From assembly GCA_903923925.1 (NCBI GenBank), contig CAIXZF010000035.1, positions 310,001 to 374,000 of the forward strand: a stretch of 64,000 nucleotides of DNA, written 5' to 3'. The translations under genes were made by a program, and so were the position numbers. Positions 1 to 64,000 of this stretch are shown here, piece after piece. How positions within the stretch are numbered: the stretch's first letter is position 1; the number at the start of each line of letters is the position of its first letter. Under the pieces are notes generated by a model that did not search any database, was not told the origin of the DNA, and worked only from the letters and a program-made list of their open reading frames with translations. The stretch comes from an uncultured Bacteroidales bacterium (GTDB lineage Bacteria; Bacteroidota; Bacteroidia; Bacteroidales; CAIXZF01).

Positions 1-365
1 GAAATTCTGGAATAACAGAGCTTTCAAACTATCCAAACCCTTTTATTGATTATACATGGTTTAGTTTTGTCATTACTGGTAATAAATTACCAGATTATTT
101 TGTCTTAAAGATATCAGATATAAGAGGGCGCTTGGTTAAAGAGGTCACGCAAGATGAATTTGGTCCGCTTAAGATTGGAACGAATTTAAGCAAAACGCCC
201 TGGTATGGAATTGACGATTACGGATGTAAACTGGCAGCCGGTGTTTATCTGACTGAGCTTGTGTTGAAAATTAATGGAGAAGATTTAACGGTAAACTCAA
301 ATCTTCAATCAGCCAAAACTAAAAAAACAATTAGCTCTAAAGGGAAACTTGTACTTATTAAATAA
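1..365 (+). CDS. C-terminal fragment of a T9SS-secreted protein (possibly PorU-like)
   Basis: The reading frame is open from the window edge (first full codon at base 3) to the TAA at 363-365, so only the last ~120 residues of a larger protein are visible. They show LSNYPNPF, a beta-sandwich pattern with ISDIRGRLVKEV, then YGIDDYGCKLAAGVYL and a terminal KLVLIK. This is the FlgD-Ig-like C-terminal fold that ends many Bacteroidota secreted proteins, including the C25-family sortase PorU and other lamin-tail or peptidase proteins. The variant with W-x-G-x-D-D-x-G and the KLVLIK end resembles PorU-type proteins more than ordinary type A cargo, but the catalytic region lies outside the window, so that identity is only a guess. 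A TTG at 132 is internal and is not taken as a start. deoC follows within 5 bases. Confidence 0.7.
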   Translation, partial: NSGITELSNYPNPFIDYTWFSFVITGNKLPDYFVLKISDIRGRLVKEVTQDEFGPLKIGTNLSKTPWYGIDDYGCKLAAGVYLTELVLKINGEDLTVNSNLQSAKTKKTISSKGKLVLIK

Positions 366-369
366 TAAT

Positions 370-1218
370 ATGGAATTTAAATTTGATTCTATTGGTCTGA
401 TTACGAAAGAAGAATTATCTGTTAAAACTCTTGAAATACTCGACCAACCTTTAACGGACATTTCCAATTCAGAGGCTTTATCTCTAGCCCTTTCTTGTAT
501 CGACTTAACTACTTTAGATGGTAATGATAATTTTAAGGTTATAAAGGATCTCTGTGATAAAGCAACTTCATATCAAAATATTGAAAAAGGTATTCCTTCT
601 GTTGCTGCAGTCTGCGTTTATTCGAATTTTATTCCTGAAGTAAAGAAACTTTTATTTGGAAAGGGAATTAAATTAGCCTGTGTTGCCGGAGGTTTTCCGT
701 CTGGTCAGGGGTTGTTGGAATCAAGAATATTTGAAGTTAGAATTGCAAAAGAGGCTGGAGCCGATGAAATTGATATCATTTTTCCTCGTGGTTTGCTTTT
801 TGCAGGAGAATACAATGCTGCCTTTGATGAAATCTGTATGATGCGGAAGGCCTGCAGCGGACTTACATTAAAAGTAATCCTTGAAACTGGCGAGATGTCA
901 AATCCTCTCGATATATGCAGAGCTGCTGAGATTTCAATTTTTGCAGGAGCTGATTTTATTAAAACCTCCACTGGGAAAACTACAATAGGAGCAACACCTG
1001 AGGCACTTTGGATTATGTTAAAGCTTATTAAAGATTATAATATTCTCACAGGCAAGAAAATTGGAATAAAACCTTCCGGTGGAATAGGAGAACCAGAAAC
1101 TGCACTTAATTGCATTAAGCTGATTTCTTCCGTGCCTGGTAAGGATTGGTTAAATAATTCTTTGTTCAGGATTGGGGCAAGTCGTTTAGCAGATAAGATA
1201 TATCAGAAATTATGCTGA
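370..1218 (+). CDS. deoC: Deoxyribose-phosphate aldolase
   Basis: A cytosolic class I aldolase that splits 2-deoxyribose-5-phosphate into glyceraldehyde-3-phosphate and acetaldehyde, the last step in deoxynucleoside salvage for carbon. Family marks are clear: the DEIDIIF strand with the catalytic Asp, the Schiff-base lysine in FIKTSTG, the second active-site lysine in IKPSGGIG, and the C-terminal FRIGASR phosphate site. With the ATG at 370 the protein has 282 residues, a little longer than the ~220-260 of short bacterial forms because of an N-terminal extension, as in other Bacteroidota copies. An in-frame start at 349 would overlap the upstream gene and adds only MYLLNNN, so 370 is preferred. 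It lies 4 bases after the preceding stop and is probably cotranscribed with it. Confidence 0.95.
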   Translation: MEFKFDSIGLITKEELSVKTLEILDQPLTDISNSEALSLALSCIDLTTLDGNDNFKVIKDLCDKATSYQNIEKGIPSVAAVCVYSNFIPEVKKLLFGKGIKLACVAGGFPSGQGLLESRIFEVRIAKEAGADEIDIIFPRGLLFAGEYNAAFDEICMMRKACSGLTLKVILETGEMSNPLDICRAAEISIFAGADFIKTSTGKTTIGATPEALWIMLKLIKDYNILTGKKIGIKPSGGIGEPETALNCIKLISSVPGKDWLNNSLFRIGASRLADKIYQKLC

Positions 1219-1259
1219 TGGTAAAATTTGTACATTTGTCACTCCCAATCGTAAAGAAT

Positions 1260-2051
1260 ATGAAAAAAATATTTACACTCCTGCTATTTAGTTTTTTATA
1301 CGTTGGATTATATTCCCAAACAACCTTAGATACAGCAGTTAATTTTCAGGTTAAAGATACTCATGGAATTACGCATCACCTTTTCGATATTCTTGATCAG
1401 AATAAATTTGTGCTTATAAATGTTCATTCAACTTCTTGTGGACCATGTGTAACTTACGCTCCGGATATGCAACAGGCTTATATTCAATATGGTCAGAATA
1501 ATGGGGATGTATATTTCCTGGGAATTGTTTGGGGTGCATCGAATGCTGCAGTAATGGATTTCGATTCAACCTATGGTATTACTTATCCTTGCGCCAGCGG
1601 ATCTCAGGGTAATGGGAATAATGTTATCCTTTCTTTTGATATTCAATCTTATCCAACTGCATTTCTTATTGCCCCTGATAGACATATTGTCAATAAGTAC
1701 ATATATCCTCCAAGTATACAGGTCTTAGACAGCAATTTGTCTGCGATATTAGCAACTACAACTGTTTTTAATCCATTGGGATCAAAAGAGTCTATAACCA
1801 TAGGACCTGTATCCCCGAATCCTGTAAAACAAAGTATTGATTTATCTGTTGAACTTTCAGAAAAAGAACAGTTAGACTTTACTGTCTATAATATTCTGGG
1901 CCAGAAACTAACACAGCTTGATCAAAATGAGTATGAAAGGGGAAGAAATCAGATTAAAATTGATGCTTCCGGATTGAAGGCTGGCATATATTTTGTTAAC
2001 GTTAATTCAGGAATTCGGTTTATCAAAACAATAAAATTTGTAAAAAAGTAG
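1260..2051 (+). CDS. Secreted thioredoxin-fold protein with T9SS type A sorting domain
   Basis: Begins with a signal peptide (MKKIFTLLLFSFLYVGLYSQ), followed by a TlpA/AhpC-TSA-like thioredoxin fold. The redox motif is CGPC (in STSCGPCVTYAP, about residue 60). The last ~75 residues are a T9SS type A sorting domain, marked by SPNPVKQSIDL, the YNILGQKL strand and a final IKTIKFVKK. A secreted disulfide-active or peroxide-handling protein retained at the surface is the simplest reading; the substrate is unknown. The ATG at 1260 is chosen because the signal peptide starts there; an upstream in-frame ATG at 1212 would overlap deoC and place 16 unlikely residues in front. Confidence 0.85.
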   Translation: MKKIFTLLLFSFLYVGLYSQTTLDTAVNFQVKDTHGITHHLFDILDQNKFVLINVHSTSCGPCVTYAPDMQQAYIQYGQNNGDVYFLGIVWGASNAAVMDFDSTYGITYPCASGSQGNGNNVILSFDIQSYPTAFLIAPDRHIVNKYIYPPSIQVLDSNLSAILATTTVFNPLGSKESITIGPVSPNPVKQSIDLSVELSEKEQLDFTVYNILGQKLTQLDQNEYERGRNQIKIDASGLKAGIYFVNVNSGIRFIKTIKFVKK

Positions 2052-2082
2052 ATTGAATTTAATAATATAATTCTTGTCTGCA

Positions 2083-2490
2083 ATGAAAACAACATATAGT
2101 CTTCTCTTAATATTTACAATTCTTATCACTTTCTTAGCTGAATGTACGCCAGATTCAACAGAAGATCCCAATCCATCTGATCCCAGGCAAAAATTTCTTG
2201 GGACATGGCTTGTTCAGGAAACTGGGAAGAAAAAATTGACTTATCAGGTTAACATTTCCGAAAATCCTTCTAATACAAGCGAAGTACTGATTAGTAATTT
2301 CTATAATTTTGGTATAAAGCCTTATGCTATTGTTACGTCAGGTACTATTACAATGCCTGTACAGTCTTTCGCTTCACAGGGTATTCAGGTTAATGGTTCC
2401 GGAGAGTATTCAACAAATAGAATACAATGGATTTACTACGTGAACAATGGAGCTGATCTGGATACAATTGTTTCGGTTTATTCAAAATAA
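2083..2490 (+). CDS. Putative small lipoprotein, lipocalin-like size, unknown function
   Basis: A 135-residue protein with a hydrophobic N-terminal segment ending LITFLAEC, which looks like a lipoprotein signal with an unusual Glu just before the Cys. It is followed by a Pro/Asp-rich linker (TPDSTEDPNPSDPRQ) and a mature part starting KFLGTWLVQETG, the typical beginning of small Bacteroidota lipocalin-like lipoproteins in which a folded barrel starts with a GTW motif. I do not recognise a specific function. The ATG at 2083 is used in place of an in-frame TTG at 2074. It follows the thioredoxin gene by 31 bases and converges on the DUF4296 gene with 6 bases between the stops. Confidence 0.65.
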   Translation: MKTTYSLLLIFTILITFLAECTPDSTEDPNPSDPRQKFLGTWLVQETGKKKLTYQVNISENPSNTSEVLISNFYNFGIKPYAIVTSGTITMPVQSFASQGIQVNGSGEYSTNRIQWIYYVNNGADLDTIVSVYSK

Positions 2491-2496
2491 AAAAAA

Positions 2497-2865
2497 TTAG
2501 TCCAGCTTTTTTCCATGATTGAGCATACTCTGCATTTTATTCAGACTATCAACAAGGTTTGAATAAATCTTTAGCAGTTCCTCTGGTTTTGATTTGTAAA
2601 AATCAATATTTTTTCTGAATTGGTCCTCTGTAATGTGATGTTTAGTGAATATTGCCTTGTACATATGTTTGGTGTATGGCCCGCTATCCGGTTGTTTCAT
2701 TTTGTGCATATAAATACTAGCTTCAGCTAGCTGACAATCTTTTAGTACCTCAACGAATTTTTCCTGGGATAATATTCCTTCAGGTAATTCTTCTTTCTTA
2801 ATAAGGTTACATCCGGTAAGAATAAACCCTGTTAAAAAGAAAATTAGTATGAAAGTTTTCTTCAC
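2497..2865 (-). CDS. DUF4296 family lipoprotein
   Basis: A 122-residue protein with a clear lipoprotein signal (FFLTGFILTGC, lipobox LTGC). The body matches the DUF4296 pattern: ILSQEKFVEVLKDCQLAEAS, then a helical stretch with FTKHHITEDQFRKNIDFYKSKP and a Leu-rich end. DUF4296 is a Bacteroidota-specific envelope family with no established function. Its start overlaps the end of the OmpH-like gene by 4 bases (ATGA type), so the two are very likely translated from one mRNA together with recQ upstream. The pairing of a small lipoprotein with a periplasmic chaperone-like protein suggests an envelope role. Confidence 0.85.
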   Translation of the reverse strand: MKKTFILIFFLTGFILTGCNLIKKEELPEGILSQEKFVEVLKDCQLAEASIYMHKMKQPDSGPYTKHMYKAIFTKHHITEDQFRKNIDFYKSKPEELLKIYSNLVDSLNKMQSMLNHGKKLD

Positions 2866-3554
2866 TTAGAGGAAGCTTTTTTATCTTTAAATTCCTTATT
2901 AAGTCCATCCAAAACAGTACTTGTTATATCAAGTGTGTCTTTGGCAAGCAAAATACCACCACCTTTAGAGTATCCCAGGATATAGTCAAATCCGAATTTC
3001 GAATTATAGCGCTTAAGGAAATTATGAATACTATCCACAAATACCTGATTTAACCTTTGTTCTTCATCCGACATCCTGGAAGTATAATCCTGGTTTAGTT
3101 GATAAAGTTTTTGTCCTTCAGCTTTCAACTGTTCATCCATTCGTTGAGCATCGTCCATGCTCAATTGCTTGGATTCGTACCGCTGCTGAAGATCTTTACC
3201 TTTTTGTTCCAATGCTTTCTGTTTCCCTGCTATTTCTGCATCATACTGAGCATATTTTCCTTCAAGATTCTTCTGTAATTCTTTAACGAGTTCATAATGA
3301 ACTTTAATTGTGTCTGAATTTACAAAGGCAATTCGCAGTCCCCCTGGTTTTGAATAGGCAGCAGCAATTGATGCCTTTTCATCTTTAGGATGTTTGGACT
3401 GTTGAAAAAAATACAATACATACAGCACAACAACAGCACAGAGAATAATAATATTCCCAATAACCAGAATCTTGGATTGGCTTGATTGCACTTCTTTGGT
3501 TGGATTCACATTCACTTGTGAATCCAACTCTTTTTCAGGGGTTTGTTCTTCCAT
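2862..3554 (-). CDS. OmpH/Skp-like protein with N-terminal membrane anchor
   Basis: A 230-residue protein. Residues ~1-28 are polar, ~29-50 form one transmembrane segment (ILVIGNIIILCAVVVLYVLY), and the rest is a Skp/OmpH-type domain: a short strand IAFVNSDTIKVHYELV, a long charged coiled coil rich in Lys, Gln and Glu, and a closing part with FGFDYILGYS. Classical Skp is a free periplasmic outer-membrane-protein chaperone with a cleaved signal. Here the hydrophobic segment is internal and preceded by a charged cytoplasmic tail, so the domain is probably tethered to the inner membrane facing the periplasm. It sits 5 bases downstream of recQ and overlaps the DUF4296 gene. Two further soluble Skp-like genes lie at 26002-27130. 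Confidence 0.8.
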   Translation of the reverse strand: MEEQTPEKELDSQVNVNPTKEVQSSQSKILVIGNIIILCAVVVLYVLYFFQQSKHPKDEKASIAAAYSKPGGLRIAFVNSDTIKVHYELVKELQKNLEGKYAQYDAEIAGKQKALEQKGKDLQQRYESKQLSMDDAQRMDEQLKAEGQKLYQLNQDYTSRMSDEEQRLNQVFVDSIHNFLKRYNSKFGFDYILGYSKGGGILLAKDTLDITSTVLDGLNKEFKDKKASSK

Positions 3555-3559
3555 ATTAT

Positions 3560-5758
3560 TTAATTGCCAAGTTCTGAAAGGAATTTAATACGCATAATCC
3601 TTATTTCTTCTTCAGTATATTCATCTTCACCAAGAGATTTTGCAGCATCTTCAATTGAATCTGACTCAGCTTCCCTGAAATATTCGAAAATTTCCTCCTG
3701 ATGATAAGGGTCTACGTATTCATCAACGTAATAGTCAATGTCTATTTTTGTTCCGGCAGAAACAATACTTTCTATTTCTGTAAGTAATTCATCAATTGTC
3801 AGGGTTTTGGCATAGGCAATATCTTCGAGTGCAAGTTTCCTGTCAATGTTCTGAATAATATAAACTTTCAGACCAGATTTATTTACAGGAGATTTTACAA
3901 CAAGGTCCATTGGCCTTACAATTTCGTTTTCCTCAACATAAGTTTTGATAAGTTCAACGAAAGGTTTGCCATATTTCTGAGCTTTACCTGCACCAACACC
4001 AGTTATCTGTTTTAGTTCTTCAACAGTAATAGGATATTGAATAGCCATATCCTCCAATGAGGGATCCTGAAAAATAACAAAAGGAGGTAATTGTTCCTTT
4101 CTGGATATTTCTTTGCGAAGGTCTTTCAGTAAAGAGAATAAAGTTTTATCGGTAGTACTTGTTTTGTGTCCGGCTCCTGCAAAGAAATCCTCTTCCTCAC
4201 TAACTTCGTAGTCATGATCCTGAGTGAGCAGAAATGATCGAGGCTTTTGCATGAATTCAAAGCCTTCACTACTGATTTTCAAGAGCCCGTAGTTTTCTAT
4301 ATCCTTGAATAACAGCCGTTCAATAAGAGTCTGCCTGACAACTGCATTCCAGAATTTTTCATCCTTGTCAAGGCCTTTGCCAAAAGAAGAAAGTTTGTTA
4401 TGCTTAAAAGACTTTATCTGGGCAGATGTTTTGCCCATCAAAATATTAATTAAATGTTTTGCTTTAAATAGTTGCTTAGTTTCATTTACCACATCCATAA
4501 CCATTTCAACGTAAGCCTTACCCTCGAATTTTGCCTTTGGATGCAGGCAGTTGTCGCAATTCTGACATTGAGTCTCATCAAAAATTTCCCCAAAATAATG
4601 CAACAATTGTTTCCTTCGGCAAACGGATGATTCAGCATATGAAACAGTTTCCAGAAGGAGCTGTTTGGCAATTTCCTGTTCAGCAACTGGTTTTCCCTTC
4701 ATGAACTTTTCAAGCTTCTGAATGTCGTCATAACTATAGAAGGCAACGCAGTTTCCTTCTCCGTCATCTCTTCCTGAACGACCCGTTTCCTGATAATAGC
4801 CCTCAAGACTCTTTGGGATATCAAAGTGAATTACAAAACGTACATCCGGCTTATCTATTCCCATACCAAAGGCAATAGTAGCAACAATTACATCAACTTC
4901 TTCCATAAGGAATCTGTCCTGATTCTGAGCTCTTGTCTGAGAATCAAGTCCTGCATGGTAGGGTAGAGCCTTAATTCCATTAACCACAAGGGTTTCTGCA
5001 ATTTCTTCAACCTTTTTTCTTGAAAGACAATATATGATTCCTGATTTTGATGTACTGCCCTTGATATATTTGATCACATCTTTTATTACATCTTTCGATT
5101 TTGGTCTTACCTCATAATAAAGGTTGGATCTGTTGAAAGATGACTTATAAAGATTGGCACTGTTCATCTGAAGGTTTTTCAGGATGTCCTGTTGGACCTT
5201 CGGAGTAGCCGTGGCAGTGAGCGCCATCAATGGAACTTTCTGGCCTATCGCATCTATGATGGGCCTTAATCGCCTGTATTCCGGTCGGAAATCATGTCCC
5301 CATTCTGAAATACAATGAGCTTCATCAATAGCAAAGAATGAGATGTTAATATCCTTGAAAAAAGTAATATTCTCTTCCTTTGTTAATGATTCAGGAGCAA
5401 CATATAACAATTTAGTTTTGCCACTTGTAATATCAGCCTTCACCTCAGTAATTTCATTTTTACTGAGTGATGAATTTAGAAAATGGGCAATCCCCTTGTC
5501 CATGCCGAATGTCCGGATGGCATCCACCTGATTCTTCATTAATGAAATTAACGGAGATATTATAATGGCAGTACCTTCGCTAATAATTGCCGGGAGCTGG
5601 TAGCACATTGACTTCCCACCTCCTGTTGGCATTATTACAAAAGTATCCTTACCATCTAACAGGTTACGGATAATAGGCTCCTGATTCCCTTTAAAACTAT
5701 CAAATCCGAAGATTCTTTTTAGTATGTCTTGTAACGTATTGTCGACACTAACAGCCAT
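3560..5758 (-). CDS. recQ: ATP-dependent DNA helicase RecQ
   Basis: A 3'-5' superfamily 2 helicase for recombination and fork repair. Walker A is MPTGGGKS (about residues 43-50), motif II is IDEAHCISEWGHDFRPEY, and motif VI is YYQETGRSGRD. The RQC zinc site is visible as the four-cysteine cluster CRRKQLLHYF...CQNCDNC. An HRDC domain (ELKQITGVGAGKAQKYG) follows, and then a ~130-residue acidic extension that is common in Bacteroidota RecQ. The 732-residue ATG start at 5758 is preferred; an upstream in-frame TTG at 5773 would add MGKSI. It is the first gene of a minus-strand unit with the OmpH-like and DUF4296 genes. A good promoter and an 8+8-base inverted repeat lie upstream (see 5837-5869). 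Confidence 0.95.
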   Translation of the reverse strand: MAVSVDNTLQDILKRIFGFDSFKGNQEPIIRNLLDGKDTFVIMPTGGGKSMCYQLPAIISEGTAIIISPLISLMKNQVDAIRTFGMDKGIAHFLNSSLSKNEITEVKADITSGKTKLLYVAPESLTKEENITFFKDINISFFAIDEAHCISEWGHDFRPEYRRLRPIIDAIGQKVPLMALTATATPKVQQDILKNLQMNSANLYKSSFNRSNLYYEVRPKSKDVIKDVIKYIKGSTSKSGIIYCLSRKKVEEIAETLVVNGIKALPYHAGLDSQTRAQNQDRFLMEEVDVIVATIAFGMGIDKPDVRFVIHFDIPKSLEGYYQETGRSGRDDGEGNCVAFYSYDDIQKLEKFMKGKPVAEQEIAKQLLLETVSYAESSVCRRKQLLHYFGEIFDETQCQNCDNCLHPKAKFEGKAYVEMVMDVVNETKQLFKAKHLINILMGKTSAQIKSFKHNKLSSFGKGLDKDEKFWNAVVRQTLIERLLFKDIENYGLLKISSEGFEFMQKPRSFLLTQDHDYEVSEEEDFFAGAGHKTSTTDKTLFSLLKDLRKEISRKEQLPPFVIFQDPSLEDMAIQYPITVEELKQITGVGAGKAQKYGKPFVELIKTYVEENEIVRPMDLVVKSPVNKSGLKVYIIQNIDRKLALEDIAYAKTLTIDELLTEIESIVSAGTKIDIDYYVDEYVDPYHQEEIFEYFREAESDSIEDAAKSLGEDEYTEEEIRIMRIKFLSELGN

Positions 5759-5781
5759 GATGCTCTTTCCCAAATTATACC

Positions 5782-5789
5782 TACCTTTG
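5782..5789 (+). promoter_or_regulatory. Possible -7 element for kdsD (TACCTTTG)
   Basis: TACCTTTG matches TAnnTTTG and lies ~95 bases before the kdsD start, in the divergent region with recQ. No TTG is found at the proper distance upstream, so this is only a weak candidate. Confidence 0.3.
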
Positions 5790-5836
5790 TGCTGAAAGAC
5801 TTAAAACTTTCTGATTATTAAATTAACCGCTTATTA

Positions 5837-5869
5837 CAAATTTAAGTACAAAATCGTCGTTTTGTACAA
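5837..5869 (-). promoter_or_regulatory. Promoter of the recQ unit (TTG, 22 nt, TAAATTTG)
   Basis: Read on the minus strand, TTG at 5869-5867 is followed after 22 bases by TAAATTTG at 5844-5837. This matches the Bacteroidota housekeeping promoter (TTTG at about -33, TAnnTTTG at about -7). The expected start of transcription is ~70 bases before the recQ ATG. The spacer is almost entirely occupied by an inverted repeat, listed separately. Confidence 0.55.
5846..5867. repeat. Inverted repeat (operator candidate) in the recQ promoter spacer
   Basis: GTACAAAA, six bases (TCGTCG), TTTTGTAC: a perfect 8-base inverted repeat lying between the -33 and -7 elements of the recQ promoter. It is in the recQ-kdsD divergent region. 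The run of A that follows on the plus strand is on the wrong side for a terminator of recQ or kdsD, so an operator is the better guess. Confidence 0.45.
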
Positions 5870-5884
5870 AAAAAAAAGAATATT

Positions 5885-6850
5885 TTGAAATCGGCCGACG
5901 AAATTAAGAAAATTGCCTGTAGAACTATCAATGATGAATCAAAGGCAATAGAAAATCTTCAGAATTTTATTGATGATGATTTCGTTAAAGTCGTCGATTT
6001 ATTACTCAACTCTAAAGGAAGAGCAATTTTAACCGGCATTGGAAAAAGTGCAAACATAGCTCTAAAAATCGTTGCTACACTCAATTCAACGGGAACTCCT
6101 GCAATTTTTATGCATGCTGCCGATGCAATACATGGAGATCTTGGTAATGTACAAGGTGATGATGTCGTTCTTTGCTTGTCAAAATCAGGAAATACTCCTG
6201 AGGTAAAACTATTAGTTCCACTGATAAGAAATATGGGGAACACAATTGTAGCGATCGTTGGAAATACTTCTTCTTACCTTGCCCAAGAATCTGATTTTGT
6301 TCTTAATACCACAGTGGATAAGGAGGCTTGCCCCAATAATCTGGCTCCGACTTCGTCTACAACTGCCCAACTGGTTATGGGTGATGCACTGGCTGTATGC
6401 CTTCTCGAGTGCCGGGGATTCACAACTGCCGACTTTGCAAAATATCACCCAGGTGGAGCACTTGGAAAACAATTATATCTTAAAGTAGAAGATGTATATA
6501 GGAATAATGAATCTCCCTCAGTTGATGCTGAAGATGATATCAGGCATACCATAATTGAGATTTCTTCAAAACGACTCGGTTGTGCTGCCGTTATTTTTAA
6601 TAATGAACTTGTTGGAATGGTCACAGATGGAGACCTTAGGAGAATGCTACAGCAAAATGAAAAGATTGACGGTTTGATGGCGAAAGACATTATGTCACTA
6701 AAGCCCAAAACAATTACTCCTGAAACATTATTAATTAATGCTCTTTCAATGATGAGAGGCAACAATATTACTCAATTACTTGTTGTTGAGAATAGCACTT
6801 ATCTGGGAATTATACATTTGCATGATATTTTAAAGGAAGGTATTATTTAA
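5885..6850 (+). CDS. kdsD: Arabinose-5-phosphate isomerase (KpsF/KdsD/GutQ family)
   Basis: Converts ribulose-5-phosphate to arabinose-5-phosphate, the precursor of Kdo in lipopolysaccharide. Residues ~30-190 form the SIS sugar-isomerase domain (LTGIGKSANIALKIVATLNS, AADAIHGDLG, LSKSGNTPE, ACPNNLAPTSSTTAQLVMGD, and the HPGGALGK end), followed by two CBS domains (~205-320). The 321-residue length is usual. The start is a TTG; no in-frame ATG lies near the family's conserved N-terminus, and the residues after the TTG (MKSADEIKKIA) align with the usual start of Bacteroidota homologues. The gene is divergent from recQ and followed by an outer-membrane protein and lptB, so the neighbourhood is one of LPS supply and transport. 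Confidence 0.93.
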   Translation: MKSADEIKKIACRTINDESKAIENLQNFIDDDFVKVVDLLLNSKGRAILTGIGKSANIALKIVATLNSTGTPAIFMHAADAIHGDLGNVQGDDVVLCLSKSGNTPEVKLLVPLIRNMGNTIVAIVGNTSSYLAQESDFVLNTTVDKEACPNNLAPTSSTTAQLVMGDALAVCLLECRGFTTADFAKYHPGGALGKQLYLKVEDVYRNNESPSVDAEDDIRHTIIEISSKRLGCAAVIFNNELVGMVTDGDLRRMLQQNEKIDGLMAKDIMSLKPKTITPETLLINALSMMRGNNITQLLVVENSTYLGIIHLHDILKEGII

Positions 6851-6865
6851 TATTCTTTCTGGCCT

Positions 6866-6873
6866 TATTTTTG
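6866..6873 (+). promoter_or_regulatory. Possible -7 element for the DUF5686 gene (TATTTTTG)
   Basis: TATTTTTG fits TAnnTTTG and lies 16 bases after the kdsD stop and 86 bases before the next gene. A TTG at the right distance upstream is missing. Confidence 0.35.
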
Positions 6874-6958
6874 CGGTTGATAACCTTTTTTTTAGGTAAA
6901 TTAATAAGTAGATCGCAAATTATAATTCCATTATTTTATTATATTAACCTGATCATCG

Positions 6959-9472
6959 ATGATGAAAAAGTTTTCTAATTTATTGATTATCACTATAATC
7001 ATCTTATTCTTCTCGGGTGTATATTCTATATCCTATGCCCAGCAAACCAGAATAATCGGGAAAGTAACAGACATTTCTACCAAAGAACCCCTTCCTTTCG
7101 TTAATCTTATTGTAAAAGGCACAACAATTGGAGCAACAACCGGTTTCGATGGACAGTTTATTATTGAAACAAAAGGCATGGCTGATTCTCTGATCGCAAC
7201 TTTTATTGGTTATAATAAACAGCTTAAAAAAGTGCAAAAAGGAAAATTTCAAACGATTAACTTTGAATTGGTACCAACCAGTTTGCAATTAGCAGAAGTG
7301 GTGATTGTTCCGGGCGAAAATCCTGCTGAAAAAATAATGCGGAATGTTGTTAAAAACAAAGTGAATAACGACAGAGAGCGGTATTCTGCATATCAGTATG
7401 AGGCATATTCAAAGATTCAGTTCGATGCAAATAACATTACTGAAGACTTTAAAAATAAAAAAATCTTCAAACCTTTTCAATTTATATTTGATAACCTTGA
7501 CACTTCTACCGTAAATGGAAAGGCTTATTTACCGATTTTTTTAACTGAATCCTTGTCAGATGTTTATTTCAGGAAAGATCCTAAAAGCCAGAAGGAGATA
7601 ATCAAAGCTTCGAAGGTATCAGGAATAAAGAATGAAAGTTTTAGTCAGTTTCTGGGTGACCTGATTCAGAATATCAATATTTATGATAACTACCTGATGA
7701 TCTTCCAAAAGAATTTTGTGAGTCCCACTGCAAGTTTTGGGCTTGGATTCTACAAATATTATCTGGTTGACAGCTCTTTCATTGACAATAAGTATTGCTA
7801 TAAAATCATGTTCAAGCCTAGGCATAAACAGGAATTAACTTTTACAGGGCATTTTTGGATTCACGACACAACATGGGCAATTAAAGAGGTTGAGATGAAA
7901 ATGGTAGAGGATGCTAACATCAACTTTATTAAAGATCTTGTTGTAAACCAGAACTTTGACAGAATTGACGGAAAATCCTGGATGATGACTAAGGATCAGC
8001 TTATTATTGACTTCAATGTGATCGAAAATTCAAGAAGTACAATGGGCTTTTATGGCAGGAAAACGACATCGTATAAAAATTTTGTTTTTAATGCCCTAAA
8101 GTCTGATGAGTTTTATTCGACCCCTACCAATATAATTGTTGAAGATAACTCCCTTGAAAGAAATGAAGCATATTGGAAACAAGCCAGGCACGATTCTTTG
8201 TCACGGGATGAGAAGACAATTTATCATATGATAGACACTTTGAAATCACTTCCCGCTTTCAGAACGTATGTTGATATTATTAAAATGGTTACAACAGGGT
8301 ATTACGAAGATGGAAAATTTGAATGGGGCCCTTATATGTCTACCATTAGTTTCAATCCTCTTGAAGGTTCAAGGTTTAGATTAGGTGGTAGAACAAGTAA
8401 TGCTTTTAGTAAGAAAATTGAGTTTTCAGGGCATATTGCATATGGAACCAACGATCAGACATATAAATATGGATTTAATACAGTCTTTATGTTTGATAAA
8501 AATCCTCGCAGGGTTCTGCAACTTTCTCACAGTTGGGATATTGAACAACTTGGTCAAAGCCAGAATGCGTTTCGTGAAGATTTTTTACTTGCATCATTAT
8601 TCAGGAGAAATCCTGCCGACAAACTTTCTATGGTTAGAGAATATCATGCCACATACGAGCATGAGTGGTTTAATGGGCTTTTAAGCAGGGTTCACTTTGT
8701 GAATAGAAATATTTATGCTCTCGGTGATACCATGTTTAAAGTGTTTGCAAATGATGTCAACGGTTTGGCGGAGAGAAGGTCAATTACAACATCTGAAATA
8801 CGGATTGATACAAGAGTTGCAATTAAAGAACGCTTCGTTATGGGAGAATTTCAGCGCCAGAGCCTTGGTGCAAAATATCCGATTCTGGAAATACAATATA
8901 CTTATGGAATACCAAATCTGCTAGGTGCAGAATATGAATATCACAAGCTTCAGTTGGGATTAGAGCATTGGTTTAATATTGGTTCATTCGGGTGGTCTAA
9001 ATATATAATTGAGGCTGGACGGATTTGGGGTAAAGTTCCTTATCCACTTCTTAAACTACATGAGGGTAATGAAACTTTTTCTGTTGATGAATATGCGTTC
9101 AATACTATGAATTATTATGAATTCGTTAGCGATCGTTATATAAGTGCTTATTATACACATCATTTTGGTGGATTATTTTTAAACAGAGTACCCTTGTTAC
9201 GAAAACTAAAATGGCGTGAAGTTGGATATATTAAAGGACTGGTTGGTACATTGGATACTAAAAATGTCATGTCTTATCTTCCCGATGGTACTCAGGTTAC
9301 TACACTGCCTAAAGGTCTTGGTGCTCTTGATAAACCTTTCTTCGAAGGTGGTATGGGAGTCGAAAATATCTTCAGGGTACTCCGAGTCGATTTTATCTGG
9401 AGGCTTTCATACCTCGATCATGAAAATATTACCAAATACGGTTTAAGATTCACTTTGTGGTTCGACTTCTGA
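6959..9472 (+). CDS. DUF5686 outer-membrane protein with carboxypeptidase-regulatory-like domain
   Basis: An 837-residue protein with a signal peptide (to about SISYAQQ). A carboxypeptidase-D-regulatory-like beta-sandwich follows at ~30-115 (IIGKVTDISTKEPLPFVNL, TTGFDGQFII). The long DUF5686 region ends in a predicted beta-barrel whose last residues (YGLRFTLWFDF) have the aromatic C-terminus of an outer-membrane strand. The segment ENPAEKIMRNVVKNK right after the first domain is the family's entry motif. The function is not established; members are Bacteroidota outer-membrane proteins often annotated as TonB-receptor-like, but there is no TonB plug here. ATG codons at 6959 and 6962 are both possible. 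lptB follows after 35 bases. Confidence 0.85.
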   Translation: MMKKFSNLLIITIIILFFSGVYSISYAQQTRIIGKVTDISTKEPLPFVNLIVKGTTIGATTGFDGQFIIETKGMADSLIATFIGYNKQLKKVQKGKFQTINFELVPTSLQLAEVVIVPGENPAEKIMRNVVKNKVNNDRERYSAYQYEAYSKIQFDANNITEDFKNKKIFKPFQFIFDNLDTSTVNGKAYLPIFLTESLSDVYFRKDPKSQKEIIKASKVSGIKNESFSQFLGDLIQNINIYDNYLMIFQKNFVSPTASFGLGFYKYYLVDSSFIDNKYCYKIMFKPRHKQELTFTGHFWIHDTTWAIKEVEMKMVEDANINFIKDLVVNQNFDRIDGKSWMMTKDQLIIDFNVIENSRSTMGFYGRKTTSYKNFVFNALKSDEFYSTPTNIIVEDNSLERNEAYWKQARHDSLSRDEKTIYHMIDTLKSLPAFRTYVDIIKMVTTGYYEDGKFEWGPYMSTISFNPLEGSRFRLGGRTSNAFSKKIEFSGHIAYGTNDQTYKYGFNTVFMFDKNPRRVLQLSHSWDIEQLGQSQNAFREDFLLASLFRRNPADKLSMVREYHATYEHEWFNGLLSRVHFVNRNIYALGDTMFKVFANDVNGLAERRSITTSEIRIDTRVAIKERFVMGEFQRQSLGAKYPILEIQYTYGIPNLLGAEYEYHKLQLGLEHWFNIGSFGWSKYIIEAGRIWGKVPYPLLKLHEGNETFSVDEYAFNTMNYYEFVSDRYISAYYTHHFGGLFLNRVPLLRKLKWREVGYIKGLVGTLDTKNVMSYLPDGTQVTTLPKGLGALDKPFFEGGMGVENIFRVLRVDFIWRLSYLDHENITKYGLRFTLWFDF

Positions 9473-9507
9473 TTTCTATATATATGTAACTACCATACTA
9501 GCTAAAT

Positions 9508-10236
9508 ATGATTCTGCGAACTGAGAAAATCTCGAAAAAATACAGGCAACGTAAGGTTGTAAACGAAGTTAGCATTGAAGTCCATCAGGGTGAAATCGTT
9601 GGATTACTTGGACCAAATGGTGCAGGAAAAACAACTTCCTTTTACATTATTACAGGTTTGATTAAACCATTATCAGGTAAGGTTTTTCTAGGTGATATTG
9701 ATATTACAGATGAACCAATGTATAAAAGGGCTCAGAGAGGAATTGGGTATCTCGCTCAGGAAGCTTCAATATTCCGGCAACTAAGTGTTGAAGATAATGT
9801 TAAAGCAGTTCTTGAGTTTTCTAAATTCTCAAAATCTGAACAAAAAGACAGACTTGAATCCTTACTTGACGAATTTAGGTTGCAGCATGTGAGAAAAAGC
9901 CCGGGAATAACATTATCTGGTGGTGAGCGTCGACGAACTGAGATTGCCCGCTGCCTTGCAGTTGATCCGAGTTTCATCCTTCTCGATGAACCTTTTGCCG
10001 GAGTTGATCCAATTGCAGTTGAAGATATTCAATTTATTGTAGAAAAACTGAAAGTAAAAAATATCGGTGTCCTTATCACAGATCATAATGTTCATGAAAC
10101 ATTAAATATTACAGACAGGGCTTATCTCCTTTTTGAAGGGAGTGTTTTGAAATCCGGAACAGCTGAGGATCTCGCAAATGATGAGCAAGTAAGGAAAGTA
10201 TATCTTGGAGCTAATTTTGAACTAAGAAACAAATAG
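9508..10236 (+). CDS. lptB: LPS export ABC transporter ATP-binding protein LptB
   Basis: The cytoplasmic ATPase that drives LptBFG extraction of lipopolysaccharide from the inner membrane. Walker A is GPNGAGKTT (about residues 35-43), the Q-loop is in [17 protein letters not shown], the signature is [16 protein letters not shown], Walker B is [16 protein letters not shown] and the switch histidine is in LITDHNV. The wording of the signature and the FAGVDPIAV string are specific to LptB among ABC ATPases. At 242 residues it has normal length. It is cotranscribed or nearly so with the DUF5686 gene and converges on pssA (5 bases between stops). Confidence 0.96.
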
Positions 10237-10241
10237 TATTC

Positions 10242-10976
10242 CTAGGCTTTTTCTCTCCATAATATTGAGAATAGAACATATAAAAGGATTATCACAGGTA
10301 CAGCTGTAAATTGCAATAGCGCGAAAAGAATCAGAGCTGCCGCGATAAATGTATACCGGATTTTATTCCTCACCCACGAAAAATCTTTGAATTTCAACGC
10401 AAACAATGGAATGTTTGCAACAAGTAGAATTGACATTATCAAACTCAGTAGCGCTAAAATAAATGGATTAAACATAAATCCTAGTATACTATGAACTATA
10501 TTGCTGCTAAAATGAATCTGGTAAGCCATTATCATTGGTATTGACGCAAGTAACATTGCATTCGCAGGTGTTGGTAAGCCAATAAACCGGTCCTCCTGTC
10601 TTACATCAACATTAAATATGGCCAGCCTCCATGCTGATAGTACCGGAATAGCCAATGCTAAATATGGTAGATTCGTTGCAAGTGATGATTGAGGATAACC
10701 GATTTCTGCAGCCTGGCTTATGAGGTGAAACATAATAAGGCCGGGGGCTAACCCAAAGGAAACCATATCTGCCAGAGAATCAAGCTGTTTGCCTATATCT
10801 GTTCTGGCATTCAATAAGCGGGCTGCCATACCGTCAAGAAAATCAAACCCTGCAGCAAGAAATATGAAAAGACCTGCTACATCTGTTTCATTATTTGCTA
10901 CTGCCATTACAGACATGCACCCACAAAGCAGGTTCATGCTGGTTATCATATTCGGGATATTATTTTTTAACCACAT
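10242..10976 (-). CDS. pssA: CDP-diacylglycerol-serine O-phosphatidyltransferase
   Basis: An integral membrane enzyme that joins CDP-diacylglycerol and serine to form phosphatidylserine, the precursor of phosphatidylethanolamine. The CDP-alcohol phosphatidyltransferase signature (DGMAARLLNARTDIGKQLDS followed by LADMVSFG) is complete, with all expected Asp, Gly and Arg residues at about residues 48-75. Several hydrophobic helices follow, ending in ILWREKA. The start MWLKNNIPNMIT is the usual one, in which the conserved IPN-x-(I/L)T motif sits near the N-terminus. The phosphatidylserine decarboxylase gene that often neighbours it is not in the window. Confidence 0.94.
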   Translation of the reverse strand: MWLKNNIPNMITSMNLLCGCMSVMAVANNETDVAGLFIFLAAGFDFLDGMAARLLNARTDIGKQLDSLADMVSFGLAPGLIMFHLISQAAEIGYPQSSLATNLPYLALAIPVLSAWRLAIFNVDVRQEDRFIGLPTPANAMLLASIPMIMAYQIHFSSNIVHSILGFMFNPFILALLSLIMSILLVANIPLFALKFKDFSWVRNKIRYTFIAAALILFALLQFTAVPVIILLYVLFSILWREKA

Positions 10977-11017
10977 ATTGAATATTTGAAGTAAAATTAC
11001 GCATATTCGTACCTGTT

Positions 11018-11050
11018 TTTGAATTTACATTAGATTTTGTCGTAATTTTG
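11018..11050 (+). promoter_or_regulatory. Promoter for the 83-residue gene and queA (TTTG, 21 nt, TAATTTTG)
   Basis: TTTG at 11018-11021, 21 bases, then TAATTTTG at 11043-11050: an excellent match to the Bacteroidota -33/-7 pattern, in the divergent gap between pssA and the following genes. Transcription would start near 11056, ~27 bases before the GTG at 11083. Confidence 0.6.
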
Positions 11051-11082
11051 CCCTAACAATCAGCAATACAAACAATTGAACA

Positions 11083-11334
11083 GTGATTAATCCTTCTGAT
11101 TTTAATAGATTTTCTCCACTTAAGCAAACTCAGGTTCTTTTTGAAAAAGGCAGAGAACTGATGACTCGTCGCGAAGGTGAATATACAATCCGGTTATATG
11201 AGCTTGCAGAGTTTTATGTTGAAATTTGGTATTTACAGCGTATTAACAAGGTTTTGCGCGTTGAAGTTGTTAATATCGCAGAAATTATGCATCAATATGA
11301 GCCGGAAATTAATATTAACGATATTTTTAGCTAG
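11083..11334 (+). CDS. Small conserved protein of unknown function
   Basis: 83 residues starting at a GTG; no ATG is available before the conserved-looking part. The protein is soluble and mostly helical, with a charged and aromatic middle (RREGEYTIRLYELAEFYVEIWY) and an acidic end (YEPEININDIFS). There is no signal peptide or membrane segment. I do not recognise a functional family. Its own promoter just upstream and the 14-base gap to queA support a real gene that leads a queA unit. Codon use is like that of its neighbours. Confidence 0.7.
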   Translation: MINPSDFNRFSPLKQTQVLFEKGRELMTRREGEYTIRLYELAEFYVEIWYLQRINKVLRVEVVNIAEIMHQYEPEININDIFS

Positions 11335-11348
11335 TTAATTTCCGACAG

Positions 11349-12593
11349 ATGCAGGATCCTCGACTTATCAGGATTAGCGACTATAATTATTCACTACCTG
11401 AGGAAAAGATTGCCCGTTTTCCTCTTGAGGAAAGGGATGCCAGTAAGCTGCTGATAAGTACAGCTGATAATCAGCTGAAAAGCGATATATTTTCAAATAT
11501 CTCTGATTATTTACCAGAAAATAGTCTGGTGATCCTGAATAATACCAGAGTAGTTCATGCCAGAATTCTGTTTAAAAAAGCAAGCGGTGCGTTAATTGAA
11601 GTTTTTTGTCTTGAACCCTATTCCCCGGTAAATGATATTCAACTTGCTTTCTCACAAAGTTCCCCGGTAACCTGGCTGTGTCTTATCGGTAATGCTAAAC
11701 GATGGACTTCTGGACTTCTGGAACTCAGGCAAAATATTGATGGGAGGGAAGTCTGTCTTTTAGTTACAAAAAATGAACGCACAAACAATGATGGGTCTGC
11801 AAAAGTTACATTTGAATGGCAACCACAAGAAGTGACTTTTTCTCACATCATTGATGCTTTTGGCTGTATCCCTTTACCACCATATATAAAAAGAAAACCT
11901 GACAAAGAGGATAGCCAGAGATATCAAACCATTTTTGCCAAACCGGAAGGCTCTGTTGCTGCTCCTACTGCCGGATTACATTTTACACAAAATGTTTTTA
12001 AATCATTAAAAAACAAGCACATCGATTTTGAATATCTTACATTGCATGTTGGTTCAGGCACTTTTAAACCAGTAAGTTCTGAAACAATTGGCGATCATTT
12101 GATGCATGCTGAACAATTAATTATAACTTCCGACCTTTTAGAAAAAATTTCAAAAGGTTCCTATTCATCTTTGGTAGCTGTTGGAACGACTAGTGTAAGG
12201 TGTCTGGAAAGTTTATATTGGCTTGGAATCCAAATTATTAATGGAAGGGAACTCTCCTTACCTTTTAAAATAGAACAATGGGTGCCATATCATGAGCAAA
12301 ACAGCGATCTGATAACTGTTTCCGAATCGTTTAATGCGATTATAAAGTCAATGAAGAAGCAAGATATTGTTGCGCTCATTGGCTTCACAAACCTGATTAT
12401 AGCGCCTCCATATAAATTTAGATGTATTGATATTTTAGTTACAAATTTTCACCAGCCTAAAAGTACTTTGCTTTTGTTGGTTTCTGCTTTTGCAGGCGAA
12501 AACTGGAAGAATGCTTATGCGTATGCTTTGCAAAATAACTTCAGATTTCTGAGTTATGGCGATAGTTGCTTATTCTTTACGAAGAGGATTTGA
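11349..12593 (+). CDS. queA: S-adenosylmethionine:tRNA ribosyltransferase-isomerase QueA
   Basis: Makes epoxyqueuosine in tRNA by transferring and isomerising the ribosyl part of SAM onto 7-aminomethyl-7-deazaguanine. Visible family marks: ISDYNYSLPEEKIARFPL at the N-terminus, ILNNTRVVHARI, PLPPYIKRKPDKEDSQRYQT, the catalytic-core string SVAAPTAGLHFT, HVGSGTFKPV, and the closing NFHQPKSTLLLLVSAFAG. With 414 residues it is longer than the ~350 of E. coli QueA because of inserted segments, which is normal for Bacteroidota copies. The ATG at 11349 follows the small gene by 14 bases. Confidence 0.96.
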   Translation: MQDPRLIRISDYNYSLPEEKIARFPLEERDASKLLISTADNQLKSDIFSNISDYLPENSLVILNNTRVVHARILFKKASGALIEVFCLEPYSPVNDIQLAFSQSSPVTWLCLIGNAKRWTSGLLELRQNIDGREVCLLVTKNERTNNDGSAKVTFEWQPQEVTFSHIIDAFGCIPLPPYIKRKPDKEDSQRYQTIFAKPEGSVAAPTAGLHFTQNVFKSLKNKHIDFEYLTLHVGSGTFKPVSSETIGDHLMHAEQLIITSDLLEKISKGSYSSLVAVGTTSVRCLESLYWLGIQIINGRELSLPFKIEQWVPYHEQNSDLITVSESFNAIIKSMKKQDIVALIGFTNLIIAPPYKFRCIDILVTNFHQPKSTLLLLVSAFAGENWKNAYAYALQNNFRFLSYGDSCLFFTKRI

Positions 12594-12676
12594 TTATTCA
12601 CCGGGAGAATATTGAAGAATGACCGGTTAAAAAGGGGGTGTTTGCCGAAGATTTTGACCTGTTCTCCGGAAACTTA

Positions 12677-12707
12677 TTGTGTAGAAGGCATAGTGATTCT
12701 ACATTTG
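12677..12707 (+). promoter_or_regulatory. Promoter for the PspC/LiaF-like pair (TTG, 20 nt, TACATTTG)
   Basis: TTG at 12677-12679, exactly 20 bases, then TACATTTG at 12700-12707. Transcription would start near 12713, so the downstream protein must start at the ATG at 12744 and not at an in-frame TTG at 12612 that lies before the promoter. The 150-base gap 12594-12743 otherwise holds nothing recognisable. Confidence 0.6.
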
Positions 12708-12743
12708 CTTCATCATTCCTTGAATAATTTAACACGCATCAAA

Positions 12744-13250
12744 ATGGAAAATAAAAGATTTTATCGAAGCATGACCAGCAACTACCTTGGGGGAGTTTGT
12801 GGTGGAATAGCAGAATATTTTAATATTGACCCGGCGCTGGTCCGGATATTGTTTGTTTTAGTAGCTATTTACGGAGGAGCAGGAATCCTTTTTTATCTCA
12901 TCCTTTGGATAGTGATTCCGAGAGCCCCACTGGAATCGTATGATTATTACAAAAAAAAAGCGGATTATGAAAACCCTGTAAATGAAGAGAAAACATATAG
13001 TGATACTACTTCTTCTTGCGAAGGAAATTTTGAAATGAAAAGCAAAGCAGAAGCATCGATAAAAAACAGAAAAGGAAATGGAAGTATTGTTGCGGGTATC
13101 ATACTTGTTACTTTAGGAACGCTCTTTTTACTGGACAATTTTATTCCTCAAATTCAATTCAGCGACATTTGGCCTGCTATTCTTGTTGTTGCAGGTGTAG
13201 GTTTAATCGCATCGAACTTTATTAAAAAAAATCCTAAAAATGAGCTATAA
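12744..13250 (+). CDS. PspC-domain membrane protein
   Basis: A 168-residue protein. Residues ~1-60 form a PspC domain (MENKRFYRSMTSNYLGGVCG, then GIAEYFNIDPALVRILFVL and the membrane helix ending LWIVIPRAP). A polar linker leads to a second part with two hydrophobic segments of the DUF5668/LiaI type (IVAGIILVTLGTLFLLDNF, IWPAILVVAGVGLIASNF). PspC proteins sense or transmit envelope stress; in Bacteroidota this fusion commonly lies before a LiaF-like protein, as here, where the two genes overlap by 11 bases. The start at 12744 is set by the promoter at 12677-12707 and by the family's N-terminus. Confidence 0.88.
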   Translation: MENKRFYRSMTSNYLGGVCGGIAEYFNIDPALVRILFVLVAIYGGAGILFYLILWIVIPRAPLESYDYYKKKADYENPVNEEKTYSDTTSSCEGNFEMKSKAEASIKNRKGNGSIVAGIILVTLGTLFLLDNFIPQIQFSDIWPAILVVAGVGLIASNFIKKNPKNEL

Positions 13251-14154
13251 AAAAATCTTCTGGGGTGTTATCCTTGTATTGCTTGGTACAGCCCTAATAC
13301 TGAAAAATCTGGGAATCCTTTGGTTTTCATGGTACGGAATTTGGCGCCTTTGGCCAGTATTATTAATCCTTTGGGGTGTGAGTTTAATACCAGTTAAAGA
13401 TTATATTAAACTTATAATTTCATTACTAATAGTTGCATTAAGTGTTTCATTCCTCTATAAAGAGAGAAATTCAACCTATCCGGGATTTCATTTCGACTGG
13501 AATGAGGATAATGAAGAAGTTTTAACCGGAGTAAATAAACAGAATCTGAGTGAGGAATGGGATTCAACACTTACCACTGCTGTGTTAAACTTTGATGCTG
13601 CTGCAGGGGCTTTTAAAATTGATCAGTCTAGTCTCAAACTTATTGAATTTGAAAAAAATGGTGAGATCGGGACTTATTCAATGGAGATACAGAAGGAAGG
13701 AGACACAGCAACAGTAGACCTGAACATGCATGGTCAAAGTGTTGAAGTTGGGAATAATCGTGGGAATAATGTGACAATGAGAATTAATGCAGATCCAATC
13801 TGGAATTTTAACATGGATGTTGGCGCAGCCAGTATTGATATGGATTTAACAAAATTTAAAATAGGAGATATACATCTTGACGGTGGAGCGTCTTCAGTAG
13901 ATCTTAAATTAGGAATCCTTCAGAAAACCACCAACCTGGATATAGAAACAGGTGCTTCTTCAATCACTATCAGGATCCCTAAAGATGCTGGCTGTGAATT
14001 AAAATCAAATACTTTTATGACCAGCAGGAATATTGATGGCTTCAATAAAATAGAATCAGGCCTTTACAGAACTGCCAATTATTCTTCCTCCTCACAGAAA
14101 ATTTCAATTAATGTGGAATCAGCAATTTCGAGTTTGGATATTGAAAGATATTGA
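13240..14154 (+). CDS. LiaF-like membrane protein with adhesin-like C-terminal domain
   Basis: 304 residues. The N-terminal ~80 residues hold three or four hydrophobic helices of the LiaI-LiaF/DUF5668 type (IFWGVILVLLGTALILKNLG, LWPVLLILWGVSLIP). The extracytoplasmic remainder is a repetitive beta domain with recurring Gly-Ala-Ser turns (DVGAASIDMDL, DGGASSVDLKLG, ETGASSITIRIP), as in the toast-rack/DUF2154-like fold. In Firmicutes LiaF restrains the LiaRS stress response; here only the architecture is shared and no histidine kinase is adjacent. It overlaps the PspC gene by 11 bases, indicating coupled translation, and is closed by the terminator at 14174. Confidence 0.82.
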   Translation: MSYKKIFWGVILVLLGTALILKNLGILWFSWYGIWRLWPVLLILWGVSLIPVKDYIKLIISLLIVALSVSFLYKERNSTYPGFHFDWNEDNEEVLTGVNKQNLSEEWDSTLTTAVLNFDAAAGAFKIDQSSLKLIEFEKNGEIGTYSMEIQKEGDTATVDLNMHGQSVEVGNNRGNNVTMRINADPIWNFNMDVGAASIDMDLTKFKIGDIHLDGGASSVDLKLGILQKTTNLDIETGASSITIRIPKDAGCELKSNTFMTSRNIDGFNKIESGLYRTANYSSSSQKISINVESAISSLDIERY

Positions 14155-14173
14155 TTACAATAGAGTTATGATT

Positions 14174-14205
14174 AAAAGGGCAGAAGTTTTTCTGCCCTTT
14201 TTTAT
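14174..14205 (+). terminator. Rho-independent terminator after the PspC/LiaF-like unit
   Basis: AAAAGGGCAGAA, loop GTTT, TTCTGCCCTTTT: a perfect 12-base stem with a T-run right after it. It starts 20 bases after the stop at 14154 and also has an A-run on the other side. Confidence 0.88.
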
Positions 14206-14218
14206 TTCATGCTTTTTA

Positions 14219-14226
14219 TACCTTTG
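14219..14226 (+). promoter_or_regulatory. -7 promoter element for tatC (TACCTTTG)
   Basis: TACCTTTG lies 13 bases before the tatC ATG and just after the upstream terminator, so the message would have a very short leader. No TTG is seen at the -33 position, which falls in the terminator's T-run. Confidence 0.45.
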
Positions 14227-14239
14227 CCAATGAAAGATT

Positions 14240-15085
14240 ATGGCAGAACAATTAAGTAATAAAAGTAATGCTGCTTCATCAACAGATGAAGCGGAGATGT
14301 CCTTCTGGGAGCATCTTGAAGAATTAAGATCACATGTAGTCCGCTCAGCTATTGCAGTTGTTGTTTTAGCACTAATTGCATTTATTAATCGGAAATTTAT
14401 TTTCGATGGTATTATTCTGGCCCCCAATGATCCTAACTTTATTACAAACCGGGTTTTTTGCTGGATAGGAAAGTTAGTTGGTATGGATAGCCTTTGCAAT
14501 CAGGGTGTTAAAATAAAAATCATCAACTATAGTATGTCGGGGCAGTTTACAACCCATTTGTATATTTCAATAATTGCAGGAATAATTTTAGCTATACCTT
14601 ATCTGGTATGGGAAATTTGGCGTTTTCTTAAACCTGCATTAAAAGAGAATGAAAGGAATAGCAGCCGTGCTGCAGTTTTTGTAATTTCCTTTCTTTTTCT
14701 TCTTGGCGTCCTTTTCGGGTATTACCTCATTGTACCTCTTACAGTTAATTTTTTTGGCAGCTATCAGGTTAGTGAACTGGTTGAGAATAATATCTCATTA
14801 GCCTCTTTTATTTCAACGGTTGTAACATCAACTTTTGCTTCTGGAATATTATTTCTATTACCAGTTTTTGTATATTTTCTTACTAAAGTTGGTATTCTGA
14901 CTCCCGAATTTTTGCGTAAGACCAGGAAATATACAATTGTAATAATTCTTTTTTTAGCAGCAGTTATTACTCCACCTGACGTTGTTAGCCAGATTATTGT
15001 TTCAATCCCACTTTATGGGTTATTTGAACTAAGTATTTGGGTTGCTTCCCGTGCAATAAAAAAAACAAAAGAAGCTAAAGCCTGA
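14240..15085 (+). CDS. tatC: Sec-independent protein translocase subunit TatC
   Basis: The multi-spanning receptor of the twin-arginine translocase, which moves folded proteins across the inner membrane. After a short polar N-terminus comes the hallmark SFWEHLEELRSHVVRS, then six hydrophobic segments, with PYLVWEIWRFLKPALKENER between helices 2 and 3 and the conserved ITPPDVVSQI near the end. Length is 281 residues, normal. Neither tatA nor tatB lies in the window. The gene stands alone between a terminator and the convergent hydrolase gene. Confidence 0.97.
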   Translation: MAEQLSNKSNAASSTDEAEMSFWEHLEELRSHVVRSAIAVVVLALIAFINRKFIFDGIILAPNDPNFITNRVFCWIGKLVGMDSLCNQGVKIKIINYSMSGQFTTHLYISIIAGIILAIPYLVWEIWRFLKPALKENERNSSRAAVFVISFLFLLGVLFGYYLIVPLTVNFFGSYQVSELVENNISLASFISTVVTSTFASGILFLLPVFVYFLTKVGILTPEFLRKTRKYTIVIILFLAAVITPPDVVSQIIVSIPLYGLFELSIWVASRAIKKTKEAKA

Positions 15086-15090
15086 GAAAT

Positions 15091-15882
15091 TTAATTTTCC
15101 AGAATGAATCTGCTAATTATCTCATGAAGTCTGATTGGCGTATCAGCCTGAATCCAATGGGAGGCATTTTCAATAGTTTCTAATTGGAATTCTGGAAAAA
15201 GAGTTGATATTGGAGTAATGTCATCATCAGTAATGTAATCACTTTCACCTCCTCTGACAAATAATACAGGTTTGCCGAATTGTTTTTTTGAAGTTATACC
15301 TTCGGTAAGGTAATCGAGATTTTCGGTTATCGCTTCAATATTTGATCTCCATGAAAACCGACTGCTGTTGGGTCTGTAGAGGTTCTTGAGAATAAATAGC
15401 TGTATCTTTGGATCGTTGATCATACTCCCTATTTGGTCCTCAATTTCTTTTCGGGTGCTTATTGAGTCAAAATCAACTGATAGCATAGCTCCGGAAACAT
15501 CGAGATGCGTGTTTCTGATTGCATATGCCCTGGTACTTATATCGATAATTATTAATATTTCAGGAATTTCAGGGTATTCAAGAGCAAATTTCATAGCCAC
15601 TTTACCTCCCATGGAATGCCCGATAATTATTGGATCAACAATATTATGACTGGAAATAAATTCTCGTAAATCTTCTGCCATAGACTGATAATTCATAACT
15701 GAACTATGCGGACTTTGCCCATGATTCCTTAGATCTGGAAGAAAAATCTTGTATCCTGCTGACATCATCCGAGCGAAAGTTACCCAGTTGTCGGATATTC
15801 CGAATAATCCATGTAAAATTATTATTGGTTTTCCCTCACCGTAAATTCGAGTAAATAAATCCATACTTATGATTTCTAGCAT
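15091..15882 (-). CDS. Alpha/beta hydrolase (esterase YbfF-like)
   Basis: A cytosolic serine hydrolase of 263 residues. The oxyanion-hole motif LHGLFGISDNW (about residues 23-33), the nucleophile elbow GHSMGG (Ser near residue 94), the acid in RGGESDYI and the histidine in NASHWIQAD complete a triad. The FGISDNW and LRNHGQSPH strings resemble YbfF-type acyl-ester hydrolases; the substrate is not known. Its ATG overlaps the pdxJ stop by one base (TAATG), so it is translationally coupled to pdxJ; a second ATG at 15864 is also possible. Confidence 0.88.
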   Translation of the reverse strand: MLEIISMDLFTRIYGEGKPIIILHGLFGISDNWVTFARMMSAGYKIFLPDLRNHGQSPHSSVMNYQSMAEDLREFISSHNIVDPIIIGHSMGGKVAMKFALEYPEIPEILIIIDISTRAYAIRNTHLDVSGAMLSVDFDSISTRKEIEDQIGSMINDPKIQLFILKNLYRPNSSRFSWRSNIEAITENLDYLTEGITSKKQFGKPVLFVRGGESDYITDDDITPISTLFPEFQLETIENASHWIQADTPIRLHEIISRFILEN

Positions 15883-16610
15883 TATTTTTTATTAGCATTC
15901 TCAATTTCGCGTCTGTACATTTGAATCGAGTTTTCAAGCCCCCAGTAAAGTGCATCACTTATCAAGGCATGACCTATCGACACTTCAAGTAAGCCAACAG
16001 TGTTCTCGACAAAATATTTCAAATTTATAAGACTTAAATCATGTCCTGAATTTAGTCCAAGCCCAACTCTAAATGCAACTTCTGATGCTCTTCTGAAGGG
16101 TTCGACAGCTTTGGCTTTGTTCGTTGGGTATTGTGTTGCATATGGCTCAGTGTACAATTCAACCCTGTCGGTACCTGTTTTAGCAGCATTCTCAATTATA
16201 GTATCAGCAGTTTCAACAAAAATTGAAGTACGAATATTATTCTTATGAAACTCTGAAATAATATCTTTCAGAAAATTTTCAAATTTAATTGTATCCCAGC
16301 CGGCATTGGAAGTAATGGCATCAGGTGGGTCTGGAACAAGAGTTACTTGTTCTGGTTTTGACTTAATAACCAGATCAACAAAATGTTGGGATGGATAACC
16401 TTCGATATTAAATTCAGTATGCACCACTGGCCTCAGGTCAAAAACATCTTTATACCGAATATGGCGCTCATCAGGTCGGGGGTGAACTGTAATTCCTTGT
16501 GCTCCAAATTGTTGGCAGTCGATCGCAACTTTTACCAGGTCAGGAACGTTACCTCCTCTTGCATTGCGCAAAGTTGCAATTTTATTGATGTTTACGCTCA
16601 AATTTGTCAT
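15882..16610 (-). CDS. pdxJ: Pyridoxine 5'-phosphate synthase
   Basis: Condenses 1-deoxyxylulose-5-phosphate with 3-amino-2-oxopropyl phosphate to make pyridoxine phosphate, in the DXP-dependent vitamin B6 route. The TIM-barrel signature is plain: [72 protein letters not shown] and [13 protein letters not shown] at the C-terminus. 242 residues, normal. It has a well-formed promoter upstream and is followed by the hydrolase with a one-base overlap. Confidence 0.97.
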
Positions 16611-16627
16611 GAATGTTTATTTAACTG

Positions 16628-16658
16628 CAAAGCTAAGGAAAGTGATGGTTTCCATCAA
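16628..16658 (-). promoter_or_regulatory. Promoter for pdxJ (TTG, 20 nt, TAGCTTTG)
   Basis: On the minus strand TTG (16658-16656), exactly 20 bases, then TAGCTTTG (16635-16628), 18 bases before the pdxJ ATG. It matches the Bacteroidota -33/-7 consensus very well. Confidence 0.6.
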
Positions 16659-16766
16659 TCTAGAATAATCTAATTTAAAATGTCCTGAGAAACCAACATT
16701 GTGTTTCGGTATAATGTTTGTACTATTGTGCAGGCAACTTGCGTTATTGGTAAAGGTCTTAGAAAT

Positions 16767-17429
16767 ATGACAGCAAAAGAACTGATTAGCAATAAAATTC
16801 CCCCGGTAATGACCTCTGATTCAGGATTAGAGGCTCTTGCAGTTATGGATGAATATAGAATTTCTCATTTGCCGATTGTTAATAATGAAGAATTCCTTGG
16901 TATGATTTCAGAAGAAGATATTTTTAATCATAATCATTTTGAAGAATCAATAGGGAATCATAGGTTAAGTTTGAAACGACCATTCGTTACTGAAAATCAA
17001 CATATTTACGACGTTATTAAAGTTATTGCTGAAGAGAAACTTAGTCTTGTGCCGGTATTAGATAATAATAATAATTATCTCGGAATAATCACTCGTCAGG
17101 CACTTGTTGATTGTTTTGCCGAGTTTGCTGCTGTCCAGAATCCTGGAGGTGTATTAGTACTTGACCTTAATGAAAAAGATTATTCCCTTAGTGAAATCGC
17201 ACAAATTGTAGAATCAAATGATGCCAGAATTTTAAGCATCTACATACGGTCTTATCAGGATTCCACAAGATTAGAGATTACTTTGAAAATAAATAAAATG
17301 GATATTTCAGCTATCCTTACAACGTTTAATCGTTATGATTATACTATTAAGGCTTCTTTTTCAGCCATCGAGTATGACGATTACCTTAAAGACCGCTTTG
17401 ATTCCTTAATGGCTTATCTGAATATCTGA
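16767..17429 (+). CDS. CBS-domain pair protein with C-terminal ACT-like region
   Basis: A 220-residue cytosolic protein. Two CBS motifs (~1-115) bind adenine nucleotides in known members: MTAKELISNKIPPVMTSDSG ... HLPIVNNEEFLGMISEEDI, then VTENQHIYDVIKVIAEEKL ... VPVLDNNNNYLGIITRQAL. The last ~75 residues (GGVLVLDLNEKDYSLSEIAQ ... ARILSIYIRS) have the look of an ACT-like regulatory domain. The target is unknown. The ATG at 16767 starts directly with the CBS motif; an in-frame ATG at 16701 would add 22 residues that look non-coding. It leads a ten-gene co-directional unit that reaches the terminator at 27155. Confidence 0.85.
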   Translation: MTAKELISNKIPPVMTSDSGLEALAVMDEYRISHLPIVNNEEFLGMISEEDIFNHNHFEESIGNHRLSLKRPFVTENQHIYDVIKVIAEEKLSLVPVLDNNNNYLGIITRQALVDCFAEFAAVQNPGGVLVLDLNEKDYSLSEIAQIVESNDARILSIYIRSYQDSTRLEITLKINKMDISAILTTFNRYDYTIKASFSAIEYDDYLKDRFDSLMAYLNI

Positions 17430-17432
17430 TTT

Positions 17433-18887
17433 ATGACCAAGTTGAGGAGGTTATTTATCATAATATGCATTTTAGCATCCGCAATTAAAGGTTTTCCGGA
17501 AGTTTGTTTTTGCGATTCAAATTACTCTAATAAAGTTTTGATAATTAAACAAATAGTTTTTAGTGGGAATCTAGTTACTAAGGAAAGTATTCTTTTGCGC
17601 GAATTACAGTTCCTGGTTGGGGATACAATTAGTGAACAGGATCTCAATTCTGCTATCTCTGTTAGTCGTGATAACCTGACCAATACTTCGCTTTTTAACT
17701 TTGTTACAATCCAAACAGAAGCTCTACCTGATTTAGGTTCTAAAAAACCTGATCAAACTTATTATGAAGTAAGAATAAAGATTAATTTGATTGAAAGGTG
17801 GTATACCTGGCCATTTCCTGTATTCCTTATTAAAGAGAGAAATTTTAATTCCTGGGCAAAAAGCAGGTCGATTAATGATATTACCTATGGTTTTTTTCTA
17901 CAGCAAAATAATTTCAGAGGCAGAAAAGAGAGGCTGCTCCTTACTCTTTTATATGGATATGACCAGAAAGCCGGACTGACATACGAAAAACCATATATAA
18001 ACAGAAAGCAAACAATTGGTTTTGTTTGTTCTGCCTTTTTTACCAGAAATCATTCCGCTTCTTATGCCAGTTATCAGAATAAAGTTCAAAGTGCAAGGTT
18101 TATTGATGATTTTATTCTGAACAACGTTGAATTACTTACAAGGTTAACTTACAGGAAGGACTTTCATGTATATCATTCACTTTCTGTGAAATACACAAGA
18201 CTGAATTTTTCAGATACACTTTTAAAACTAAACTCTGATTTTAATTTTGAAAAAATGAAACACCCTGATTTCTGGGGTTTTACATACAGGCTTAAAGTAG
18301 ATTTTCGTGACAATCAACCCTACCCTTTAAAAGGTTGGTTTTTTGATACTGAGTTTATTAAAACGGGAATTGATTTAACAGGAGGACAGAAGCCTGACCT
18401 CTTAAATGTTAAAAGTTCCTTGCGAAAGTATGTTGAGTTTACACCTCGATTCCATTACGCTGCAGGAATTAATTCGAAGTATTCATTTGGCCAATATGTT
18501 CCTTATTATTATCAGAAGGCACTGGGGTATGAAAATGATTTCGTCAGGGGATATGAGTATTATGTTATTGATGGTCAGGATTATATGCTTGTAAAAAATA
18601 ATTTCAAGTGGACTATTCTGCCGACAGTAGAAAAAAACATTCCTTTTATCAAAACAGAAAAGTTCAGTAGAATTCACTATACAATTTACATGAATGTTTT
18701 TGGCGATTTTGCCTATGTTAATGACAATACACTTAATAATGCCAATTTACTGGCAAATCGTTGGATTTCAGGATTAGGAGTAGGATTTGATTTTGTGACC
18801 TATTATGATAAAGTATTCAGGATTGAATTCTCCAGAAACAACAAGGGTGAAACTGGCTTCTTCCTGAATTTTGTTTCTCCTATTTAA
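17433..18887 (+). CDS. Small Omp85-family outer-membrane protein (POTRA plus barrel)
   Basis: 484 residues. After an N-terminal hydrophobic signal comes one POTRA-like module (LIIKQIVFSGNLVTKESILL ... GDTISEQDLNSAISVSRDNL ... LFNFVTIQ), then a beta-barrel region rich in aromatic strands and ending FFLNFVSPI. Omp85 proteins insert or move proteins or lipids at the outer membrane. This one has fewer POTRA modules than the bamA found 6 kb downstream in the same unit, and its cargo is unknown. It begins 3 bases after the CBS-protein stop. Confidence 0.8.
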   Translation: MTKLRRLFIIICILASAIKGFPEVCFCDSNYSNKVLIIKQIVFSGNLVTKESILLRELQFLVGDTISEQDLNSAISVSRDNLTNTSLFNFVTIQTEALPDLGSKKPDQTYYEVRIKINLIERWYTWPFPVFLIKERNFNSWAKSRSINDITYGFFLQQNNFRGRKERLLLTLLYGYDQKAGLTYEKPYINRKQTIGFVCSAFFTRNHSASYASYQNKVQSARFIDDFILNNVELLTRLTYRKDFHVYHSLSVKYTRLNFSDTLLKLNSDFNFEKMKHPDFWGFTYRLKVDFRDNQPYPLKGWFFDTEFIKTGIDLTGGQKPDLLNVKSSLRKYVEFTPRFHYAAGINSKYSFGQYVPYYYQKALGYENDFVRGYEYYVIDGQDYMLVKNNFKWTILPTVEKNIPFIKTEKFSRIHYTIYMNVFGDFAYVNDNTLNNANLLANRWISGLGVGFDFVTYYDKVFRIEFSRNNKGETGFFLNFVSPI

Positions 18888-18924
18888 GAATGATGTATTT
18901 TTGCTATTGTTCAAAAGCAATAAA

Positions 18925-19803
18925 ATGAATTTCGCTATTTACGGTAAAACATTATCTCCGGAATATTTGCTATACGTTCAGCATATTGTGGATAAGTTAC
19001 AAGATTCAGGATGTGGAATTAGTGTATACGAACCTTTTTATGAAGTTCTTGAAAGCCAGATTTCTTTTCTTCAACCACCACCTTTTTTTAATGATAGTAA
19101 GGGATTATTTCCAGACACTGATTTATTATTGTCGATAGGAGGTGATGGTACTCTATTGGGTACAATTCTGCTCGTTAAAGATTCAGGGATTCCTGTTTTG
19201 GGTGTTAATATGGGAAAGTTAGGTTTTCTTTCTTCTGTATCGAAAGAAGAAGTTTTAAATGGTATTGATGAAATCCTTTCTGGCAGGTATAAACTGGATC
19301 AACGAAGCTTGCTAAAAGTGGATACGATAAATAATCCTTTTGGCGATTTGAATATCGCACTTAATGACCTTATGATCTTTAAACGGGCTCCAACCTCTAT
19401 GATAACAGTTCAGACATGGGTAAACGATGAATATCTAAATTCCTATTGGGGAGATGGTTTGATCATTAGTACACCCACCGGTTCAACTGGTTATTCAATG
19501 AGTTGTGGTGGTCCTATTATTCTCCCTGGAAGTGATAATTTTGTCATTACTCCGATAGCTACTCATAATCTCACTGTAAGGCCAATGGTTATACCCGACG
19601 GGAGTATTATCCGTATTAAAGTTGAAGGTAGAGATACACGGTTCATTGTTGGTTTGGATTCCCGATCCTGTGAGTTTGATTTTGAAACTGAATTCATAGT
19701 TCGTCGTGCTGAGTTTAAAATCAAATTGTTACAAATGGAGAATCAGAATTTTTTTAAAACAATCAGAGCAAAACTAAACTGGGGACTAGACGCTCGTAAT
19801 TAG
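18925..19803 (+). CDS. nadK: NAD kinase
   Basis: Phosphorylates NAD to NADP with ATP in the cytosol. The GGDGT motif (LSIGGDGTLLGTI, ~residue 75), GVNMGKLGFLSS, the ND motif in ALNDLMIFKRAP, the NAD site TPTGSTGYSMSCGGPII and the C-terminal LTVRPMV box are all intact. 292 residues from the ATG at 18925, which begins MNFAIYGKT, a standard first strand; a start at 18871 would overlap the Omp85 gene and add a hydrophobic stretch. Its place between an Omp85 gene and PorG-like genes is a frequent Bacteroidota arrangement as far as I recall. Confidence 0.96.
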   Translation: MNFAIYGKTLSPEYLLYVQHIVDKLQDSGCGISVYEPFYEVLESQISFLQPPPFFNDSKGLFPDTDLLLSIGGDGTLLGTILLVKDSGIPVLGVNMGKLGFLSSVSKEEVLNGIDEILSGRYKLDQRSLLKVDTINNPFGDLNIALNDLMIFKRAPTSMITVQTWVNDEYLNSYWGDGLIISTPTGSTGYSMSCGGPIILPGSDNFVITPIATHNLTVRPMVIPDGSIIRIKVEGRDTRFIVGLDSRSCEFDFETEFIVRRAEFKIKLLQMENQNFFKTIRAKLNWGLDARN

Positions 19804-19852
19804 CTGCACTTCACTTGTTTTGTATTATAGAAAGCCATACTTTTACTCTCAA

Positions 19853-20782
19853 ATGAAAGCTGCAAAAGCCTTACTACTATTGATCTGCATATTGCTGATC
19901 TCAACAGAGGTTTCCTCCCAGATCCGATCCAAATATCTCCGTCGGTATCGTACGCGCGAGCTTTCGTTTTGTATTGGTGCTACAAATTTTATTGGTGAGC
20001 TTGGTGGAGCAAACAGATTAGGTTCAGAAACCTTCAGTCTGAGAGATTTTGACTTTCCGGCAGTCCGCCCAACTCTTGGAGGAGGTGCAAGTTATCAGAT
20101 ATTAAACTGGGCCAGTTTAAAAACAAACCTAGTTGTTGGCTATATGCGGGGAAGAGATAAATGGACGAATTATGAATCAAGAGAGAAAAGGAATATTGAT
20201 TTCAGAACTATTCTTGTTGAGGTTTCTGAGCAATTCGAAGTTTATCTCACTAAATCAAAGCAATCCAGAACTTTTTATAACCTGAGAAGTGCAAGAAAAG
20301 GATTTAACTTTTATAATTTCCCGTTTACAACATATCTGTTTGGTGGTGTAGGTCTTTTTTATTTTAATCCACAGGGAAGAGATAAAGATGGGCAATGGCA
20401 ATATGTTCTTCCATTTCATACAGAAGGACAAGGATTAGTACCAACCCGCAAAAGCATTAAACAAATACAAATATGTATTCCTCTTGGTATTGGATTTAAA
20501 TATCCTATTGGAGGTGGATATTCTGTTGGTATGGAATATGGATTAAGGAAAACGTTTACTGATTACATCGACGATGTAAGTATGACTTATTTCGACTATA
20601 AATATTTAAAACAGAATTATGGTGAAGAGGCTGTTAGCCTTGCTAATCCCACAGATTTAATATATCTTGTACCTGGTGAACAACGCGGGGATCCCAGAGA
20701 TAAAGACGCTTATATGTTTGCTTTAATAACTATCTATAAAGATATCTCTAAGATTAGTCGCATCAGGAATTTCCGGTTCTGA
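19853..20782 (+). CDS. PorG-like outer-membrane protein (DUF6089), copy 1
   Basis: 309 residues with a signal peptide (MKAAKALLLLICILLISTEV, ending near SSQ). The mature protein is a small outer-membrane barrel of the DUF6089 family. Shared marks: FCIGATNFIGELGG at the start, TYLFGGVGLFYFNPQGRDKDGQW, TEGQGL, FTDYIDDVSMTY and RGDPRDKDAYMF. In Porphyromonas gingivalis the PorG member is a T9SS outer-membrane component that contacts the PorK/PorN ring and lies next to uppS and bamA, the same neighbourhood as here. It is the first of three tandem paralogues. An in-frame ATG at 19820 would add 11 residues before the signal. Confidence 0.82.
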   Translation: MKAAKALLLLICILLISTEVSSQIRSKYLRRYRTRELSFCIGATNFIGELGGANRLGSETFSLRDFDFPAVRPTLGGGASYQILNWASLKTNLVVGYMRGRDKWTNYESREKRNIDFRTILVEVSEQFEVYLTKSKQSRTFYNLRSARKGFNFYNFPFTTYLFGGVGLFYFNPQGRDKDGQWQYVLPFHTEGQGLVPTRKSIKQIQICIPLGIGFKYPIGGGYSVGMEYGLRKTFTDYIDDVSMTYFDYKYLKQNYGEEAVSLANPTDLIYLVPGEQRGDPRDKDAYMFALITIYKDISKISRIRNFRF

Positions 20783-20794
20783 TCTTTTTATAAA

Positions 20795-21646
20795 ATGAAG
20801 AAAATCATCCATATCATCCTTCTTGTTCTCTGTGCTTCAGGTATTTCTGTAGCACAGCGTCCTTTTGAAATGGGCGTTATGGCAGGTGGCACCTTGTACC
20901 ATGGAGATATTGCCAGATTCTATCAGTCTGGAATTCGTCCAGGTATTGGTATTACTGCAAATTATAGTTTTCAGCTTCCTGTGGCTGTTCGGGCAAACCT
21001 TATTTACGGGAATGTTGCAGCAAAGGATAAATTAAATCCTTCAAGCAAATTGAATTTCAAATCTCCGATTTATGAATATTCTGTTCAATTCGAATATTTA
21101 ATAACAAGACTCAAATCGAGAACTAGAAACTATAGCGTAAAATCGAACAGAAGAGGATCAAGGTTCGACAATTTTCCTGCTATTACTTACGTTTTTGTTG
21201 GAATTGGGCAATTCGCCTTTAATCCTAAAGGAAAATATACTGACGGATCCTGGTATGAATTGCAGCCATTATCAACTGAGGGACAAGGCTTGATTTCTAC
21301 AAGAGAACAGTATAAAAAAATGTCTTTAATAATTCCATATGGAGCAGGTATCAGATTTCTGGTAGAAAAAGGATTTTATTTAGGATTTGAAGTTGGAATC
21401 CGGAAAACATATACAGATTATCTGGACGATGTAAGCCTTACCTATGTTAATACATCATTAATAAGAACGAATAATGGTGATATTGCAGCATATTTTGCAG
21501 ATCCAGCAGAAAATCCTGATCTGACTGCAAAGTATCCTGCTGTTTCAAGAGGGAATCCAAAATACAAGGATGCTTATATGTTTACCTTCGTATCTTTGTC
21601 GTACGATTTTCCCAAACAAAAACGAACTACAAAATTTAAGTTATAG
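20795..21646 (+). CDS. PorG-like outer-membrane protein (DUF6089), copy 2
   Basis: 283 residues; signal peptide MKKIIHIILLVLCASGISVA followed by QRPFEMGVMAGGTLYHGDI. The family marks repeat: TYVFVGIGQFAFNPKGKYTD, LSTEGQGLISTREQYKK, TYTDYLDDVSLTY, RGNPKYKDAYMF. It is closer to copy 1 at its C-terminal half than at the N-terminus, which suggests an old duplication and not a recent one. 12 bases separate it from copy 1, and its TAG stop overlaps the GTG start of copy 3 by one base. Confidence 0.82.
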   Translation: MKKIIHIILLVLCASGISVAQRPFEMGVMAGGTLYHGDIARFYQSGIRPGIGITANYSFQLPVAVRANLIYGNVAAKDKLNPSSKLNFKSPIYEYSVQFEYLITRLKSRTRNYSVKSNRRGSRFDNFPAITYVFVGIGQFAFNPKGKYTDGSWYELQPLSTEGQGLISTREQYKKMSLIIPYGAGIRFLVEKGFYLGFEVGIRKTYTDYLDDVSLTYVNTSLIRTNNGDIAAYFADPAENPDLTAKYPAVSRGNPKYKDAYMFTFVSLSYDFPKQKRTTKFKL

Positions 21647-22524
21647 TGAAGAGTCCTCTTTTTAAAGAAATAGTTTTAATAACTTCGTTCGTTTTCGTTG
21701 TAATATCTTTTTCATATTCACAGCGGTCCGAGATAGGTGTTTTTGGTGGAGGTTCATACTACCTGGGTGATCTTAATCCCGGGAAACATTTTGGCAATAC
21801 CAGTCCGGCAATTGGCCTTGTTTACAGATATAATGCTACATCTCGCTGGGTTTTAAAAGCAAATGCTATATTTGGTTCATTAATTGGAGATGATGCGAGT
21901 TCTGTGGGAGCTGATAAACAAAGAAATTTATCGTTTAAATCAAATATTTTTGATGTAAGCGGTCAAATTGAGCTTAATTTTTTTCCGTATTTTACAGGGA
22001 GCAAGAAAAATAAATTTACCCCTTATATCTTTACCGGGATAAGTGTATTTAACTTTAAACCTAAGGCAGAATACAATGGTGAATGGTATGATTTACGACC
22101 ATTAGGCACTGAAGGCCAGGGAACAAAGACTTATTCTTCGCGGAAAACTTACGGTTTAACTCAATTGGCTATCCCTTTTGGGATAGGAATTAAACTAAGT
22201 CTGAATAAAATTATTTGTATAGGAGCAGAATGGAGTATGCGAAAAACTTTTACTGATTATATTGATGATGTGAGCACAACCTATGTTGATCCAGTTAAAC
22301 TTTCAACTGAAAAAGGATTGGTTGCAGCATCATTATCAAATCGTTCAATTGATATACCCGGGTCAGCACCTTTAATTACGGGAATGCAGCGTGGTGACCC
22401 TAAAACTAAGGATTGGTATTCATTTGCCATGATAACTTTTACAGCAAAAATTTATACAAAAAAGAACAAAGGTTGTCATGATTATCAGAAACATTCCAAC
22501 TACGACGAATTCCTTTTGAATTGA
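21646..22524 (+). CDS. PorG-like outer-membrane protein (DUF6089), copy 3
   Basis: 292 residues starting at a GTG that overlaps the stop of copy 2 (TAGTG), implying coupled translation. A signal-like segment precedes SYSQRSEIGVFGGGSYYLGD. Family marks: YIFTGISVFNFKPKAEYNG, GTEGQGTKTYSSRKTYG, FTDYIDDVSTTY, RGDPKTKDWYSF. It has a Lys-rich, poorly conserved tail after TFTAKIYTKKNKG, unlike copies 1 and 2, which end right after the last barrel strand. Confidence 0.8.
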   Translation: MKSPLFKEIVLITSFVFVVISFSYSQRSEIGVFGGGSYYLGDLNPGKHFGNTSPAIGLVYRYNATSRWVLKANAIFGSLIGDDASSVGADKQRNLSFKSNIFDVSGQIELNFFPYFTGSKKNKFTPYIFTGISVFNFKPKAEYNGEWYDLRPLGTEGQGTKTYSSRKTYGLTQLAIPFGIGIKLSLNKIICIGAEWSMRKTFTDYIDDVSTTYVDPVKLSTEKGLVAASLSNRSIDIPGSAPLITGMQRGDPKTKDWYSFAMITFTAKIYTKKNKGCHDYQKHSNYDEFLLN

Positions 22525-22547
22525 TTCCCTGAAATCTATTAATTTTG
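22515..22547 (+). promoter_or_regulatory. Internal promoter for uppS (TTTG, 21 nt, TAATTTTG)
   Basis: TTTG at 22515-22518 and TAATTTTG at 22540-22547 with 21 bases between; a second TTG at 22521 gives 16-base spacing. The element overlaps the last codons of the third PorG-like gene and lies 26 bases before the uppS ATG, so uppS-bamA-skp can probably be transcribed separately from the genes upstream. Confidence 0.5.
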
Positions 22548-22573
22548 CGACCTCAAAAACCGAAGGTCTGAGC

Positions 22574-23317
22574 ATGAGCTTTAAAGAAAAAATTGACAGC
22601 AAACGTTTACCTAAGCATATCGCCATAATAATGGACGGTAATGGTCGATGGGCTAAACAAAGAGGTGAGTTCAGAGTATTTGGACACGAAAATGGTGTAT
22701 CCTCTGTTCGTGAAGTAAGTGAGGCTTGTACCGAACTCGGTATACAATATCTCACACTTTATGCGTTTTCTACAGAAAATTGGAACAGACCCAAATATGA
22801 AGTTACAGCACTTATGGAGCTTTTGGTGAAAACAATTCATTCTGAATTGAAAACGCTTAATGAAAATAAAATTAAGCTTCTTGCTATTGGAGACATTGAG
22901 AGTCTTGAAGAAAATTGCAAGAATGAACTTCGGGAAGCTATTCAGATTACAGCAGGGAATACTGGTTTGAATCTGGTTCTAGCTTTAAGCTACAGTTCCA
23001 GATGGGAAATTACAAATGCTGCTAAATGTTTGGCTCTTGAAATTAAATCAGGGAAAATAGATCCGGAGCAAATCTCTCAGGAGGTTTTCGAAAAATTTTT
23101 GAATACTTCTGAAATGCCGGATCCAGAATTACTTATAAGAACAAGTGGGGAATACCGCATCAGCAATTTCCTTCTTTGGCAAATTGCATATGCTGAATTA
23201 TATTTTACGCCTAAACTATGGCCCGATTTTCGTAAGGAAGATCTTTATGAGGCTATCGTCGATTTCCAAAACAGGGAACGCAGATTTGGCATGACCAGTG
23301 AACAACTTAACCCTTAA
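22574..23317 (+). CDS. uppS: Isoprenyl transferase (undecaprenyl diphosphate synthase)
   Basis: A cytosolic, membrane-associated cis-prenyltransferase that makes the C55 carrier for peptidoglycan and O-antigen. Diagnostic strings: LPKHIAIIMDGNGRWAKQRG with the catalytic Asp, FRVFGHENG, LTLYAFSTENWNRP, and the C-terminal PDPELLIRTSGEYRISNFLL followed by QIAYAELYFTPKLWPDF. 247 residues, normal. It is followed by bamA after 7 bases, as in many Bacteroidota. Confidence 0.97.
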   Translation: MSFKEKIDSKRLPKHIAIIMDGNGRWAKQRGEFRVFGHENGVSSVREVSEACTELGIQYLTLYAFSTENWNRPKYEVTALMELLVKTIHSELKTLNENKIKLLAIGDIESLEENCKNELREAIQITAGNTGLNLVLALSYSSRWEITNAAKCLALEIKSGKIDPEQISQEVFEKFLNTSEMPDPELLIRTSGEYRISNFLLWQIAYAELYFTPKLWPDFRKEDLYEAIVDFQNRERRFGMTSEQLNP

Positions 23318-23324
23318 TGAACCG

Positions 23325-25946
23325 ATGAAGAACAGGCCTCTGTTACTACTATTACTACTATTCATATTTCCTTTCAGTCTTTTTAGTCAGATAAGCATTG
23401 GTGATGAATTACAGGGAATAGATTATGCGAATCCCAAAGATTATAAGATTGGGGGAATTACCTTTAGTGGTATTCAGTACATAGATAATAATATTCTGCT
23501 AACTCTTACAAATCTAAAGGTTGGTGATAATATTAAAGTTCCCGGAGAAGGGATTACTGATGCGGTTAAAAAGCTTTGGGATCAGGGATTATTTGAAAAT
23601 ATTGCAATTTCGGTTTCTAAAGTTCAGGGTGACAATATTTTCCTTAATATTCATCTGACAGAAAGACCCAGATTGTCAAAATTTACATTCACGGGTGTGA
23701 GAAAAGGGGAAATTGAGAACCTTAGAGATGAACTTAAGTTAATGGCTGGCGATGTTATTACTGACAATGTAATAATCAGGGCACAAAATAAAATAAAAGC
23801 ATATTTTGTAAAAAAAGGCTTTTTAAACACTGCCGTTGACATAACTCAGAAAAGAGATACAACCCGCGATAACAATATTATCTTGTTTATTAGTATTAAG
23901 AAGAATGGGAAAGTCCGCATTGCAACAATAAATATTAATGGGAACTCCAAATTAACTGATCTGAAAATCAGGAATACAATGAAGGAAACGAAGGAAAAGG
24001 GTATATTTAAACCTTTTGAAATTCTTGACTCATTGATTTTAATAACAGCTAAACAGGCATTAAAAGTACCATACCAGCAATTACTTGATAGTTACGTTAG
24101 AATTCTCACTGAGAACACAAAAATTAGAATTTTTAAGTCTTCTAAGTTTATCGAAGAAGATTATTTAGCAGATAAACTTAAAATTATTGAGCGGTACAAT
24201 GAAATGGGTTATAGGGATGCTCAGATTGTTTCTGACAGTATTCAGAAAAACAAAAACAATACAATAACAGTAAATATTTCATTGGCGGAAGGGAAGAAGT
24301 ATTATTTCAGGAATATAGTCTGGGTAGGAAACACGAAATATCCGAATAAAACACTGGACGCAATTCTCAAAGTCAAAAAAGGAGACATCTATAATCAAAA
24401 AATGCTTGATGCGAATCTCTCTTTTAATCCTGCCGGACTTGATATTAGTTCGCTTTACCTTGATGATGGATACTTGTTTTTTAATGTTGAGCCTGTTGAG
24501 ACAAGAGTTGAAAATGATTCTATAGATCTTGAAATAAGAATCCGTGAGGGTAAACAAGCTCGTATCAACAAAGTCCTTGTGAGAGGCAATACAAAAACAA
24601 ATGATCATGTAATTATACGAGAGATACGAACCAGACCAGGGCAATTATTCAGCAGGTCGGATATTATCAGAACCACAAGAGAACTCGCTCAGCTCAAATA
24701 TTTTGATCAGGAGAAAATACAACCTGTTCCAAAACCCAATCCTGCCGATGGTACTGTTGATATTGAATACAATGTTGAAGAGACCTCATCTGACCAGATT
24801 GAATTAAGCGGAGGTTGGGGATATGGAAGAGTTGTTGGGACTCTGGGAGTTTCATTTAATAATTTTTCACTAAGGCATATTTTCGACAAGAAATCATGGG
24901 GTCCTATTCCTTCCGGTGATGGACAAAAGTTGTCAATTCGATTACAATCCTATGGTACAGGATACGTTAGCTACAATGTCTCTTTCACAGAACCATGGCT
25001 AGGGGGCAAGAAACCGAATTCTTTCAGCGTTTCTTATTTTCACAGCCTGTATTCAAATGGGTTAAAAAAGAGTGATACAGCACGGTCTTCCTTTGTTATT
25101 AATGGAGTTGTTATCGGCTTGGGGAAAAGACTTCAATGGCCGGATGACTATTTTAGCATTTATCATAATATTTCCTTGCAACGCTATGATTTACAAAAAT
25201 ATACACAGATATTTTCTTTTTCCACAGGCTATTCTAATAACTTTTCTTACGGTATAAGTATTTCAAGGAATTCAGTTGATGCTCCGATTTTTCCAAGACA
25301 AGGATCAGAAGTCTCGTTATCATTGCAAATAACGCCACCATATTCATTGTTTAGTGATAAAAACTATAAAACAATGACTGACAGAGAGAAGTATAAAATG
25401 ATAGAATACCATAAATGGAAGTTCTATGCAGCATATAATACTAAACTATTCGATAATTTTGTGTTAAATTCAAGAGTCAAATATGGATTTTTAGGAATGT
25501 ATAACAGCGATATTGGGGTTACTCCTTTTGAAAGATTTTATATTGGTGGTGATGGCCTTTCAGGATACAACAACCTCGATGGTCGCGAATTGGTTGGCTT
25601 ACGTGGATATGCAAATGAATCAGTTACGCCGGGATATTATACCAGCTCTTCCAAAGGAGGCACTATTTACTCTAAATATACATTGGAATTAAGATACCCG
25701 ATTTCTCTAAACCCCAATTCTACCATATACGCTATGACTTTTCTCGAGGCAGGTAACGCATGGACAAAGTTTAAGGAATTTAGTCCGTTCGACATGAAGA
25801 GGTCGGTTGGGTTGGGTGTTAGAGTATTTCTGCCAATGTTTGGTGTGCTGGGTCTCGATTGGGGGTATGGTTTAGATAAAATTAAAGGAGCTCCGTCAGC
25901 AAGTGGAGGACAGTTTCATTTTTCAATTAACCAATCAATCGATTAA
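23325..25946 (+). CDS. bamA: Outer-membrane protein assembly factor BamA
   Basis: The central Omp85 insertase that folds beta-barrels into the outer membrane. 873 residues: signal peptide (MKNRPLLLLLLLFIFPFSLF), then a series of POTRA modules to about residue 445 (for example ITFSGIQYIDNNILLTLTNL, KFTFTGVRKGEIENLRDEL, NKVLVRGNTKTNDHVIIREI with TRPGQLFSRSDIIRTTRELA), then the 16-strand barrel with the lid-loop motif ELVGLRGYAN and a Bacteroidota-type end QFHFSINQSID. The ATG at 23325 precedes the signal directly; an in-frame upstream ATG at 23298 overlaps uppS. The end of the gene runs up to 55 bases before skp copy 1. Confidence 0.96.
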   Translation: MKNRPLLLLLLLFIFPFSLFSQISIGDELQGIDYANPKDYKIGGITFSGIQYIDNNILLTLTNLKVGDNIKVPGEGITDAVKKLWDQGLFENIAISVSKVQGDNIFLNIHLTERPRLSKFTFTGVRKGEIENLRDELKLMAGDVITDNVIIRAQNKIKAYFVKKGFLNTAVDITQKRDTTRDNNIILFISIKKNGKVRIATININGNSKLTDLKIRNTMKETKEKGIFKPFEILDSLILITAKQALKVPYQQLLDSYVRILTENTKIRIFKSSKFIEEDYLADKLKIIERYNEMGYRDAQIVSDSIQKNKNNTITVNISLAEGKKYYFRNIVWVGNTKYPNKTLDAILKVKKGDIYNQKMLDANLSFNPAGLDISSLYLDDGYLFFNVEPVETRVENDSIDLEIRIREGKQARINKVLVRGNTKTNDHVIIREIRTRPGQLFSRSDIIRTTRELAQLKYFDQEKIQPVPKPNPADGTVDIEYNVEETSSDQIELSGGWGYGRVVGTLGVSFNNFSLRHIFDKKSWGPIPSGDGQKLSIRLQSYGTGYVSYNVSFTEPWLGGKKPNSFSVSYFHSLYSNGLKKSDTARSSFVINGVVIGLGKRLQWPDDYFSIYHNISLQRYDLQKYTQIFSFSTGYSNNFSYGISISRNSVDAPIFPRQGSEVSLSLQITPPYSLFSDKNYKTMTDREKYKMIEYHKWKFYAAYNTKLFDNFVLNSRVKYGFLGMYNSDIGVTPFERFYIGGDGLSGYNNLDGRELVGLRGYANESVTPGYYTSSSKGGTIYSKYTLELRYPISLNPNSTIYAMTFLEAGNAWTKFKEFSPFDMKRSVGLGVRVFLPMFGVLGLDWGYGLDKIKGAPSASGGQFHFSINQSID

Positions 25947-25988
25947 TTTGGCAGGTTTTTTGTTAAGCAATAATTACAATTCAAAAAC

Positions 25989-25993
25989 GGAGG
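25989..25993 (+). promoter_or_regulatory. Consensus Shine-Dalgarno sequence of the first Skp gene
   Basis: GGAGG, 8 bases before the ATG at 26002. This is a full SD match, rare in Bacteroidota, where most of the genes of this window have none. It fixes the start at 26002 and rules out an upstream in-frame start at 25903 inside bamA. Confidence 0.7.
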
Positions 25994-26001
25994 ATAACAC
26001 T

Positions 26002-26529
26002 ATGAAACGTATTGCACTGACATCTTTGCTTGTCATGTTTTTTATGAGCTTCGGCTTCGCGCAGAAATATGCTTATGTAGATACTGATTATATTCTTGAA
26101 AGAATCCAGGAATATAAAAATGCACAGGAACAACTCAACGATATCTCTGTTGAATGGCAAAAAGAAATTGAAGCAAAATTTAATGAAATAGATCAGTTGT
26201 ATAAGAAATTTCAGGCTGAATCTGTCCTTCTTCCCGATGATATGAAAAAACAAAAGGAAGATGAAATTATGAAAAAAGAAAAAGAAGCCAAGGACCTTCA
26301 AAAAAAACGATTTGGTAAAGATGGTGACCTGTTTAAAAAACGGCAGGAACTTGTAAAACCGATTCAGGATAAAGTTTACAATGCAATTGAGGAAGTTGCA
26401 ACAAAGAAAAGCTATTCATTCGTTTTCGATAAGGCAGCTAATGTATCTATTCTTTATGCAGACCCCAAACTTGACATTAGTGATGAAATTCTTACTAAGG
26501 TGGGCGGTTTGACCAAAGAAACCAAATAG
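26002..26529 (+). CDS. Periplasmic OmpH/Skp-family chaperone, copy 1
   Basis: 175 residues; signal peptide MKRIALTSLLVMFFMSFGFA before QKYAYVDTDYILERI. The mature protein has the Skp plan: a first strand with D-T-D-Y-I, two long charged helices (KKQKEDEIMKKEKEAKDLQK) forming a coiled coil, and a closing strand SYSFVFDKAANVSILYADP. Skp trimers hold unfolded outer-membrane proteins in the periplasm for BamA, which matches its place right after bamA. The consensus SD suggests strong expression. Confidence 0.92.
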   Translation: MKRIALTSLLVMFFMSFGFAQKYAYVDTDYILERIQEYKNAQEQLNDISVEWQKEIEAKFNEIDQLYKKFQAESVLLPDDMKKQKEDEIMKKEKEAKDLQKKRFGKDGDLFKKRQELVKPIQDKVYNAIEEVATKKSYSFVFDKAANVSILYADPKLDISDEILTKVGGLTKETK

Positions 26530-26574
26530 AATTTTTGACAACTTTTGGTACTTTTAATAAAGATTTAATTTTAT

Positions 26575-26582
26575 TACTTTTG
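26575..26582 (+). promoter_or_regulatory. -7 promoter element for the second Skp gene (TACTTTTG)
   Basis: TACTTTTG fits TAnnTTTG and lies 26 bases before the ATG at 26609. The nearest TTTG (26544-26547) is 27 bases upstream, longer than usual. Confidence 0.4.
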
Positions 26583-26608
26583 CAATCTTAAAACAATTAT
26601 ATCTATTT

Positions 26609-27130
26609 ATGAAAAAATTAACCTCAGTATTTCTCCTGATTTTTATCGTTGTAGCAAGTTTTAATGTTTCGGCACAGAAAGCTGTCAAAATTGGACATAT
26701 CGATTTTGCTGGTTTATACCAACTTATGCCAGGCATGGATTCAGCTCAGAAAAAGTATCAGGAATATGGTAAAACACTAAAGCAACAAATGGATGCAATG
26801 CAGAATGAATATGAAACAAAAGTAGCTGATTATCAGGCTAATTCTGCAACAATGTCAGATCTTATTAAAAAGACCAGAGAAAAAGAAATTGTTGACCTTC
26901 AACAAAGGATCCAGACATTTCAACAATCTGCTCAAGAAGATCTTTCAAAGAAAGAACAAGAGTTAACAAATCCAATTATTGAAAAAGCAAAAAAAGCTGT
27001 TCAGGAAGTAGCTAAAGAAGGCGGGTTCTCCTATGTTCTTAATAGCTCTGAGGGACTTGGTAATCTATTGTACTTTGAAGGTGGCGAGGATATCCTTGTT
27101 CTGGTTAAAAAGAAATTAGGGTTGAAATAG
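26609..27130 (+). CDS. Periplasmic OmpH/Skp-family chaperone, copy 2
   Basis: 173 residues; signal peptide (FLLIFIVVASFNVSAQ) before KAVKIGHIDFAGLYQLMPGM. Long Gln- and Lys-rich coiled coil (TREKEIVDLQQRIQTFQQSA) and a last strand GFSYVLNSSEG followed by NLLYFEGGEDI. The duplicate differs from copy 1 over most of its length, so the pair is not a recent copy. Two tandem ompH genes after bamA are a known Bacteroidota arrangement. The terminator at 27155 closes the whole unit. Confidence 0.92.
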   Translation: MKKLTSVFLLIFIVVASFNVSAQKAVKIGHIDFAGLYQLMPGMDSAQKKYQEYGKTLKQQMDAMQNEYETKVADYQANSATMSDLIKKTREKEIVDLQQRIQTFQQSAQEDLSKKEQELTNPIIEKAKKAVQEVAKEGGFSYVLNSSEGLGNLLYFEGGEDILVLVKKKLGLK

Positions 27131-27154
27131 TAAAGTTTAAGGTACTTTCTGGTT

Positions 27155-27195
27155 ATGAGAGGCTGTCAGATTCTGGTAGCCTCTCATTTTATTTT
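27155..27195 (+). terminator. Rho-independent terminator closing the bamA-skp unit
   Basis: ATGAGAGGCT (27155-27164), 13-base loop, AGCCTCTCAT (27178-27187): a perfect 10-base stem followed by TTTATTTT. It stands between the last Skp gene and the convergent mqnE and could serve both. Confidence 0.85.
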
Positions 27196-27204
27196 AATTA
27201 GGGT

Positions 27205-28308
27205 CTAGCTTATTTCATTATAAGCCCCATCCCTTTCATAAGGGATTTTACCTGCCTGGGTAATTAATTCACACATTTCACTCTCATTCATAGAAGGATT
27301 CTGATCCTCTGCACCTGCCAGACTGTAAATCTTAGTTGAATCATTAATAGTTCCATCCAAATCGTCTACACCGAATGAAAGTGATAATTGTGCAATGTTT
27401 CTCCCAAGTGCAGGCCAATATGATTTGATATGGGTAAAGTTGTCAAGAAAAATCCTTGATATTGCAAAGTTCTTTAAATCCTCAATTATTGTTGTCTCTT
27501 TAAGATAACTGAATTCATTATTCTGATTTTTAAATTTCAAAGGTATAAAGGCATTAAAACCACCAGTTTTGTCCTGGAGTGCTCTTAACCTGTTCATATG
27601 ATCAACTCTGTGCTCATATGTTTCAAGATGTCCGTATAACATTGTTGCATTACTTGAAAGACCAATATTATGGGCAATTTCGTGTATCAGAAGCCAGTTA
27701 GAGGAACTAGTTTTATCGTCACAGATTTGCTTACGTATTTCTTCATCGAAGATTTCAGCTCCTCCACCTGGAATTGCATCTAAACCACAGCCTTTAAGAA
27801 ACGTAAGACCTTCAATATAGCTTAATCCCGCCTTCTTGATCATGTAATCGATTTCAATAGCAGAAAAAGCTTTAACATGAATGTCTGGCCGTATCTCTTT
27901 AATCTTTTTTAATAACTCGCCATAATAATTTAGATCTCTGCCAGGGTGGACTCCACCTGTGATATGCAATTCCCTGATATTTAACTCAAGAGAACTTACC
28001 TGTTTAAGCATTTCATCATGATCAGATTCCCATGCATTCCCTGTTTGGCGGGCACTATATGAGCAGAACCTGCAATGATGGATGCAAATATTAGTAGGTT
28101 CAATGTGAGAATTACGTATATAACAAACCCTTGTTCCGTTCTTTGCACGACAAATTGCATCTGCCAGCATCCCCAGGAAAGAAAGATTTGCTTCCTCAAA
28201 TAAAAGAACTGCCTCCTCCACACTAATTCTCTTGCCTTCTAAAGATTTTACACCTATCTCTTTAATTGTGGAGGTAATATTTAATAAATTGATAATATTT
28301 TTGGTCAT
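27205..28308 (-). CDS. mqnE: Aminodeoxyfutalosine synthase (radical SAM, MqnE)
   Basis: Radical SAM enzyme of the futalosine menaquinone pathway, adding a SAM-derived adenosyl group to the enolpyruvyl benzoate made by MqnA. The cluster motif is CIHHCRFC (Cys-x3-Cys-x2-Cys) at about residue 78, followed by SYSARQTGNAWE. ELHITGGVHPGRDLNYYGEL, PGGGAEIFDE and ATMLYGHLETYEHRVDHM then LQDKTGGFNAFIPLKF separate it from MqnC, which ends differently in this region. 367 residues, normal. It lies 18 bases after the stop of the secreted M43 protease on the same strand, so may be cotranscribed. mqnB and mqnD are 7 kb away on the other strand; mqnA and mqnC are outside the window. Confidence 0.93.
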   Translation of the reverse strand: MTKNIINLLNITSTIKEIGVKSLEGKRISVEEAVLLFEEANLSFLGMLADAICRAKNGTRVCYIRNSHIEPTNICIHHCRFCSYSARQTGNAWESDHDEMLKQVSSLELNIRELHITGGVHPGRDLNYYGELLKKIKEIRPDIHVKAFSAIEIDYMIKKAGLSYIEGLTFLKGCGLDAIPGGGAEIFDEEIRKQICDDKTSSSNWLLIHEIAHNIGLSSNATMLYGHLETYEHRVDHMNRLRALQDKTGGFNAFIPLKFKNQNNEFSYLKETTIIEDLKNFAISRIFLDNFTHIKSYWPALGRNIAQLSLSFGVDDLDGTINDSTKIYSLAGAEDQNPSMNESEMCELITQAGKIPYERDGAYNEIS

Positions 28309-28326
28309 TCTAAAGTAATATGGAAA

Positions 28327-29589
28327 TTAAAGCTTTATAAGCTTAAATGATCTGTCGGTATTTTTATAGGTTATTTTTAAAAAGTAAGTGCCATTCTGAA
28401 TCCCGGATAAGTCAATTTGAAAGGACTGGTCTGGATAATTATTAATAGTTCTTGTATAAACCAAACAGCCTAATGGATTCATTATCTGAAAACTAACGCT
28501 ACCTTTTAAATCTTCAAGTCCATCAACAAAAAACTGATTATTAATTGGATTTGGATGTATTCTTAGGGATGAGAGCTTTTTTTGTTCTGGAATACCAATT
28601 ACTTCATTACATCCTTTACTTGTTAAAAGATCAGAGCGGTAAAGGTTAATAGCTGCAAGCATTTTTTCGCGTTGCCCAATAGTATAGAGGTTAAAACAGC
28701 CATCATATACATAATCCATATAGTTCATAAACATCTCACCGGTATTGTTGCAACTGGTTGTGTGAGGATGAGTAGGGCAGTAGTAATTTGCATCTTTGGC
28801 ATTTGGAGTATCGTCAACATAGTCAGATCCATCACAAGAACCGAAATCATCACCCCAGATATGGTAAAGGTCGAGCCAATGGCCAATTTCATGCGTAGCG
28901 GTTCTTCCCAGGTTATAATGAGGATGAATCACATTAACGAAACCAAAAACTTGATAATCAACAACAACACCATCAGTTGAATCGGTTCCTCCCGGATATT
29001 GTGCATATCCAAGATAATTTCCTGAGATATCACATACCCAGATATTGAGATAATGCCTGCAATCCCATGGACTGTCACCCCCGGTTAAACTACTTTTTAT
29101 TGTATTATCCAGACCAAATTCAGTCTTGTCAGTAAAAGTTCGAATTATTCCATTGGTGATTTCATCATTGGGTGTTCTCACTGCAAGGCAGAATTCAATT
29201 CCACAGTCTGCTGCCACAGATTTAAACATTTGAGGAGTATTTATTGTATCCCCATTTCTCCTGCGAAAATCCTGATTGAGAGACCAAATCTGAGCATAAA
29301 CCTGTTCATCAGGTATATTCTGCTCTGGAGTATTGTATACAATATGGACAACAACCGGTATTCTGATTACTTCTTTTGGATCTCTTAGTTTTGAGCCGTG
29401 TACTTTTATATATTCTTGTTCAGAGAACTTCATTGCTTCAATACGTTTTGCAAGAGTTGGATCCTGTTTATTTAGCATTTTTAAATAAGGAATCATTCCG
29501 CAATGCTCATCAGTATTTTCGGCTTTTTGTGCAAAAACCTGTATTGAAATGAATAATAAAATAAGTACCGAAAAGCTGTATTTTCTCAT
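28327..29589 (-). CDS. Secreted M43-family zinc metalloprotease with T9SS sorting domain
   Basis: 420 residues; signal peptide MRKYSFSVLILLFISIQVFA. The zinc site is HEIGHWLDLYH (about residue 230; the extended HExxHxxGxxH plan of metzincins with Trp at the usual Gly), followed by the cysteine-bearing Ca-binding loop and the Met-turn in FMNYMDYVYDGC. This is the pappalysin/ulilysin type (MEROPS M43). The last ~75 residues are a type A sorting domain (IHPNPINNQFFV ... IMNPLGCLVYTRTI ... NGTYFLKITYKNTDRSFKLI). It is the first neighbour of two other secreted proteases of different catalytic type on the same strand. Confidence 0.92.
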   Translation of the reverse strand: MRKYSFSVLILLFISIQVFAQKAENTDEHCGMIPYLKMLNKQDPTLAKRIEAMKFSEQEYIKVHGSKLRDPKEVIRIPVVVHIVYNTPEQNIPDEQVYAQIWSLNQDFRRRNGDTINTPQMFKSVAADCGIEFCLAVRTPNDEITNGIIRTFTDKTEFGLDNTIKSSLTGGDSPWDCRHYLNIWVCDISGNYLGYAQYPGGTDSTDGVVVDYQVFGFVNVIHPHYNLGRTATHEIGHWLDLYHIWGDDFGSCDGSDYVDDTPNAKDANYYCPTHPHTTSCNNTGEMFMNYMDYVYDGCFNLYTIGQREKMLAAINLYRSDLLTSKGCNEVIGIPEQKKLSSLRIHPNPINNQFFVDGLEDLKGSVSFQIMNPLGCLVYTRTINNYPDQSFQIDLSGIQNGTYFLKITYKNTDRSFKLIKL

Positions 29590-29635
29590 AGTATGAATTT
29601 GTCTTTATTTTTAACACCTTGCAAATCATTTTGTT

Positions 29636-31552
29636 TTACCCTTTCTTTTTCATCAGGATAATTTTCTTGCTGAGTTTGAGTGTGTCTGAGGAGAATTTTA
29701 AATAATATAATCCAGGTATGTTATCATAAATATTAACCCTGTAATGATGGTCTTTGTCGATTTCAATTATACTGTATTTCACTATTTGCCCAAAAGTATT
29801 ATAAACAACTATTGAGAATGCTCCAGTACTTTTCTCTCCAAGATCAATATTTACAAAATCTGTAAAAGGATTTGGATAAATGTTTGGTATTACTGTAATG
29901 AACCTTTTACGTTCAATTGTATCGCTTGTACTATTATTCTTAGCAATTAAGGAGACTGAAAATACTCCTGGTTTTTCGTATAGGATACTTTCAGGAGTTT
30001 TTAAAGTCGAGGAATTTGGAGTCCCTCCGTTAAAGTTCCAATTCCAGCCTACAGGATCACCTGTACTTAAATCTGTATAATTAATTGAATTACCAACAAT
30101 TATTGTATCCTGATCGCAGGTAAAGTTTGCCGATACAAATGTTAAATTTGTATTCAAACCAGCTAATGTCCATACACCCGAATTGTCTGGATCAAGCCAA
30201 TGTTTCAAACTGTTGGTTGAGTCGGAGCCATTTGGTTGCCATGAATAGTTTATCTTTCCATAGAGATCGCCCTCATTTAGTGCAGCGCAACTTGAGCCAC
30301 CACCACTTAACTGACCAATAATTAATCCTTGTTCATTAAATAATGGCGAGCCTGACGATCCGCCTTCCGTTACGCCATGCCCATTCTGGGTTGCTGACCA
30401 TTTAACACCCCAATGTGTATTTGGTATAGAACTCCAGGTAGTAGAATATGCTGATGATGTATATGTTGATATTTTTTTAATATCTCCCTGCGGATGATGA
30501 ATCCCAACACCAGATAATGAAGGTAAATCTGTTCTGGACCAGCCATTGAAATAAGGATTAAAGGTTAAAGGCACCTGGTATAATAGTTTTACAAGATAAA
30601 AATCTGAAGCAGTTACCGTTCCTCCGCCACCAGTTGCTGCTTTTTTTCTAGCACCTGTAAGACTTTTAAAGTTTGGCTCCAAAATCGGATCCTGACAATC
30701 ATCAGATTCATAATTAAAATAGAATATCCATTGACTTAGATCTGTTGGTGTTGCTGCTATACCACAATGATCTGCAGTGAGAATATATGGTGTATAATCC
30801 TGACGGACATTGTTAAGCAAAGATCCTGTACACCAGTAACTTGATGGACCAATTTTTACCTGAATTCTAAGGACACCTCTTATTTCTGATTGCCAATTAT
30901 TACCTTCGTTACAATTAACGTTTACCTCACAGGGGCCGGAGCTGCCAAACCCCCTTTTATTTTTTGAAGGAGCACTAATACCTCTGTAGGCATATGCTAC
31001 TTCTGAAACTGATATATGTGAATGACCAATGGCTGTAGCGGGCTCAAAGTATTCGAGAATTAAGCTTTCACCAGGAATTAATTCAGTCGCAAACGATCCG
31101 TTTTCCTGATTATTTTTGCTGGTAAATGCTCCAATAAAGTAACTTCTGTCTTCTGGATATATGAATAGTCTGCCTCCTTCCGGTAATGAAAAGAAATTGA
31201 AATAACAGCTTAAAGCTAATGCACCTTTACAACTGACTTTCATTCGCCATATTCTGTTTCCCTTTTCAATAACTTCCCAGGTTCCGCTATTTTCAAGGTT
31301 TAAGTCGACAGGAATATTGCTGGCAAAGCGAAAAGGAGATCCGTTTTTATCATTTACGGAATCTTCGGAAAGCAATTCCTTAAGTAAAGGTTTTGGTAGA
31401 TTAACAGATTGATATTCTGTACCTAAACTTAAATTGGTAAACGAGAAAGGAGTTCCTTTCTCCGATATTTGAGCAAAAAGCAGAAACGGAATTAACACAA
31501 AAGTGATATTCCCCAATAGTGTGATAATCCTTGTTTTGGTTGTCCTGGTCAC
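29636..31552 (-). CDS. Secreted trypsin-like serine protease (lysyl-endopeptidase type) with PKD and T9SS domains
   Basis: 638 residues with a signal peptide. Catalytic triad readable: His in YILTADHCG (~261), Asp in ASDFYLVKL (~316) and Ser in EGGSSGSPLF (~399), with CTGSLLNN and QLSGGGSSC disulfide cysteines around them. This resembles the Achromobacter lysyl-endopeptidase branch of family S1, but specificity for Lys cannot be proved by eye. A PKD-like domain follows (TGDPVGWNWNFNGGTPNSST), then a type A sorting domain (IYPNPFTDFVNI ... YNTFGQIVKYSII ... SKKIILMKKKG). The first ~200 residues are a beta-rich pro-region. -7 element at 31572. Confidence 0.9.
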   Translation of the reverse strand: MTRTTKTRIITLLGNITFVLIPFLLFAQISEKGTPFSFTNLSLGTEYQSVNLPKPLLKELLSEDSVNDKNGSPFRFASNIPVDLNLENSGTWEVIEKGNRIWRMKVSCKGALALSCYFNFFSLPEGGRLFIYPEDRSYFIGAFTSKNNQENGSFATELIPGESLILEYFEPATAIGHSHISVSEVAYAYRGISAPSKNKRGFGSSGPCEVNVNCNEGNNWQSEIRGVLRIQVKIGPSSYWCTGSLLNNVRQDYTPYILTADHCGIAATPTDLSQWIFYFNYESDDCQDPILEPNFKSLTGARKKAATGGGGTVTASDFYLVKLLYQVPLTFNPYFNGWSRTDLPSLSGVGIHHPQGDIKKISTYTSSAYSTTWSSIPNTHWGVKWSATQNGHGVTEGGSSGSPLFNEQGLIIGQLSGGGSSCAALNEGDLYGKINYSWQPNGSDSTNSLKHWLDPDNSGVWTLAGLNTNLTFVSANFTCDQDTIIVGNSINYTDLSTGDPVGWNWNFNGGTPNSSTLKTPESILYEKPGVFSVSLIAKNNSTSDTIERKRFITVIPNIYPNPFTDFVNIDLGEKSTGAFSIVVYNTFGQIVKYSIIEIDKDHHYRVNIYDNIPGLYYLKFSSDTLKLSKKIILMKKKG

Positions 31553-31571
31553 AATTTTTTGTATAAGGACA

Positions 31572-31579
31572 CAAAGGTA
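31572..31579 (-). promoter_or_regulatory. -7 promoter element for the serine protease (TACCTTTG)
   Basis: On the minus strand TACCTTTG lies 19 bases before the ATG at 31552. No TTG at the normal -33 distance, but the leader region is otherwise clean. Confidence 0.45.
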
Positions 31580-31610
31580 ACAATACGTCAGAATTTAGAC
31601 CGTACGTGGT

Positions 31611-31651
31611 GTTGAAAACTAATAATATTGAAATCCGATTATTAGTTCAAC
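31611..31651 (-). repeat. Inverted repeat across the stop codon of the C10 protease
   Basis: GTTGAA(AA)CTAATAAT, 11 bases, ATTATTAGTTCAAC: a 14-base stem with a two-base bulge. The TAA stop of the C10 protease (31642-31644) lies inside the stem. There is no clear U-run after it, so it is either a weak terminator or an RNA 3'-end stabiliser. Confidence 0.45.
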
Positions 31652-33525
31652 ATTAAAAACCTTGAACGGGAAACCTTTTCTTTTGAATTAACAACCATGA
31701 AATAGCTTCCATTCTGTAAGTCAGATAAATCAAAAATATAATTGAAAGATTTGTCGGCTTGTCTGGTAAATGATTTAATTAATTGACCACCAGTGCTATA
31801 AATATTGAAATGGATTTCTCCAGAGAAGATTGAGCTTATATTAACCCGGATAAGATTGGCGGAAGGATTAGGAAAAATCTCAATTTGTTCGTTTAGAAGT
31901 TCTTCAATCCCATAACAATTTGCAAAAGTAAGATAAATCGAATCTCTGTGTAAACAGCCCTCTATGTTGGTAATATCAACATAAAACCATTTTGAACCGA
32001 TACTGATTCCCGAATTATCGACTGTAATAACCTGTGCTGTTGAACCTGTTGACCATAAGTAAGTAGAACCAGAGTTTCCGGCGTCAAGATCTATGATGTG
32101 ATTAAAACAAATTGTAGTATCTCCGGGGAAAAGAGCATGAGGTGTTTCTTTTACTTTGATATATGATGGTAAAGAGATCGTATTTGAGCCATTCGAATTA
32201 GAAACTGTCAGGGTAACATTGTAAAGTCCTGGGGTTGCATATACAATAGTCGGATTTTGTTGGTTGGAAGTTGAAGGAGTGCCTCCAGGGAATTGCCAAT
32301 CCCATGTAGTTGGGATACCAATCGAGGTATCAACGAAATAAACGCCGGTTTCAGCACAAATTGTTGTTACACTTGCACTAAAGTGAGCCTGAGGTGGCTC
32401 AACCGGTGAAATATGAACGATTGCAGCCTGATTTGAATTAAATGTACCATTTCCGGAATTCAGATTGCTAACATAAAAATACCCGTTGTTCCAACCGCTC
32501 CAGCCCCAGTTAAAATGGAAATAATTTGTTCCCTGGTATCCGTCACATACAAATGCATGTCCGAATGAAGGATCCTGTCCGCTATAAAGCACTGGCTTAT
32601 GATCGTCTAAATCTCCTTTTAATAGATTTTCCCAATCCGTAGTTGTATACCAGAATTTTTGACCATATAAAGCAACAGATGAATAAGAGAAGTAATTAAC
32701 AAGAGCATTTAAAGCATCTGTTGTATAAGCCCCAGAACCACTTGCTCCATAATTCATATTTACTGAAACTCCGCAATGATAAAGCAAAGTAGCTGTTGCT
32801 GAATTATTTGAAGTTAAATGATTGGGCATTAATGTCCAATTATAGGTTGTAGCGCCAAAATTTGCAGAGAGTGATCCAAATGTTGGATGTGTATATGAAT
32901 GACTGCCTGTTCCCTGAGCAGGGTAGTTGTGGTATTTCATTATCTGGCCCATGGCAGTTGCAACACAACCTACATATGCACGATTGCAATCTCCTCCTGA
33001 TGCAGCAGGGCATTGCGCATTATAATAACAGCCCTGATCCCAATTTGTAGTTAGTAATGGAGCAACTGCTGCTAAACTTTTTTCAGGTTTGAATGAAGTT
33101 GACTGATATTTTCTCCACTGAATTACAGCTTGTTCATCAGCCTGAATTCCAAGTTCCCGGACCTGTATAATCTGCGTTTTATAGTCATTTATCCAGGATT
33201 CAATATTTTCAGGCAAATTGGATGTTTTAAATAAACCTTCATTGGAGTAGCCTAGAATTGGATACACTCTGTCTTCAGCAGAAACTAACACAAAACCATT
33301 TCCATTTTTGATATTGAAAATATAAATTAATGGTTCGCCCTGATATTCAATGATCTCTCTCGAAGAAACTACAACAGACCCAATATTTTCTGATTGAATG
33401 ACAGGCAATCTTTCCGATAACAAATTAATTGCAACCTTTTCGGCAGTTTTCTGAGGAACAATTCCTGCAAATAAAAGTGTGATTGGCAGAAATATGGACA
33501 AAAGTAAAAATGATAATTGTTTCAT
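31642..33525 (-). CDS. Secreted C10-family cysteine protease (streptopain-like) with PKD and T9SS domains
   Basis: 627 residues with signal peptide MKQLSFLLLSIFLPITLLFA. Residues ~22-120 form the inhibitory propeptide of C10 enzymes (VPQKTAEKVAINLLSERL ... FVLVSAEDRVYPILGYSNEG). Mature enzyme starts near NWDQGCYYNAQCP; catalytic Cys in GCVATAMGQIMKYHNYP (~188) and His in SFGHAFVCDGYQG (~323). It is the fold of SpeB and interpain. A PKD-like domain (GIPTTWDWQFPGGTPSTSNQ), a second Ig-like segment and a type A sorting domain (IFPNPSANLIRVN ... NGSYFMVVNSKEKVSRSRFL) follow. In Bacteroidota such proteins degrade host or detrital protein; here no host link is visible. Confidence 0.93.
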   Translation of the reverse strand: MKQLSFLLLSIFLPITLLFAGIVPQKTAEKVAINLLSERLPVIQSENIGSVVVSSREIIEYQGEPLIYIFNIKNGNGFVLVSAEDRVYPILGYSNEGLFKTSNLPENIESWINDYKTQIIQVRELGIQADEQAVIQWRKYQSTSFKPEKSLAAVAPLLTTNWDQGCYYNAQCPAASGGDCNRAYVGCVATAMGQIMKYHNYPAQGTGSHSYTHPTFGSLSANFGATTYNWTLMPNHLTSNNSATATLLYHCGVSVNMNYGASGSGAYTTDALNALVNYFSYSSVALYGQKFWYTTTDWENLLKGDLDDHKPVLYSGQDPSFGHAFVCDGYQGTNYFHFNWGWSGWNNGYFYVSNLNSGNGTFNSNQAAIVHISPVEPPQAHFSASVTTICAETGVYFVDTSIGIPTTWDWQFPGGTPSTSNQQNPTIVYATPGLYNVTLTVSNSNGSNTISLPSYIKVKETPHALFPGDTTICFNHIIDLDAGNSGSTYLWSTGSTAQVITVDNSGISIGSKWFYVDITNIEGCLHRDSIYLTFANCYGIEELLNEQIEIFPNPSANLIRVNISSIFSGEIHFNIYSTGGQLIKSFTRQADKSFNYIFDLSDLQNGSYFMVVNSKEKVSRSRFLMLN

Positions 33526-33577
33526 TGAAAAAGTATTTCGAAGAAGCAGACTTTGTGAGAATTTTTAAAAACCTCAC

Positions 33578-33585
33578 AAAAATAA
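33578..33585 (-). promoter_or_regulatory. -7 promoter element for the C10 protease (TATTTTTG)
   Basis: TATTTTTG on the minus strand, 52 bases before the ATG at 33525. No TTG at the normal -33 position. The rest of the 215-base gap to the next gene holds the regulatory-looking repeat at 33705. Confidence 0.4.
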
Positions 33586-33704
33586 CTAAAAAAATACTTT
33601 AGTCCTTACTGAGGCCATTTATTAGTTAATAAAAGTTATATTAATTGGCAATTATTGGAATCAAAAGTTACGGTACGTAATTGTTGGAAAATAAAACTGT
33701 ATTT

Positions 33705-33738
33705 TTATCGCATTAAAAATCATTAAAAATTGCGATAA
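33705..33738 (+). repeat. Inverted repeat enclosing a tandem 10-base duplication before the MFS gene
   Basis: TTATCGCA (33705-33712) and TGCGATAA (33731-33738) are perfect inverted repeats. Between and overlapping them CATTAAAAAT occurs twice in tandem (33711-33720, 33721-33730). The element ends 2 bases before the ATG at 33741. A near-consensus promoter (TTG at 33684, TATTTTTA at 33700) precedes it, so it occupies the start of the message: an operator or a structured leader. Confidence 0.5.
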
Positions 33739-33740
33739 CG

Positions 33741-35138
33741 ATGACTGAGATTCTAAGAAAAACCCTACGCGATTCTAAGCCGGCACGCTGGACAGCATTA
33801 CTTATTGTTGCATTTACTATGTTTGCCGGATATTATCTGGCAGATGTAATGTCACCTCTTGAAGGCATGCTGGATGCTCAATTACATTGGAATAGTGATA
33901 ATTATGGATTTTTTACTGGTGCCTATGGATGGTTTAATGTTTTTTTATTCTTCCTGATTTTCGGGGGGATTATCCTTGATAAAATCGGTGTCAGATTTAC
34001 TGGGTTAACATCTGCTGTGGTTATGGTTGCTGGTGCTGGCCTAAAATATTGGGCAATTTCGACTTCGTCACTTGATGGAATTTCATGGCATCTGCTTTTT
34101 TGGACCTATCCTGCGCAGGTATGGATGGCTGCTTTAGGTTTTGCTATATTTGGTGTAGGGGTTGAAGTTGCAGGCATTACTGTATCTAAAGTAATTGTGA
34201 AATGGTTTCAGGGTCATGAATTGGCTCTTGCAATGGGCCTTCAGTTATCTATAGCCCGCCTGGGTACTGCTTTGGCGTTATCAACATCATTGCCTATTGC
34301 TAAAGCAGTTGGACATGTTTCTTTTCCAATATTGTTATGTTTGATTATGCTTTGTATTGGGTTGTTGGCATTCTTTGTATATACATTTCAAGATAAAAAA
34401 CTTGATGATTCATTGGCGGCTTTCCAATCGGAAACGCAGGCTGAACCTGAAGAAGAATTTAGTTTCAGAGATATTCTTTTTATTATTAAAAATAAGGGTT
34501 GGTGGTATATTACTATTCTTTGTGCACTCTTCTATTCTGCAGTTTTTCCATTCCTTAAATTTGCAACTAACCTTATGATCATTAAATATGGTGTTGCCGA
34601 AAACTGGGCTGGATCAATCCCTGGTTTATTACCATTTGGAACTATTATCCTCACACCTTTCTTCGGAAACCTTTACGACAGAAAAGGTAAAGGTGCGTCA
34701 ATCATGATTTTGGGTTCCCTGATTATTATTGTGGTCCATTTTCTCTTTTCTCTTTCATTTCTAAGCCACTATTTTGTAGCTATCGTCTTAATGGTAATTT
34801 TGGGAATTGGATTTTCTCTCGTTCCTTCAGCAATGTGGCCATCTGTTCCTAAAATAATACCTGAAAGACAGTTAGGGACTGCATACGCACTTATCTTTTG
34901 GGTTCAGAATGCCTGGGCGTTAATGTTTGTTCCTGCATTAATTGGCTGGGTATTAAATAACTATTGCATTATTGGTAAGTTAGTAGTTGATGGACAGGAG
35001 GTTACTAAGTATAATTATACAATACCAATGTTAATCTTTACTTCGTTTGGAGTACTTGCACTTTTATTTGCATTCTTACTTAAAGCAGAAGACAGGAAAA
35101 AAGGTTATGGTCTTGAACTTCCAAACATTAAAAGTTAG
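33741..35138 (+). CDS. Major facilitator superfamily transporter
   Basis: 465 residues and about 12 membrane segments, in the inner membrane. The motif-A equivalent between helices 2 and 3 reads GGIILDKIGVRF, and the second half has its pseudo-repeat GNLYDRKGKGAS. The overall pattern is closest, from memory, to MFSD1-like carriers of unassigned substrate. It lies 6 bases before mqnB and may be cotranscribed with the menaquinone genes, which raises the possibility of a precursor or purine carrier, but nothing in the sequence proves it. The ATG is directly preceded by the inverted repeat at 33705-33738. Confidence 0.85.
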   Translation: MTEILRKTLRDSKPARWTALLIVAFTMFAGYYLADVMSPLEGMLDAQLHWNSDNYGFFTGAYGWFNVFLFFLIFGGIILDKIGVRFTGLTSAVVMVAGAGLKYWAISTSSLDGISWHLLFWTYPAQVWMAALGFAIFGVGVEVAGITVSKVIVKWFQGHELALAMGLQLSIARLGTALALSTSLPIAKAVGHVSFPILLCLIMLCIGLLAFFVYTFQDKKLDDSLAAFQSETQAEPEEEFSFRDILFIIKNKGWWYITILCALFYSAVFPFLKFATNLMIIKYGVAENWAGSIPGLLPFGTIILTPFFGNLYDRKGKGASIMILGSLIIIVVHFLFSLSFLSHYFVAIVLMVILGIGFSLVPSAMWPSVPKIIPERQLGTAYALIFWVQNAWALMFVPALIGWVLNNYCIIGKLVVDGQEVTKYNYTIPMLIFTSFGVLALLFAFLLKAEDRKKGYGLELPNIKS

Positions 35139-35144
35139 TCATAG

Positions 35145-35837
35145 ATGCATATCTTGCTTGTTGCAGCTACTCATTTCGAAATCGAAGGTGTTTTAGTTGC
35201 TTTGTCATCTGACGAAAATCCTCAGTCTGTTTACGAACCTGAATATCTTGTTACCGGATCAGGGATTTTTAATACTGCATATGAGTTAGGACGTCATATA
35301 GTTGGAAAACAGTATGATATGATTATTAATATTGGAATCGCTGGTGCTTTTGAAAAATCATCTGAAATTGGATCTGTTTACAATGTAACCTCGGATAATT
35401 TTGTGGACTTTGGTGCTGAGAATGGACAGGATTTTCTTTCTGCGTTTGAGATTGGATTGCTGGATGCAAATGAGTTCCCCTTTAAAAATGGTTGGATTGT
35501 TAATGATAACTTCCCGGATTCTCCAACTATAAACAGCATACCTGAAGCGAAAGGATTAACTGTTAACACAACACATGGTAATACTGCTAGTATTAAGAAG
35601 TTGAAGGAAAGGATTTCTGCTGATATTGAATCAATGGAGGGAGCTGCCTTTTTATATATATGCCTGATGAACAACGTTCCATGTCTTCAGATAAGAGCAA
35701 CTTCGAATTATGTTGAAAAACGAAATCGTAAGGCTTGGCAAATTCCACTGGCTCTGGATAATCTTTCTTCGGTAGTTGTTGCCATTCTGAAAGAGTTTGG
35801 TAATTTATCTGAATCTGAAAGAAACATTAAGGATTAG
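35145..35837 (+). CDS. mqnB: Futalosine hydrolase
   Basis: Cleaves (aminodeoxy)futalosine or futalosine to dehypoxanthine futalosine in menaquinone synthesis; a nucleoside-phosphorylase-fold enzyme in the cytosol. Marks: VTGSGIFNTAYELGRHI, the core NIGIAGAFEKSSEIGSVYNV, and the substrate-binding ADIESMEGAAFLYICLM with Glu and Met of the nucleosidase site, followed by QIRATSNYVEKRNRKAWQIP, which is characteristic of MqnB. 230 residues. It follows the MFS gene by 6 bases and mqnD by 5, in a three-gene unit. Confidence 0.92.
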   Translation: MHILLVAATHFEIEGVLVALSSDENPQSVYEPEYLVTGSGIFNTAYELGRHIVGKQYDMIINIGIAGAFEKSSEIGSVYNVTSDNFVDFGAENGQDFLSAFEIGLLDANEFPFKNGWIVNDNFPDSPTINSIPEAKGLTVNTTHGNTASIKKLKERISADIESMEGAAFLYICLMNNVPCLQIRATSNYVEKRNRKAWQIPLALDNLSSVVVAILKEFGNLSESERNIKD

Positions 35838-35842
35838 AACTT

Positions 35843-36706
35843 GTGGCTAATAAACAGAATTTGTTAACAAAACCAGATATAATAACATTAGGATTTTCAC
35901 CCTGTCCCAATGATACTTTTATTTTTGATGCTCTGGTAAATAGAAGAATAAATGTAAATGGGTTTCAGTTTGAAACTTATATTAGTGATGTTGAGGATCT
36001 AAACAGAAAAGCTTTTATAACTGAACTTGATGTTTCTAAATTAAGTTTTGGAACGTATCTTAAATTAGTAAAAGATTATATTCTACTGGATTCAGGAAGT
36101 GCCTTAGGGCATAATTGCGGGCCATTGCTTATTGCAAAAACCGAATATTCATTAGATGACCTCCCGAACCTTAGAATAGCTATTCCGGGCATTCATACTA
36201 CTGCTAATCTTTTACTTGGGTTTGCCTCGCCTTTAAGTAAAAATATAACTGAAATGTTATTCTCAGATATTGAGCAGGCTGTCCTGGACGATCGGGTTGA
36301 TGTTGGTCTTATTATTCATGAGAGCCGGTTTACCTATGCTCAGAAAGGATTAAAGAAGTTGGCTGACCTTGGCGAATTCTGGGAAGGCTCAACAGGATTT
36401 CCAATACCCCTCGGTGGTATTTTCGTAAAAAGAAGTATTGGCAGAGAAAGGATCAGGAAAATCAATAAACTTATTCGGGAAAGTATTGAATTTGCTTATG
36501 CAAATCCCACAGAGGGATGGTCATATATTAAGAATTGGGCCCAGGAGACTGCTGATGATGTTATTCGCAAGCATATAGATCTTTATGTAAACGATTATAG
36601 TATTTCTTTAGGGAAAGAGGGTCGTAATGCAATCGAGGTTCTTTTCGCTAAAGCAAAAGAGGCCGGCATTGCCGACCTCTCAGGGGATCTCTTTTATATT
36701 CCTTAG
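35843..36706 (+). CDS. mqnD: 1,4-dihydroxy-6-naphthoate synthase
   Basis: Forms 1,4-dihydroxy-6-naphthoate from the cyclic futalosine, the step after MqnC. It is a periplasmic-binding-protein fold enzyme without a signal peptide. Family marks: LGFSPCPNDTFIFDALVN, FGTYLKLV, GHNCGPLLIAK, AIPGIHTTANLLL, and the C-terminal EGRNAIEVLFAKAKEAGI. 287 residues from a GTG start 5 bases after mqnB; the first 14 residues (MANKQNLLTKPDII) are not conserved in type. The stop converges on the Prc gene with 7 bases between. Confidence 0.94.
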   Translation: MANKQNLLTKPDIITLGFSPCPNDTFIFDALVNRRINVNGFQFETYISDVEDLNRKAFITELDVSKLSFGTYLKLVKDYILLDSGSALGHNCGPLLIAKTEYSLDDLPNLRIAIPGIHTTANLLLGFASPLSKNITEMLFSDIEQAVLDDRVDVGLIIHESRFTYAQKGLKKLADLGEFWEGSTGFPIPLGGIFVKRSIGRERIRKINKLIRESIEFAYANPTEGWSYIKNWAQETADDVIRKHIDLYVNDYSISLGKEGRNAIEVLFAKAKEAGIADLSGDLFYIP

Positions 36707-36713
36707 TTACAGA

Positions 36714-38828
36714 TTAACGTTTCGTTAAAGCCATGTTTTTATCCATTGCCAGAGCAGTGTGATATAAATAAACATCTTTCTTTAGATTACCTGTCCAGCT
36801 TTTATTGCGTACCATGGAAGCAGAATCGCTATTAATCCTTACTAAATCTTCTTTGAGATTAATTACCTGAATGTTCATTGTGTCTTTTCCAACTTTTTCA
36901 AAACGCTTAGAATCAGCTTTCCATTTTTTCTGTTGTTCACGGTACTTGTCAAGATTAAGAGATACTATACTGTTTTCTTTTAGTTCTTTCAGCCTATTTG
37001 CATTCTCACTTATTAGCATAAAGGAACTATCCTTTTTAACTCTTTCACCCACCTGTGTTTTTATATTTTCAATAGGGTAAGTTTCTTTCCAAAGCGAATA
37101 AGGAACAGGATCAATTTTTGTCCACTGCATAGGATAGTCAGCTTCCTTTTCACCCCGTTCAACATAAGCAAAGGCATCAGGAAAAATTACATCAGGAGTA
37201 ACACCTTTTAATTGAGTTGATCCTCCATTTATTCGATAGAATTTCTGTATTGTTACTTTTAAAGATCCAATTGGCTTGAAACTGCTTTCATCTCTGGTGA
37301 GAGATTTGTCGAGATCAACAAATCTCTGTACTGTTCCTTTACCATAAGTGCTGGGAGTGCCAACGATGACACCTCTCCCGTAATCTTGCATAGCTGCGGC
37401 AAAAATCTCAGATGCAGATGCACTGAAAGAGTTTACCATAACCATTAAAGGACCATCATATTCAATTTCATCATCCCTGTCATCAAAAACATAAGGCACT
37501 CCACTTCTCGATTTTACCTGAACAACAGGGCCTTTTTCAATAAATAATCCTGCAATTTCTACAGCATCTTGTAGTGAACCGCCACCATCATTGCGTAAAT
37601 CAAAAATCAATCCTGATATTCCGGCTTTCTTTAATTTATCAATTTCTGTTTTTACATCCTTTGCACATCTTCTTCCATTAGGATTGTTAAAATCGGCATA
37701 AAATGAAGGTAAATAAAGGTACCCAATTCTATTAGTACTGCCAGGAATTTCAAGTATTGTAGATTTTGCAAATGTTTCCTCCAGGATAACTACGTCACGC
37801 ATAATTGGAACAACTATAATTGAATTATCAGGCTTCTTAACGGTGAGTCTTACCTCTGTTCCTTTTTTTCCACGAATAAGTTTTACTGCTTCATCAAGAC
37901 GCATATCAACCAGATCAACAGGTTCAGATCCTCCTTGTGCCACTTTCAGAATCATATCGCCTTCTTTAAGCTGGCCTTGTTTCCATGAAGGACTTCCGGG
38001 AACAATAGACGCAACTTTAATATAACTGTCTTTTTCCTGGAGTGTTGCTCCAATACCTTCAAGCTGACCAGACATAGTGATGTCAAAATTTTCCTTGTCT
38101 TTTGGTGGGAAAAAATCAGTATGGGGATCATAGACATTCGTCATGCAATTCAAATATACAGAAAGCTTGTCATCGCGATCTTCCTTTGAAATTCGTTTAA
38201 ACCAATCTTCATATTTTTTAGCGATTTTCTCACGCGAGTCTTTTTCAATATCGACAAATCCCTTCGTTTTTACTGTTGTATCCTTCTCTCTCTCAGCCTT
38301 CTCCTGGATACTAAGTTGTTCATCAATACGTGCAATGAGTTCGTATTTCAACATTTTTCGCCATTCTTCACGTAAGCCTTTTGTATCTTTTGGGAATTCT
38401 TTTTTATCCGGATCAGTTTCAACTGATTCATTTGATTTCAGATCAAATGGTTTCGATAAAAGATCTTTACAAATAACCTCCCCATCTTTAATACGATTAC
38501 TTATTAAATCAAGCGACAAATCAAAAAATTCCAGAGATCCTTTATTTATCTCATCATCAATATGAGTACGATACTTCTTTAATTTGTCGACATCATCTTT
38601 GATAAGGAATCGTTTATTGACGTCCATCCTTTTTAAATAAAGGTCAAAAACTTTTTCCGAAAAGTTGTCATCAATAGATACCGCAAGGAAATGCGATTGA
38701 TTAAGATTCTCAAATAAAACTTTCATCAATGTTTCATCCTTAAGCTCCGACTTATCGCCAGGAAAAAATGAACAAAGAAATAACACTGAGGCTGTAAAAG
38801 CCAAAATTCTAACGGGAATATGTTTCAT
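36714..38828 (-). CDS. prc: Carboxy-terminal processing (tail-specific) protease, S41 family
   Basis: 704 residues with signal peptide (VRILAFTASVLFLCSFFPG). Plan: helical N-terminal part (~40-230, DVNKRFLIKDDVDKLKKYRT), PDZ domain (~240-340, GIGATLQEKDSYIKVASIVP), S41 protease core with the Ser-Lys pair in VNSFSASASEIFAAAMQDYG and STYGKGTVQRF, and a Lys-rich C-terminal DUF3340-type tail. Prc/Tsp degrades or trims periplasmic proteins at their C-terminus; in Bacteroidota the adaptor gene is usually not next to it. Normal length for the Prc branch. Confidence 0.93.
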   Translation of the reverse strand: MKHIPVRILAFTASVLFLCSFFPGDKSELKDETLMKVLFENLNQSHFLAVSIDDNFSEKVFDLYLKRMDVNKRFLIKDDVDKLKKYRTHIDDEINKGSLEFFDLSLDLISNRIKDGEVICKDLLSKPFDLKSNESVETDPDKKEFPKDTKGLREEWRKMLKYELIARIDEQLSIQEKAEREKDTTVKTKGFVDIEKDSREKIAKKYEDWFKRISKEDRDDKLSVYLNCMTNVYDPHTDFFPPKDKENFDITMSGQLEGIGATLQEKDSYIKVASIVPGSPSWKQGQLKEGDMILKVAQGGSEPVDLVDMRLDEAVKLIRGKKGTEVRLTVKKPDNSIIVVPIMRDVVILEETFAKSTILEIPGSTNRIGYLYLPSFYADFNNPNGRRCAKDVKTEIDKLKKAGISGLIFDLRNDGGGSLQDAVEIAGLFIEKGPVVQVKSRSGVPYVFDDRDDEIEYDGPLMVMVNSFSASASEIFAAAMQDYGRGVIVGTPSTYGKGTVQRFVDLDKSLTRDESSFKPIGSLKVTIQKFYRINGGSTQLKGVTPDVIFPDAFAYVERGEKEADYPMQWTKIDPVPYSLWKETYPIENIKTQVGERVKKDSSFMLISENANRLKELKENSIVSLNLDKYREQQKKWKADSKRFEKVGKDTMNIQVINLKEDLVRINSDSASMVRNKSWTGNLKKDVYLYHTALAMDKNMALTKR

Positions 38829-38924
38829 ACAGATAAAATACTTTTAATAATAAACACCTGATAAACGCATTTTGCTTAAAAAATGTATAACAAAAGCACT
38901 GCCAGAACGCACTAAATCTATCAA

Positions 38925-40934
<2,010 letters not shown>

Positions 40935-40984
40935 CAAAAAAATGTAAATTAAATTCAGTCGAAATAACAATAAATCAGAGGTTT

Positions 40985-41023
40985 TTATCAACAATTTGCA
41001 TCGTTTTTTAAATATGTTGATAA
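40985..41023. repeat. Inverted TTATCAACA pair upstream of gyrB
   Basis: TTATCAACA (40985-40993) and TGTTGATAA (41015-41023) are perfect inverted 9-base repeats with a 21-base centre. Each differs by one base from the DnaA-box core TTATCCACA. They sit ~87-125 bases before the gyrB start. Confidence 0.4.
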
Positions 41024-41083
41024 TATTGGAGCTTTCAAAGCACTGCTCCTGCGGAACGGCGTAAAACAATTGCAGTGAATCCT

Positions 41084-42766
41084 TTAGAAAGTAAAAGTAA
41101 GGCCGGCCAATACATTGAATTTCTGGCTTGGGTAATTGTTCCAGAAATAATACCGGGTATTTGTAAGATTATTCAGGTTAATGAATGCAGATAACATCTT
41201 TGTATACCTGTATTCAAAACTAAGATTAAAATCAGGACGGCTTCTGATGAACTTTGATTCTACTTTTCCTTGAGAATTGTAGGATAGCGCATACATTCTG
41301 TCATAATAGATGAACTCAGCACCCACCAGGATTTTGTTCTGAAGATTATATTTCCCACCAATACTGAAATCATAGTCGGGCCGTTGCCATGGCAAAGCCT
41401 GATTCGTGGAGGTTGTATACTGATGGTAATTGAATCTGATCATTGATCTGAACACTTCACTCCATTGATATGCGATCTCCGAATTAATCTCAAATAAACC
41501 GCAGTCGTCATCATAGATTACCCTGAATTTATTTTGATACGGCATTGCCAGGTCGTTGACGTAGAAAGGCATGTTTTTGATCTGCGATTTTGAAAAGCTA
41601 ACCTGGACATCTAACACATGAAATAATGTGCTATTAATACCACCATAAATACGGTATTTGATGTCTTTATACATCAACTGAATGTCAGATACCACAAATG
41701 GGTTTTCCTGTATGAATTTAAAAAAACTGTTTCTTTCTGTACCTCCATCAAAACCAGCGTTTAACCTTAACCAATATGGAATTAATGTTAAACCAAGTTT
41801 AATATCAGGGTGAATTCGTAAAAAGGCAGTAGAATCTGCTTCAACTTCAGTTTTAATTCCGAATCTGATTTCGAGGTCCTTAACTTTTGTTTCTATTGCT
41901 GGGTTTAATGTTACAATTGCTGAAGAATGTGATGACCAGGTTGCAGATTTGTCATTAAAGAAATCTACAGCGGTTTTTAATTCCCAATGTTGAGTAGGGG
42001 ATAAATCTGAAAATTTCTTTGTTTGTCCGACCTTCCCGTAAACACAAATATTCATTTCCCTGGTGTTAAATTTATCGGTAAGGTGATAAAAATCTAATCC
42101 AGCCTGATAGCCCACCTTAGATGAATCAGTATAAACACTCGAAATCTTTCCACTTAATTTTATAGTTGAGAATCTTTGCTTTATATCGTTCTTAGATGGC
42201 TCAGGAGTGAAATCAGTGGGATTGTACCCGTAGAAATGAACCACATCTCTCGAGAATCCAGTTTTACCGGTTAAATTGAATTGCTTATCCTTGTAGTAGG
42301 AGCCATTCAGATCTATAGCATTTTCACTGAATCCAGGGAAGCCATAATCTTGTATTTTCCCGGAGGAGGCTTTGTGTTTAACATGACCACCAAAACTTTT
42401 TGTCTTCGATCTCGTATTCATATACCAATATTCGCCGTAGGATGTGAAGTATGAACCTCCGCCAGCCTTAAGGTAATTTGAATATAGTTTGGTAATCGGT
42501 TCGCCTGTCATTTTAGCAGCTTCAATTGCTTCCGGCTCATATTTAACTTTAATCTGATTGTTGAGTATTTTATAGCTAAAATTTGGCTTTGGCTCAGTAG
42601 TGTCATTTGATACAGGATTGAAATTTATTTTATTCGCATCCTTGATATCTGGCTGATATGGAGCAACAACCGTCATCTCAACTTTATGAGGATCGGTCTG
42701 AGCTATTGTCTGGACCGCACAAAATCCAGCTAAGCAGAAAAGAATAATTATGTTACTTATTTTCAT
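41084..42766 (-). CDS. Outer-membrane barrel protein, TonB-receptor-like, paired with a TPR protein
   Basis: 560 residues; signal peptide to about CAVQTIAQ, then TDPHKVEMTVVAPYQPDIKD, a conserved N-terminal segment, and a long alternating beta pattern rich in Tyr and Phe. It ends FNVLAGLTFTF, a C-terminal barrel strand with final Phe. There is no plug domain or TonB box, so it is not a complete TonB-dependent receptor. Its start overlaps the end of the 1035-residue TPR gene by 14 bases, so the two are translationally coupled and probably work together. The function of this pair, which I believe is widespread in Bacteroidota, is not known to me. Confidence 0.75.
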   Translation of the reverse strand: MKISNIIILFCLAGFCAVQTIAQTDPHKVEMTVVAPYQPDIKDANKINFNPVSNDTTEPKPNFSYKILNNQIKVKYEPEAIEAAKMTGEPITKLYSNYLKAGGGSYFTSYGEYWYMNTRSKTKSFGGHVKHKASSGKIQDYGFPGFSENAIDLNGSYYKDKQFNLTGKTGFSRDVVHFYGYNPTDFTPEPSKNDIKQRFSTIKLSGKISSVYTDSSKVGYQAGLDFYHLTDKFNTREMNICVYGKVGQTKKFSDLSPTQHWELKTAVDFFNDKSATWSSHSSAIVTLNPAIETKVKDLEIRFGIKTEVEADSTAFLRIHPDIKLGLTLIPYWLRLNAGFDGGTERNSFFKFIQENPFVVSDIQLMYKDIKYRIYGGINSTLFHVLDVQVSFSKSQIKNMPFYVNDLAMPYQNKFRVIYDDDCGLFEINSEIAYQWSEVFRSMIRFNYHQYTTSTNQALPWQRPDYDFSIGGKYNLQNKILVGAEFIYYDRMYALSYNSQGKVESKFIRSRPDFNLSFEYRYTKMLSAFINLNNLTNTRYYFWNNYPSQKFNVLAGLTFTF

Positions 42767-45700
42767 TGATTAGGCTTTCTGTTTCGTTGTTAAGTTCTGC
42801 TTCTTTTGCTTTTCTTACGTCGTCTTCTTTTTTCTGGATTTCTGCTTTTTCAGCATCGTTTATTGCATTGAGCTTCTGATGAGCAATCTCAACCAGATCA
42901 GAACCATCATAATTGTCGATGATACTTTGAAGTGTTTGTTTTGCTTGAACGATATTTCCAAGTTTTACATAAACATCAGATAGAAGAATGAAATTTCTGG
43001 CAAGCCAGGCATCATAAGCTGAGAATTCGTTAATAAATTCGAAAACCATTTTTTCAGTTTCCTTGTAATTTCCCTGATTAAATTGAAGTAGAGCCAAATA
43101 ATATTTGGCTTCAGCTCCTTTTTCGCCCTTCGTTAATTTATAAGTAGCTTCAAATTCTGTTTGAGCCAGGGAGGTTTGATTATTATCAAAAGCCGATTTA
43201 GCCATTGTAAGATGTGCCTCTGTTAATAACTCAGTAGAAATTTTCTCGGCACCAACTAATTTTTTTCCGGCAATAATAGTACTATCGTATTTTTTTAACT
43301 GATAATTACAACGCATTATTCCGGTTAATGCAGTTAGCTGATTTGCAGGGTTATCAGCAGAAGCCTCTAAACTTGTAAAGCTATTAAGTGCTTTATCATA
43401 TTCTTTTTTTGAAAAATTATAGTTTGCAACATTAACCAGAGCTGTTTCAGTAAACTTTGATTTGGAGTTACTGATAACATACTGATAAAAAGGAACTGCC
43501 TCATCTGTTCTATTCTGTCTGAAAAGACACTCTGCGAGGTAAAAATTTGCATTCAGCCGGAAAATCCCTTGCTGAAATTTATCCAGATAGTTCTTGAAAC
43601 CCTGACCTGAACTGTTACAATCGCCGGCCATGTATTGGTTTTCAGCAGCCTGATATGTAATAGAGTCCTGTTCGGCGTTAGAAACATTTGCGAATGGAAT
43701 ACTTTTAGCATACACGAAAAAGTCATCAACTTTATTCAAATCAACATAAATGTTCCGGATACTCACCAGGGCTTCTTTTGATTCAGACGTACCCGGGTAA
43801 TCAGATACAACCTTGCGGAAGGTTTTCAATGCTTCCTGATCATTGTCAGTATTATAATAGATAAGCCCTAATCGTAATAATGCATTTTTTACGAGTTTGT
43901 TTCCAGGATGTTCTTCAACCAAACGTTTGAATGAAGTTAAAGCATTCGTTTCGTCACCAATACTCAGATAAGTGAGTCCTAATTCATATTTTGCTTCATC
44001 AACAAGGTTTGATTTCGGATAAATGCTCATTAATTCTTTTAGTGCTTCTGTTTTTTCTTTTGGCCGGCCTGCAGCTCCCAAGGCTAATGCCTTTTGGTAG
44101 AAGGCATAATCGCCATCTGACTTTCTCATTTTTGAAGCCAGGTCATATTGAATAATTGCATCCTCATACCTTTTCAAAACGAAGAAACAATCACCTGCTC
44201 TCAACAATGCATCATTTTGTAGTTTCGGATCGTTTTTTTCTCCGGCAGCAATATATTTACGAAATTCGGTAAGAGACTTGTCGTATTCTTTCTGTTTAAA
44301 ATAGCAATAGCCCAGGTTGTAATTGGCATCCCTGTAAAATTCAAGGCTAAATGCTCCGGGAGTAGTCAGAAACTGCCGGTACTTTGAAGCTGCTTCATCG
44401 TAATTGCCAAGTCTGTATTTAGCTTCACCTATCCAATACCAGGAACTTGCGCTAATTTCCCTGTCATAATTATTGTCTGCGACCTTCTTAAACCAATCAA
44501 CTGAAGCTTTATAGTCACCTGAGTTGAAAACTTCAATCCCGTATAAATAGCTAAGCCTTAAATAGGCTGCTTTGAGTTTTTCATTTTTGGTTTTAATATT
44601 GTCAAGAATACCAATTGCATCTTTGTAATTCTTAGTCGACATAAAAAGATTAACGAGGTAAGTATATGCTTCATCAATTCTTCTTGACTCAGGATACTCC
44701 TGTAAATATTGCTTTAGCGCTTTAATTGCCTCATTGTAAGGATTATATCCAAGTTCATAGCTAAGCTTTGCATAGTTAAATAGGGCATCTTCCCTGATTT
44801 CTTTGTCAAAACCTTCCTTGTAAGCAGAATAAAATGAATTTAATGCAAATTTTTTCTGCCCCTTGCGAACATAACAATCACCAAGATGATAAAAGGCATC
44901 CTGGCTCAAAGAGTCTGATTCGGAAACGGCTTTGTTAAATTGCTCAATTGCTTTGTCGCAATTTTGAGTTTTATAATAGGTATACCCGAGTTCATAATAA
45001 TCTATTCTGTTAAGAGGAAGTTTTGTTTTTTCTTGATAAAGCTCAAGGTAGGGGAGAGCCTCTGAATACTTTTTAGCCTGGTATAAGGCTTCACCTGTCA
45101 TCCTTGCAATTTCTGGAATACGTTTAGTATTTGAAGTTTGAAGAAGGGTAGGAGCTAAAACTAAAAGTTCCTCAAAGTTGCCCAGTTTATAATAAATCTG
45201 AGCAATATAAAAAGGAACAATGTTTTTAAAAACTGCATCATCTTTAAGTGCTTGAAATTTAACAAGCGATTGATCATATTTCTTTTCAGTATAAAGAATA
45301 TGAGCCAGATAGTATTCTGACGCTGAGAAATATGTGGAAGAATTTCCACTTATTCTTTCGAAAGCTTTCGAAGCCTTTGAATTATCATTTATCCGCAAAA
45401 AACTATATCCCATTTTAAAGAAGTATTCATCTCTTTCCTTACCTCTGAGTTCATTAATCTGAACGGCTTCCAGGTATTGAATCGATTTACGGAAATTATT
45501 TTTCCTGTATTCAAGTTTTCCAAGTTGAAGATTGGCTGATAAATGTCTTGTATTCGCAGGAGTAGTTTCAAGAAATTCCGAAAAAGTTTGGTCAGCATTA
45601 TTGTTGAACAATTCAAAACCGCAAACTGCTGCGTAATACTCAGCAGTTGATTTCAATAATGAGGACTGATCCTTCAGTTGGTCGCTGACTTCCAGAAACT

Positions 45701-45860
45701 TATCTCTGGCAGCAACATATTTTTCTTTATTGAAGAGATCAAGCGCAGTCTGGTATCCTGCAATGGGATCTTCATAGATGATAGTCTGTTGCGAATGAAG
45801 TGAAGATGAAACGGTTATAAAGAATAAAAGAGCCAAAATGGGCTTGTGGTACGCTTTCAT
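42753..45860 (-). CDS. Large periplasmic tetratricopeptide-repeat protein
   Basis: 1035 residues with a signal peptide (ILALLFFITVSSSLHSQQ). Nearly the whole rest is TPR helices, about 25 units; good examples are QDAFYHLGDCYVRKGQKKFA, DANYNLGYCYFKQKEYDKSL and NALLRLGLIYYNTDNDQEAL. The C-terminal ~35 residues are a Glu/Lys-rich tail. TPR arrays bind partner proteins; the overlapping gene for an outer-membrane barrel implies that the partner is at the outer membrane. Resembles YbgF/BamD-like arrays only in fold. A weak promoter-like TACTTTTA lies upstream near 45885. Confidence 0.85.
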   Translation of the reverse strand: MKAYHKPILALLFFITVSSSLHSQQTIIYEDPIAGYQTALDLFNKEKYVAARDKFLEVSDQLKDQSSLLKSTAEYYAAVCGFELFNNNADQTFSEFLETTPANTRHLSANLQLGKLEYRKNNFRKSIQYLEAVQINELRGKERDEYFFKMGYSFLRINDNSKASKAFERISGNSSTYFSASEYYLAHILYTEKKYDQSLVKFQALKDDAVFKNIVPFYIAQIYYKLGNFEELLVLAPTLLQTSNTKRIPEIARMTGEALYQAKKYSEALPYLELYQEKTKLPLNRIDYYELGYTYYKTQNCDKAIEQFNKAVSESDSLSQDAFYHLGDCYVRKGQKKFALNSFYSAYKEGFDKEIREDALFNYAKLSYELGYNPYNEAIKALKQYLQEYPESRRIDEAYTYLVNLFMSTKNYKDAIGILDNIKTKNEKLKAAYLRLSYLYGIEVFNSGDYKASVDWFKKVADNNYDREISASSWYWIGEAKYRLGNYDEAASKYRQFLTTPGAFSLEFYRDANYNLGYCYFKQKEYDKSLTEFRKYIAAGEKNDPKLQNDALLRAGDCFFVLKRYEDAIIQYDLASKMRKSDGDYAFYQKALALGAAGRPKEKTEALKELMSIYPKSNLVDEAKYELGLTYLSIGDETNALTSFKRLVEEHPGNKLVKNALLRLGLIYYNTDNDQEALKTFRKVVSDYPGTSESKEALVSIRNIYVDLNKVDDFFVYAKSIPFANVSNAEQDSITYQAAENQYMAGDCNSSGQGFKNYLDKFQQGIFRLNANFYLAECLFRQNRTDEAVPFYQYVISNSKSKFTETALVNVANYNFSKKEYDKALNSFTSLEASADNPANQLTALTGIMRCNYQLKKYDSTIIAGKKLVGAEKISTELLTEAHLTMAKSAFDNNQTSLAQTEFEATYKLTKGEKGAEAKYYLALLQFNQGNYKETEKMVFEFINEFSAYDAWLARNFILLSDVYVKLGNIVQAKQTLQSIIDNYDGSDLVEIAHQKLNAINDAEKAEIQKKEDDVRKAKEAELNNETESLINENK

Positions 45861-46013
45861 ACTGGTAATGATGAATTTAGTCTTAAAAGTAGATATAATT
45901 TATCCGCGTGCTTGAGGGAATTTGTGTAAATTATTAACACTGAAGTTTTAATAAAACGGCAGTTTTTTTAATTTATTCTACAAAGTATAAGTTCTATAAT
46001 AAATACCCCAATA

Positions 46014-46419
46014 GGTGGCAGTCCTATAAGCCGGGTTCTGTCGTGTTCTATCATTTATCTGGGCATAATGTTACCATTATACTCTAACGACCTACCCCCC
46101 GGGATCGGGCGAGCAGCCCTTATTACCCACAAACACCTGAATGCTTGTGAATTGCTCCCGGTATATTTGGTCTTTCAACCCGTAAGGTTTACCCCCGGTA
46201 AAAGTCACCTTTTACCGTCGTAGGCTCTTACCCCACGTTTTCACCCTTCCCATTTTGCAGGAATGATTTAACTCATACTCGCTCTATGGAGGTTATTTTC
46301 TGTGGCACTCTCTGTTACCTGGTTGCCCATGTACCTTCCCGTTAGGAAGTACGGCGCTCTGTGTTGCCCGGACTTTCCTCCCTATGATTTCCATAGAGCG
46401 ATAGAACAGACTGCCACCA
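46014..46419 (-). ncRNA. rnpB: RNase P RNA, bacterial class A
   Basis: The catalytic RNA that trims tRNA 5' ends. The universal core GAGGAAAGTCCGGGC is on the minus strand at 46380-46366, and the 3' part holds the companion CCCGGCTTATAGGACTGCCACC. The ends pair with each other (GGTGGCAGTC at the 5' end, GACTGCCACC at the 3' end) to form helix P1 as expected. About 406 nt, normal for Bacteroidota. No protein gene overlaps it. The 153 bases from 45861 to 46013 hold its 3' flank and the TPR-gene promoter region, without a convincing terminator. Confidence 0.95.
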
Positions 46420-46451
46420 TTTGGGATTATTTATTCCGCTGAAAACGGATA

Positions 46452-47525
46452 TTATCGGTGTAAAATATTAACTTCAATAGCGCCAACACCATAATTCTTC
46501 TGACTGGCCTGTGTATATGTTAATCCTTCATAAGCGTCGAGCAAAAACTTTACTTCTGACTTTAATGTTCCATTTCCAACACCATGTATGAATATAACTT
46601 TATAGTATTTGTTGGCAATTGCACTTTCAAGTGTTCTCGTAAAATAATCAAGTTGCACTTTTAAGATCTGGTCAGTGTCGAGCTTAGCATTATCGCCCAC
46701 TAATTCATCAATGTGAAGGTCAATCTCTGCTATTCCCGGTGAAATCCGATGTTTATCAATCATTGGTATTTCCTTATACTGAACAGCACCAAGAACCTCC
46801 GTTTCATGACTGCCCCGCTTCGTTTCGGTGTATCGTCCAGAAATACTTCCTTGTTTAAGTAGTTCTAAAATGCAAAAATACAATGCTTTGCCTTCGATGA
46901 GTGAGGTGTCTTTGTAATTATCTTCTTTTATAAAACGACTTTCTTTAATGTCAAAATTGGTGCTGGCAGGTAATAATACTTTACCCGGTTCTTCAGTGTG
47001 AAATAGCAATTGAAGTAATCCCTTATTCCATGATGTTATTTCATTCCTGTCAATAGTCTGAAGGTAGACTTTACAACCATCAGGAATAACATCACAATCC
47101 ATACCTGTATAAGTCCCGTCATCTTCAGTAAGAAAATAAGAATAGAGGACTTGATAATCAGTATTGTTAACTATGAAAATATCAAGTAAACCAGTGATAA
47201 GCCATTTCTGATTATGGGGTACAAAGGCCATGTATATTCCCTCAGGTAATTTTTTGTACCCGGCTCTATTAAGTAAAGGAGTTATTTTTTCTACTGAATC
47301 ATCATAAGAATCCTCTGCAGCTTGTTGAATAACAAGTGTTTTTTCAGTAAAAAATTTTGCTGATTTTTCTGTAGAATCCAATTTTAACAACTCACTAACC
47401 ATTGTGGGGATTTCAAATCCATCCTCAATTGCAACCTTAACCATTGATGGGCTGATAATTTTACTAATTATTCCTCCACCTGTCTGGTTTAAAAATTTTA
47501 CTTTATCTCCTGTTCTGAATTCCAT
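46452..47525 (-). CDS. DUF2027 and Smr-domain protein
   Basis: 357 residues, cytosolic. The N-terminal part (~1-60, MEFRTGDKVKFLNQTGGGII, VKVAIEDGFEIPTMVSEL) has the DUF2027 KOW/SH3-like look; the middle is a beta-rich segment. The C-terminal ~85 residues are an Smr domain, marked by IDLHIDEL and the nuclease-like IFIHGVGNGTLKSEV. Smr domains cut nucleic acids at structured or mismatched sites in MutS2-type proteins; here it is a stand-alone fusion confined to Bacteroidota. A -7 element and inverted repeat overlap just upstream of the ATG, giving a practically leaderless message. Confidence 0.88.
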   Translation of the reverse strand: MEFRTGDKVKFLNQTGGGIISKIISPSMVKVAIEDGFEIPTMVSELLKLDSTEKSAKFFTEKTLVIQQAAEDSYDDSVEKITPLLNRAGYKKLPEGIYMAFVPHNQKWLITGLLDIFIVNNTDYQVLYSYFLTEDDGTYTGMDCDVIPDGCKVYLQTIDRNEITSWNKGLLQLLFHTEEPGKVLLPASTNFDIKESRFIKEDNYKDTSLIEGKALYFCILELLKQGSISGRYTETKRGSHETEVLGAVQYKEIPMIDKHRISPGIAEIDLHIDELVGDNAKLDTDQILKVQLDYFTRTLESAIANKYYKVIFIHGVGNGTLKSEVKFLLDAYEGLTYTQASQKNYGVGAIEVNILHR

Positions 47526-47532
47526 ATGTGGT

Positions 47533-47540
47533 GCAAAGAT
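47533..47540 (-). promoter_or_regulatory. -7 promoter element for the Smr gene (TATCTTTG)
   Basis: On the minus strand TATCTTTG ends 7 bases before the ATG at 47525, so transcription would begin at or next to the start codon. A 9-base inverted repeat overlaps it. Confidence 0.45.
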
Positions 47541-47563
47541 AATACTTCTACCGGCAAGTATTA
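47538..47563. repeat. Inverted repeat over the Smr-gene promoter (operator candidate)
   Basis: ATAATACTT, 8 bases (CTACCGGC), AAGTATTAT: a perfect 9-base palindrome whose lower arm overlaps the -7 element TATCTTTG. No U-run follows, so it is not a terminator; a repressor site is more plausible. Confidence 0.45.
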
Positions 47564-47648
47564 TTAATTATAGTGTATAAAGAGCAACGTTTCGTATCAA
47601 ACTGCTGTCTTTTATGAAATTAATGTACCTTTAGCCTTTATTTTAAAC

Positions 47649-48827
47649 ATGAAAAAGAGCTGTAATATAGATAGTTATATTCTTGTTTTTGTTTGTCTTA
47701 TATTAGCAATAGTTCTGAACTCTTGTAAAAATGACGTTACAAATTCTGAGGTTTCCATTTCTCCAACACCTTATGATCTTCCAATTCCTAAATTTTTTCC
47801 AACACAGCTTAATATTCCTGCAGATAATCCTCTTACTGTTGAAGGAATAGAGCTTGGGAGGTATTTGTTTTATGATGAAAGGTTGGCTGGCACTTCAAAT
47901 CCCGATTCAATGATGACTTGTGGGACCTGCCATCTTCAATCGCGGTCTTTTGAATGTGGAATTGATAATCCAAGGTTTATTGGCGGCAGACCTTTTGGTA
48001 TAACCGGTATACCTACTCCCCATTACATGCTTCCACTAATTAATCTGGTTTGGAATCAACAAGGCTATTTATGGAATGGCATGGTTTATAAGGATAATCC
48101 CAATGCCGCCAGTCGAAATATTGAAGATATTGTTTATATGGGGGTCACTGCACCGCATGAGATAGCCAGTGATTCAATTAGAGTAAAGACCTACCTACAA
48201 ACAATTCCTGGTTACCCTGAATTATTTAAAAAAGCTTTTGGCTCTGATAAAATAACTTTTAAAAATGTCAGTAAGGCGATTGCACAATTTATTAGGACTC
48301 TTGTCACAGCAGACTCAAAATTTGATAAATACCTTAGAGGTGAACAAACGCTTACTACACAAGAACTTAATGGATATGTGATTTTTACCACAGAACAAGG
48401 TGGGGATTGTTTTCATTGCCATGGCGGATCAGGAAATCCTTTGTTCACAACAAATCTATTTTACAACAATGGCACTGATAGTATTTTTGATGATGTTCGA
48501 GATAGATATAGTGTTACCGGAAATAACATGGATAAAGGAGTTTACAAGGCCACAAGCCTTCGGAATATTGTCTTTACTGGCCCTTACATGCGTGATGGAA
48601 GGTTTAAAACGCTGGATGAGGTAATTGAGTTTTATTCTTCAGGTGTAATCAATTCGCCTTATATCAGTTCTTTGATGCATCATGTTTCTACTGGTGGTGC
48701 TCAACTTTCACCTCAAAGTAAAGCAGATTTAAAGGCGTTTATTCTAACTCTTACTGATACAACTTTTACCAATAATCCTGTTTTTTCAAAACCAACCACT
48801 TTTCCTGATGGCTGGCAAGGAAAATAA
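47649..48827 (+). CDS. Di-haem cytochrome c peroxidase family lipoprotein
   Basis: 392 residues with a lipoprotein signal (LILAIVLNSC). Two c-type haem sites: CGTCH (~residue 92, high-potential or peroxidatic side by order) and CFHCH (~254). GRYLFYDERLAGTSN, the haem-loop region and TSLRNIVFTGPYMRDGRF match the CCP/MauG family. It reduces H2O2 with electrons from periplasmic carriers, or may act as a MauG-like oxidase; the second function is not excluded. No partner gene is adjacent. A weak promoter candidate TACCTTTA lies at about 47625. Confidence 0.9.
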   Translation: MKKSCNIDSYILVFVCLILAIVLNSCKNDVTNSEVSISPTPYDLPIPKFFPTQLNIPADNPLTVEGIELGRYLFYDERLAGTSNPDSMMTCGTCHLQSRSFECGIDNPRFIGGRPFGITGIPTPHYMLPLINLVWNQQGYLWNGMVYKDNPNAASRNIEDIVYMGVTAPHEIASDSIRVKTYLQTIPGYPELFKKAFGSDKITFKNVSKAIAQFIRTLVTADSKFDKYLRGEQTLTTQELNGYVIFTTEQGGDCFHCHGGSGNPLFTTNLFYNNGTDSIFDDVRDRYSVTGNNMDKGVYKATSLRNIVFTGPYMRDGRFKTLDEVIEFYSSGVINSPYISSLMHHVSTGGAQLSPQSKADLKAFILTLTDTTFTNNPVFSKPTTFPDGWQGK

Positions 48828-48893
48828 TTTGATGAAATTACAGGTTCTTTCAATACTTTTTCTTAAAATGCCTTTTAGATTCCTAATGTCTTG

Positions 48894-48901
48894 TAAATTT
48901 G
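48894..48901 (+). promoter_or_regulatory. -7 promoter element for the YD-like repeat gene (TAAATTTG)
   Basis: TAAATTTG, 16 bases before the ATG at 48918. No clear TTG at the -33 distance. Confidence 0.45.
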
Positions 48902-48917
48902 CACCAAATAGTCAGAA

Positions 48918-49823
48918 ATGGGAAATTCAATAAAGTCTGTTTCAATTTTCAGAATAGAGGATCCAGAATTGGAATTAACAGAGGATCAGATTGAAAAGGA
49001 AGGATATATACACTCTCTTTCAACCTACGATTTACAGGGAAATATTATTAAAGAAGTAGATTTTAATATTGTTTCTACAATCGAACACCAAACCGAATTC
49101 GAGTATAATGATAAAAATTACTTGGTGAAAGTAAATCAATATATGGAAGATGAGGTACTTACTGAATGGAGAGAACTAGTTCGCAATGAAGAAGGTCGGG
49201 TAGATAAGGAACTTCTGCATTATCTGGATGGTTCAATTGATGTAATTGAATATTCATATAATGAAGCAAATCAGCTTATTTCAAGGATTCAGACCAACTC
49301 TGATGAAGAGATTGAAAAACAGGAGAACAATGTTTACGAAGATGGGAAACTCATTAAGGAGGAAATAATTGATCAGGATGGTAATGTAACAGTTCTGAAT
49401 ACGTATTCCTATGCAGAAAAGGGAATTTTGGAAGAAAGTATTCATGAGCTTTTCAATGATGGAAAATCCACTCGCCTGATTCATGCTTTTGATGAAGCGG
49501 GTCGCCGTCAAAAATCATTGAGATACAATGATAAAAACCAATTAGTTGAGATTAGCAGGTATGTTATTGATGATATGGATAGGGTGGTTCAGATTGAAGA
49601 TGAAGACCAACATAAAAAAAGTCTGACTACTATTGAATATGATGACGCTGGCAATATTGTAAGTCAGCTTGAAAGAGATAAAAATGATGAGATAATTTCT
49701 TCAGTTGAACGAAGGTACTCTCAGGATAACAGGGTTCTGGAATCTAAAGTATACATGTCCGGACAAGGACACAGGCAGGATCAAGAGTATACTTTGATTT
49801 ATAAATATGAATATTTTGAATAA
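48918..49823 (+). CDS. Cytosolic YD/RHS-like repeat protein of unknown function
   Basis: 301 residues, no signal peptide or membrane segment, rich in Asp and Glu. It consists of about 10-12 degenerate repeats of ~20-23 residues with a Y-(N/D)-x2-(G/N)-x-(I/L) core: YDLQGNIIKE, YNDKNYLVKV, NEEGRVDKEL, YNEANQLISRI, DEAGRRQKSL, YNDKNQLVEI, YDDAGNIVSQL. These resemble the YD repeats of RHS shells, but RHS proteins are huge and secreted, and no toxin domain, core motif or secretion gene is nearby. I do not assign a function. It has its own promoter element and ends 57 bases before the cohesin-like gene. Confidence 0.7.
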   Translation: MGNSIKSVSIFRIEDPELELTEDQIEKEGYIHSLSTYDLQGNIIKEVDFNIVSTIEHQTEFEYNDKNYLVKVNQYMEDEVLTEWRELVRNEEGRVDKELLHYLDGSIDVIEYSYNEANQLISRIQTNSDEEIEKQENNVYEDGKLIKEEIIDQDGNVTVLNTYSYAEKGILEESIHELFNDGKSTRLIHAFDEAGRRQKSLRYNDKNQLVEISRYVIDDMDRVVQIEDEDQHKKSLTTIEYDDAGNIVSQLERDKNDEIISSVERRYSQDNRVLESKVYMSGQGHRQDQEYTLIYKYEYFE

Positions 49824-49880
49824 TAATCTGATTATACTGTCAGACAACTTTTTAACCTTGGTGGTGTCTTAAAAAATGTA

Positions 49881-52823
49881 ATGAAAAACAAATATTCTAC
49901 TGTTATTATGCGAAAGTTCCCTCATTGGATAATTTCTGTTTTACTAGCCATATTTTTTACAATAACGGCGAACTCATCTTTTTCTCAGGCCAGGATGAAG
50001 CTCGATACTATTTATGCTTGCCCCGGTGATACTATTAAGGTACCTATTAAAGCAAGCAATTTCCCTAGTGTCGGCTCAATTTCTGCTGTCTACGGTTACA
50101 CCAGCTCGGTTTTGACATATTTGGGATATACATATAAGTCTATGCTGAACACGGGTTTTCTGGTTTTAAATGGGGCAATTCCTGGAACAATTTCAATGGC
50201 CTGGTATTCAACAGCTCCTCTTAACCTTGTTTATGACTCTATTATTACTGTAAGATTTATTTTCAACGGAGGCACTACCAACCTTATTTGGGATATGAAT
50301 ACATGTGAAATTACCAATGTTAGCGGTGTTCCTATTGCATCAAACTTTATTAATGGTTTAGTTTCAGACCTTCCCAATCTGGCTCATATAAATTCTAATC
50401 CTGTAAATGTTATTGATTGTTTAGGTGATACCGTAAGTTTTCATATTACTTCAAGTAATACTACATTTATTCAATGGCAGGTTAGTACAGACAATGGCGT
50501 TACCTGGAATGATATAGCCAACGCTCTTCCGTATTCTGGTGTTTTTACAAATAACCTTACTATTTCTGGAATAACTCTTGCGATGAATAATAACAAATAT
50601 CGTTGCAGAGTAAGAGGGCATTGTCCACCTTCTCAGGTCCCCGATATAATTTCAAATAGCGCAGTGTTAACAGTTAATGGCCCCCCGGCAATATTTGCCG
50701 GAAATGATTTTGGGATTTGTTCAGGACTTAACGCTAATTTGAGTGGTACAGCAACTTCATACTTGTCAATAAACTGGACATCAGCAGGGAGTAGCGGAAC
50801 CTTCACCGGAAATGGCACTTTAACTCCTACATATACTCCAAGCGGGGCGAATATTACAGCAGGATCTGTTGTGTTGTACTTAAATGCAGTTCCACTTGTA
50901 GGATGTGGTGCAAGTAAAGATTCATTAAATCTGACTATTTATCCAATTCCTGTTGCAAATGCAGGGAATGATACAACTATTTGTATAGGTGGACTTGCTT
51001 ATTTACATGCATCGGGAGGAACAGTGTTTTCATGGAATACTATTCCTGTGCAAACATCGCAGGTAGCTGTGGTAAACCCTGTTGATACATCAACATATAC
51101 CTTGACAGTAGGGCAAAGTGGTTGCACTGATACTGATGTTGTTACCGTTAACGTGGTTCCTGTCCCAGTAATATATGCTGGACTTAACGATACAATTTGT
51201 GAAGGCGAAAATGGAACTTTTATTGGAACCGCAATTAATTATTCAACAATAAATTGGTTAACTTCAGGAAATGGAACTTTTTCTGATCCAAACTCTTTGA
51301 GTACGGATTATACTCCAAATGCATCAGATATTTCGGCTGGTCTTGTTGAGATTTACTTTACAGTTGTTCCCAATACTCCTTGCTCAACTATTGTTTCAGA
51401 TACATTGTTGCTTGTAATCAGGCCGTTACCTCACGTTTCTGCAGGTCTTGATAAACAAATTTGCATTGGTGATACTGCTACATTAATTGCAACAGGAGCA
51501 ACAACTTATACGTGGAATACCACACCAGTTCAGACAAATGACACAATAACTGTTATCCCTCAGCTTACAACAACTTATGTATTAACCGGAACTGCTGCTA
51601 TTTGTTCTGCTGTGGATAGCGTTAAAGTTGTTGTTCATATGTTGCCAAACGTTAATGCAGGTAATGATACAACAATTTGTTTCGGAACGAGTGCCACACT
51701 AATGGCCGTTGGAGGAATCTCATACATCTGGAATACAACATCTCCAACCCCTTTTATTACAGTTTCTCCAACTATTACAACCTCATATACTGTAACTGCA
51801 ACGGGACCTTTCAATTGTAAGGCGTCAGATGCTGTAACTGTATTAGTTAATTCTAATTTAACAGCATCAATTTTACCGTTAAATCCTGTTATATGTGCTG
51901 GTGATTCTGTTGAATTAGAAGCAAGTGCGAATCTTCCTGTCAGTTTCACCTGGTCACCTTCTTTGGGCTTATCTGCCACTAATGTACCTGTTGTTATGGC
52001 AAGTCCTTACATGACAACAGATTATGAAGTTCTTGTAAAAGATAACAATCTAAATTGTACAGCAAAAGCAACAGTTACACTTACAGTTAATCAAAACCCA
52101 ATTGTTCAGGTGCATCCATCAGCAATTACAATCTGTGAAGATGATACCATTACCCTTTCAGCATACGGAGCGTTGAATTATTATTGGTCGCCTCCAACTG
52201 CTTTGTCTTCAAATACATTGCCAACTGTAATGGCTAGTCCTATGGATTCAATATCCTATTTAATTATTGGCACTGATGCAAATGGCTGTGTTGATAGTTT
52301 TCAGGTAAATATTAATGTCAACAAGAGACCTCATGTCACTCTGCCGGAAAATACAATAGTTTGTCAGGGAACAAATTATCTTCTTGATGCAGGTGCATAT
52401 CTTGATTCATGTAACTATTTATGGCAGGATGGTTCAACTCAACAATTTTTCTATGCATCTGAGCCCGGTACGTACGCTGTAGTAGTCAGTAAACTTGGTT
52501 GTACAGCTACAGATTCAACAATTATTTATCCATGCTCAGAATTGTTTGTGCCCAATGCATTTTCGCCTAATAACGATGGGATTAATGATGTCTTTTATGT
52601 TATAAACTCAGGCGATGTTATCGCTTTCCATATGGTAATTTATAACAGATGGGGAGAGGTAGTATTCCAAACTTACAATATTAATCAAGGTTGGGATGGA
52701 ACTTATAATGGTGTTAGAAGCCCAGTTGGAGTTTATCATTGGGTTATTGAATATTTAGGTCAGGGGAATGTGCTTCTTGAACAGGAAGGTAAAAAATATG
52801 GCCAGATTACTTTATTCAGGTAA
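49881..52823 (+). CDS. Cohesin-like and Ig-repeat surface protein with T9SS type B sorting domain
   Basis: 980 residues. Signal peptide (ISVLLAIFFTITANSSFSQ); cohesin-like beta domain ~40-165 (YACPGDTIKVPIKASNFPSV ... LNTGFLVLNG ... TTNLIWDMNTCEI); an Ig-like domain with WQVSTDNGVTWNDI that recurs in the 2102-residue giant; then about eight Ig/SprB-like repeats, each with the pattern NAGNDTTIC...Y..W...CTDTDxVTVNV; and a gliding-associated type B C-terminal domain (LFVPNAFSPNNDGINDVFYV ... YNRWGEVVFQ ... WDGTYNGVRSPVGVYHWVI). Such proteins go to the surface by T9SS and often act in gliding or adhesion. Its end overlaps the convergent MATE gene by 12 bases. Confidence 0.85.
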   Translation: MKNKYSTVIMRKFPHWIISVLLAIFFTITANSSFSQARMKLDTIYACPGDTIKVPIKASNFPSVGSISAVYGYTSSVLTYLGYTYKSMLNTGFLVLNGAIPGTISMAWYSTAPLNLVYDSIITVRFIFNGGTTNLIWDMNTCEITNVSGVPIASNFINGLVSDLPNLAHINSNPVNVIDCLGDTVSFHITSSNTTFIQWQVSTDNGVTWNDIANALPYSGVFTNNLTISGITLAMNNNKYRCRVRGHCPPSQVPDIISNSAVLTVNGPPAIFAGNDFGICSGLNANLSGTATSYLSINWTSAGSSGTFTGNGTLTPTYTPSGANITAGSVVLYLNAVPLVGCGASKDSLNLTIYPIPVANAGNDTTICIGGLAYLHASGGTVFSWNTIPVQTSQVAVVNPVDTSTYTLTVGQSGCTDTDVVTVNVVPVPVIYAGLNDTICEGENGTFIGTAINYSTINWLTSGNGTFSDPNSLSTDYTPNASDISAGLVEIYFTVVPNTPCSTIVSDTLLLVIRPLPHVSAGLDKQICIGDTATLIATGATTYTWNTTPVQTNDTITVIPQLTTTYVLTGTAAICSAVDSVKVVVHMLPNVNAGNDTTICFGTSATLMAVGGISYIWNTTSPTPFITVSPTITTSYTVTATGPFNCKASDAVTVLVNSNLTASILPLNPVICAGDSVELEASANLPVSFTWSPSLGLSATNVPVVMASPYMTTDYEVLVKDNNLNCTAKATVTLTVNQNPIVQVHPSAITICEDDTITLSAYGALNYYWSPPTALSSNTLPTVMASPMDSISYLIIGTDANGCVDSFQVNINVNKRPHVTLPENTIVCQGTNYLLDAGAYLDSCNYLWQDGSTQQFFYASEPGTYAVVVSKLGCTATDSTIIYPCSELFVPNAFSPNNDGINDVFYVINSGDVIAFHMVIYNRWGEVVFQTYNINQGWDGTYNGVRSPVGVYHWVIEYLGQGNVLLEQEGKKYGQITLFR

Positions 52824-54173
52824 AACCTCTTCAATTACCGGGTATTTAACAACGACTTTAGATTTCCATTTACCTGTCTTGTAATAAATATAAGAAAAGA
52901 ACATTCCGATTCCCCAGGCAATCGGGATGCCCCACCAAACTCCTGTTATACCAATATGTCTGGACAGAAACCAGCTTATTGGGATCCGAATCAACCACAG
53001 CGCGAACAAAGTAATAAACATGGGTATTAGCGTATCTCCAGCGCCCCGCATTACTGCTCCTACGGTAAACATCCCTGAGAATAATATGTAAAATGAACTA
53101 ACAATTACAAGATATTCATGACCTATAGCAACAATGTTCGGGTCGTTGGTGAACAACCTCATTAAGCTACTGCCAAAGAAATATATCGTGATTGTAACCA
53201 GTACAGAAAATATTGACGTCATCCATAGTGTGGCAGCAAATCCCTTTCGAACTCTTTCTGGTTTATTTGCTCCTAGATTCTGACCTACAAAAGTCGACAA
53301 AGCGGCTGCAAAGTTCATTGCAGGAATAGACGCAAATGAATCAATTCTTCCAGCAACACTAAAGGCAGCAATTGCTTCTGTACCAAATTTATTTACAATA
53401 CCAAATAAAGCAAGCATTCCCATTGCTACAAATGTTTGTTGTAATCCCGATGGCAAACCTATTTTAACAGACTTTTTAAAGATCTCGCTATCGAATTCCA
53501 TGTTTTTTATTGAGAATTTTACGATATCATGTGTTCTGTTAAGGTAAATTATTGCTGTGAAGAAAGCTCCTCCCTGTGAAATAAGAGTAGATATTGCTAC
53601 ACCAGCAATACCCCATTTAAAAACGAGCACAAAAAGTAAATCGAGCCCTATATTCATCAATGTTGAGATCACTAAAAAGACAAGTGGTGTTTTTGAATCC
53701 CCTAAACCACGTAAAATTGCACTGGTTCCATTAAATCCAAAAAAGAAAATACTACCACTCAGGAAGATATTTAAATATAAAACAGCTTGAGGCCTTATAT
53801 CATCTGGCAGGCCTGTTAATTTGAAAATAAAATTACTAAATGCAATACCCAGAATAGAAATAATTATAGAACCAAAAAACAAAAAAATATAAAGTGTGTC
53901 AATTGATTTCTTAACACGTTTCAGATCCCCAGCACCAAAATATTGAGATATTATTATTGTACTTCCCATTGTAATACCAATAATGAAGGATACAAGCATA
54001 AATATAATTGGAAAGGATGCTCCTACAGCTGCTAAAGCCTCTTTGCCAATAAATTGTCCAACAACTATTGCGTTAATTACATTATATAATTGTTGAAAAA
54101 CATTCCCAATAAGCATTGGACCTGCAAACTTGAGGATAACCCTGCCTTCATTACCAAGAGTTAAGTCACGCAT
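52812..54173 (-). CDS. MATE family efflux transporter
   Basis: 453 residues, about 12 membrane helices, with the family's two pseudo-repeats: PMLIGNVFQQLYNVINAIVV with GQFIGKEALAAVGASFPI in the first half, and GLPSGLQQTFVAMGMLAL with GRIDSFASIPAMNFAAALST then FVGQNLGANKPERVRKG in the second. MATE pumps export cationic drugs or metabolites with Na+ or H+. The substrate cannot be assigned. It ends inside the last codons of the convergent cohesin-like gene. Directly upstream lies the terminator of the giant surface-protein gene. Confidence 0.93.
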   Translation of the reverse strand: MRDLTLGNEGRVILKFAGPMLIGNVFQQLYNVINAIVVGQFIGKEALAAVGASFPIIFMLVSFIIGITMGSTIIISQYFGAGDLKRVKKSIDTLYIFLFFGSIIISILGIAFSNFIFKLTGLPDDIRPQAVLYLNIFLSGSIFFFGFNGTSAILRGLGDSKTPLVFLVISTLMNIGLDLLFVLVFKWGIAGVAISTLISQGGAFFTAIIYLNRTHDIVKFSIKNMEFDSEIFKKSVKIGLPSGLQQTFVAMGMLALFGIVNKFGTEAIAAFSVAGRIDSFASIPAMNFAAALSTFVGQNLGANKPERVRKGFAATLWMTSIFSVLVTITIYFFGSSLMRLFTNDPNIVAIGHEYLVIVSSFYILFSGMFTVGAVMRGAGDTLIPMFITLFALWLIRIPISWFLSRHIGITGVWWGIPIAWGIGMFFSYIYYKTGKWKSKVVVKYPVIEEVLPE

Positions 54174-54203
54174 AATATTTTAAAAAGTAGTTTAAATGTA
54201 ATA

Positions 54204-54250
54204 TTATAACAAAAAAGCCCGCTGTTTGTCAGCGGGCTTTTTTGTTATAA
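54204..54250 (-). terminator. Bidirectional-type terminator after the 2102-residue gene
   Basis: A perfect 21-base inverted repeat: TTATAACAAAAAAGCCCGCTG, loop TTTGT, then its complement. GC-rich core with A- and T-runs on both sides, 10 bases after the stop of the giant gene on the minus strand. Confidence 0.93.
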
Positions 54251-54260
54251 TAATTAAATC

Positions 54261-57200
54261 TTATTTAGAAATGCTAAACAGGTGTGTTTTAATCTGTCCG
54301 TTAAGTTCAATCTTCAGGATATAAACACCCTGACTAATCGAACCAGCATCAAATTTAAGATTATGGTTTCCAGCTTCTACATCTGAATTCAAAAGTTCAG
54401 AAATTTCTTCGCCAATAATACTGAAGAGTTTTATATTAACTTTTCCAGATTCAGGTAAAGAATATGACACTGTTGTTGTTGAAGAAACAGGATTAGGATA
54501 GTTAGTAATACTTAATTCAGTATTTTCTGAGGAGATTTTAGGAATAATTAGGTTGGCACCTTTAATTGTAACAGCATTTTCATCAGAAAGAACACTGCTT
54601 CCAACCATTGTAATGGATAGATCATTGTGTGATCCAACATTCATATAAATGTTCAGAAGGCATTCTCCGGCAGAAACAGTTAGCGGATCAAGATCATACC
54701 AGCCAATTCTAAGTTCGTTATCGATCACATTGAAAAGTACTTCTTCTCTATTTGATGAAACGATTTTTGTAATACTAATGCCTGATGGAATTTCAAGTTT
54801 CATTGAAATAGCACCAACTGTAAGATTTTGTTCAGAGATTATTGGCAAAACTACATTGCCATTTGCATTAACAGCTACACTACCTTCACGATTCAGGTTT
54901 ATAGTAGGTTCAGGTTTCATAAATGGTGGAATATAATCACCATTCACATCACTTGCACACAGCGAATGTATGTTAACTACTGGTGATACAACTCCATCAA
55001 TTACAAAGCTTGGTGTTTCAAATAACCAATCACTAATTGGTAAGAAGTTAGAAATCATACCTAAGAAACGCCTTACTGTATTTAGAGCATCATGTGAATT
55101 TACTTTTCCATTTCCTGTAACGTCACCAGCGGTGAGGTACATGCCTGTAAGTTGTTGATTCCCTGTAAAATGTTTTAACATGAGAAGTCCGTCAGCAGCA
55201 TTTCCTCCACCCCAGGCTTTAGTTGTATTCGCAGTAACATGATACGAACCTGTAGAAAGGTCAGAAAAACCATAGTTGCCGTTGGCATCTGTTGTTGTTG
55301 TTGCAACCAAACTGTTAAGGTTGTCAAATAAATTAACAGCAACGTTATTCATTGGTGTTGAACCATCATTGAGGTATGACACAACTCCAGTAATATTATT
55401 CGATGCAATTATTACATTGACTGTTACTGTACTCATACTTGAACAACCATAATAATCTGTAACTACTAATGTATAGGTTGTAGAGAATATTGGTGTTGCA
55501 GTAGGATTCGCAATTGTAGCATCATCTAATCCTGTTGCAGGAGTCCACAAATAAGTGTAAGGAGCTGTTCCACCTGAAACTGAAGAGGTAAGTACTGTTG
55601 ATTCACCTGCACCTATAGCTGCGTTATTCCCTGCACTTACTAAAAGTGATGGATTAATACCTATTGAAGCAGAACCAGACATCATACTTGTACATCCGGC
55701 CAGATCATTAACAGCTACAATAGTATAATTGCCAGCTGCAAAGAAATATCCAAAATTCATAGCTTCACCTGTTCCTGCAACCCCGTTTCCAGTATTTACA
55801 TTATCAAGTTGTACAAAATAAGAAACACCTGTTTCAGAACCACTAAGCATGATTTCAGAACCATTTCCATTTTCACAATAAACTCCACCTCCCATTACTT
55901 CGAAAATTGCAGGTAATGGTGTTACACTGATGCTACCATTTACATAGTTTACATTAAGAACATTGTCATTCAAGTCAACTAACTGACAATTTCCTGGTGT
56001 AAATAAATCCCAGCTAACAACAGAATTGCCAGAAACTCCTGCAAAAATATAGTTAACAAGTAATCCAGTACCTATGTTTGCAGGTGCAATGTTGAAATAA
56101 CCCAGTTTTACTTGGTTATCAAGTACATTGATGCTGAAAAAGCCATTTTGAATTTCAGTATTTAGATCAGAATAACCGATATAACTAACCAAGTTCTGAT
56201 CAAATGTTAATGATAATGAAAGTGAAGCTACATTGGAGAAGTTCTCTACAGATACAGGGATGACAAATTCGCCAGGACAGCTGTTGGCTATGCCAGCAGT
56301 TATTGTAATGGTTGCTGATTCAACTGATAATGATGCGGCATCTGAAGTTGCAAAAGAAGGACAATCTCCAAAAGCAAGACAATGGAACATTTGTCCACTC
56401 ATTGATTGTGAAACATTAAATATGCCTAACACATCTGAGTTGACTCCATTGTAGGTGCCATCGTTTGAAAGGTTGTTCCAGTTTACTCCTCCATCGGTTG
56501 AAACTTGCCATTGTAGGAAATAAGCGTTAGCAGATACTACAGTGAACGAAGCATCATTACCTGAACTAACTGTTACATTTGATGGTGAAGTTAGTGATGG
56601 AAGCCCGATTACTATAATATCCTGAGATGCGGAAGAACCACAAGCCGCTAGATCACCATATGTATAAGAAATTGTGAAATTACCTCCACCGGTTAGTGTT
56701 GGGTAAAATAAATTACCAACTACACCAGGTCCACTGTATACTCCACCTTCTGGTTGACCATTGAGAACAACAGGATTGCCATCAGCACATACAGGTGCCA
56801 ATTGATCCAGAGTTACTAAAGTGTTGGTGGTTACTTCTGCAGTTTGAGTAATTTCACTTGTACAACCACTAATATTTGTGAAAGTATAAGTAATTATGTA
56901 AATGTTAGGCTCTACTGTACCAGGATAGAAATAGTTGTCATATACTCCGATTCCGGTAAAATAGCCACCTTCAGGATATGCAGTAAGTAATATTGGTTCA
57001 GAACCGGTACATACAGTAGGAATAGAAGGGAACTGAAGTTCTGTCAATGGGTTCACTGAAATAGTTTCTGTGATGGATCCGGTACACCCTGATTCATTTG
57101 TATAAGAATATGTAATTTCATGAACACCAATTCCGGCAGATGCTGGGTCAAAAATATTACCAATCATTCCATTTCCTGAGAAAACTCCACCTTCTGGATA

Positions 57201-60200
57201 TCCGTTAACTACGAATGATAGTGATGAAATGCAGGTGTTTTCGGGAAGAGAAGTATTTACAGGTATAGTTGAATTGACGATAACTTCAATACTACTTGTG
57301 CTTGTACAACCATTCTCATTTGTATAAGTATAGGTAATTGTGTAATTCCCGATTCCACTTACAGCAGGATAAAACATATTATCAAAAACGCCTAAACCTG
57401 AGAATGTTCCACCTGATGGATAAGCAACTAATGCTGCTGGTGCAGAACTTTCACATAGAGGACTAACTGGGGAGATTTCAACAACAGGGGCAGGTACTAC
57501 AGTTACAATTCCTGTTATGTTTGAAACACAACCGTATTCATTTGTAAAAGTATAATTGATTGAGTTAGGTCCTTCAAATGTATAATTAGGCCAGAATTCA
57601 TAAATTTCAGAAGAATAGTTGTAATATACACCATCCCCATCAAAAGTTCCTCCGACAGGAGAACCATTTAATTCTATTTGGCTGCCAGTTGCACAAGCAA
57701 ATTCAGGGAGACCAATTATTGATACCTGACTTGTTGGATTAACAGTAATGCTTGATGTTGTAGAAGAAGTACACCCATAGATATCACTATAAACATAAGA
57801 AATTTCATGAGTGCCAATGCCAGCAAGAGCTGGATTGAAATTATAATCACTTTCTGTTATTCCAGCGCCACTGAAGATTCCGCCACTTGGATAAGTGTAC
57901 AGGTTAAGATTAATAATTTCTGAGTTTTCACATACCGATGAAGGAGGGTTGAAAGATAATCCCATCAATTGATTAACAAAAATATACTGAGTTAATTCTG
58001 CAGCACATCCTTCAGGAGAAGTGTAGGTGTAGGTGATTGCAATATATGATCCAGCTTCGGTTTGTGAAGGATCAAAACTGTTTTCAAATACTCCAGAACC
58101 AGAAAATACTCCCCCAGCTGGATTACCATTAAGGGTTAATGGACTTGAATTTTGGCAAATCATTTGAGGAAGATCAAAGCCTATTTCTGGAATTGCATTA
58201 ACTGTAATTTGGGATTCAGTTTGGCTGAAACATCCAAATTCGTTGCTAACTAAATAAGTAATTGTGTAATTACCTGCTCCAACCCAACTTGGGTAGAATA
58301 AGAAATCTGAACCTTCATACTGATTATATACACCAGCGCCATTGAAAACACCACCAGCAGGTTCTCCTGCGAGTAGAATTGGTTCACTGTTAGCACAAAT
58401 TTGCTGAGGCATATTGATACTTAAATTTGCTGGAGCTGGGTTTACTGTTATGCTTCCCAAAATACTTGAAGTACAATTATACTGGTCGGAGAGTGTGTAA
58501 GTAATATCAAATGTACCTGCACCAGAGTTAGACGGGAAGAAGAAATCTTCAATAACACCTGTTCCTGAGAAAGTTCCGCCGCCAGGATAACCAATAAGCT
58601 GAATAGCATCTGAATTGGCACAAACCGATTCTGGAAGATAAATTTCAAGATAGGGTAGATAATTGACGAAAATGAAATGCTGTGATGTATTTGAACAGCC
58701 ATTTTCATCAGTATAACTGTAATCAATTGGATATAAAGAACCTGGTAATACTAATGACGGATCAAATGTATTTCCAACAACTCCGCTTCCAGAAAAAATA
58801 CCACCTTCAGGAGTTCCATTCAGAACAACTGGGTTGGCATTTGCACAGATATTATCAGGTCCACTTATTGAAACAACTGGAAGTCCATAAACAGTAATAT
58901 CTTGAGTTGCTGAGGAAGTACATCCGTATTCATCTGTATAGAAATATGTTACAGGGTAGGTTGCTGGTCCTGCATAAGTAGGATTGAACATCCATGAACT
59001 TTCACCCAGATAAACATAATCGCCTTCAAACCAGCCACCAGCAGGTGATGCAGCTAGTTCAACCGGAGAAGAACCGTGACAAACACCGTTTAAAGGGTTA
59101 AAAGTGATAACTGAAGGGGTTGTAACTGTTAATTCACTTGTTACTGAATTTGTACATCCGGATTCGTTTGTGTATGTGTAGGTAATAGCATGTACACCTG
59201 AACCAGCCTGGCCAGGGTAAAAGAAATTTTCATTAACACCTGCACCACTGTAAACTCCACCTTGTGGATATCCATATAAGGCAACCGGATCTGAGTTTAA
59301 ACAAACAGGAGAATCATAATACAAATTTAATTCTGGAAGTTGAATAACCTGTATTGTTTGTGTAAAAGAACCAGAACAAAATCCTGGAGAACTTGCAGTA
59401 TAAGTAATTTCAGAGAATCCTGTTCCAGCGATTTCAGGATAGAATGTATTTTCAATAACACCAGATCCAGAATAATTACCGCCTTCAGGTAAGCCGCCAG
59501 TTAGCAAAAAAGGACTGGAAGAAATACAAACAGAAGGGAAACTTTCTAATGAAACTTGTGTAAGAGGTAGAATATTTACGATAGCTGAGCCATTCATTGT
59601 TGCAGAACCACAATTATTTGAGGCAGATACAGTATATGTTCCCAAAGCCTGGAATATGCCAAAATTAATTGAACCTCCTGAACCAGATTTGCTAACACCA
59701 GTGGTAGCACCATCAAGAAATAATTCGTAATTAATGTTAGCTTGTGACCCACTTAAACCAATAGCAATTCCTGTTTGGCCAGCACAATAACCACCACCAC
59801 CGATAACATCGAATAATTGAGGTGTAGGCAGAAAACTGGTAGTTGTTGTTGCATTCACTGAAGGGTTTGTACATGCACCTGCTCCGATTGAAACAAGGGT
59901 ATAAGTAGTTGCACTTGCAGGATAAGTCGTAAAAACATAAGGATTTGTAGAAGTGTTTACTGTTACATTTGGGTTTACACCATCGTTGTAAACAATTGAG
60001 TAAGGAGCAACTCCATTTACATGAATTGAAACTTCTGCTGGTTGACCACTACAGATGAATGGTGTACTACTAATTGTACCAGTTGGTAATCCTGCAGTAA
60101 TCCCACCATTAACAAATTGAGCAGGCATAGGATCTCCGGCAAAATTGCTATATTGACAGGCTCCCTGAGATACCAGATCCCATATAAGGGTACTGGTATT

Positions 60201-60569
60201 AGTTACATTAAACCTGAAAGTAAACAATGCCTGACCATTAGGTATATTTACAGAACTAAGTCCAAAATAAGCTGCTGCTATTGTATTTCCCGGCGCATTA
60301 ACCATGAGGAATCCTCCACTTGAAGTTAAAATCGGATTTGCAGTATAGCTTACATAAGAAGCATTTACATTGTTAAAAATGAGCTTTAAGGATATTGAAG
60401 CCACATCGGTAAAATTCTGAACGTATATAGGAACATCAACATTCTGTGTCCCCGGACAAACAGACACAGCACCCGCTGTTGTTATTATCGGGGTTTGGGC
60501 TGTCGACACCACCGTCCATAAAAACAAGGCTAATAATATAGCCGTGGTCTTGGTAAGGATTGTTTTCAT
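54261..60569 (-). CDS. Giant T9SS surface protein with 13 Cys-pair modules, cohesin-like and dockerin-like domains
   Basis: 2102 residues. Signal peptide (1-24). Cohesin-like 1 ~28-165 (VDVPIYVQNFTDVASISLKL). Ig-like and VIGGGGYC modules ~170-330. Thirteen ~76-residue modules ~331-1324 (see 56596-59575). Ig-like ~1325-1410 with WQVSTDGGVNWNNL; cohesin-like 2 ~1415-1550 (VIPVSVENFSNVASLSLSLT); VMGGGVYC and SprB-like modules to ~1725; carboxypeptidase-regulatory-like ~1730-1785 (VVSYLNDGSTPMNNVAVNLF); dockerin-like ~1785-1900 (AGDVTGNGKVNSHDALNTVR); cohesin-like 3 ~1910-2010; type A sorting domain ~2020-2102 (ITNYPNPVSSTTTVSY). No enzyme domain is seen. A hairpin upstream (60626) and the terminator at 54204 make it a one-gene unit. 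Confidence 0.85.
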   Translation of the reverse strand: MKTILTKTTAILLALFLWTVVSTAQTPIITTAGAVSVCPGTQNVDVPIYVQNFTDVASISLKLIFNNVNASYVSYTANPILTSSGGFLMVNAPGNTIAAAYFGLSSVNIPNGQALFTFRFNVTNTSTLIWDLVSQGACQYSNFAGDPMPAQFVNGGITAGLPTGTISSTPFICSGQPAEVSIHVNGVAPYSIVYNDGVNPNVTVNTSTNPYVFTTYPASATTYTLVSIGAGACTNPSVNATTTTSFLPTPQLFDVIGGGGYCAGQTGIAIGLSGSQANINYELFLDGATTGVSKSGSGGSINFGIFQALGTYTVSASNNCGSATMNGSAIVNILPLTQVSLESFPSVCISSSPFLLTGGLPEGGNYSGSGVIENTFYPEIAGTGFSEITYTASSPGFCSGSFTQTIQVIQLPELNLYYDSPVCLNSDPVALYGYPQGGVYSGAGVNENFFYPGQAGSGVHAITYTYTNESGCTNSVTSELTVTTPSVITFNPLNGVCHGSSPVELAASPAGGWFEGDYVYLGESSWMFNPTYAGPATYPVTYFYTDEYGCTSSATQDITVYGLPVVSISGPDNICANANPVVLNGTPEGGIFSGSGVVGNTFDPSLVLPGSLYPIDYSYTDENGCSNTSQHFIFVNYLPYLEIYLPESVCANSDAIQLIGYPGGGTFSGTGVIEDFFFPSNSGAGTFDITYTLSDQYNCTSSILGSITVNPAPANLSINMPQQICANSEPILLAGEPAGGVFNGAGVYNQYEGSDFLFYPSWVGAGNYTITYLVSNEFGCFSQTESQITVNAIPEIGFDLPQMICQNSSPLTLNGNPAGGVFSGSGVFENSFDPSQTEAGSYIAITYTYTSPEGCAAELTQYIFVNQLMGLSFNPPSSVCENSEIINLNLYTYPSGGIFSGAGITESDYNFNPALAGIGTHEISYVYSDIYGCTSSTTSSITVNPTSQVSIIGLPEFACATGSQIELNGSPVGGTFDGDGVYYNYSSEIYEFWPNYTFEGPNSINYTFTNEYGCVSNITGIVTVVPAPVVEISPVSPLCESSAPAALVAYPSGGTFSGLGVFDNMFYPAVSGIGNYTITYTYTNENGCTSTSSIEVIVNSTIPVNTSLPENTCISSLSFVVNGYPEGGVFSGNGMIGNIFDPASAGIGVHEITYSYTNESGCTGSITETISVNPLTELQFPSIPTVCTGSEPILLTAYPEGGYFTGIGVYDNYFYPGTVEPNIYIITYTFTNISGCTSEITQTAEVTTNTLVTLDQLAPVCADGNPVVLNGQPEGGVYSGPGVVGNLFYPTLTGGGNFTISYTYGDLAACGSSASQDIIVIGLPSLTSPSNVTVSSGNDASFTVVSANAYFLQWQVSTDGGVNWNNLSNDGTYNGVNSDVLGIFNVSQSMSGQMFHCLAFGDCPSFATSDAASLSVESATITITAGIANSCPGEFVIPVSVENFSNVASLSLSLTFDQNLVSYIGYSDLNTEIQNGFFSINVLDNQVKLGYFNIAPANIGTGLLVNYIFAGVSGNSVVSWDLFTPGNCQLVDLNDNVLNVNYVNGSISVTPLPAIFEVMGGGVYCENGNGSEIMLSGSETGVSYFVQLDNVNTGNGVAGTGEAMNFGYFFAAGNYTIVAVNDLAGCTSMMSGSASIGINPSLLVSAGNNAAIGAGESTVLTSSVSGGTAPYTYLWTPATGLDDATIANPTATPIFSTTYTLVVTDYYGCSSMSTVTVNVIIASNNITGVVSYLNDGSTPMNNVAVNLFDNLNSLVATTTTDANGNYGFSDLSTGSYHVTANTTKAWGGGNAADGLLMLKHFTGNQQLTGMYLTAGDVTGNGKVNSHDALNTVRRFLGMISNFLPISDWLFETPSFVIDGVVSPVVNIHSLCASDVNGDYIPPFMKPEPTINLNREGSVAVNANGNVVLPIISEQNLTVGAISMKLEIPSGISITKIVSSNREEVLFNVIDNELRIGWYDLDPLTVSAGECLLNIYMNVGSHNDLSITMVGSSVLSDENAVTIKGANLIIPKISSENTELSITNYPNPVSSTTTVSYSLPESGKVNIKLFSIIGEEISELLNSDVEAGNHNLKFDAGSISQGVYILKIELNGQIKTHLFSISK
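56596..59575 (-). repeat. Thirteen tandem modules of ~229 bases in the giant gene
   Basis: Each module reads roughly: VC-x4-P-x2-L-x-G-x-P-x-GG-x-FSG-x-GV-x2-N-x-F-P-x3-AG-x-G-x3-ITYTYTN-x2-GCT-x-S-x5-ITV. All 13 keep both cysteines (first in VC/IC, second in GC or NC), at a constant distance of about 53 residues in most modules, so one disulfide per module is likely. Modules 3, 6 and 9 have short insertions. DNA identity between neighbours is moderate, so the array is old. Confidence 0.85.
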
Positions 60570-60625
60570 TTTGATGACTTTTGGTTTAACTTATTATGAT
60601 TGGATTTATTTCACTAATATATAAA

Positions 60626-60681
60626 AGAATGACACCGCCCTTACATTTTGAACATTTCTTCAAAATAAGCGGTGTCATTCT
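60626..60681 (-). terminator. Long stem-loop after the >1086-residue gene
   Basis: AGAATGACACCGC (60626-60638) and GCGGTGTCATTCT (60669-60681) form a perfect 13-base stem; the 30-base loop holds a second inverted repeat ATTTTGAA / TTCAAAAT. On the minus strand it is followed by TTTTATATA. It stands in the 171-base gap between the two giant genes and is the probable terminator of the upstream one. Confidence 0.7.
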
Positions 60682-60740
60682 AGGGGTTTTAGGTTGTATT
60701 ACATTGTTATTCGATTATCTGTGGTAAGAAAACAATTGTA

Positions 60741-63700
60741 TTAATGGGTAACAATCATTCTTTTTGATTGAACAACTGTTTTTGTTTCACCAAGAACTTC
60801 GATTTTGTAAATGTAAACACCCTGAGGTAGTTTTGAACCATCAATCACTAAATTATAGCGACCTGCAGTTTGTTGTGCATTAACTAATTCGGCTACTTCC
60901 TCTCCAATGTGATTGTATAATTTCAGAGTAACATTCCCATTTTCTGGAAGAGTATAGCTAATAGTTGTTGATGCACTGAAAGGATTAGGATAATTATTGC
61001 TCAGGTTAAACTCTGTTTTAGAAACTTTAACCTTAGGCATTGTAAGAACTGCATTATCAATAACTACAGATTCTTCATTCCCCAATTCACTTCCACCTGT
61101 TATTTCAAAGCTTAGGTTTTCGGTAGCTGATAAACTAGAACTTCTGATCTTTAAAGTAAAGAGATCATCATTGGTATTTATTGATACTGGAGATAAACTA
61201 TACCATTCAATATAGAGAACGCCATCAGAAATATTATATACCAGATTTCCTTTTGATCCTGTATTTGCAATTACATCAAGGATTTCAATTGAATTAGCAG
61301 GGAAATTAATAGCTAGCGACGCGGCACCAAGCTGCATAGTTTTTCCTGCTTTAATTGGTAATGTAAATTCATTGAAAGAGTTGACAAATTGTGTTCCTGA
61401 ATTATCCAAAGCAACTGAAGGTGCTGCTTTAACTGGAGGAATATAAGATCCGTTTACGTCACCATAACAAAGCCCTTTGAAGCTATTAGGAACTGCAGCA
61501 TTATTAATCAGGATATTCTTGATTTCAAATGCCCAATCAGCATTAATTGGGAAAGTTGTTATCATGTGAACTGATCTCTGCATTACCAGAAGAGCATCAT
61601 TGGCATTAACAACACCATTTCCATCAACATCTCCTACCCTTAACCTTAATCCGGCAAGAATTTCAAGATTCTGGAAGTGACGTGCAATTTTCAATGCATC
61701 AAGAGAGTTAACACCACCCCATAATTTAGTGCTGCTACCTTCTGTTGTATAGTTTCCGTTTGGAACCTGAGGTAAGGTATAATTACCGTTGAAATCAGTT
61801 AATCCGGTTGCAACTGTGATATTTGCACTCTTTAATAGAACAGTAGTGTTGCTTAAAGGTGAGGATAATGTGTTATCATAAGTTACCTGACCAAAGATAT
61901 CATAACCAAATACTGTATTGGTTACATTAACTGTTACCTGGTCTGTTGCTACGCAACCATATGAATCAGTTACAGCGAGAGTGTAAACTGTAGTTGATAG
62001 TGGTGATGCTAACGGACTAAGAATGTTTGCATTATTTAATCCGATTGCAGGTGTCCAGCTATAAGTGTATGGTGCGTGTCCACCAGTTACATAAGAATTC
62101 AACGTTGTTGATAATCCAAGTGTAATCGTTTTATCTGGACCTGCATTAACATTAGCTGCTTGATTTACAACAACCAAGGCGTTGTCAGAATCAGTACAAC
62201 CATTAGCATCAGTTACAATAACTGTATAGAAGGCAGTTGAAGCTGGATTAGCAATTGGATTAGCAATTGTTGCATTGCTTAAGTTTGTTGCTGGGATCCA
62301 CTGATAATTATATGGTCCTGTTCCACCAACTACATTTGCATTTAATGTAGTAGATGTTCCCTGGCAAATAATACTATATCCACCAGTATATACATTAGGA
62401 GCAGGATTAACAATAATCTCTGCACTGCCAAACATTGGTACACTACAGGCAGTTACTGAATTAACCCCTACAACTGTATATGTGCCAGCTACTATTTGTG
62501 TTCCAAAGGATATTACAGATCCTGTTCCTGATACTACAACTCCTGTTGCAATGCCATTACGGTAAAGATGATACTGCATTCCAATTTCTGAACTTGCAAG
62601 AGCAACTACAAACCCACTTCCACCAGCACAGAATGCACCACCTCCAATTACGGTGAATTGTAATGGTTTGACAACATCAACATTGAGGCTTGTCGAACTG
62701 ATACATCCAAATTCATTTGTAAATGTATAGGTAATTGTATAGGTTCCAGTTGCTACTGTTGCTGGGTCAAATGTGTTTCCAACAACACCTGTTCCGGAGA
62801 AAGTCCCTCCAGCTGGTAAACCAACTAAAGTAACTGCTGGTGCATTGTAACATACTGGTGAAACAGGTACAATAATAGGATTACTTAGAGGATTAACAAC
62901 AATTGTTGTTGTTGCTGATGTTGTACAACCATAAGTGTTTGTATAAGTATAGGTGATCAGATGAGTTCCAACACCTGCTTCAGCTGGATTAAAAGTATTA
63001 CCAACAACTCCAGTTCCACTATAGGTTCCACCTGCTGGCTGACCTTGAGTTAATGCAAATACATCTGCATTCTGGCAAATTCCACCAAGATTTCCAATAG
63101 AAACAAAAGTTGCTTCAAGAGTAGTTATTTCTTGTGTAGCAAAATTTGCGCAACCGAATTCATCTGTGAAAGTATAGGTAATAGTATGTACTCCAACTTC
63201 AGTAAGTTCAGGATTGAAGACGTTTCCTATAACACCTGAACCTGAATAAACACCCCCTGCTGGAGTTCCATAAAGTGAAATTGGCGAAGCGTTGTTACAA
63301 ACCGCACCTAATTCTCCAAGAGTAACTACTGGTAATGCGTTTACAGTTACGGGTTGTGAAGTACTGGATGTACAACCATTCTCGTTGGTATAAGTATAGC
63401 TTATTGTGTATGTTCCAGGTCCGGCAACAGCAGGATAGAACATATTTCCTTCCACTCCAACACCTGAATAGCTGCCACCCACTGGAGAACCATATAAAGT
63501 AAGTGCATTTGCACTAACACAGATATTTCCAGGTTCACTTAGTGTAACTACTGGTAAAGCATTAACTGTTATTTCCTGTGATGCACTGTTGGTACATCCG
63601 TTTCCATCTGTATAAGTGTATGTAATGGTATAAGTTCCTGGACCTGCAACTGCTGGATTAAACATGTTGCCCTCAACAGCAGTTCCTGTGAAGATTCCTC

Positions 63701-64000
63701 CCTGAGGAGCTGCATTTAATTCAACTGAATTTGAGTTAAAACAAACAGCTGCAATAGCACCAAAATTGATTTCTGGTAATGCATTCACAATGATTTCCTG
63801 CATAGTTGAATTTATGCAACCATTACCATCTGTGTATGTATAGGTAATTGCAAATACACCTGTTCCGGCAATTGTTGGATAAAAAACATTGCCCTCAACA
63901 CTTGTACCTGAATAAACACCACCTGCTGGAGTTCCATTAAGTGCAACTGGAGAAGCATTGTTACAAACAGCTCCTAACTGATCAAGGGACACTACAGGTA
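60741..64000 (-). CDS. Giant T9SS surface protein, partial (continues past the window)
   Basis: The frame is open at base 64000 (before the GTG at 63992 it reads PV), so the 5' end is missing; at least 1086 residues are visible. Order: six complete or nearly complete Cys-pair modules; a VIGGGAFC module; two SprB-like repeats (YTGGYSIICQGTSTTLNANV, NAGPDKTITLGLSTTLNSYV); a carboxypeptidase-regulatory-like domain (IFGQVTYDNTLSSPLSNTTV); a dockerin-like segment (WGGVNSLDALKIARHF, VGDVDGNGVVNANDALLVM, YGDVNGSYIPP); a cohesin-like domain (ASLAINFPANSIEILDVI); and a type A sorting domain (NNYPNPFSASTTISY, then SKRMIVTH). The C-terminal half is colinear with that of the 2102-residue neighbour, so the two are paralogues. 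Confidence 0.85.
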   Translation of the reverse strand, partial: PVVSLDQLGAVCNNASPVALNGTPAGGVYSGTSVEGNVFYPTIAGTGVFAITYTYTDGNGCINSTMQEIIVNALPEINFGAIAAVCFNSNSVELNAAPQGGIFTGTAVEGNMFNPAVAGPGTYTITYTYTDGNGCTNSASQEITVNALPVVTLSEPGNICVSANALTLYGSPVGGSYSGVGVEGNMFYPAVAGPGTYTISYTYTNENGCTSSTSQPVTVNALPVVTLGELGAVCNNASPISLYGTPAGGVYSGSGVIGNVFNPELTEVGVHTITYTFTDEFGCANFATQEITTLEATFVSIGNLGGICQNADVFALTQGQPAGGTYSGTGVVGNTFNPAEAGVGTHLITYTYTNTYGCTTSATTTIVVNPLSNPIIVPVSPVCYNAPAVTLVGLPAGGTFSGTGVVGNTFDPATVATGTYTITYTFTNEFGCISSTSLNVDVVKPLQFTVIGGGAFCAGGSGFVVALASSEIGMQYHLYRNGIATGVVVSGTGSVISFGTQIVAGTYTVVGVNSVTACSVPMFGSAEIIVNPAPNVYTGGYSIICQGTSTTLNANVVGGTGPYNYQWIPATNLSNATIANPIANPASTAFYTVIVTDANGCTDSDNALVVVNQAANVNAGPDKTITLGLSTTLNSYVTGGHAPYTYSWTPAIGLNNANILSPLASPLSTTVYTLAVTDSYGCVATDQVTVNVTNTVFGYDIFGQVTYDNTLSSPLSNTTVLLKSANITVATGLTDFNGNYTLPQVPNGNYTTEGSSTKLWGGVNSLDALKIARHFQNLEILAGLRLRVGDVDGNGVVNANDALLVMQRSVHMITTFPINADWAFEIKNILINNAAVPNSFKGLCYGDVNGSYIPPVKAAPSVALDNSGTQFVNSFNEFTLPIKAGKTMQLGAASLAINFPANSIEILDVIANTGSKGNLVYNISDGVLYIEWYSLSPVSINTNDDLFTLKIRSSSLSATENLSFEITGGSELGNEESVVIDNAVLTMPKVKVSKTEFNLSNNYPNPFSASTTISYTLPENGNVTLKLYNHIGEEVAELVNAQQTAGRYNLVIDGSKLPQGVYIYKIEVLGETKTVVQSKRMIVTH
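62680..64000 (-). repeat. Tandem 222-base modules in the partial giant gene
   Basis: The linker codons for NALP recur at 63331, 63553 and 63775, spaced exactly 222 bases (74 codons). Six modules fit in the visible part and the array runs off the window. Modules 2 to 4 share ITVNALPVVTL-type linkers and are more alike than those of the neighbouring gene, so duplication here is more recent. Confidence 0.85.

Follow-up and report, generated by a model that had tools for sequence, protein, structure and literature searches.

In the window studied here (the whole stretch of DNA that was analyzed, 64 kb long), three co-directional barrel open reading frames (ORFs), designated genes A, B, and C, fill the interval from nadK to uppS. 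Gene C is the ortholog of PorG, a component of the type IX secretion system (T9SS), and, taken alone, is an ordinary and already known kind of gene. The sequence comparisons firmly point to A and B as members of a separate, old sister family of PorG, with genes that immediately precede porG in many genomes of the order. This family is apparently undescribed, as no earlier description of it was found in a literature search that did not extend to bioRxiv preprints or to the majority of subscription papers. The array and its neighbors are as follows.

18871-19803, + strand: nadK, the upstream border of the array (NF002521, 367 bits, above cut-off)
19853-20782, + strand: gene A, cysteine-less barrel of the PorG sister family, first copy; signal peptide; eight strands (AlphaFold2); tail ...SRIRNFRF
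20795-21646, + strand: gene B, cysteine-less barrel of the PorG sister family, second copy; tail ...KRTTKFKL
21646-22524, + strand: gene C, PorG ortholog with tail Cys277
22474-22476, + strand: codon of Cys277 of C, coordinates derived from the start of the ORF; by homology, Cys277 is predicted to form a disulfide with GldK (PMC12635249)
22574-23317, + strand: uppS, next gene 3' of porG (C) (TIGR00055, 297.6 bits, above cut-off)
23298-25946, + strand: bamA (TIGR03303, 306.3 bits, above cut-off)

Gene A has an in-frame TTG upstream, at 19820, and the stop codon of B (TAG) and the start codon of C (GTG) overlap by one base. Profile searches placed two OmpH/Skp-type genes downstream, on the bamA side, and a POTRA-domain gene together with nadK upstream. 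The POTRA-domain gene (17433-18887), directly upstream of nadK, encodes a 484-aa protein with a weak likeness to the BamA profile (46 bits) and accompanies the locus in some relatives and not in others; a link between this gene and copy number was considered and dropped, since by eye it was both present and absent beside one-copy as well as two-copy loci.

Family membership and architecture of the three barrels

All three ORFs matched Pfam DUF6089 (PF19573) above its gathering score of 23.2 (26.2, 45.6, and 112.8 bits for A, B, and C, respectively), and the NCBIfam profile T9SS_PorG (NF052316) returned 77.9 bits for A (E value, 8.5e-22), 100.3 bits for B (1.2e-28), and 185.9 bits for C (7.9e-55). 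With such E values the relatedness of the three lies far beyond chance, and given the PorG equivalog cut-off of 130 bits, only C qualifies as PorG. Identity to A was 36% for B and likewise 36% for C. When the own genome was searched with the PorG profile, A, B, and C were recovered together with one weak match elsewhere (27 bits); among 14 well-known genomes used as a control, the profile matched one (E. coli), below the cut-off. The strings TEGQG, TDY(I/L)DDVS, and RG(D/N)P-x2-KD-x-Y are common to A, B, and C, and the initial annotation of three tandem DUF6089 genes with shared strings thus agrees with the ORFs, the gathering scores, and the strings themselves. Across the order, TEG[QE] occurs in 37/101 last (uppS-side) copies and 30/49 upstream copies, and TDY[IL]DD in 36/101 and 25/49, respectively; being frequent in both, the strings are family signatures rather than something special to this trio.

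As far as the accessible text of PMC12635249 goes, PorG of Flavobacterium johnsoniae is a predicted eight-stranded barrel whose periplasmic C-tail cysteines form a disulfide with Cys343 of GldK, tethering PorG to the moving GldK track, as reported in 2025, and the PorG-GldK cysteine pair is required for type A secretion and gliding. PorG of Porphyromonas gingivalis has a single tail cysteine, the tail cysteines are stated by the authors to be a conserved PorG feature, SprF is likewise disulfide linked to GldK, and additional, disulfide-independent PorG interactions are inferred (PMC12635249). In the accessible text of PMC7323717, PorG is listed among the T9SS components, with no mention of paralogs or duplication.

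Gene C and PorG (P. gingivalis PG0189, F. johnsoniae Fjoh_1692, and NF052316) are alike in profile score, in the uppS-bamA neighborhood, in the modeled eight-stranded barrel, and in the tail cysteine. The Cys277 column of C was invariant in the 26 rows of an alignment, and C lies directly upstream of uppS, whereas A and B are the copies not adjacent to uppS and have no cysteine after the last strand. A and B share with PorG the Pfam family and the loop signatures common to C, as well as the fold in the model of A, but differ from it in their sub-cut-off scores, the absence of a tail cysteine, another tail, a longer periplasmic turn, and a separate clade. The SprF/PorP carriers resemble A and B as outer-membrane barrels with a short periplasmic C-tail but belong to a different Pfam family (PorP_SprF, PF11751).

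AlphaFold2 modeled both A (pLDDT 81) and C (pLDDT 85) with eight strands and a C-tail outside the barrel, that of C being of low confidence. A PDB fold search with the model of A returned generic barrels only, with eight-stranded barrels of the OmpA, OmpW, and NspA type among the best matches; the likeness is at fold level only (7 to 12% identity among the matches listed). By our mapping on the model of A, extracellular loops 3 and 4 are where TEGQG, TDYIDD, and RGDP are located. The modeled topology would place the turn that joins strands 4 and 5 in the periplasm; this turn had a median length of 30 residues in 28 upstream rows versus 19 in 32 last rows (samples of the 49 and 101 copies of the order, respectively), and in many upstream copies of the order it carries a basic stretch such as GHRYNLRRVRG. 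With the loop strings alike and the turn and tail unlike, A and B resemble C on the outside and would depart from it on the side that faces the periplasm, in which the track is located.

Copy number, tails, and phylogeny across the order

To describe the distribution of the array, 119 genomes were drawn from the order, and the PorG locus was taken from each of the 101 genomes with an over-cut-off PorG match, the window included; a second over-cut-off match of one genome (G059), near a contig start, was left out. Three copies were found at the porG locus in 11 genomes, two in 27, and one in 63, the last figure being an upper bound given that five single-copy loci are open upstream at contig ends. 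Since upstream copies stand beside porG in only 38/101 genomes, they are dispensable. A tail cysteine was present in 101/101 last copies and in 0/49 upstream copies. Many upstream tails instead resemble KTxRxGLPKF, a GLPKF-like end being found in 20/49 upstream versus 0/101 last copies and an end in KF or RF in 27/49 versus 4/101.

Last copies at weaker and more distant loci were likewise examined for a cysteine. Ten genomes of the order had only sub-cut-off PorG matches, and in all 6 of those examined the last copy on the uppS/bamA side had a cysteine within its last 36 residues, as did 11/11 such copies from other families. Among named loci (the best 80 of 574 relatives, so that the counts lean towards A-like loci), the last copy had such a cysteine in 48/49; the exception, L231, precedes an ORF broken by ambiguous bases, and an upstream copy was therefore scored as the last one. 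The fixed 36-residue window also returned a cysteine in 6/68 upstream copies of this set, in each case located by eye in or before the last strand. The named set overlaps the order set, the gene content of L194 being that of the genome of L025. Lineages with the tandem array among these relatives include Marinifilum, Salinivirgaceae, and Flavobacteriales, represented mostly by metagenome assemblies. One copy without a tail cysteine (L133, the second of two) has no neighboring uppS and groups with the upstream clade. A profile of the upstream copies, run against the phylum, matched 76/296 genomes, PorGs included, and 40 chosen stretches, mostly best matches, were examined.

A first tree, built from 150 proteins and with the tail columns retained, separated the 49 upstream copies completely from the 101 last copies (SH-aLRT 99). 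In a second tree of 159 proteins, from which the tail columns were removed and to which dispersed copies and other families were added, A and B fell into a clade of 68 rows (support 98) without C, and C fell inside a group of 48 last copies (support 93). The rows of the second tree were samples of the order plus named rows, L104 and L107 excluded. The trees came from quick searches, with SH-aLRT as the only support measure, and the curated PorG profile and class-level relatives took the place of the named PorGs of P. gingivalis and F. johnsoniae as reference. The last copies did not form one group, as 5/59 PorG-type last copies, from other families, lay outside the main PorG group. One row of the A/B clade (L241) has a cysteine close to its end, which by eye belongs to the last strand.

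The placement of C among PorG-type last copies in both trees, together with its score over the cut-off, its position next to uppS, Cys277, and the eight-stranded model, identifies it as PorG; as PorG members, A and B fail on cut-off, tail cysteine, and clade. The initial annotation had proposed that one copy keeps the PorG role and that the others have new partners: C bears out the first part, and with regard to the second, what was found is that A and B are of a different family. Branches near the A/B clade include cysteine-tailed proteins of other families (with ends such as RCPKYF, GCPKW, and KCPP), which suggests that the ancestor of A and B lost the cysteine. The six upstream copies of other families fell outside the A/B clade, have a turn of median 20 residues, and carry a tail cysteine in 2/6 cases; hence the traits that define A and B apply within this order and to its close relatives.

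It is highly unlikely that A and B are redundant PorG copies in the course of being lost, with no function of their own. Such a fate would fit their patchy presence, which changes 15 times on the PorG tree, and their faster change relative to C (identity between the two family members, 60 to 62% for A, 52 to 53% for B, and 67 to 68% for C), but redundant copies would hardly form a single deep clade with a distinctive tail and turn, be retained across the order and outside it, and be free of internal stops in the matches listed for A and B.

Secretion machinery and possible roles of the upstream barrels

Matches to the machinery were counted at E ≤ 1e-60 for GldK, E ≤ 1e-40 for GldJ, and E ≤ 1e-10 for PorP/SprF. 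The own genome has one GldK over the cut-off, one SprA, a single visible PorP-GldK-GldL-GldM-GldN cluster, and GldJ on another contig, and a single GldK match was found in 10/11 triple-copy genomes, the remaining one (G034) having a second match below the cut-off. The reactive-cysteine column of GldK was Cys in 21/21 aligned GldKs; in the own genome it is Cys323, judged equivalent to Cys343 of F. johnsoniae from spacing and context. With one GldK and one SprA, the three copies share one machine or do something else, rather than serving three machines. A separate secretion system for each copy was rejected on the single GldK and SprA, and the earlier suggestion that the copies are parts of three separate T9SS or track complexes, natural as it is for three divergent paralogs side by side, becomes extremely improbable in view of these counts and of the one PorP-GldK-GldL-GldM-GldN cluster. 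The initial annotation had also named two cases that would tell against it, i.e., that none of the three groups with PorG or that relatives with a single T9SS always have three copies; C groups with PorG-type last copies, the copy number of relatives with one GldK ranges from one to three, and neither case applies cleanly.

Its remark on a load of T9SS cargo in the window was confirmed, with T9SS sorting domains in three of the four large proteins checked:

60741-63989, 54264-60569, and 49881-52820: T9SS sorting-domain proteins, two of type A and one of type B

The window also encodes, at 42753-45860, a 1,035-aa TPR protein whose match to PorW/SprE stays below the cut-off (96 bits against 250). 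The gldK-linked PorPs (L174-L193 and L114) have C-termini of the form R[FIY]L in 21/21 cases, one with one extra residue, and no cysteine in the last 15 residues; this end adds a further short tail motif facing the track.

Upstream copies occurred in 38/86 genomes with a GldJ match versus 0/15 without one (Fisher P = 0.0008), an association carried by roughly two lineages, given that a single clade accounts for 14 of the 15 rows lacking GldJ; 56/119 genomes were over the GldJ cut-off. The eight genomes of the order without any PorG-profile match were also without GldK and PorP/SprF matches. The median number of PorP/SprF matches was 7 in genomes with upstream copies, 4 in single-copy genomes with GldJ, and 1 in those lacking GldJ.

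On the preferred reading, to which we give about an even chance of being right as a whole, C would be a PorG tethered to GldK by a disulfide, and A and B would be accessory barrels of this one T9SS/gliding track, docking on it noncovalently. By analogy with F. johnsoniae, the eight-stranded outer-membrane barrel of C would be coupled, through a disulfide between its tail Cys277 and GldK Cys323, to the moving track from which type IX secretion draws its power. A and B appear to have kept the barrel and the extracellular-loop signatures without the tail cysteine, in place of which stands a short basic-aromatic end, often xPKF and here FRF in A and FKL in B; in the order, their strand 4-5 turn, predicted to be periplasmic, is about ten residues longer and often basic. 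Lacking the cysteine that locks PorG to the track, A and B therefore probably serve the same machine differently. We infer that they most likely act on the same single T9SS/gliding track or translocon as C and that their docking may be noncovalent, with certain carriers or the placement of the track as conceivable purposes.

Two other roles have to be weighed. The first, which we regard as unlikely, is that A and B act with BamA/Skp in barrel assembly or in envelope upkeep and share only the locus with PorG, as the co-directional run nadK-A-B-C-uppS-bamA-skp could equally suggest through its bamA neighborhood and as their un-PorG-like periplasmic side would permit. However, relatives of A and B also occur away from bamA, and genomes without a PorG-profile match have no GldK, although the locus could be lost as a block. 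Moreover, the BAM complex of F. johnsoniae is reported, in the text accessible for it, without T9SS components, and the accessible text of two BAM structure papers names no PorG-type subunit, the species concerned being ones that may or may not carry A/B-type genes. The second, that A and B are barrels dedicated to certain cargo carriers (PorP/SprF-like) or adhesins as their specific partners and are not general parts of the track, draws on the excess of PorP/SprF matches in genomes with upstream copies (7 versus 4; P = 3.5e-5, uncorrected), of which genome size is not the cause. When relatedness was allowed for, however, the excess was not significant, with only four independent supported pairs, in which the change was in the same direction in 2.0 on average and in the opposite direction in 0.2, and we consider this role distinctly unlikely.

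Returning to accessory barrels on a shared track, a bolder form of this reading, tentative and on balance doubtful, is that A and B represent a third class of track client in Bacteroidota. The CPKF-like tail of a cysteine-tethered ancestor would have become xPKF and a basic periplasmic turn would have been added, so that these barrels could ride or regulate the GldJ/K/N track noncovalently, perhaps steering type B carriers. If so, the tail change would mark where clients switched, in evolution, between a locked and a releasable form.

PorG-like barrels elsewhere and wider meaning

Other PorG-like barrels were scored as lying away from uppS. Dispersed copies had a cysteine in the last 36 residues in 16/25 cases, the copies with a cysteine near the C-terminus being from other families (L137-L139, L142, L143, L145-L147, L149, L150, L153-L156, L159, and L166). 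Such dispersed cysteine-tailed barrels are possibly further disulfide-linked clients of the track, and some may be the own PorG locus of those genomes. The own genome encodes, on another contig (C35; L115:2782-4578), a 599-aa protein with a weak PorG-like barrel on its N-terminal side (24.5 bits) and a weak SPOR match, and frames of about 455 to 600 aa were also matched weakly in further genomes of the phylum. Proteins of 766 and 772 aa with a PorG-like barrel were also seen (L116:172-2469 and L117:399-2714, respectively); in the former, mapping puts the barrel at the C-terminus, and hardly any tail follows it.

For annotators, these findings call for caution, as tandem DUF6089 genes are not all PorG. 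For the biology of the track, the A/B family would offer a natural cysteine-less counterpart of PorG, standing next to porG in 38/101 genomes, in which the barrel is kept and exactly the tether is absent. With such a counterpart, one can test whether only high load calls for covalent attachment and whether the track is also used by other outer-membrane proteins that have no tether.

Follow-up and report, generated by a model that had tools for sequence, protein, structure and literature searches.

Three neighbouring genes at the end of the window, the whole 64,000-nucleotide stretch of DNA from an uncultured Bacteroidales bacterium analyzed here, encode large proteins that combine cohesin modules with sorting domains of the type IX secretion system (T9SS) (Table 1). 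The 980-residue protein displays the N-terminal cohesin and the type B signal that an earlier note had read from its sequence, and the 2102-residue protein contains the three cohesins and the dockerin proposed there. The third reading frame is incomplete and represents the end of a 5,621-residue protein, the remainder of which reaches 13.6 kb outside the window. The note had described its dockerin and cohesin tail as like that of the 2102-residue protein, and the same C-terminal cohesin (CohC), a type A tail and a dockerin are indeed present. As a whole, the 5,621-residue protein carries 10 N-type cohesins, many Ig-like repeats, the dockerin-containing module termed XDoc here, CohC and a type A tail.

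Table 1. Features of the three cohesin-bearing proteins in the window (local HMM, profile built from the organism's own cohesins; A1, XDoc alignment).
Feature	Position	Strand	Content or evidence
Secreted protein, 980 aa	49881..52823	+	One N-terminal cohesin, Ig/PKD-like repeats, T9SS type B (CHU_C) sorting domain
Cohesin, 980-aa protein (aa 36-162)	49986..50366	+	Pfam PF00963 E 1.1e-4; local HMM E 2.5e-27
T9SS type B sorting domain, 980-aa protein (aa 889-961)	52545..52763	+	PF13585 E 5e-18; TIGR04131 E 9e-15
Putative scaffold protein, 2102 aa	54261..60569	-	Two N-type cohesins, Ig-like repeats, XDoc, C-terminal cohesin, T9SS type A tail
T9SS type A sorting domain, 2102-aa protein (aa 2024-2094)	54288..54500	-	PF18962 E 2.4e-8; TIGR04183 33.8 bits (cut-off 23)
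CohC, 2102-aa protein (aa 1895-2005)	54555..54887	-	Refined HMM E 2e-20
XDoc, 2102-aa protein	54927..55394	-	X beta-sandwich with inserted dockerin; A1 profile E 4e-59
Dockerin part of XDoc, 2102-aa protein	55020..55217 (borders approximate)	-	Homology with the predicted XDoc model of the neighbouring protein; Pfam hits
Cohesin 2, 2102-aa protein (aa 1424-1546)	55932..56300	-	Local HMM E 2.2e-37
Cohesin 1, 2102-aa protein (aa 31-156)	60102..60479	-	Local HMM E 2.1e-35
Scaffoldin-like protein, C-terminal 1,085 aa	60741..64000	-	Continues beyond the window to contig C35:387606
T9SS type A sorting domain, 5,621-aa protein	60777..60992	-	TIGR04183 E 1.8e-9, 39.7 bits
CohC, 5,621-aa protein	61050..61403	-	Local HMM E 1.4e-23
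XDoc, 5,621-aa protein	61437..61898	-	A1 profile E 6e-60; Dockerin_1 24.2 bits, over cut-off

Cohesins are abundant in this genome, with 34 matches to the Pfam profile (PF00963, best E 3.6e-12) and at least 74 cohesin-like modules in total. The 980-residue protein scores slightly below the Pfam cut-off (22.8 versus 24.1 bits), and in the 2102-residue protein the Pfam cohesin profile search gave no match. A local HMM for which only the above-cut-off cohesins of the neighbouring protein served as seed matches both of them and detects exactly three cohesins in the latter, at residues 26-158 (E 1.8e-26), 1419-1548 (E 7e-38) and 1891-2006 (E 8e-4). On the structural level, the second cohesin of the 2102-residue protein was predicted by AlphaFold2 with a pLDDT of 96.9, and its top Foldseek match is the cohesin 2xdh (E 3.5e-12, TM 0.81). 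CohC of the 5,621-residue protein resembles chain A of 2vn5, a cohesin from C. cellulolyticum (VIA-align Z 13.2), so that the predicted structures of the N-type cohesin and of CohC both adopt the cohesin beta-sandwich fold. Furthermore, in a profile search of the PDB the cohesin modules of relatives match the solved cohesins 2xdh (E 5e-11), 6kgc and 1g1k. A chance match of low complexity was ruled out, since module matches to the local HMM reach E 1e-35 or lower and the folds agree.

The presumed dockerin partner is the module XDoc, which is present in 62 copies; the genome of a relative harbors 97 dockerin modules. Pfam detects a dockerin at 46 places, Dockerin_1 scoring above its cut-off in most of them; in the 2102-residue protein this profile gives E 5.9e-4 for the whole protein and 26.1 bits for the XDoc module alone. 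Compared with the PDB, the profile of the relatives' XDoc modules matches solved type I dockerins, including chain B of 1ohz across both repeats. The AlphaFold2 model displays three helices in the dockerin part, and the two helical repeats of type I dockerins (PF00404) are found. The second repeat keeps a calcium loop of the form D-x-[DN]-x-x-x-x-[VI]-N-[SA]-x-D, while the first one starts with WGGVNSxD. The calcium loop of the first repeat is lost, and therefore the XDoc dockerin is not of the standard two-loop type. A small M10-like protein (C46:1622-5368) was excluded from the family, as its dockerin differs, being of the classical type with two loops. Profile matches, comparison with solved structures and confidently predicted folds thus all confirm that the cohesin-like and dockerin-like segments of the earlier note are real modules.

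An extra feature of XDoc, according to profile matches and the predicted model, is that the dockerin sits within a carboxypeptidase-regulatory-like beta-sandwich. Structural matches of the sandwich span residues 3 to 149 of the model, of which only about 80 are aligned. When the dockerin is deleted, the CarboxypepD_reg match extends from profile position 53-56 to 66-79 in all four modules. In the known X-dockerin dyads the whole X module lies ahead of the dockerin. In those of A. cellulolyticus (4u3s/4wi0) and C. thermocellum (5m0y) the dockerin likewise packs against an Ig-like X module, and there is a weak match (E 1e-3) between the XDoc profile and the X module of 4wi0/4u3s. In contrast to the contiguous dyad, the XDoc dockerin appears to lie between the strands of the sandwich, the last of which follow it. 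A search for published descriptions of nested dockerins found none, which is weak evidence as most subscription papers were outside the search.

XDoc proteins fall into two sharply separated classes of architecture. In the first, Sec-exported proteins with no T9SS signal end in XDoc; in the second, XDoc is followed by a C-terminal cohesin and then by a T9SS type A tail. Among the proteins of this genome with intact ends, 21 end at XDoc, compared to 37 in which at least 188 residues follow, mostly with a detectable CohC and T9SS tail. The relatives show the same pattern (28 proteins with almost nothing past XDoc, 77 with a tail of the size of CohC plus CTD and 6 others). The two classes do not form separate lineages or specificities: they are intermingled in the tree, yet more clustered than shuffled labels, with at least three switches between them (eight by parsimony), and their dockerin helices share the same consensus.

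Several of the dockerin-bearing proteins are enzymes, encoded at other sites of the genome. Those terminated by XDoc include C25 and M14 peptidases, a heparinase II/III-like and a purple-acid-phosphatase-like protein, and in the relatives C25, M28 and pectate-lyase-like domains are found. Other XDoc-terminated proteins carry presumed adhesive or binding domains. In the part of the XDoc proteins scanned with Pfam the majority has no recognisable catalytic domain, and no carbohydrate-binding module, glycoside hydrolase, cellulase or hemicellulase was detected in this subset. The claim that the locus offers neither glycoside hydrolase nor scaffoldin thus holds for the former in the proteins scanned and fails for the latter: since the partial reading frame belongs to a single frame of 5,621 residues bearing 10+1 cohesins, a non-catalytic, scaffoldin-like protein is present.

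The three proteins belong to a cluster of cohesin-protein genes conserved in a second genus, with almost equal cohesin counts (1, 3, 11, 1 and 2 compared to 1, 3, 10, 1 and 2). In the genome G001 the 980-residue protein has an orthologue at the same place (a 1004-residue frame with one cohesin, 44.6% identity over the best segment), and the counterpart of the 5,621-residue protein is an orthologous frame of 6,522 residues. Within the order, Pfam cohesins occur in 62 of 80 genomes with XDoc, leaving 18 of the 80 without one, and in 45 of 313 genomes lacking XDoc. This corresponds to an odds ratio of 20.5 and a P of 6e-27, which is too optimistic because the kinship of the genomes was not corrected for.

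Taken together, the three proteins are probably part of a genome-wide, T9SS-exported and cellulosome-like surface assembly. Here, the 5,621- and 2102-residue proteins would act as scaffolds, presenting several N-type cohesins and held at the outer membrane by their type A sorting domains, and the 980-residue protein would be a type B-sorted anchor with one cohesin. Around 20 Sec-exported proteins ending in XDoc, several of them hydrolases, would plug into the scaffold cohesins with calcium, the binding presumably being specific. Adaptor scaffoldins of clostridia plug into one another, and scaffolds that also bear XDoc could do the same, resulting in a layered network. The nutritional role would be the breakdown of protein and other biopolymers, not of cellulose.

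The earlier note had suggested that cohesin-dockerin contacts build a self-assembling outer layer for adhesion or gliding; of the present observations, none relates to gliding. Since several type A and type B T9SS proteins carry genuine modules and several carry both, protein-protein networking is indeed likely; the presence of a scaffoldin-like protein and of enzymes ending in XDoc argues for cellulosome-like docking rather than a purely structural layer. An outer layer or matrix of scaffolds polymerised head to tail via XDoc and cohesin, in which enzymes are incidental, is therefore unlikely. It would fit to the 37 tailed proteins, many of which have long Ig/PKD-like arrays and no enzyme, and to the mixing of both XDoc classes in the tree with their like dockerin helices, by which they could share partners. 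However, the 21 proteins that end in XDoc lack the cohesin-anchor tail and would thus cap a polymer instead of lengthening it, several of them being enzymes, and isolated cohesin proteins without XDoc also exist (980, 365, 564 and 1,444 residues).

More doubtful still is the proposal that XDoc and CohC form a rigid, cis-bound stalk before the sorting signal, that a C-terminal XDoc is itself a new T9SS sorting signal and that the N-type cohesins serve other ligands. The predicted XDoc-CohC unit of the 5,621-residue protein (pLDDT 95.8, pTM 0.91 across 294 residues) suggests a defined mutual orientation, and CohC is the usual module following XDoc in tailed proteins, yet a cis orientation is no proof of an occupied dockerin face. 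The CTDs of T9SS proteins are beta-sandwiches located at the C-terminus (PMC4804311), and XDoc occupies the place of a sorting signal in CTD-less proteins, including members of the NCBI 'choice-of-anchor' L and Q families, which end in XDoc. On the contrary, the tailed proteins possess a regular type A tail, which would be needless if XDoc itself did the sorting, and the XDoc sandwich with the dockerin removed matches Por_Secre_tail only at chance level (E 0.04). That the modules are relics or generic Ig-like adhesin decorations without specific binding is highly improbable: partnerless cohesin-like modules occur in many organisms (Peer et al., 2009, as cited in PMC8542988) and many XDoc or cohesin proteins are full of other Ig-like repeats, but the dockerin core positions are invariant or almost so among 21 copies, and both partners were amplified together and co-occur strongly across genomes.

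With respect to secretion, the three proteins carry type A or B domains and the T9SS is present, as SprA (E 1.6e-169) and at least 150 type A tails are found in the genome. The dockerin-terminated enzymes have no sorting domain, their sequences stopping 0-4 residues past XDoc. By a simple rule, 15 of 16 XDoc-terminated proteins have a Sec-type signal peptide, and a simple pattern revealed no lipoprotein signals on the CTD-less ones. No member of the secretin family was found in the genome, and therefore no recognised type II route is present, a finding that also fits XDoc as a sorting signal. Tentatively, XDoc could be both docking module and export ticket for enzymes without a T9SS signal, which would either associate in the periplasm with a cohesin protein that has a T9SS tail and pass SprA together with it, or have XDoc itself read as a sorting signal. 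Either way, these enzymes would presumably reach the cell surface.

The closest precedent found is the cellulosome-like system of Ca. Stygibacter (Cloacimonadota), which has been proposed to break down protein and polysaccharide and likewise includes dockerin-terminated enzymes such as a C25 gingipain-like peptidase (PMC8542988). Its scaffold has CBM2/CBM3 and its cargo GH18/GH57 (PMC8542988), neither of which was found in the proteins scanned here; in contrast, the present genome encodes many putative scaffolds and the nested XDoc, with a second cohesin beside the type A tail and one cohesin protein that is sorted via type B. The clostridial cellulosome (CipA/OlpA/OlpC/SdbA, ScaA/ScaB/ScaC) shares the multi-cohesin scaffold, dockerin-terminated enzymes, one-cohesin anchors and dual-module adaptors, and the predicted cohesin and dockerin folds match its complexes. 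It differs in that the present system is Gram-negative and relies on T9SS where clostridia anchor by S-layer or sortase, the scanned proteins revealed no cellulases or CBMs, the first dockerin loop is lost and the dockerin appears nested. The non-cellulosomal cohesin of Archaeoglobus fulgidus (2xdh), to which the N-type cohesin is most similar in sequence and fold, is a single archaeal cohesin without scaffold, XDoc or T9SS context. Ca. Paraporphyromonas likewise possesses large, multi-modular T9SS-linked cellulases, for which no cohesins or dockerins were reported, in a way called consistent with other Bacteroidetes genomes (PMC5831590).

Novelty within the Bacteroidota was judged against PMC5831590, PMC8542988 and PMC10266427 together with a literature search. 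Since cellulosomal components have been described as absent from Bacteroidetes (PMC5831590), a genome with 62 dockerin modules and more than 70 cohesins is more than expected. With the nested XDoc, designer scaffolds would gain a new dockerin topology. The route across the outer membrane taken by enzymes that end in a dockerin and lack a T9SS signal becomes a testable question; if XDoc serves as an export ticket, cargo would be loaded on the scaffolds before or while crossing the outer membrane, in contrast to Gram-positive cellulosomes. If the modules bind each other, a cellulosome-type assembly would be joined to type IX secretion and aimed at the degradation of protein and other biopolymers.

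The three neighbouring T9SS proteins, in which an earlier note had seen cohesin-like and dockerin-like segments and a possible self-assembling outer layer, are found at the positions it gave and belong to a cluster conserved in a second genus of the same family (genome G001). The partial reading frame runs on beyond the window (C35:310001-374000, C35 being the contig) to C35:387606 as a single frame of 5,621 aa. This protein carries ten N-type cohesins across aa 55-4308 with Ig-like modules in between, followed by XDoc, an eleventh cohesin (CohC) and the type A tail. The dockerin-like and cohesin-like tail proposed for the partial protein is present in the full frame. Past this gene, two more proteins are encoded, one of 365 aa with a cohesin and one of 2,246 aa that combines a cohesin with XDoc and CohC. 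The gene order 980 aa - MATE-like transporter - 2102 - 5,621 - 365 - 2,246 is the same in G001, with 1, 3, 10, 1 and 2 cohesins along the cluster vs. 1, 3, 11, 1 and 2 here. The MATE-like gene and the 980-aa gene lie on opposite strands, and their stops overlap. The two genes adjoining the cluster also have counterparts near that of G001.

Features of the cohesin cluster within the window (window coordinates)
Feature	Position	Strand	Remarks
Cytochrome c peroxidase-like and YD-repeat-like genes	47649-49823	+	Adjoin the cluster
980-aa protein	49881-52823	+	Pfam cohesin, E 1.1e-4, aa 39-130; T9SS type B sorting domain
MATE-like transporter gene	52812-54173	-	Inside the cluster
2102-aa protein	54261-60569	-	Dockerin_1; T9SS type A tail
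Cut protein (C-terminal 1,085 aa of 5,621)	60741 to window end	-	Dockerin_1 above curated cut-off; type A tail

The Pfam profiles bore out the earlier domain assignments in part: the cohesin of the 980-aa protein and both dockerins were matched, but the cohesins of the 2102-aa protein were missed. When an HMM was seeded only with the 5,621-aa neighbour's ten N-type cohesins, it detected the one cohesin of the 980-aa protein and exactly the three expected in the 2102-aa protein (aa 26-158, 1419-1548 and 1891-2006). For the N-type cohesins, a profile built from 57 cohesins of the window and relatives matched solved cohesins throughout the PDB, with 2xdh best (E 5e-11), then 6kgc and 1g1k. Structure prediction agrees with the assignment, as the AlphaFold2 model of the second cohesin of the 2102-aa protein (pLDDT 96.9) has a cohesin fold, and the 50 Foldseek matches listed are, judged by their titles, cohesins or cohesin complexes. 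CohC (model residues 165-294) matched a cohesin, 2vn5 chain A, with Z 13.2 and an rmsd of 2.5 over 127 residues.

XDoc comprises ~154 residues; among 21 aligned copies, certain glycine, aspartate, asparagine and tryptophan positions are invariant. The second dockerin repeat retains its calcium loop (AADVDGSGYVNSVDAL...), and that of the first is lost (WGGVNSxDALLILKHF). In a PDB search with the XDoc-CohC profile, positions 11-61 match an SdrD-like sandwich, 65-124 solved dockerins (in 1ohz chain B, both repeats), and 161-280 solved cohesins. In the XDoc-CohC model (pLDDT 95.8, pTM 0.91), carboxypeptidase-D-type and CnaB-type matches span residues 3..149 with only ~80 residues aligned; therefore, the dockerin (~62-125) is placed by the model between strands of the sandwich. 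This agrees with the sequences: in the intact modules, the match to CarboxypepD_reg stops at profile position 53-56 of 82, and after removal of the dockerin in silico it extends to 66-79 and scores 3 to 8 bits higher (4/4 modules tested). X-dockerin dyads are known with a contiguous X module ahead of the dockerin.

Two classes of XDoc protein can be distinguished. In relatives, the distribution is sharply bimodal: 28 proteins have almost nothing after XDoc vs. 77 with ~190-260 residues, usually CohC and a sorting tail (6 others); in this genome, 21 of the proteins examined end in XDoc and 37 are tailed. The XDoc-terminated class has a Sec-type signal peptide in 15/16 by a simple rule, and no lipobox or T9SS tail was found. 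Its domains include Peptidase_C25 with propeptide, Peptidase_M14, Metallophos with a purple-acid-phosphatase N-domain, Hepar_II_III_C (HepB-like), GEVED, PKD/BACON and G8; in relatives, C25, M28 and a pectate-lyase-like fold were seen as well. Members of the NCBI choice-of-anchor L and Q families terminate in XDoc as well, which suggests that it takes the place of an anchor. In the tailed class, C10, C25 and M6-like peptidases occur alongside long Ig/PKD arrays. One XDoc scaffold (L060:3719-9394) has 15 PKD_6 repeats. Since both classes intermingle in the XDoc tree (at least three forced switches) and have a common dockerin helix consensus, the sequences give no sign of two separate specificities.

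At two loci from lake metagenome assemblies (L150, L159), a three-cohesin gene with XDoc and a short tail precedes two XDoc-terminated genes in a conserved row, probably partners encoded together. In six assemblies (L108, L118, L120, L124, L126, L140), a tailed XDoc gene (~570 residues) adjoins an oppositely oriented XDoc-terminated one (~660-710). Proteins of ~200 residues with little beyond signal peptide and XDoc occur in both genera (this genome, C32:88564-89157 and C32:89264-89758, L072; G001, C3:118904, C20:2440 and C20:3103). They may be free plugs, competitors or adaptors. A second dockerin type in this genome, unlike XDoc, ends an M10-like metalloprotease with PKD-like repeats (L043:1622-5368, C46); it is classical, with two intact calcium loops.

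This genome holds 62 XDoc copies and, in the proteins first examined, 74 cohesin-like modules; G001 has 97 XDoc matches. Within the order, XDoc is present in 80/393 genomes (E 1e-10), and Pfam cohesin in 62/80 of these vs. 45/313 others (P 6e-27, uncorrected for relatedness). In an even draw of the phylum, only 23/395 genomes had XDoc. The T9SS looks to be working, since this genome has SprA and no fewer than 150 type A tails; a search of this genome for a secretin found none.

In the most likely scenario, the T9SS carries the scaffolds out of the cell and they remain attached to its surface. From binding onward, we infer all steps: XDoc-terminated enzymes and binding proteins would plug, with calcium, into N-type cohesins, and XDoc-bearing scaffolds into other scaffolds or anchors with a single cohesin (e.g., the 980-aa and 365-aa proteins). 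The enzymes lacking a T9SS tail may be exported piggyback with a tailed cohesin partner, or XDoc itself may be their sorting signal. The kinds of enzyme found suggest proteins and other non-cellulosic polymers as likely substrates.

The kind of system is not new, since the cellulosome-like complex proposed for Ca. Stygibacter (Cloacimonadota) follows the same principle; in that proposal, dockerin-bearing enzymes (C25, S8, GH18, GH57) go with a scaffoldin of 3,755 aa that has a CTD for surface attachment (PMC8542988). As to Bacteroidetes, cohesins and dockerins were described as absent in a 2018 paper, consistent with the phylum's other genomes (PMC5831590), and a 2023 paper reported isolated dockerin matches in cockroach-gut Bacteroidales, with cohesin only in a Firmicute (PMC10266427). 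As far as the literature could be checked, what is new here is the scale, the nested dockerin of XDoc, the unit of XDoc, CohC and tail, and the division of the architecture into two classes in Bacteroidota.
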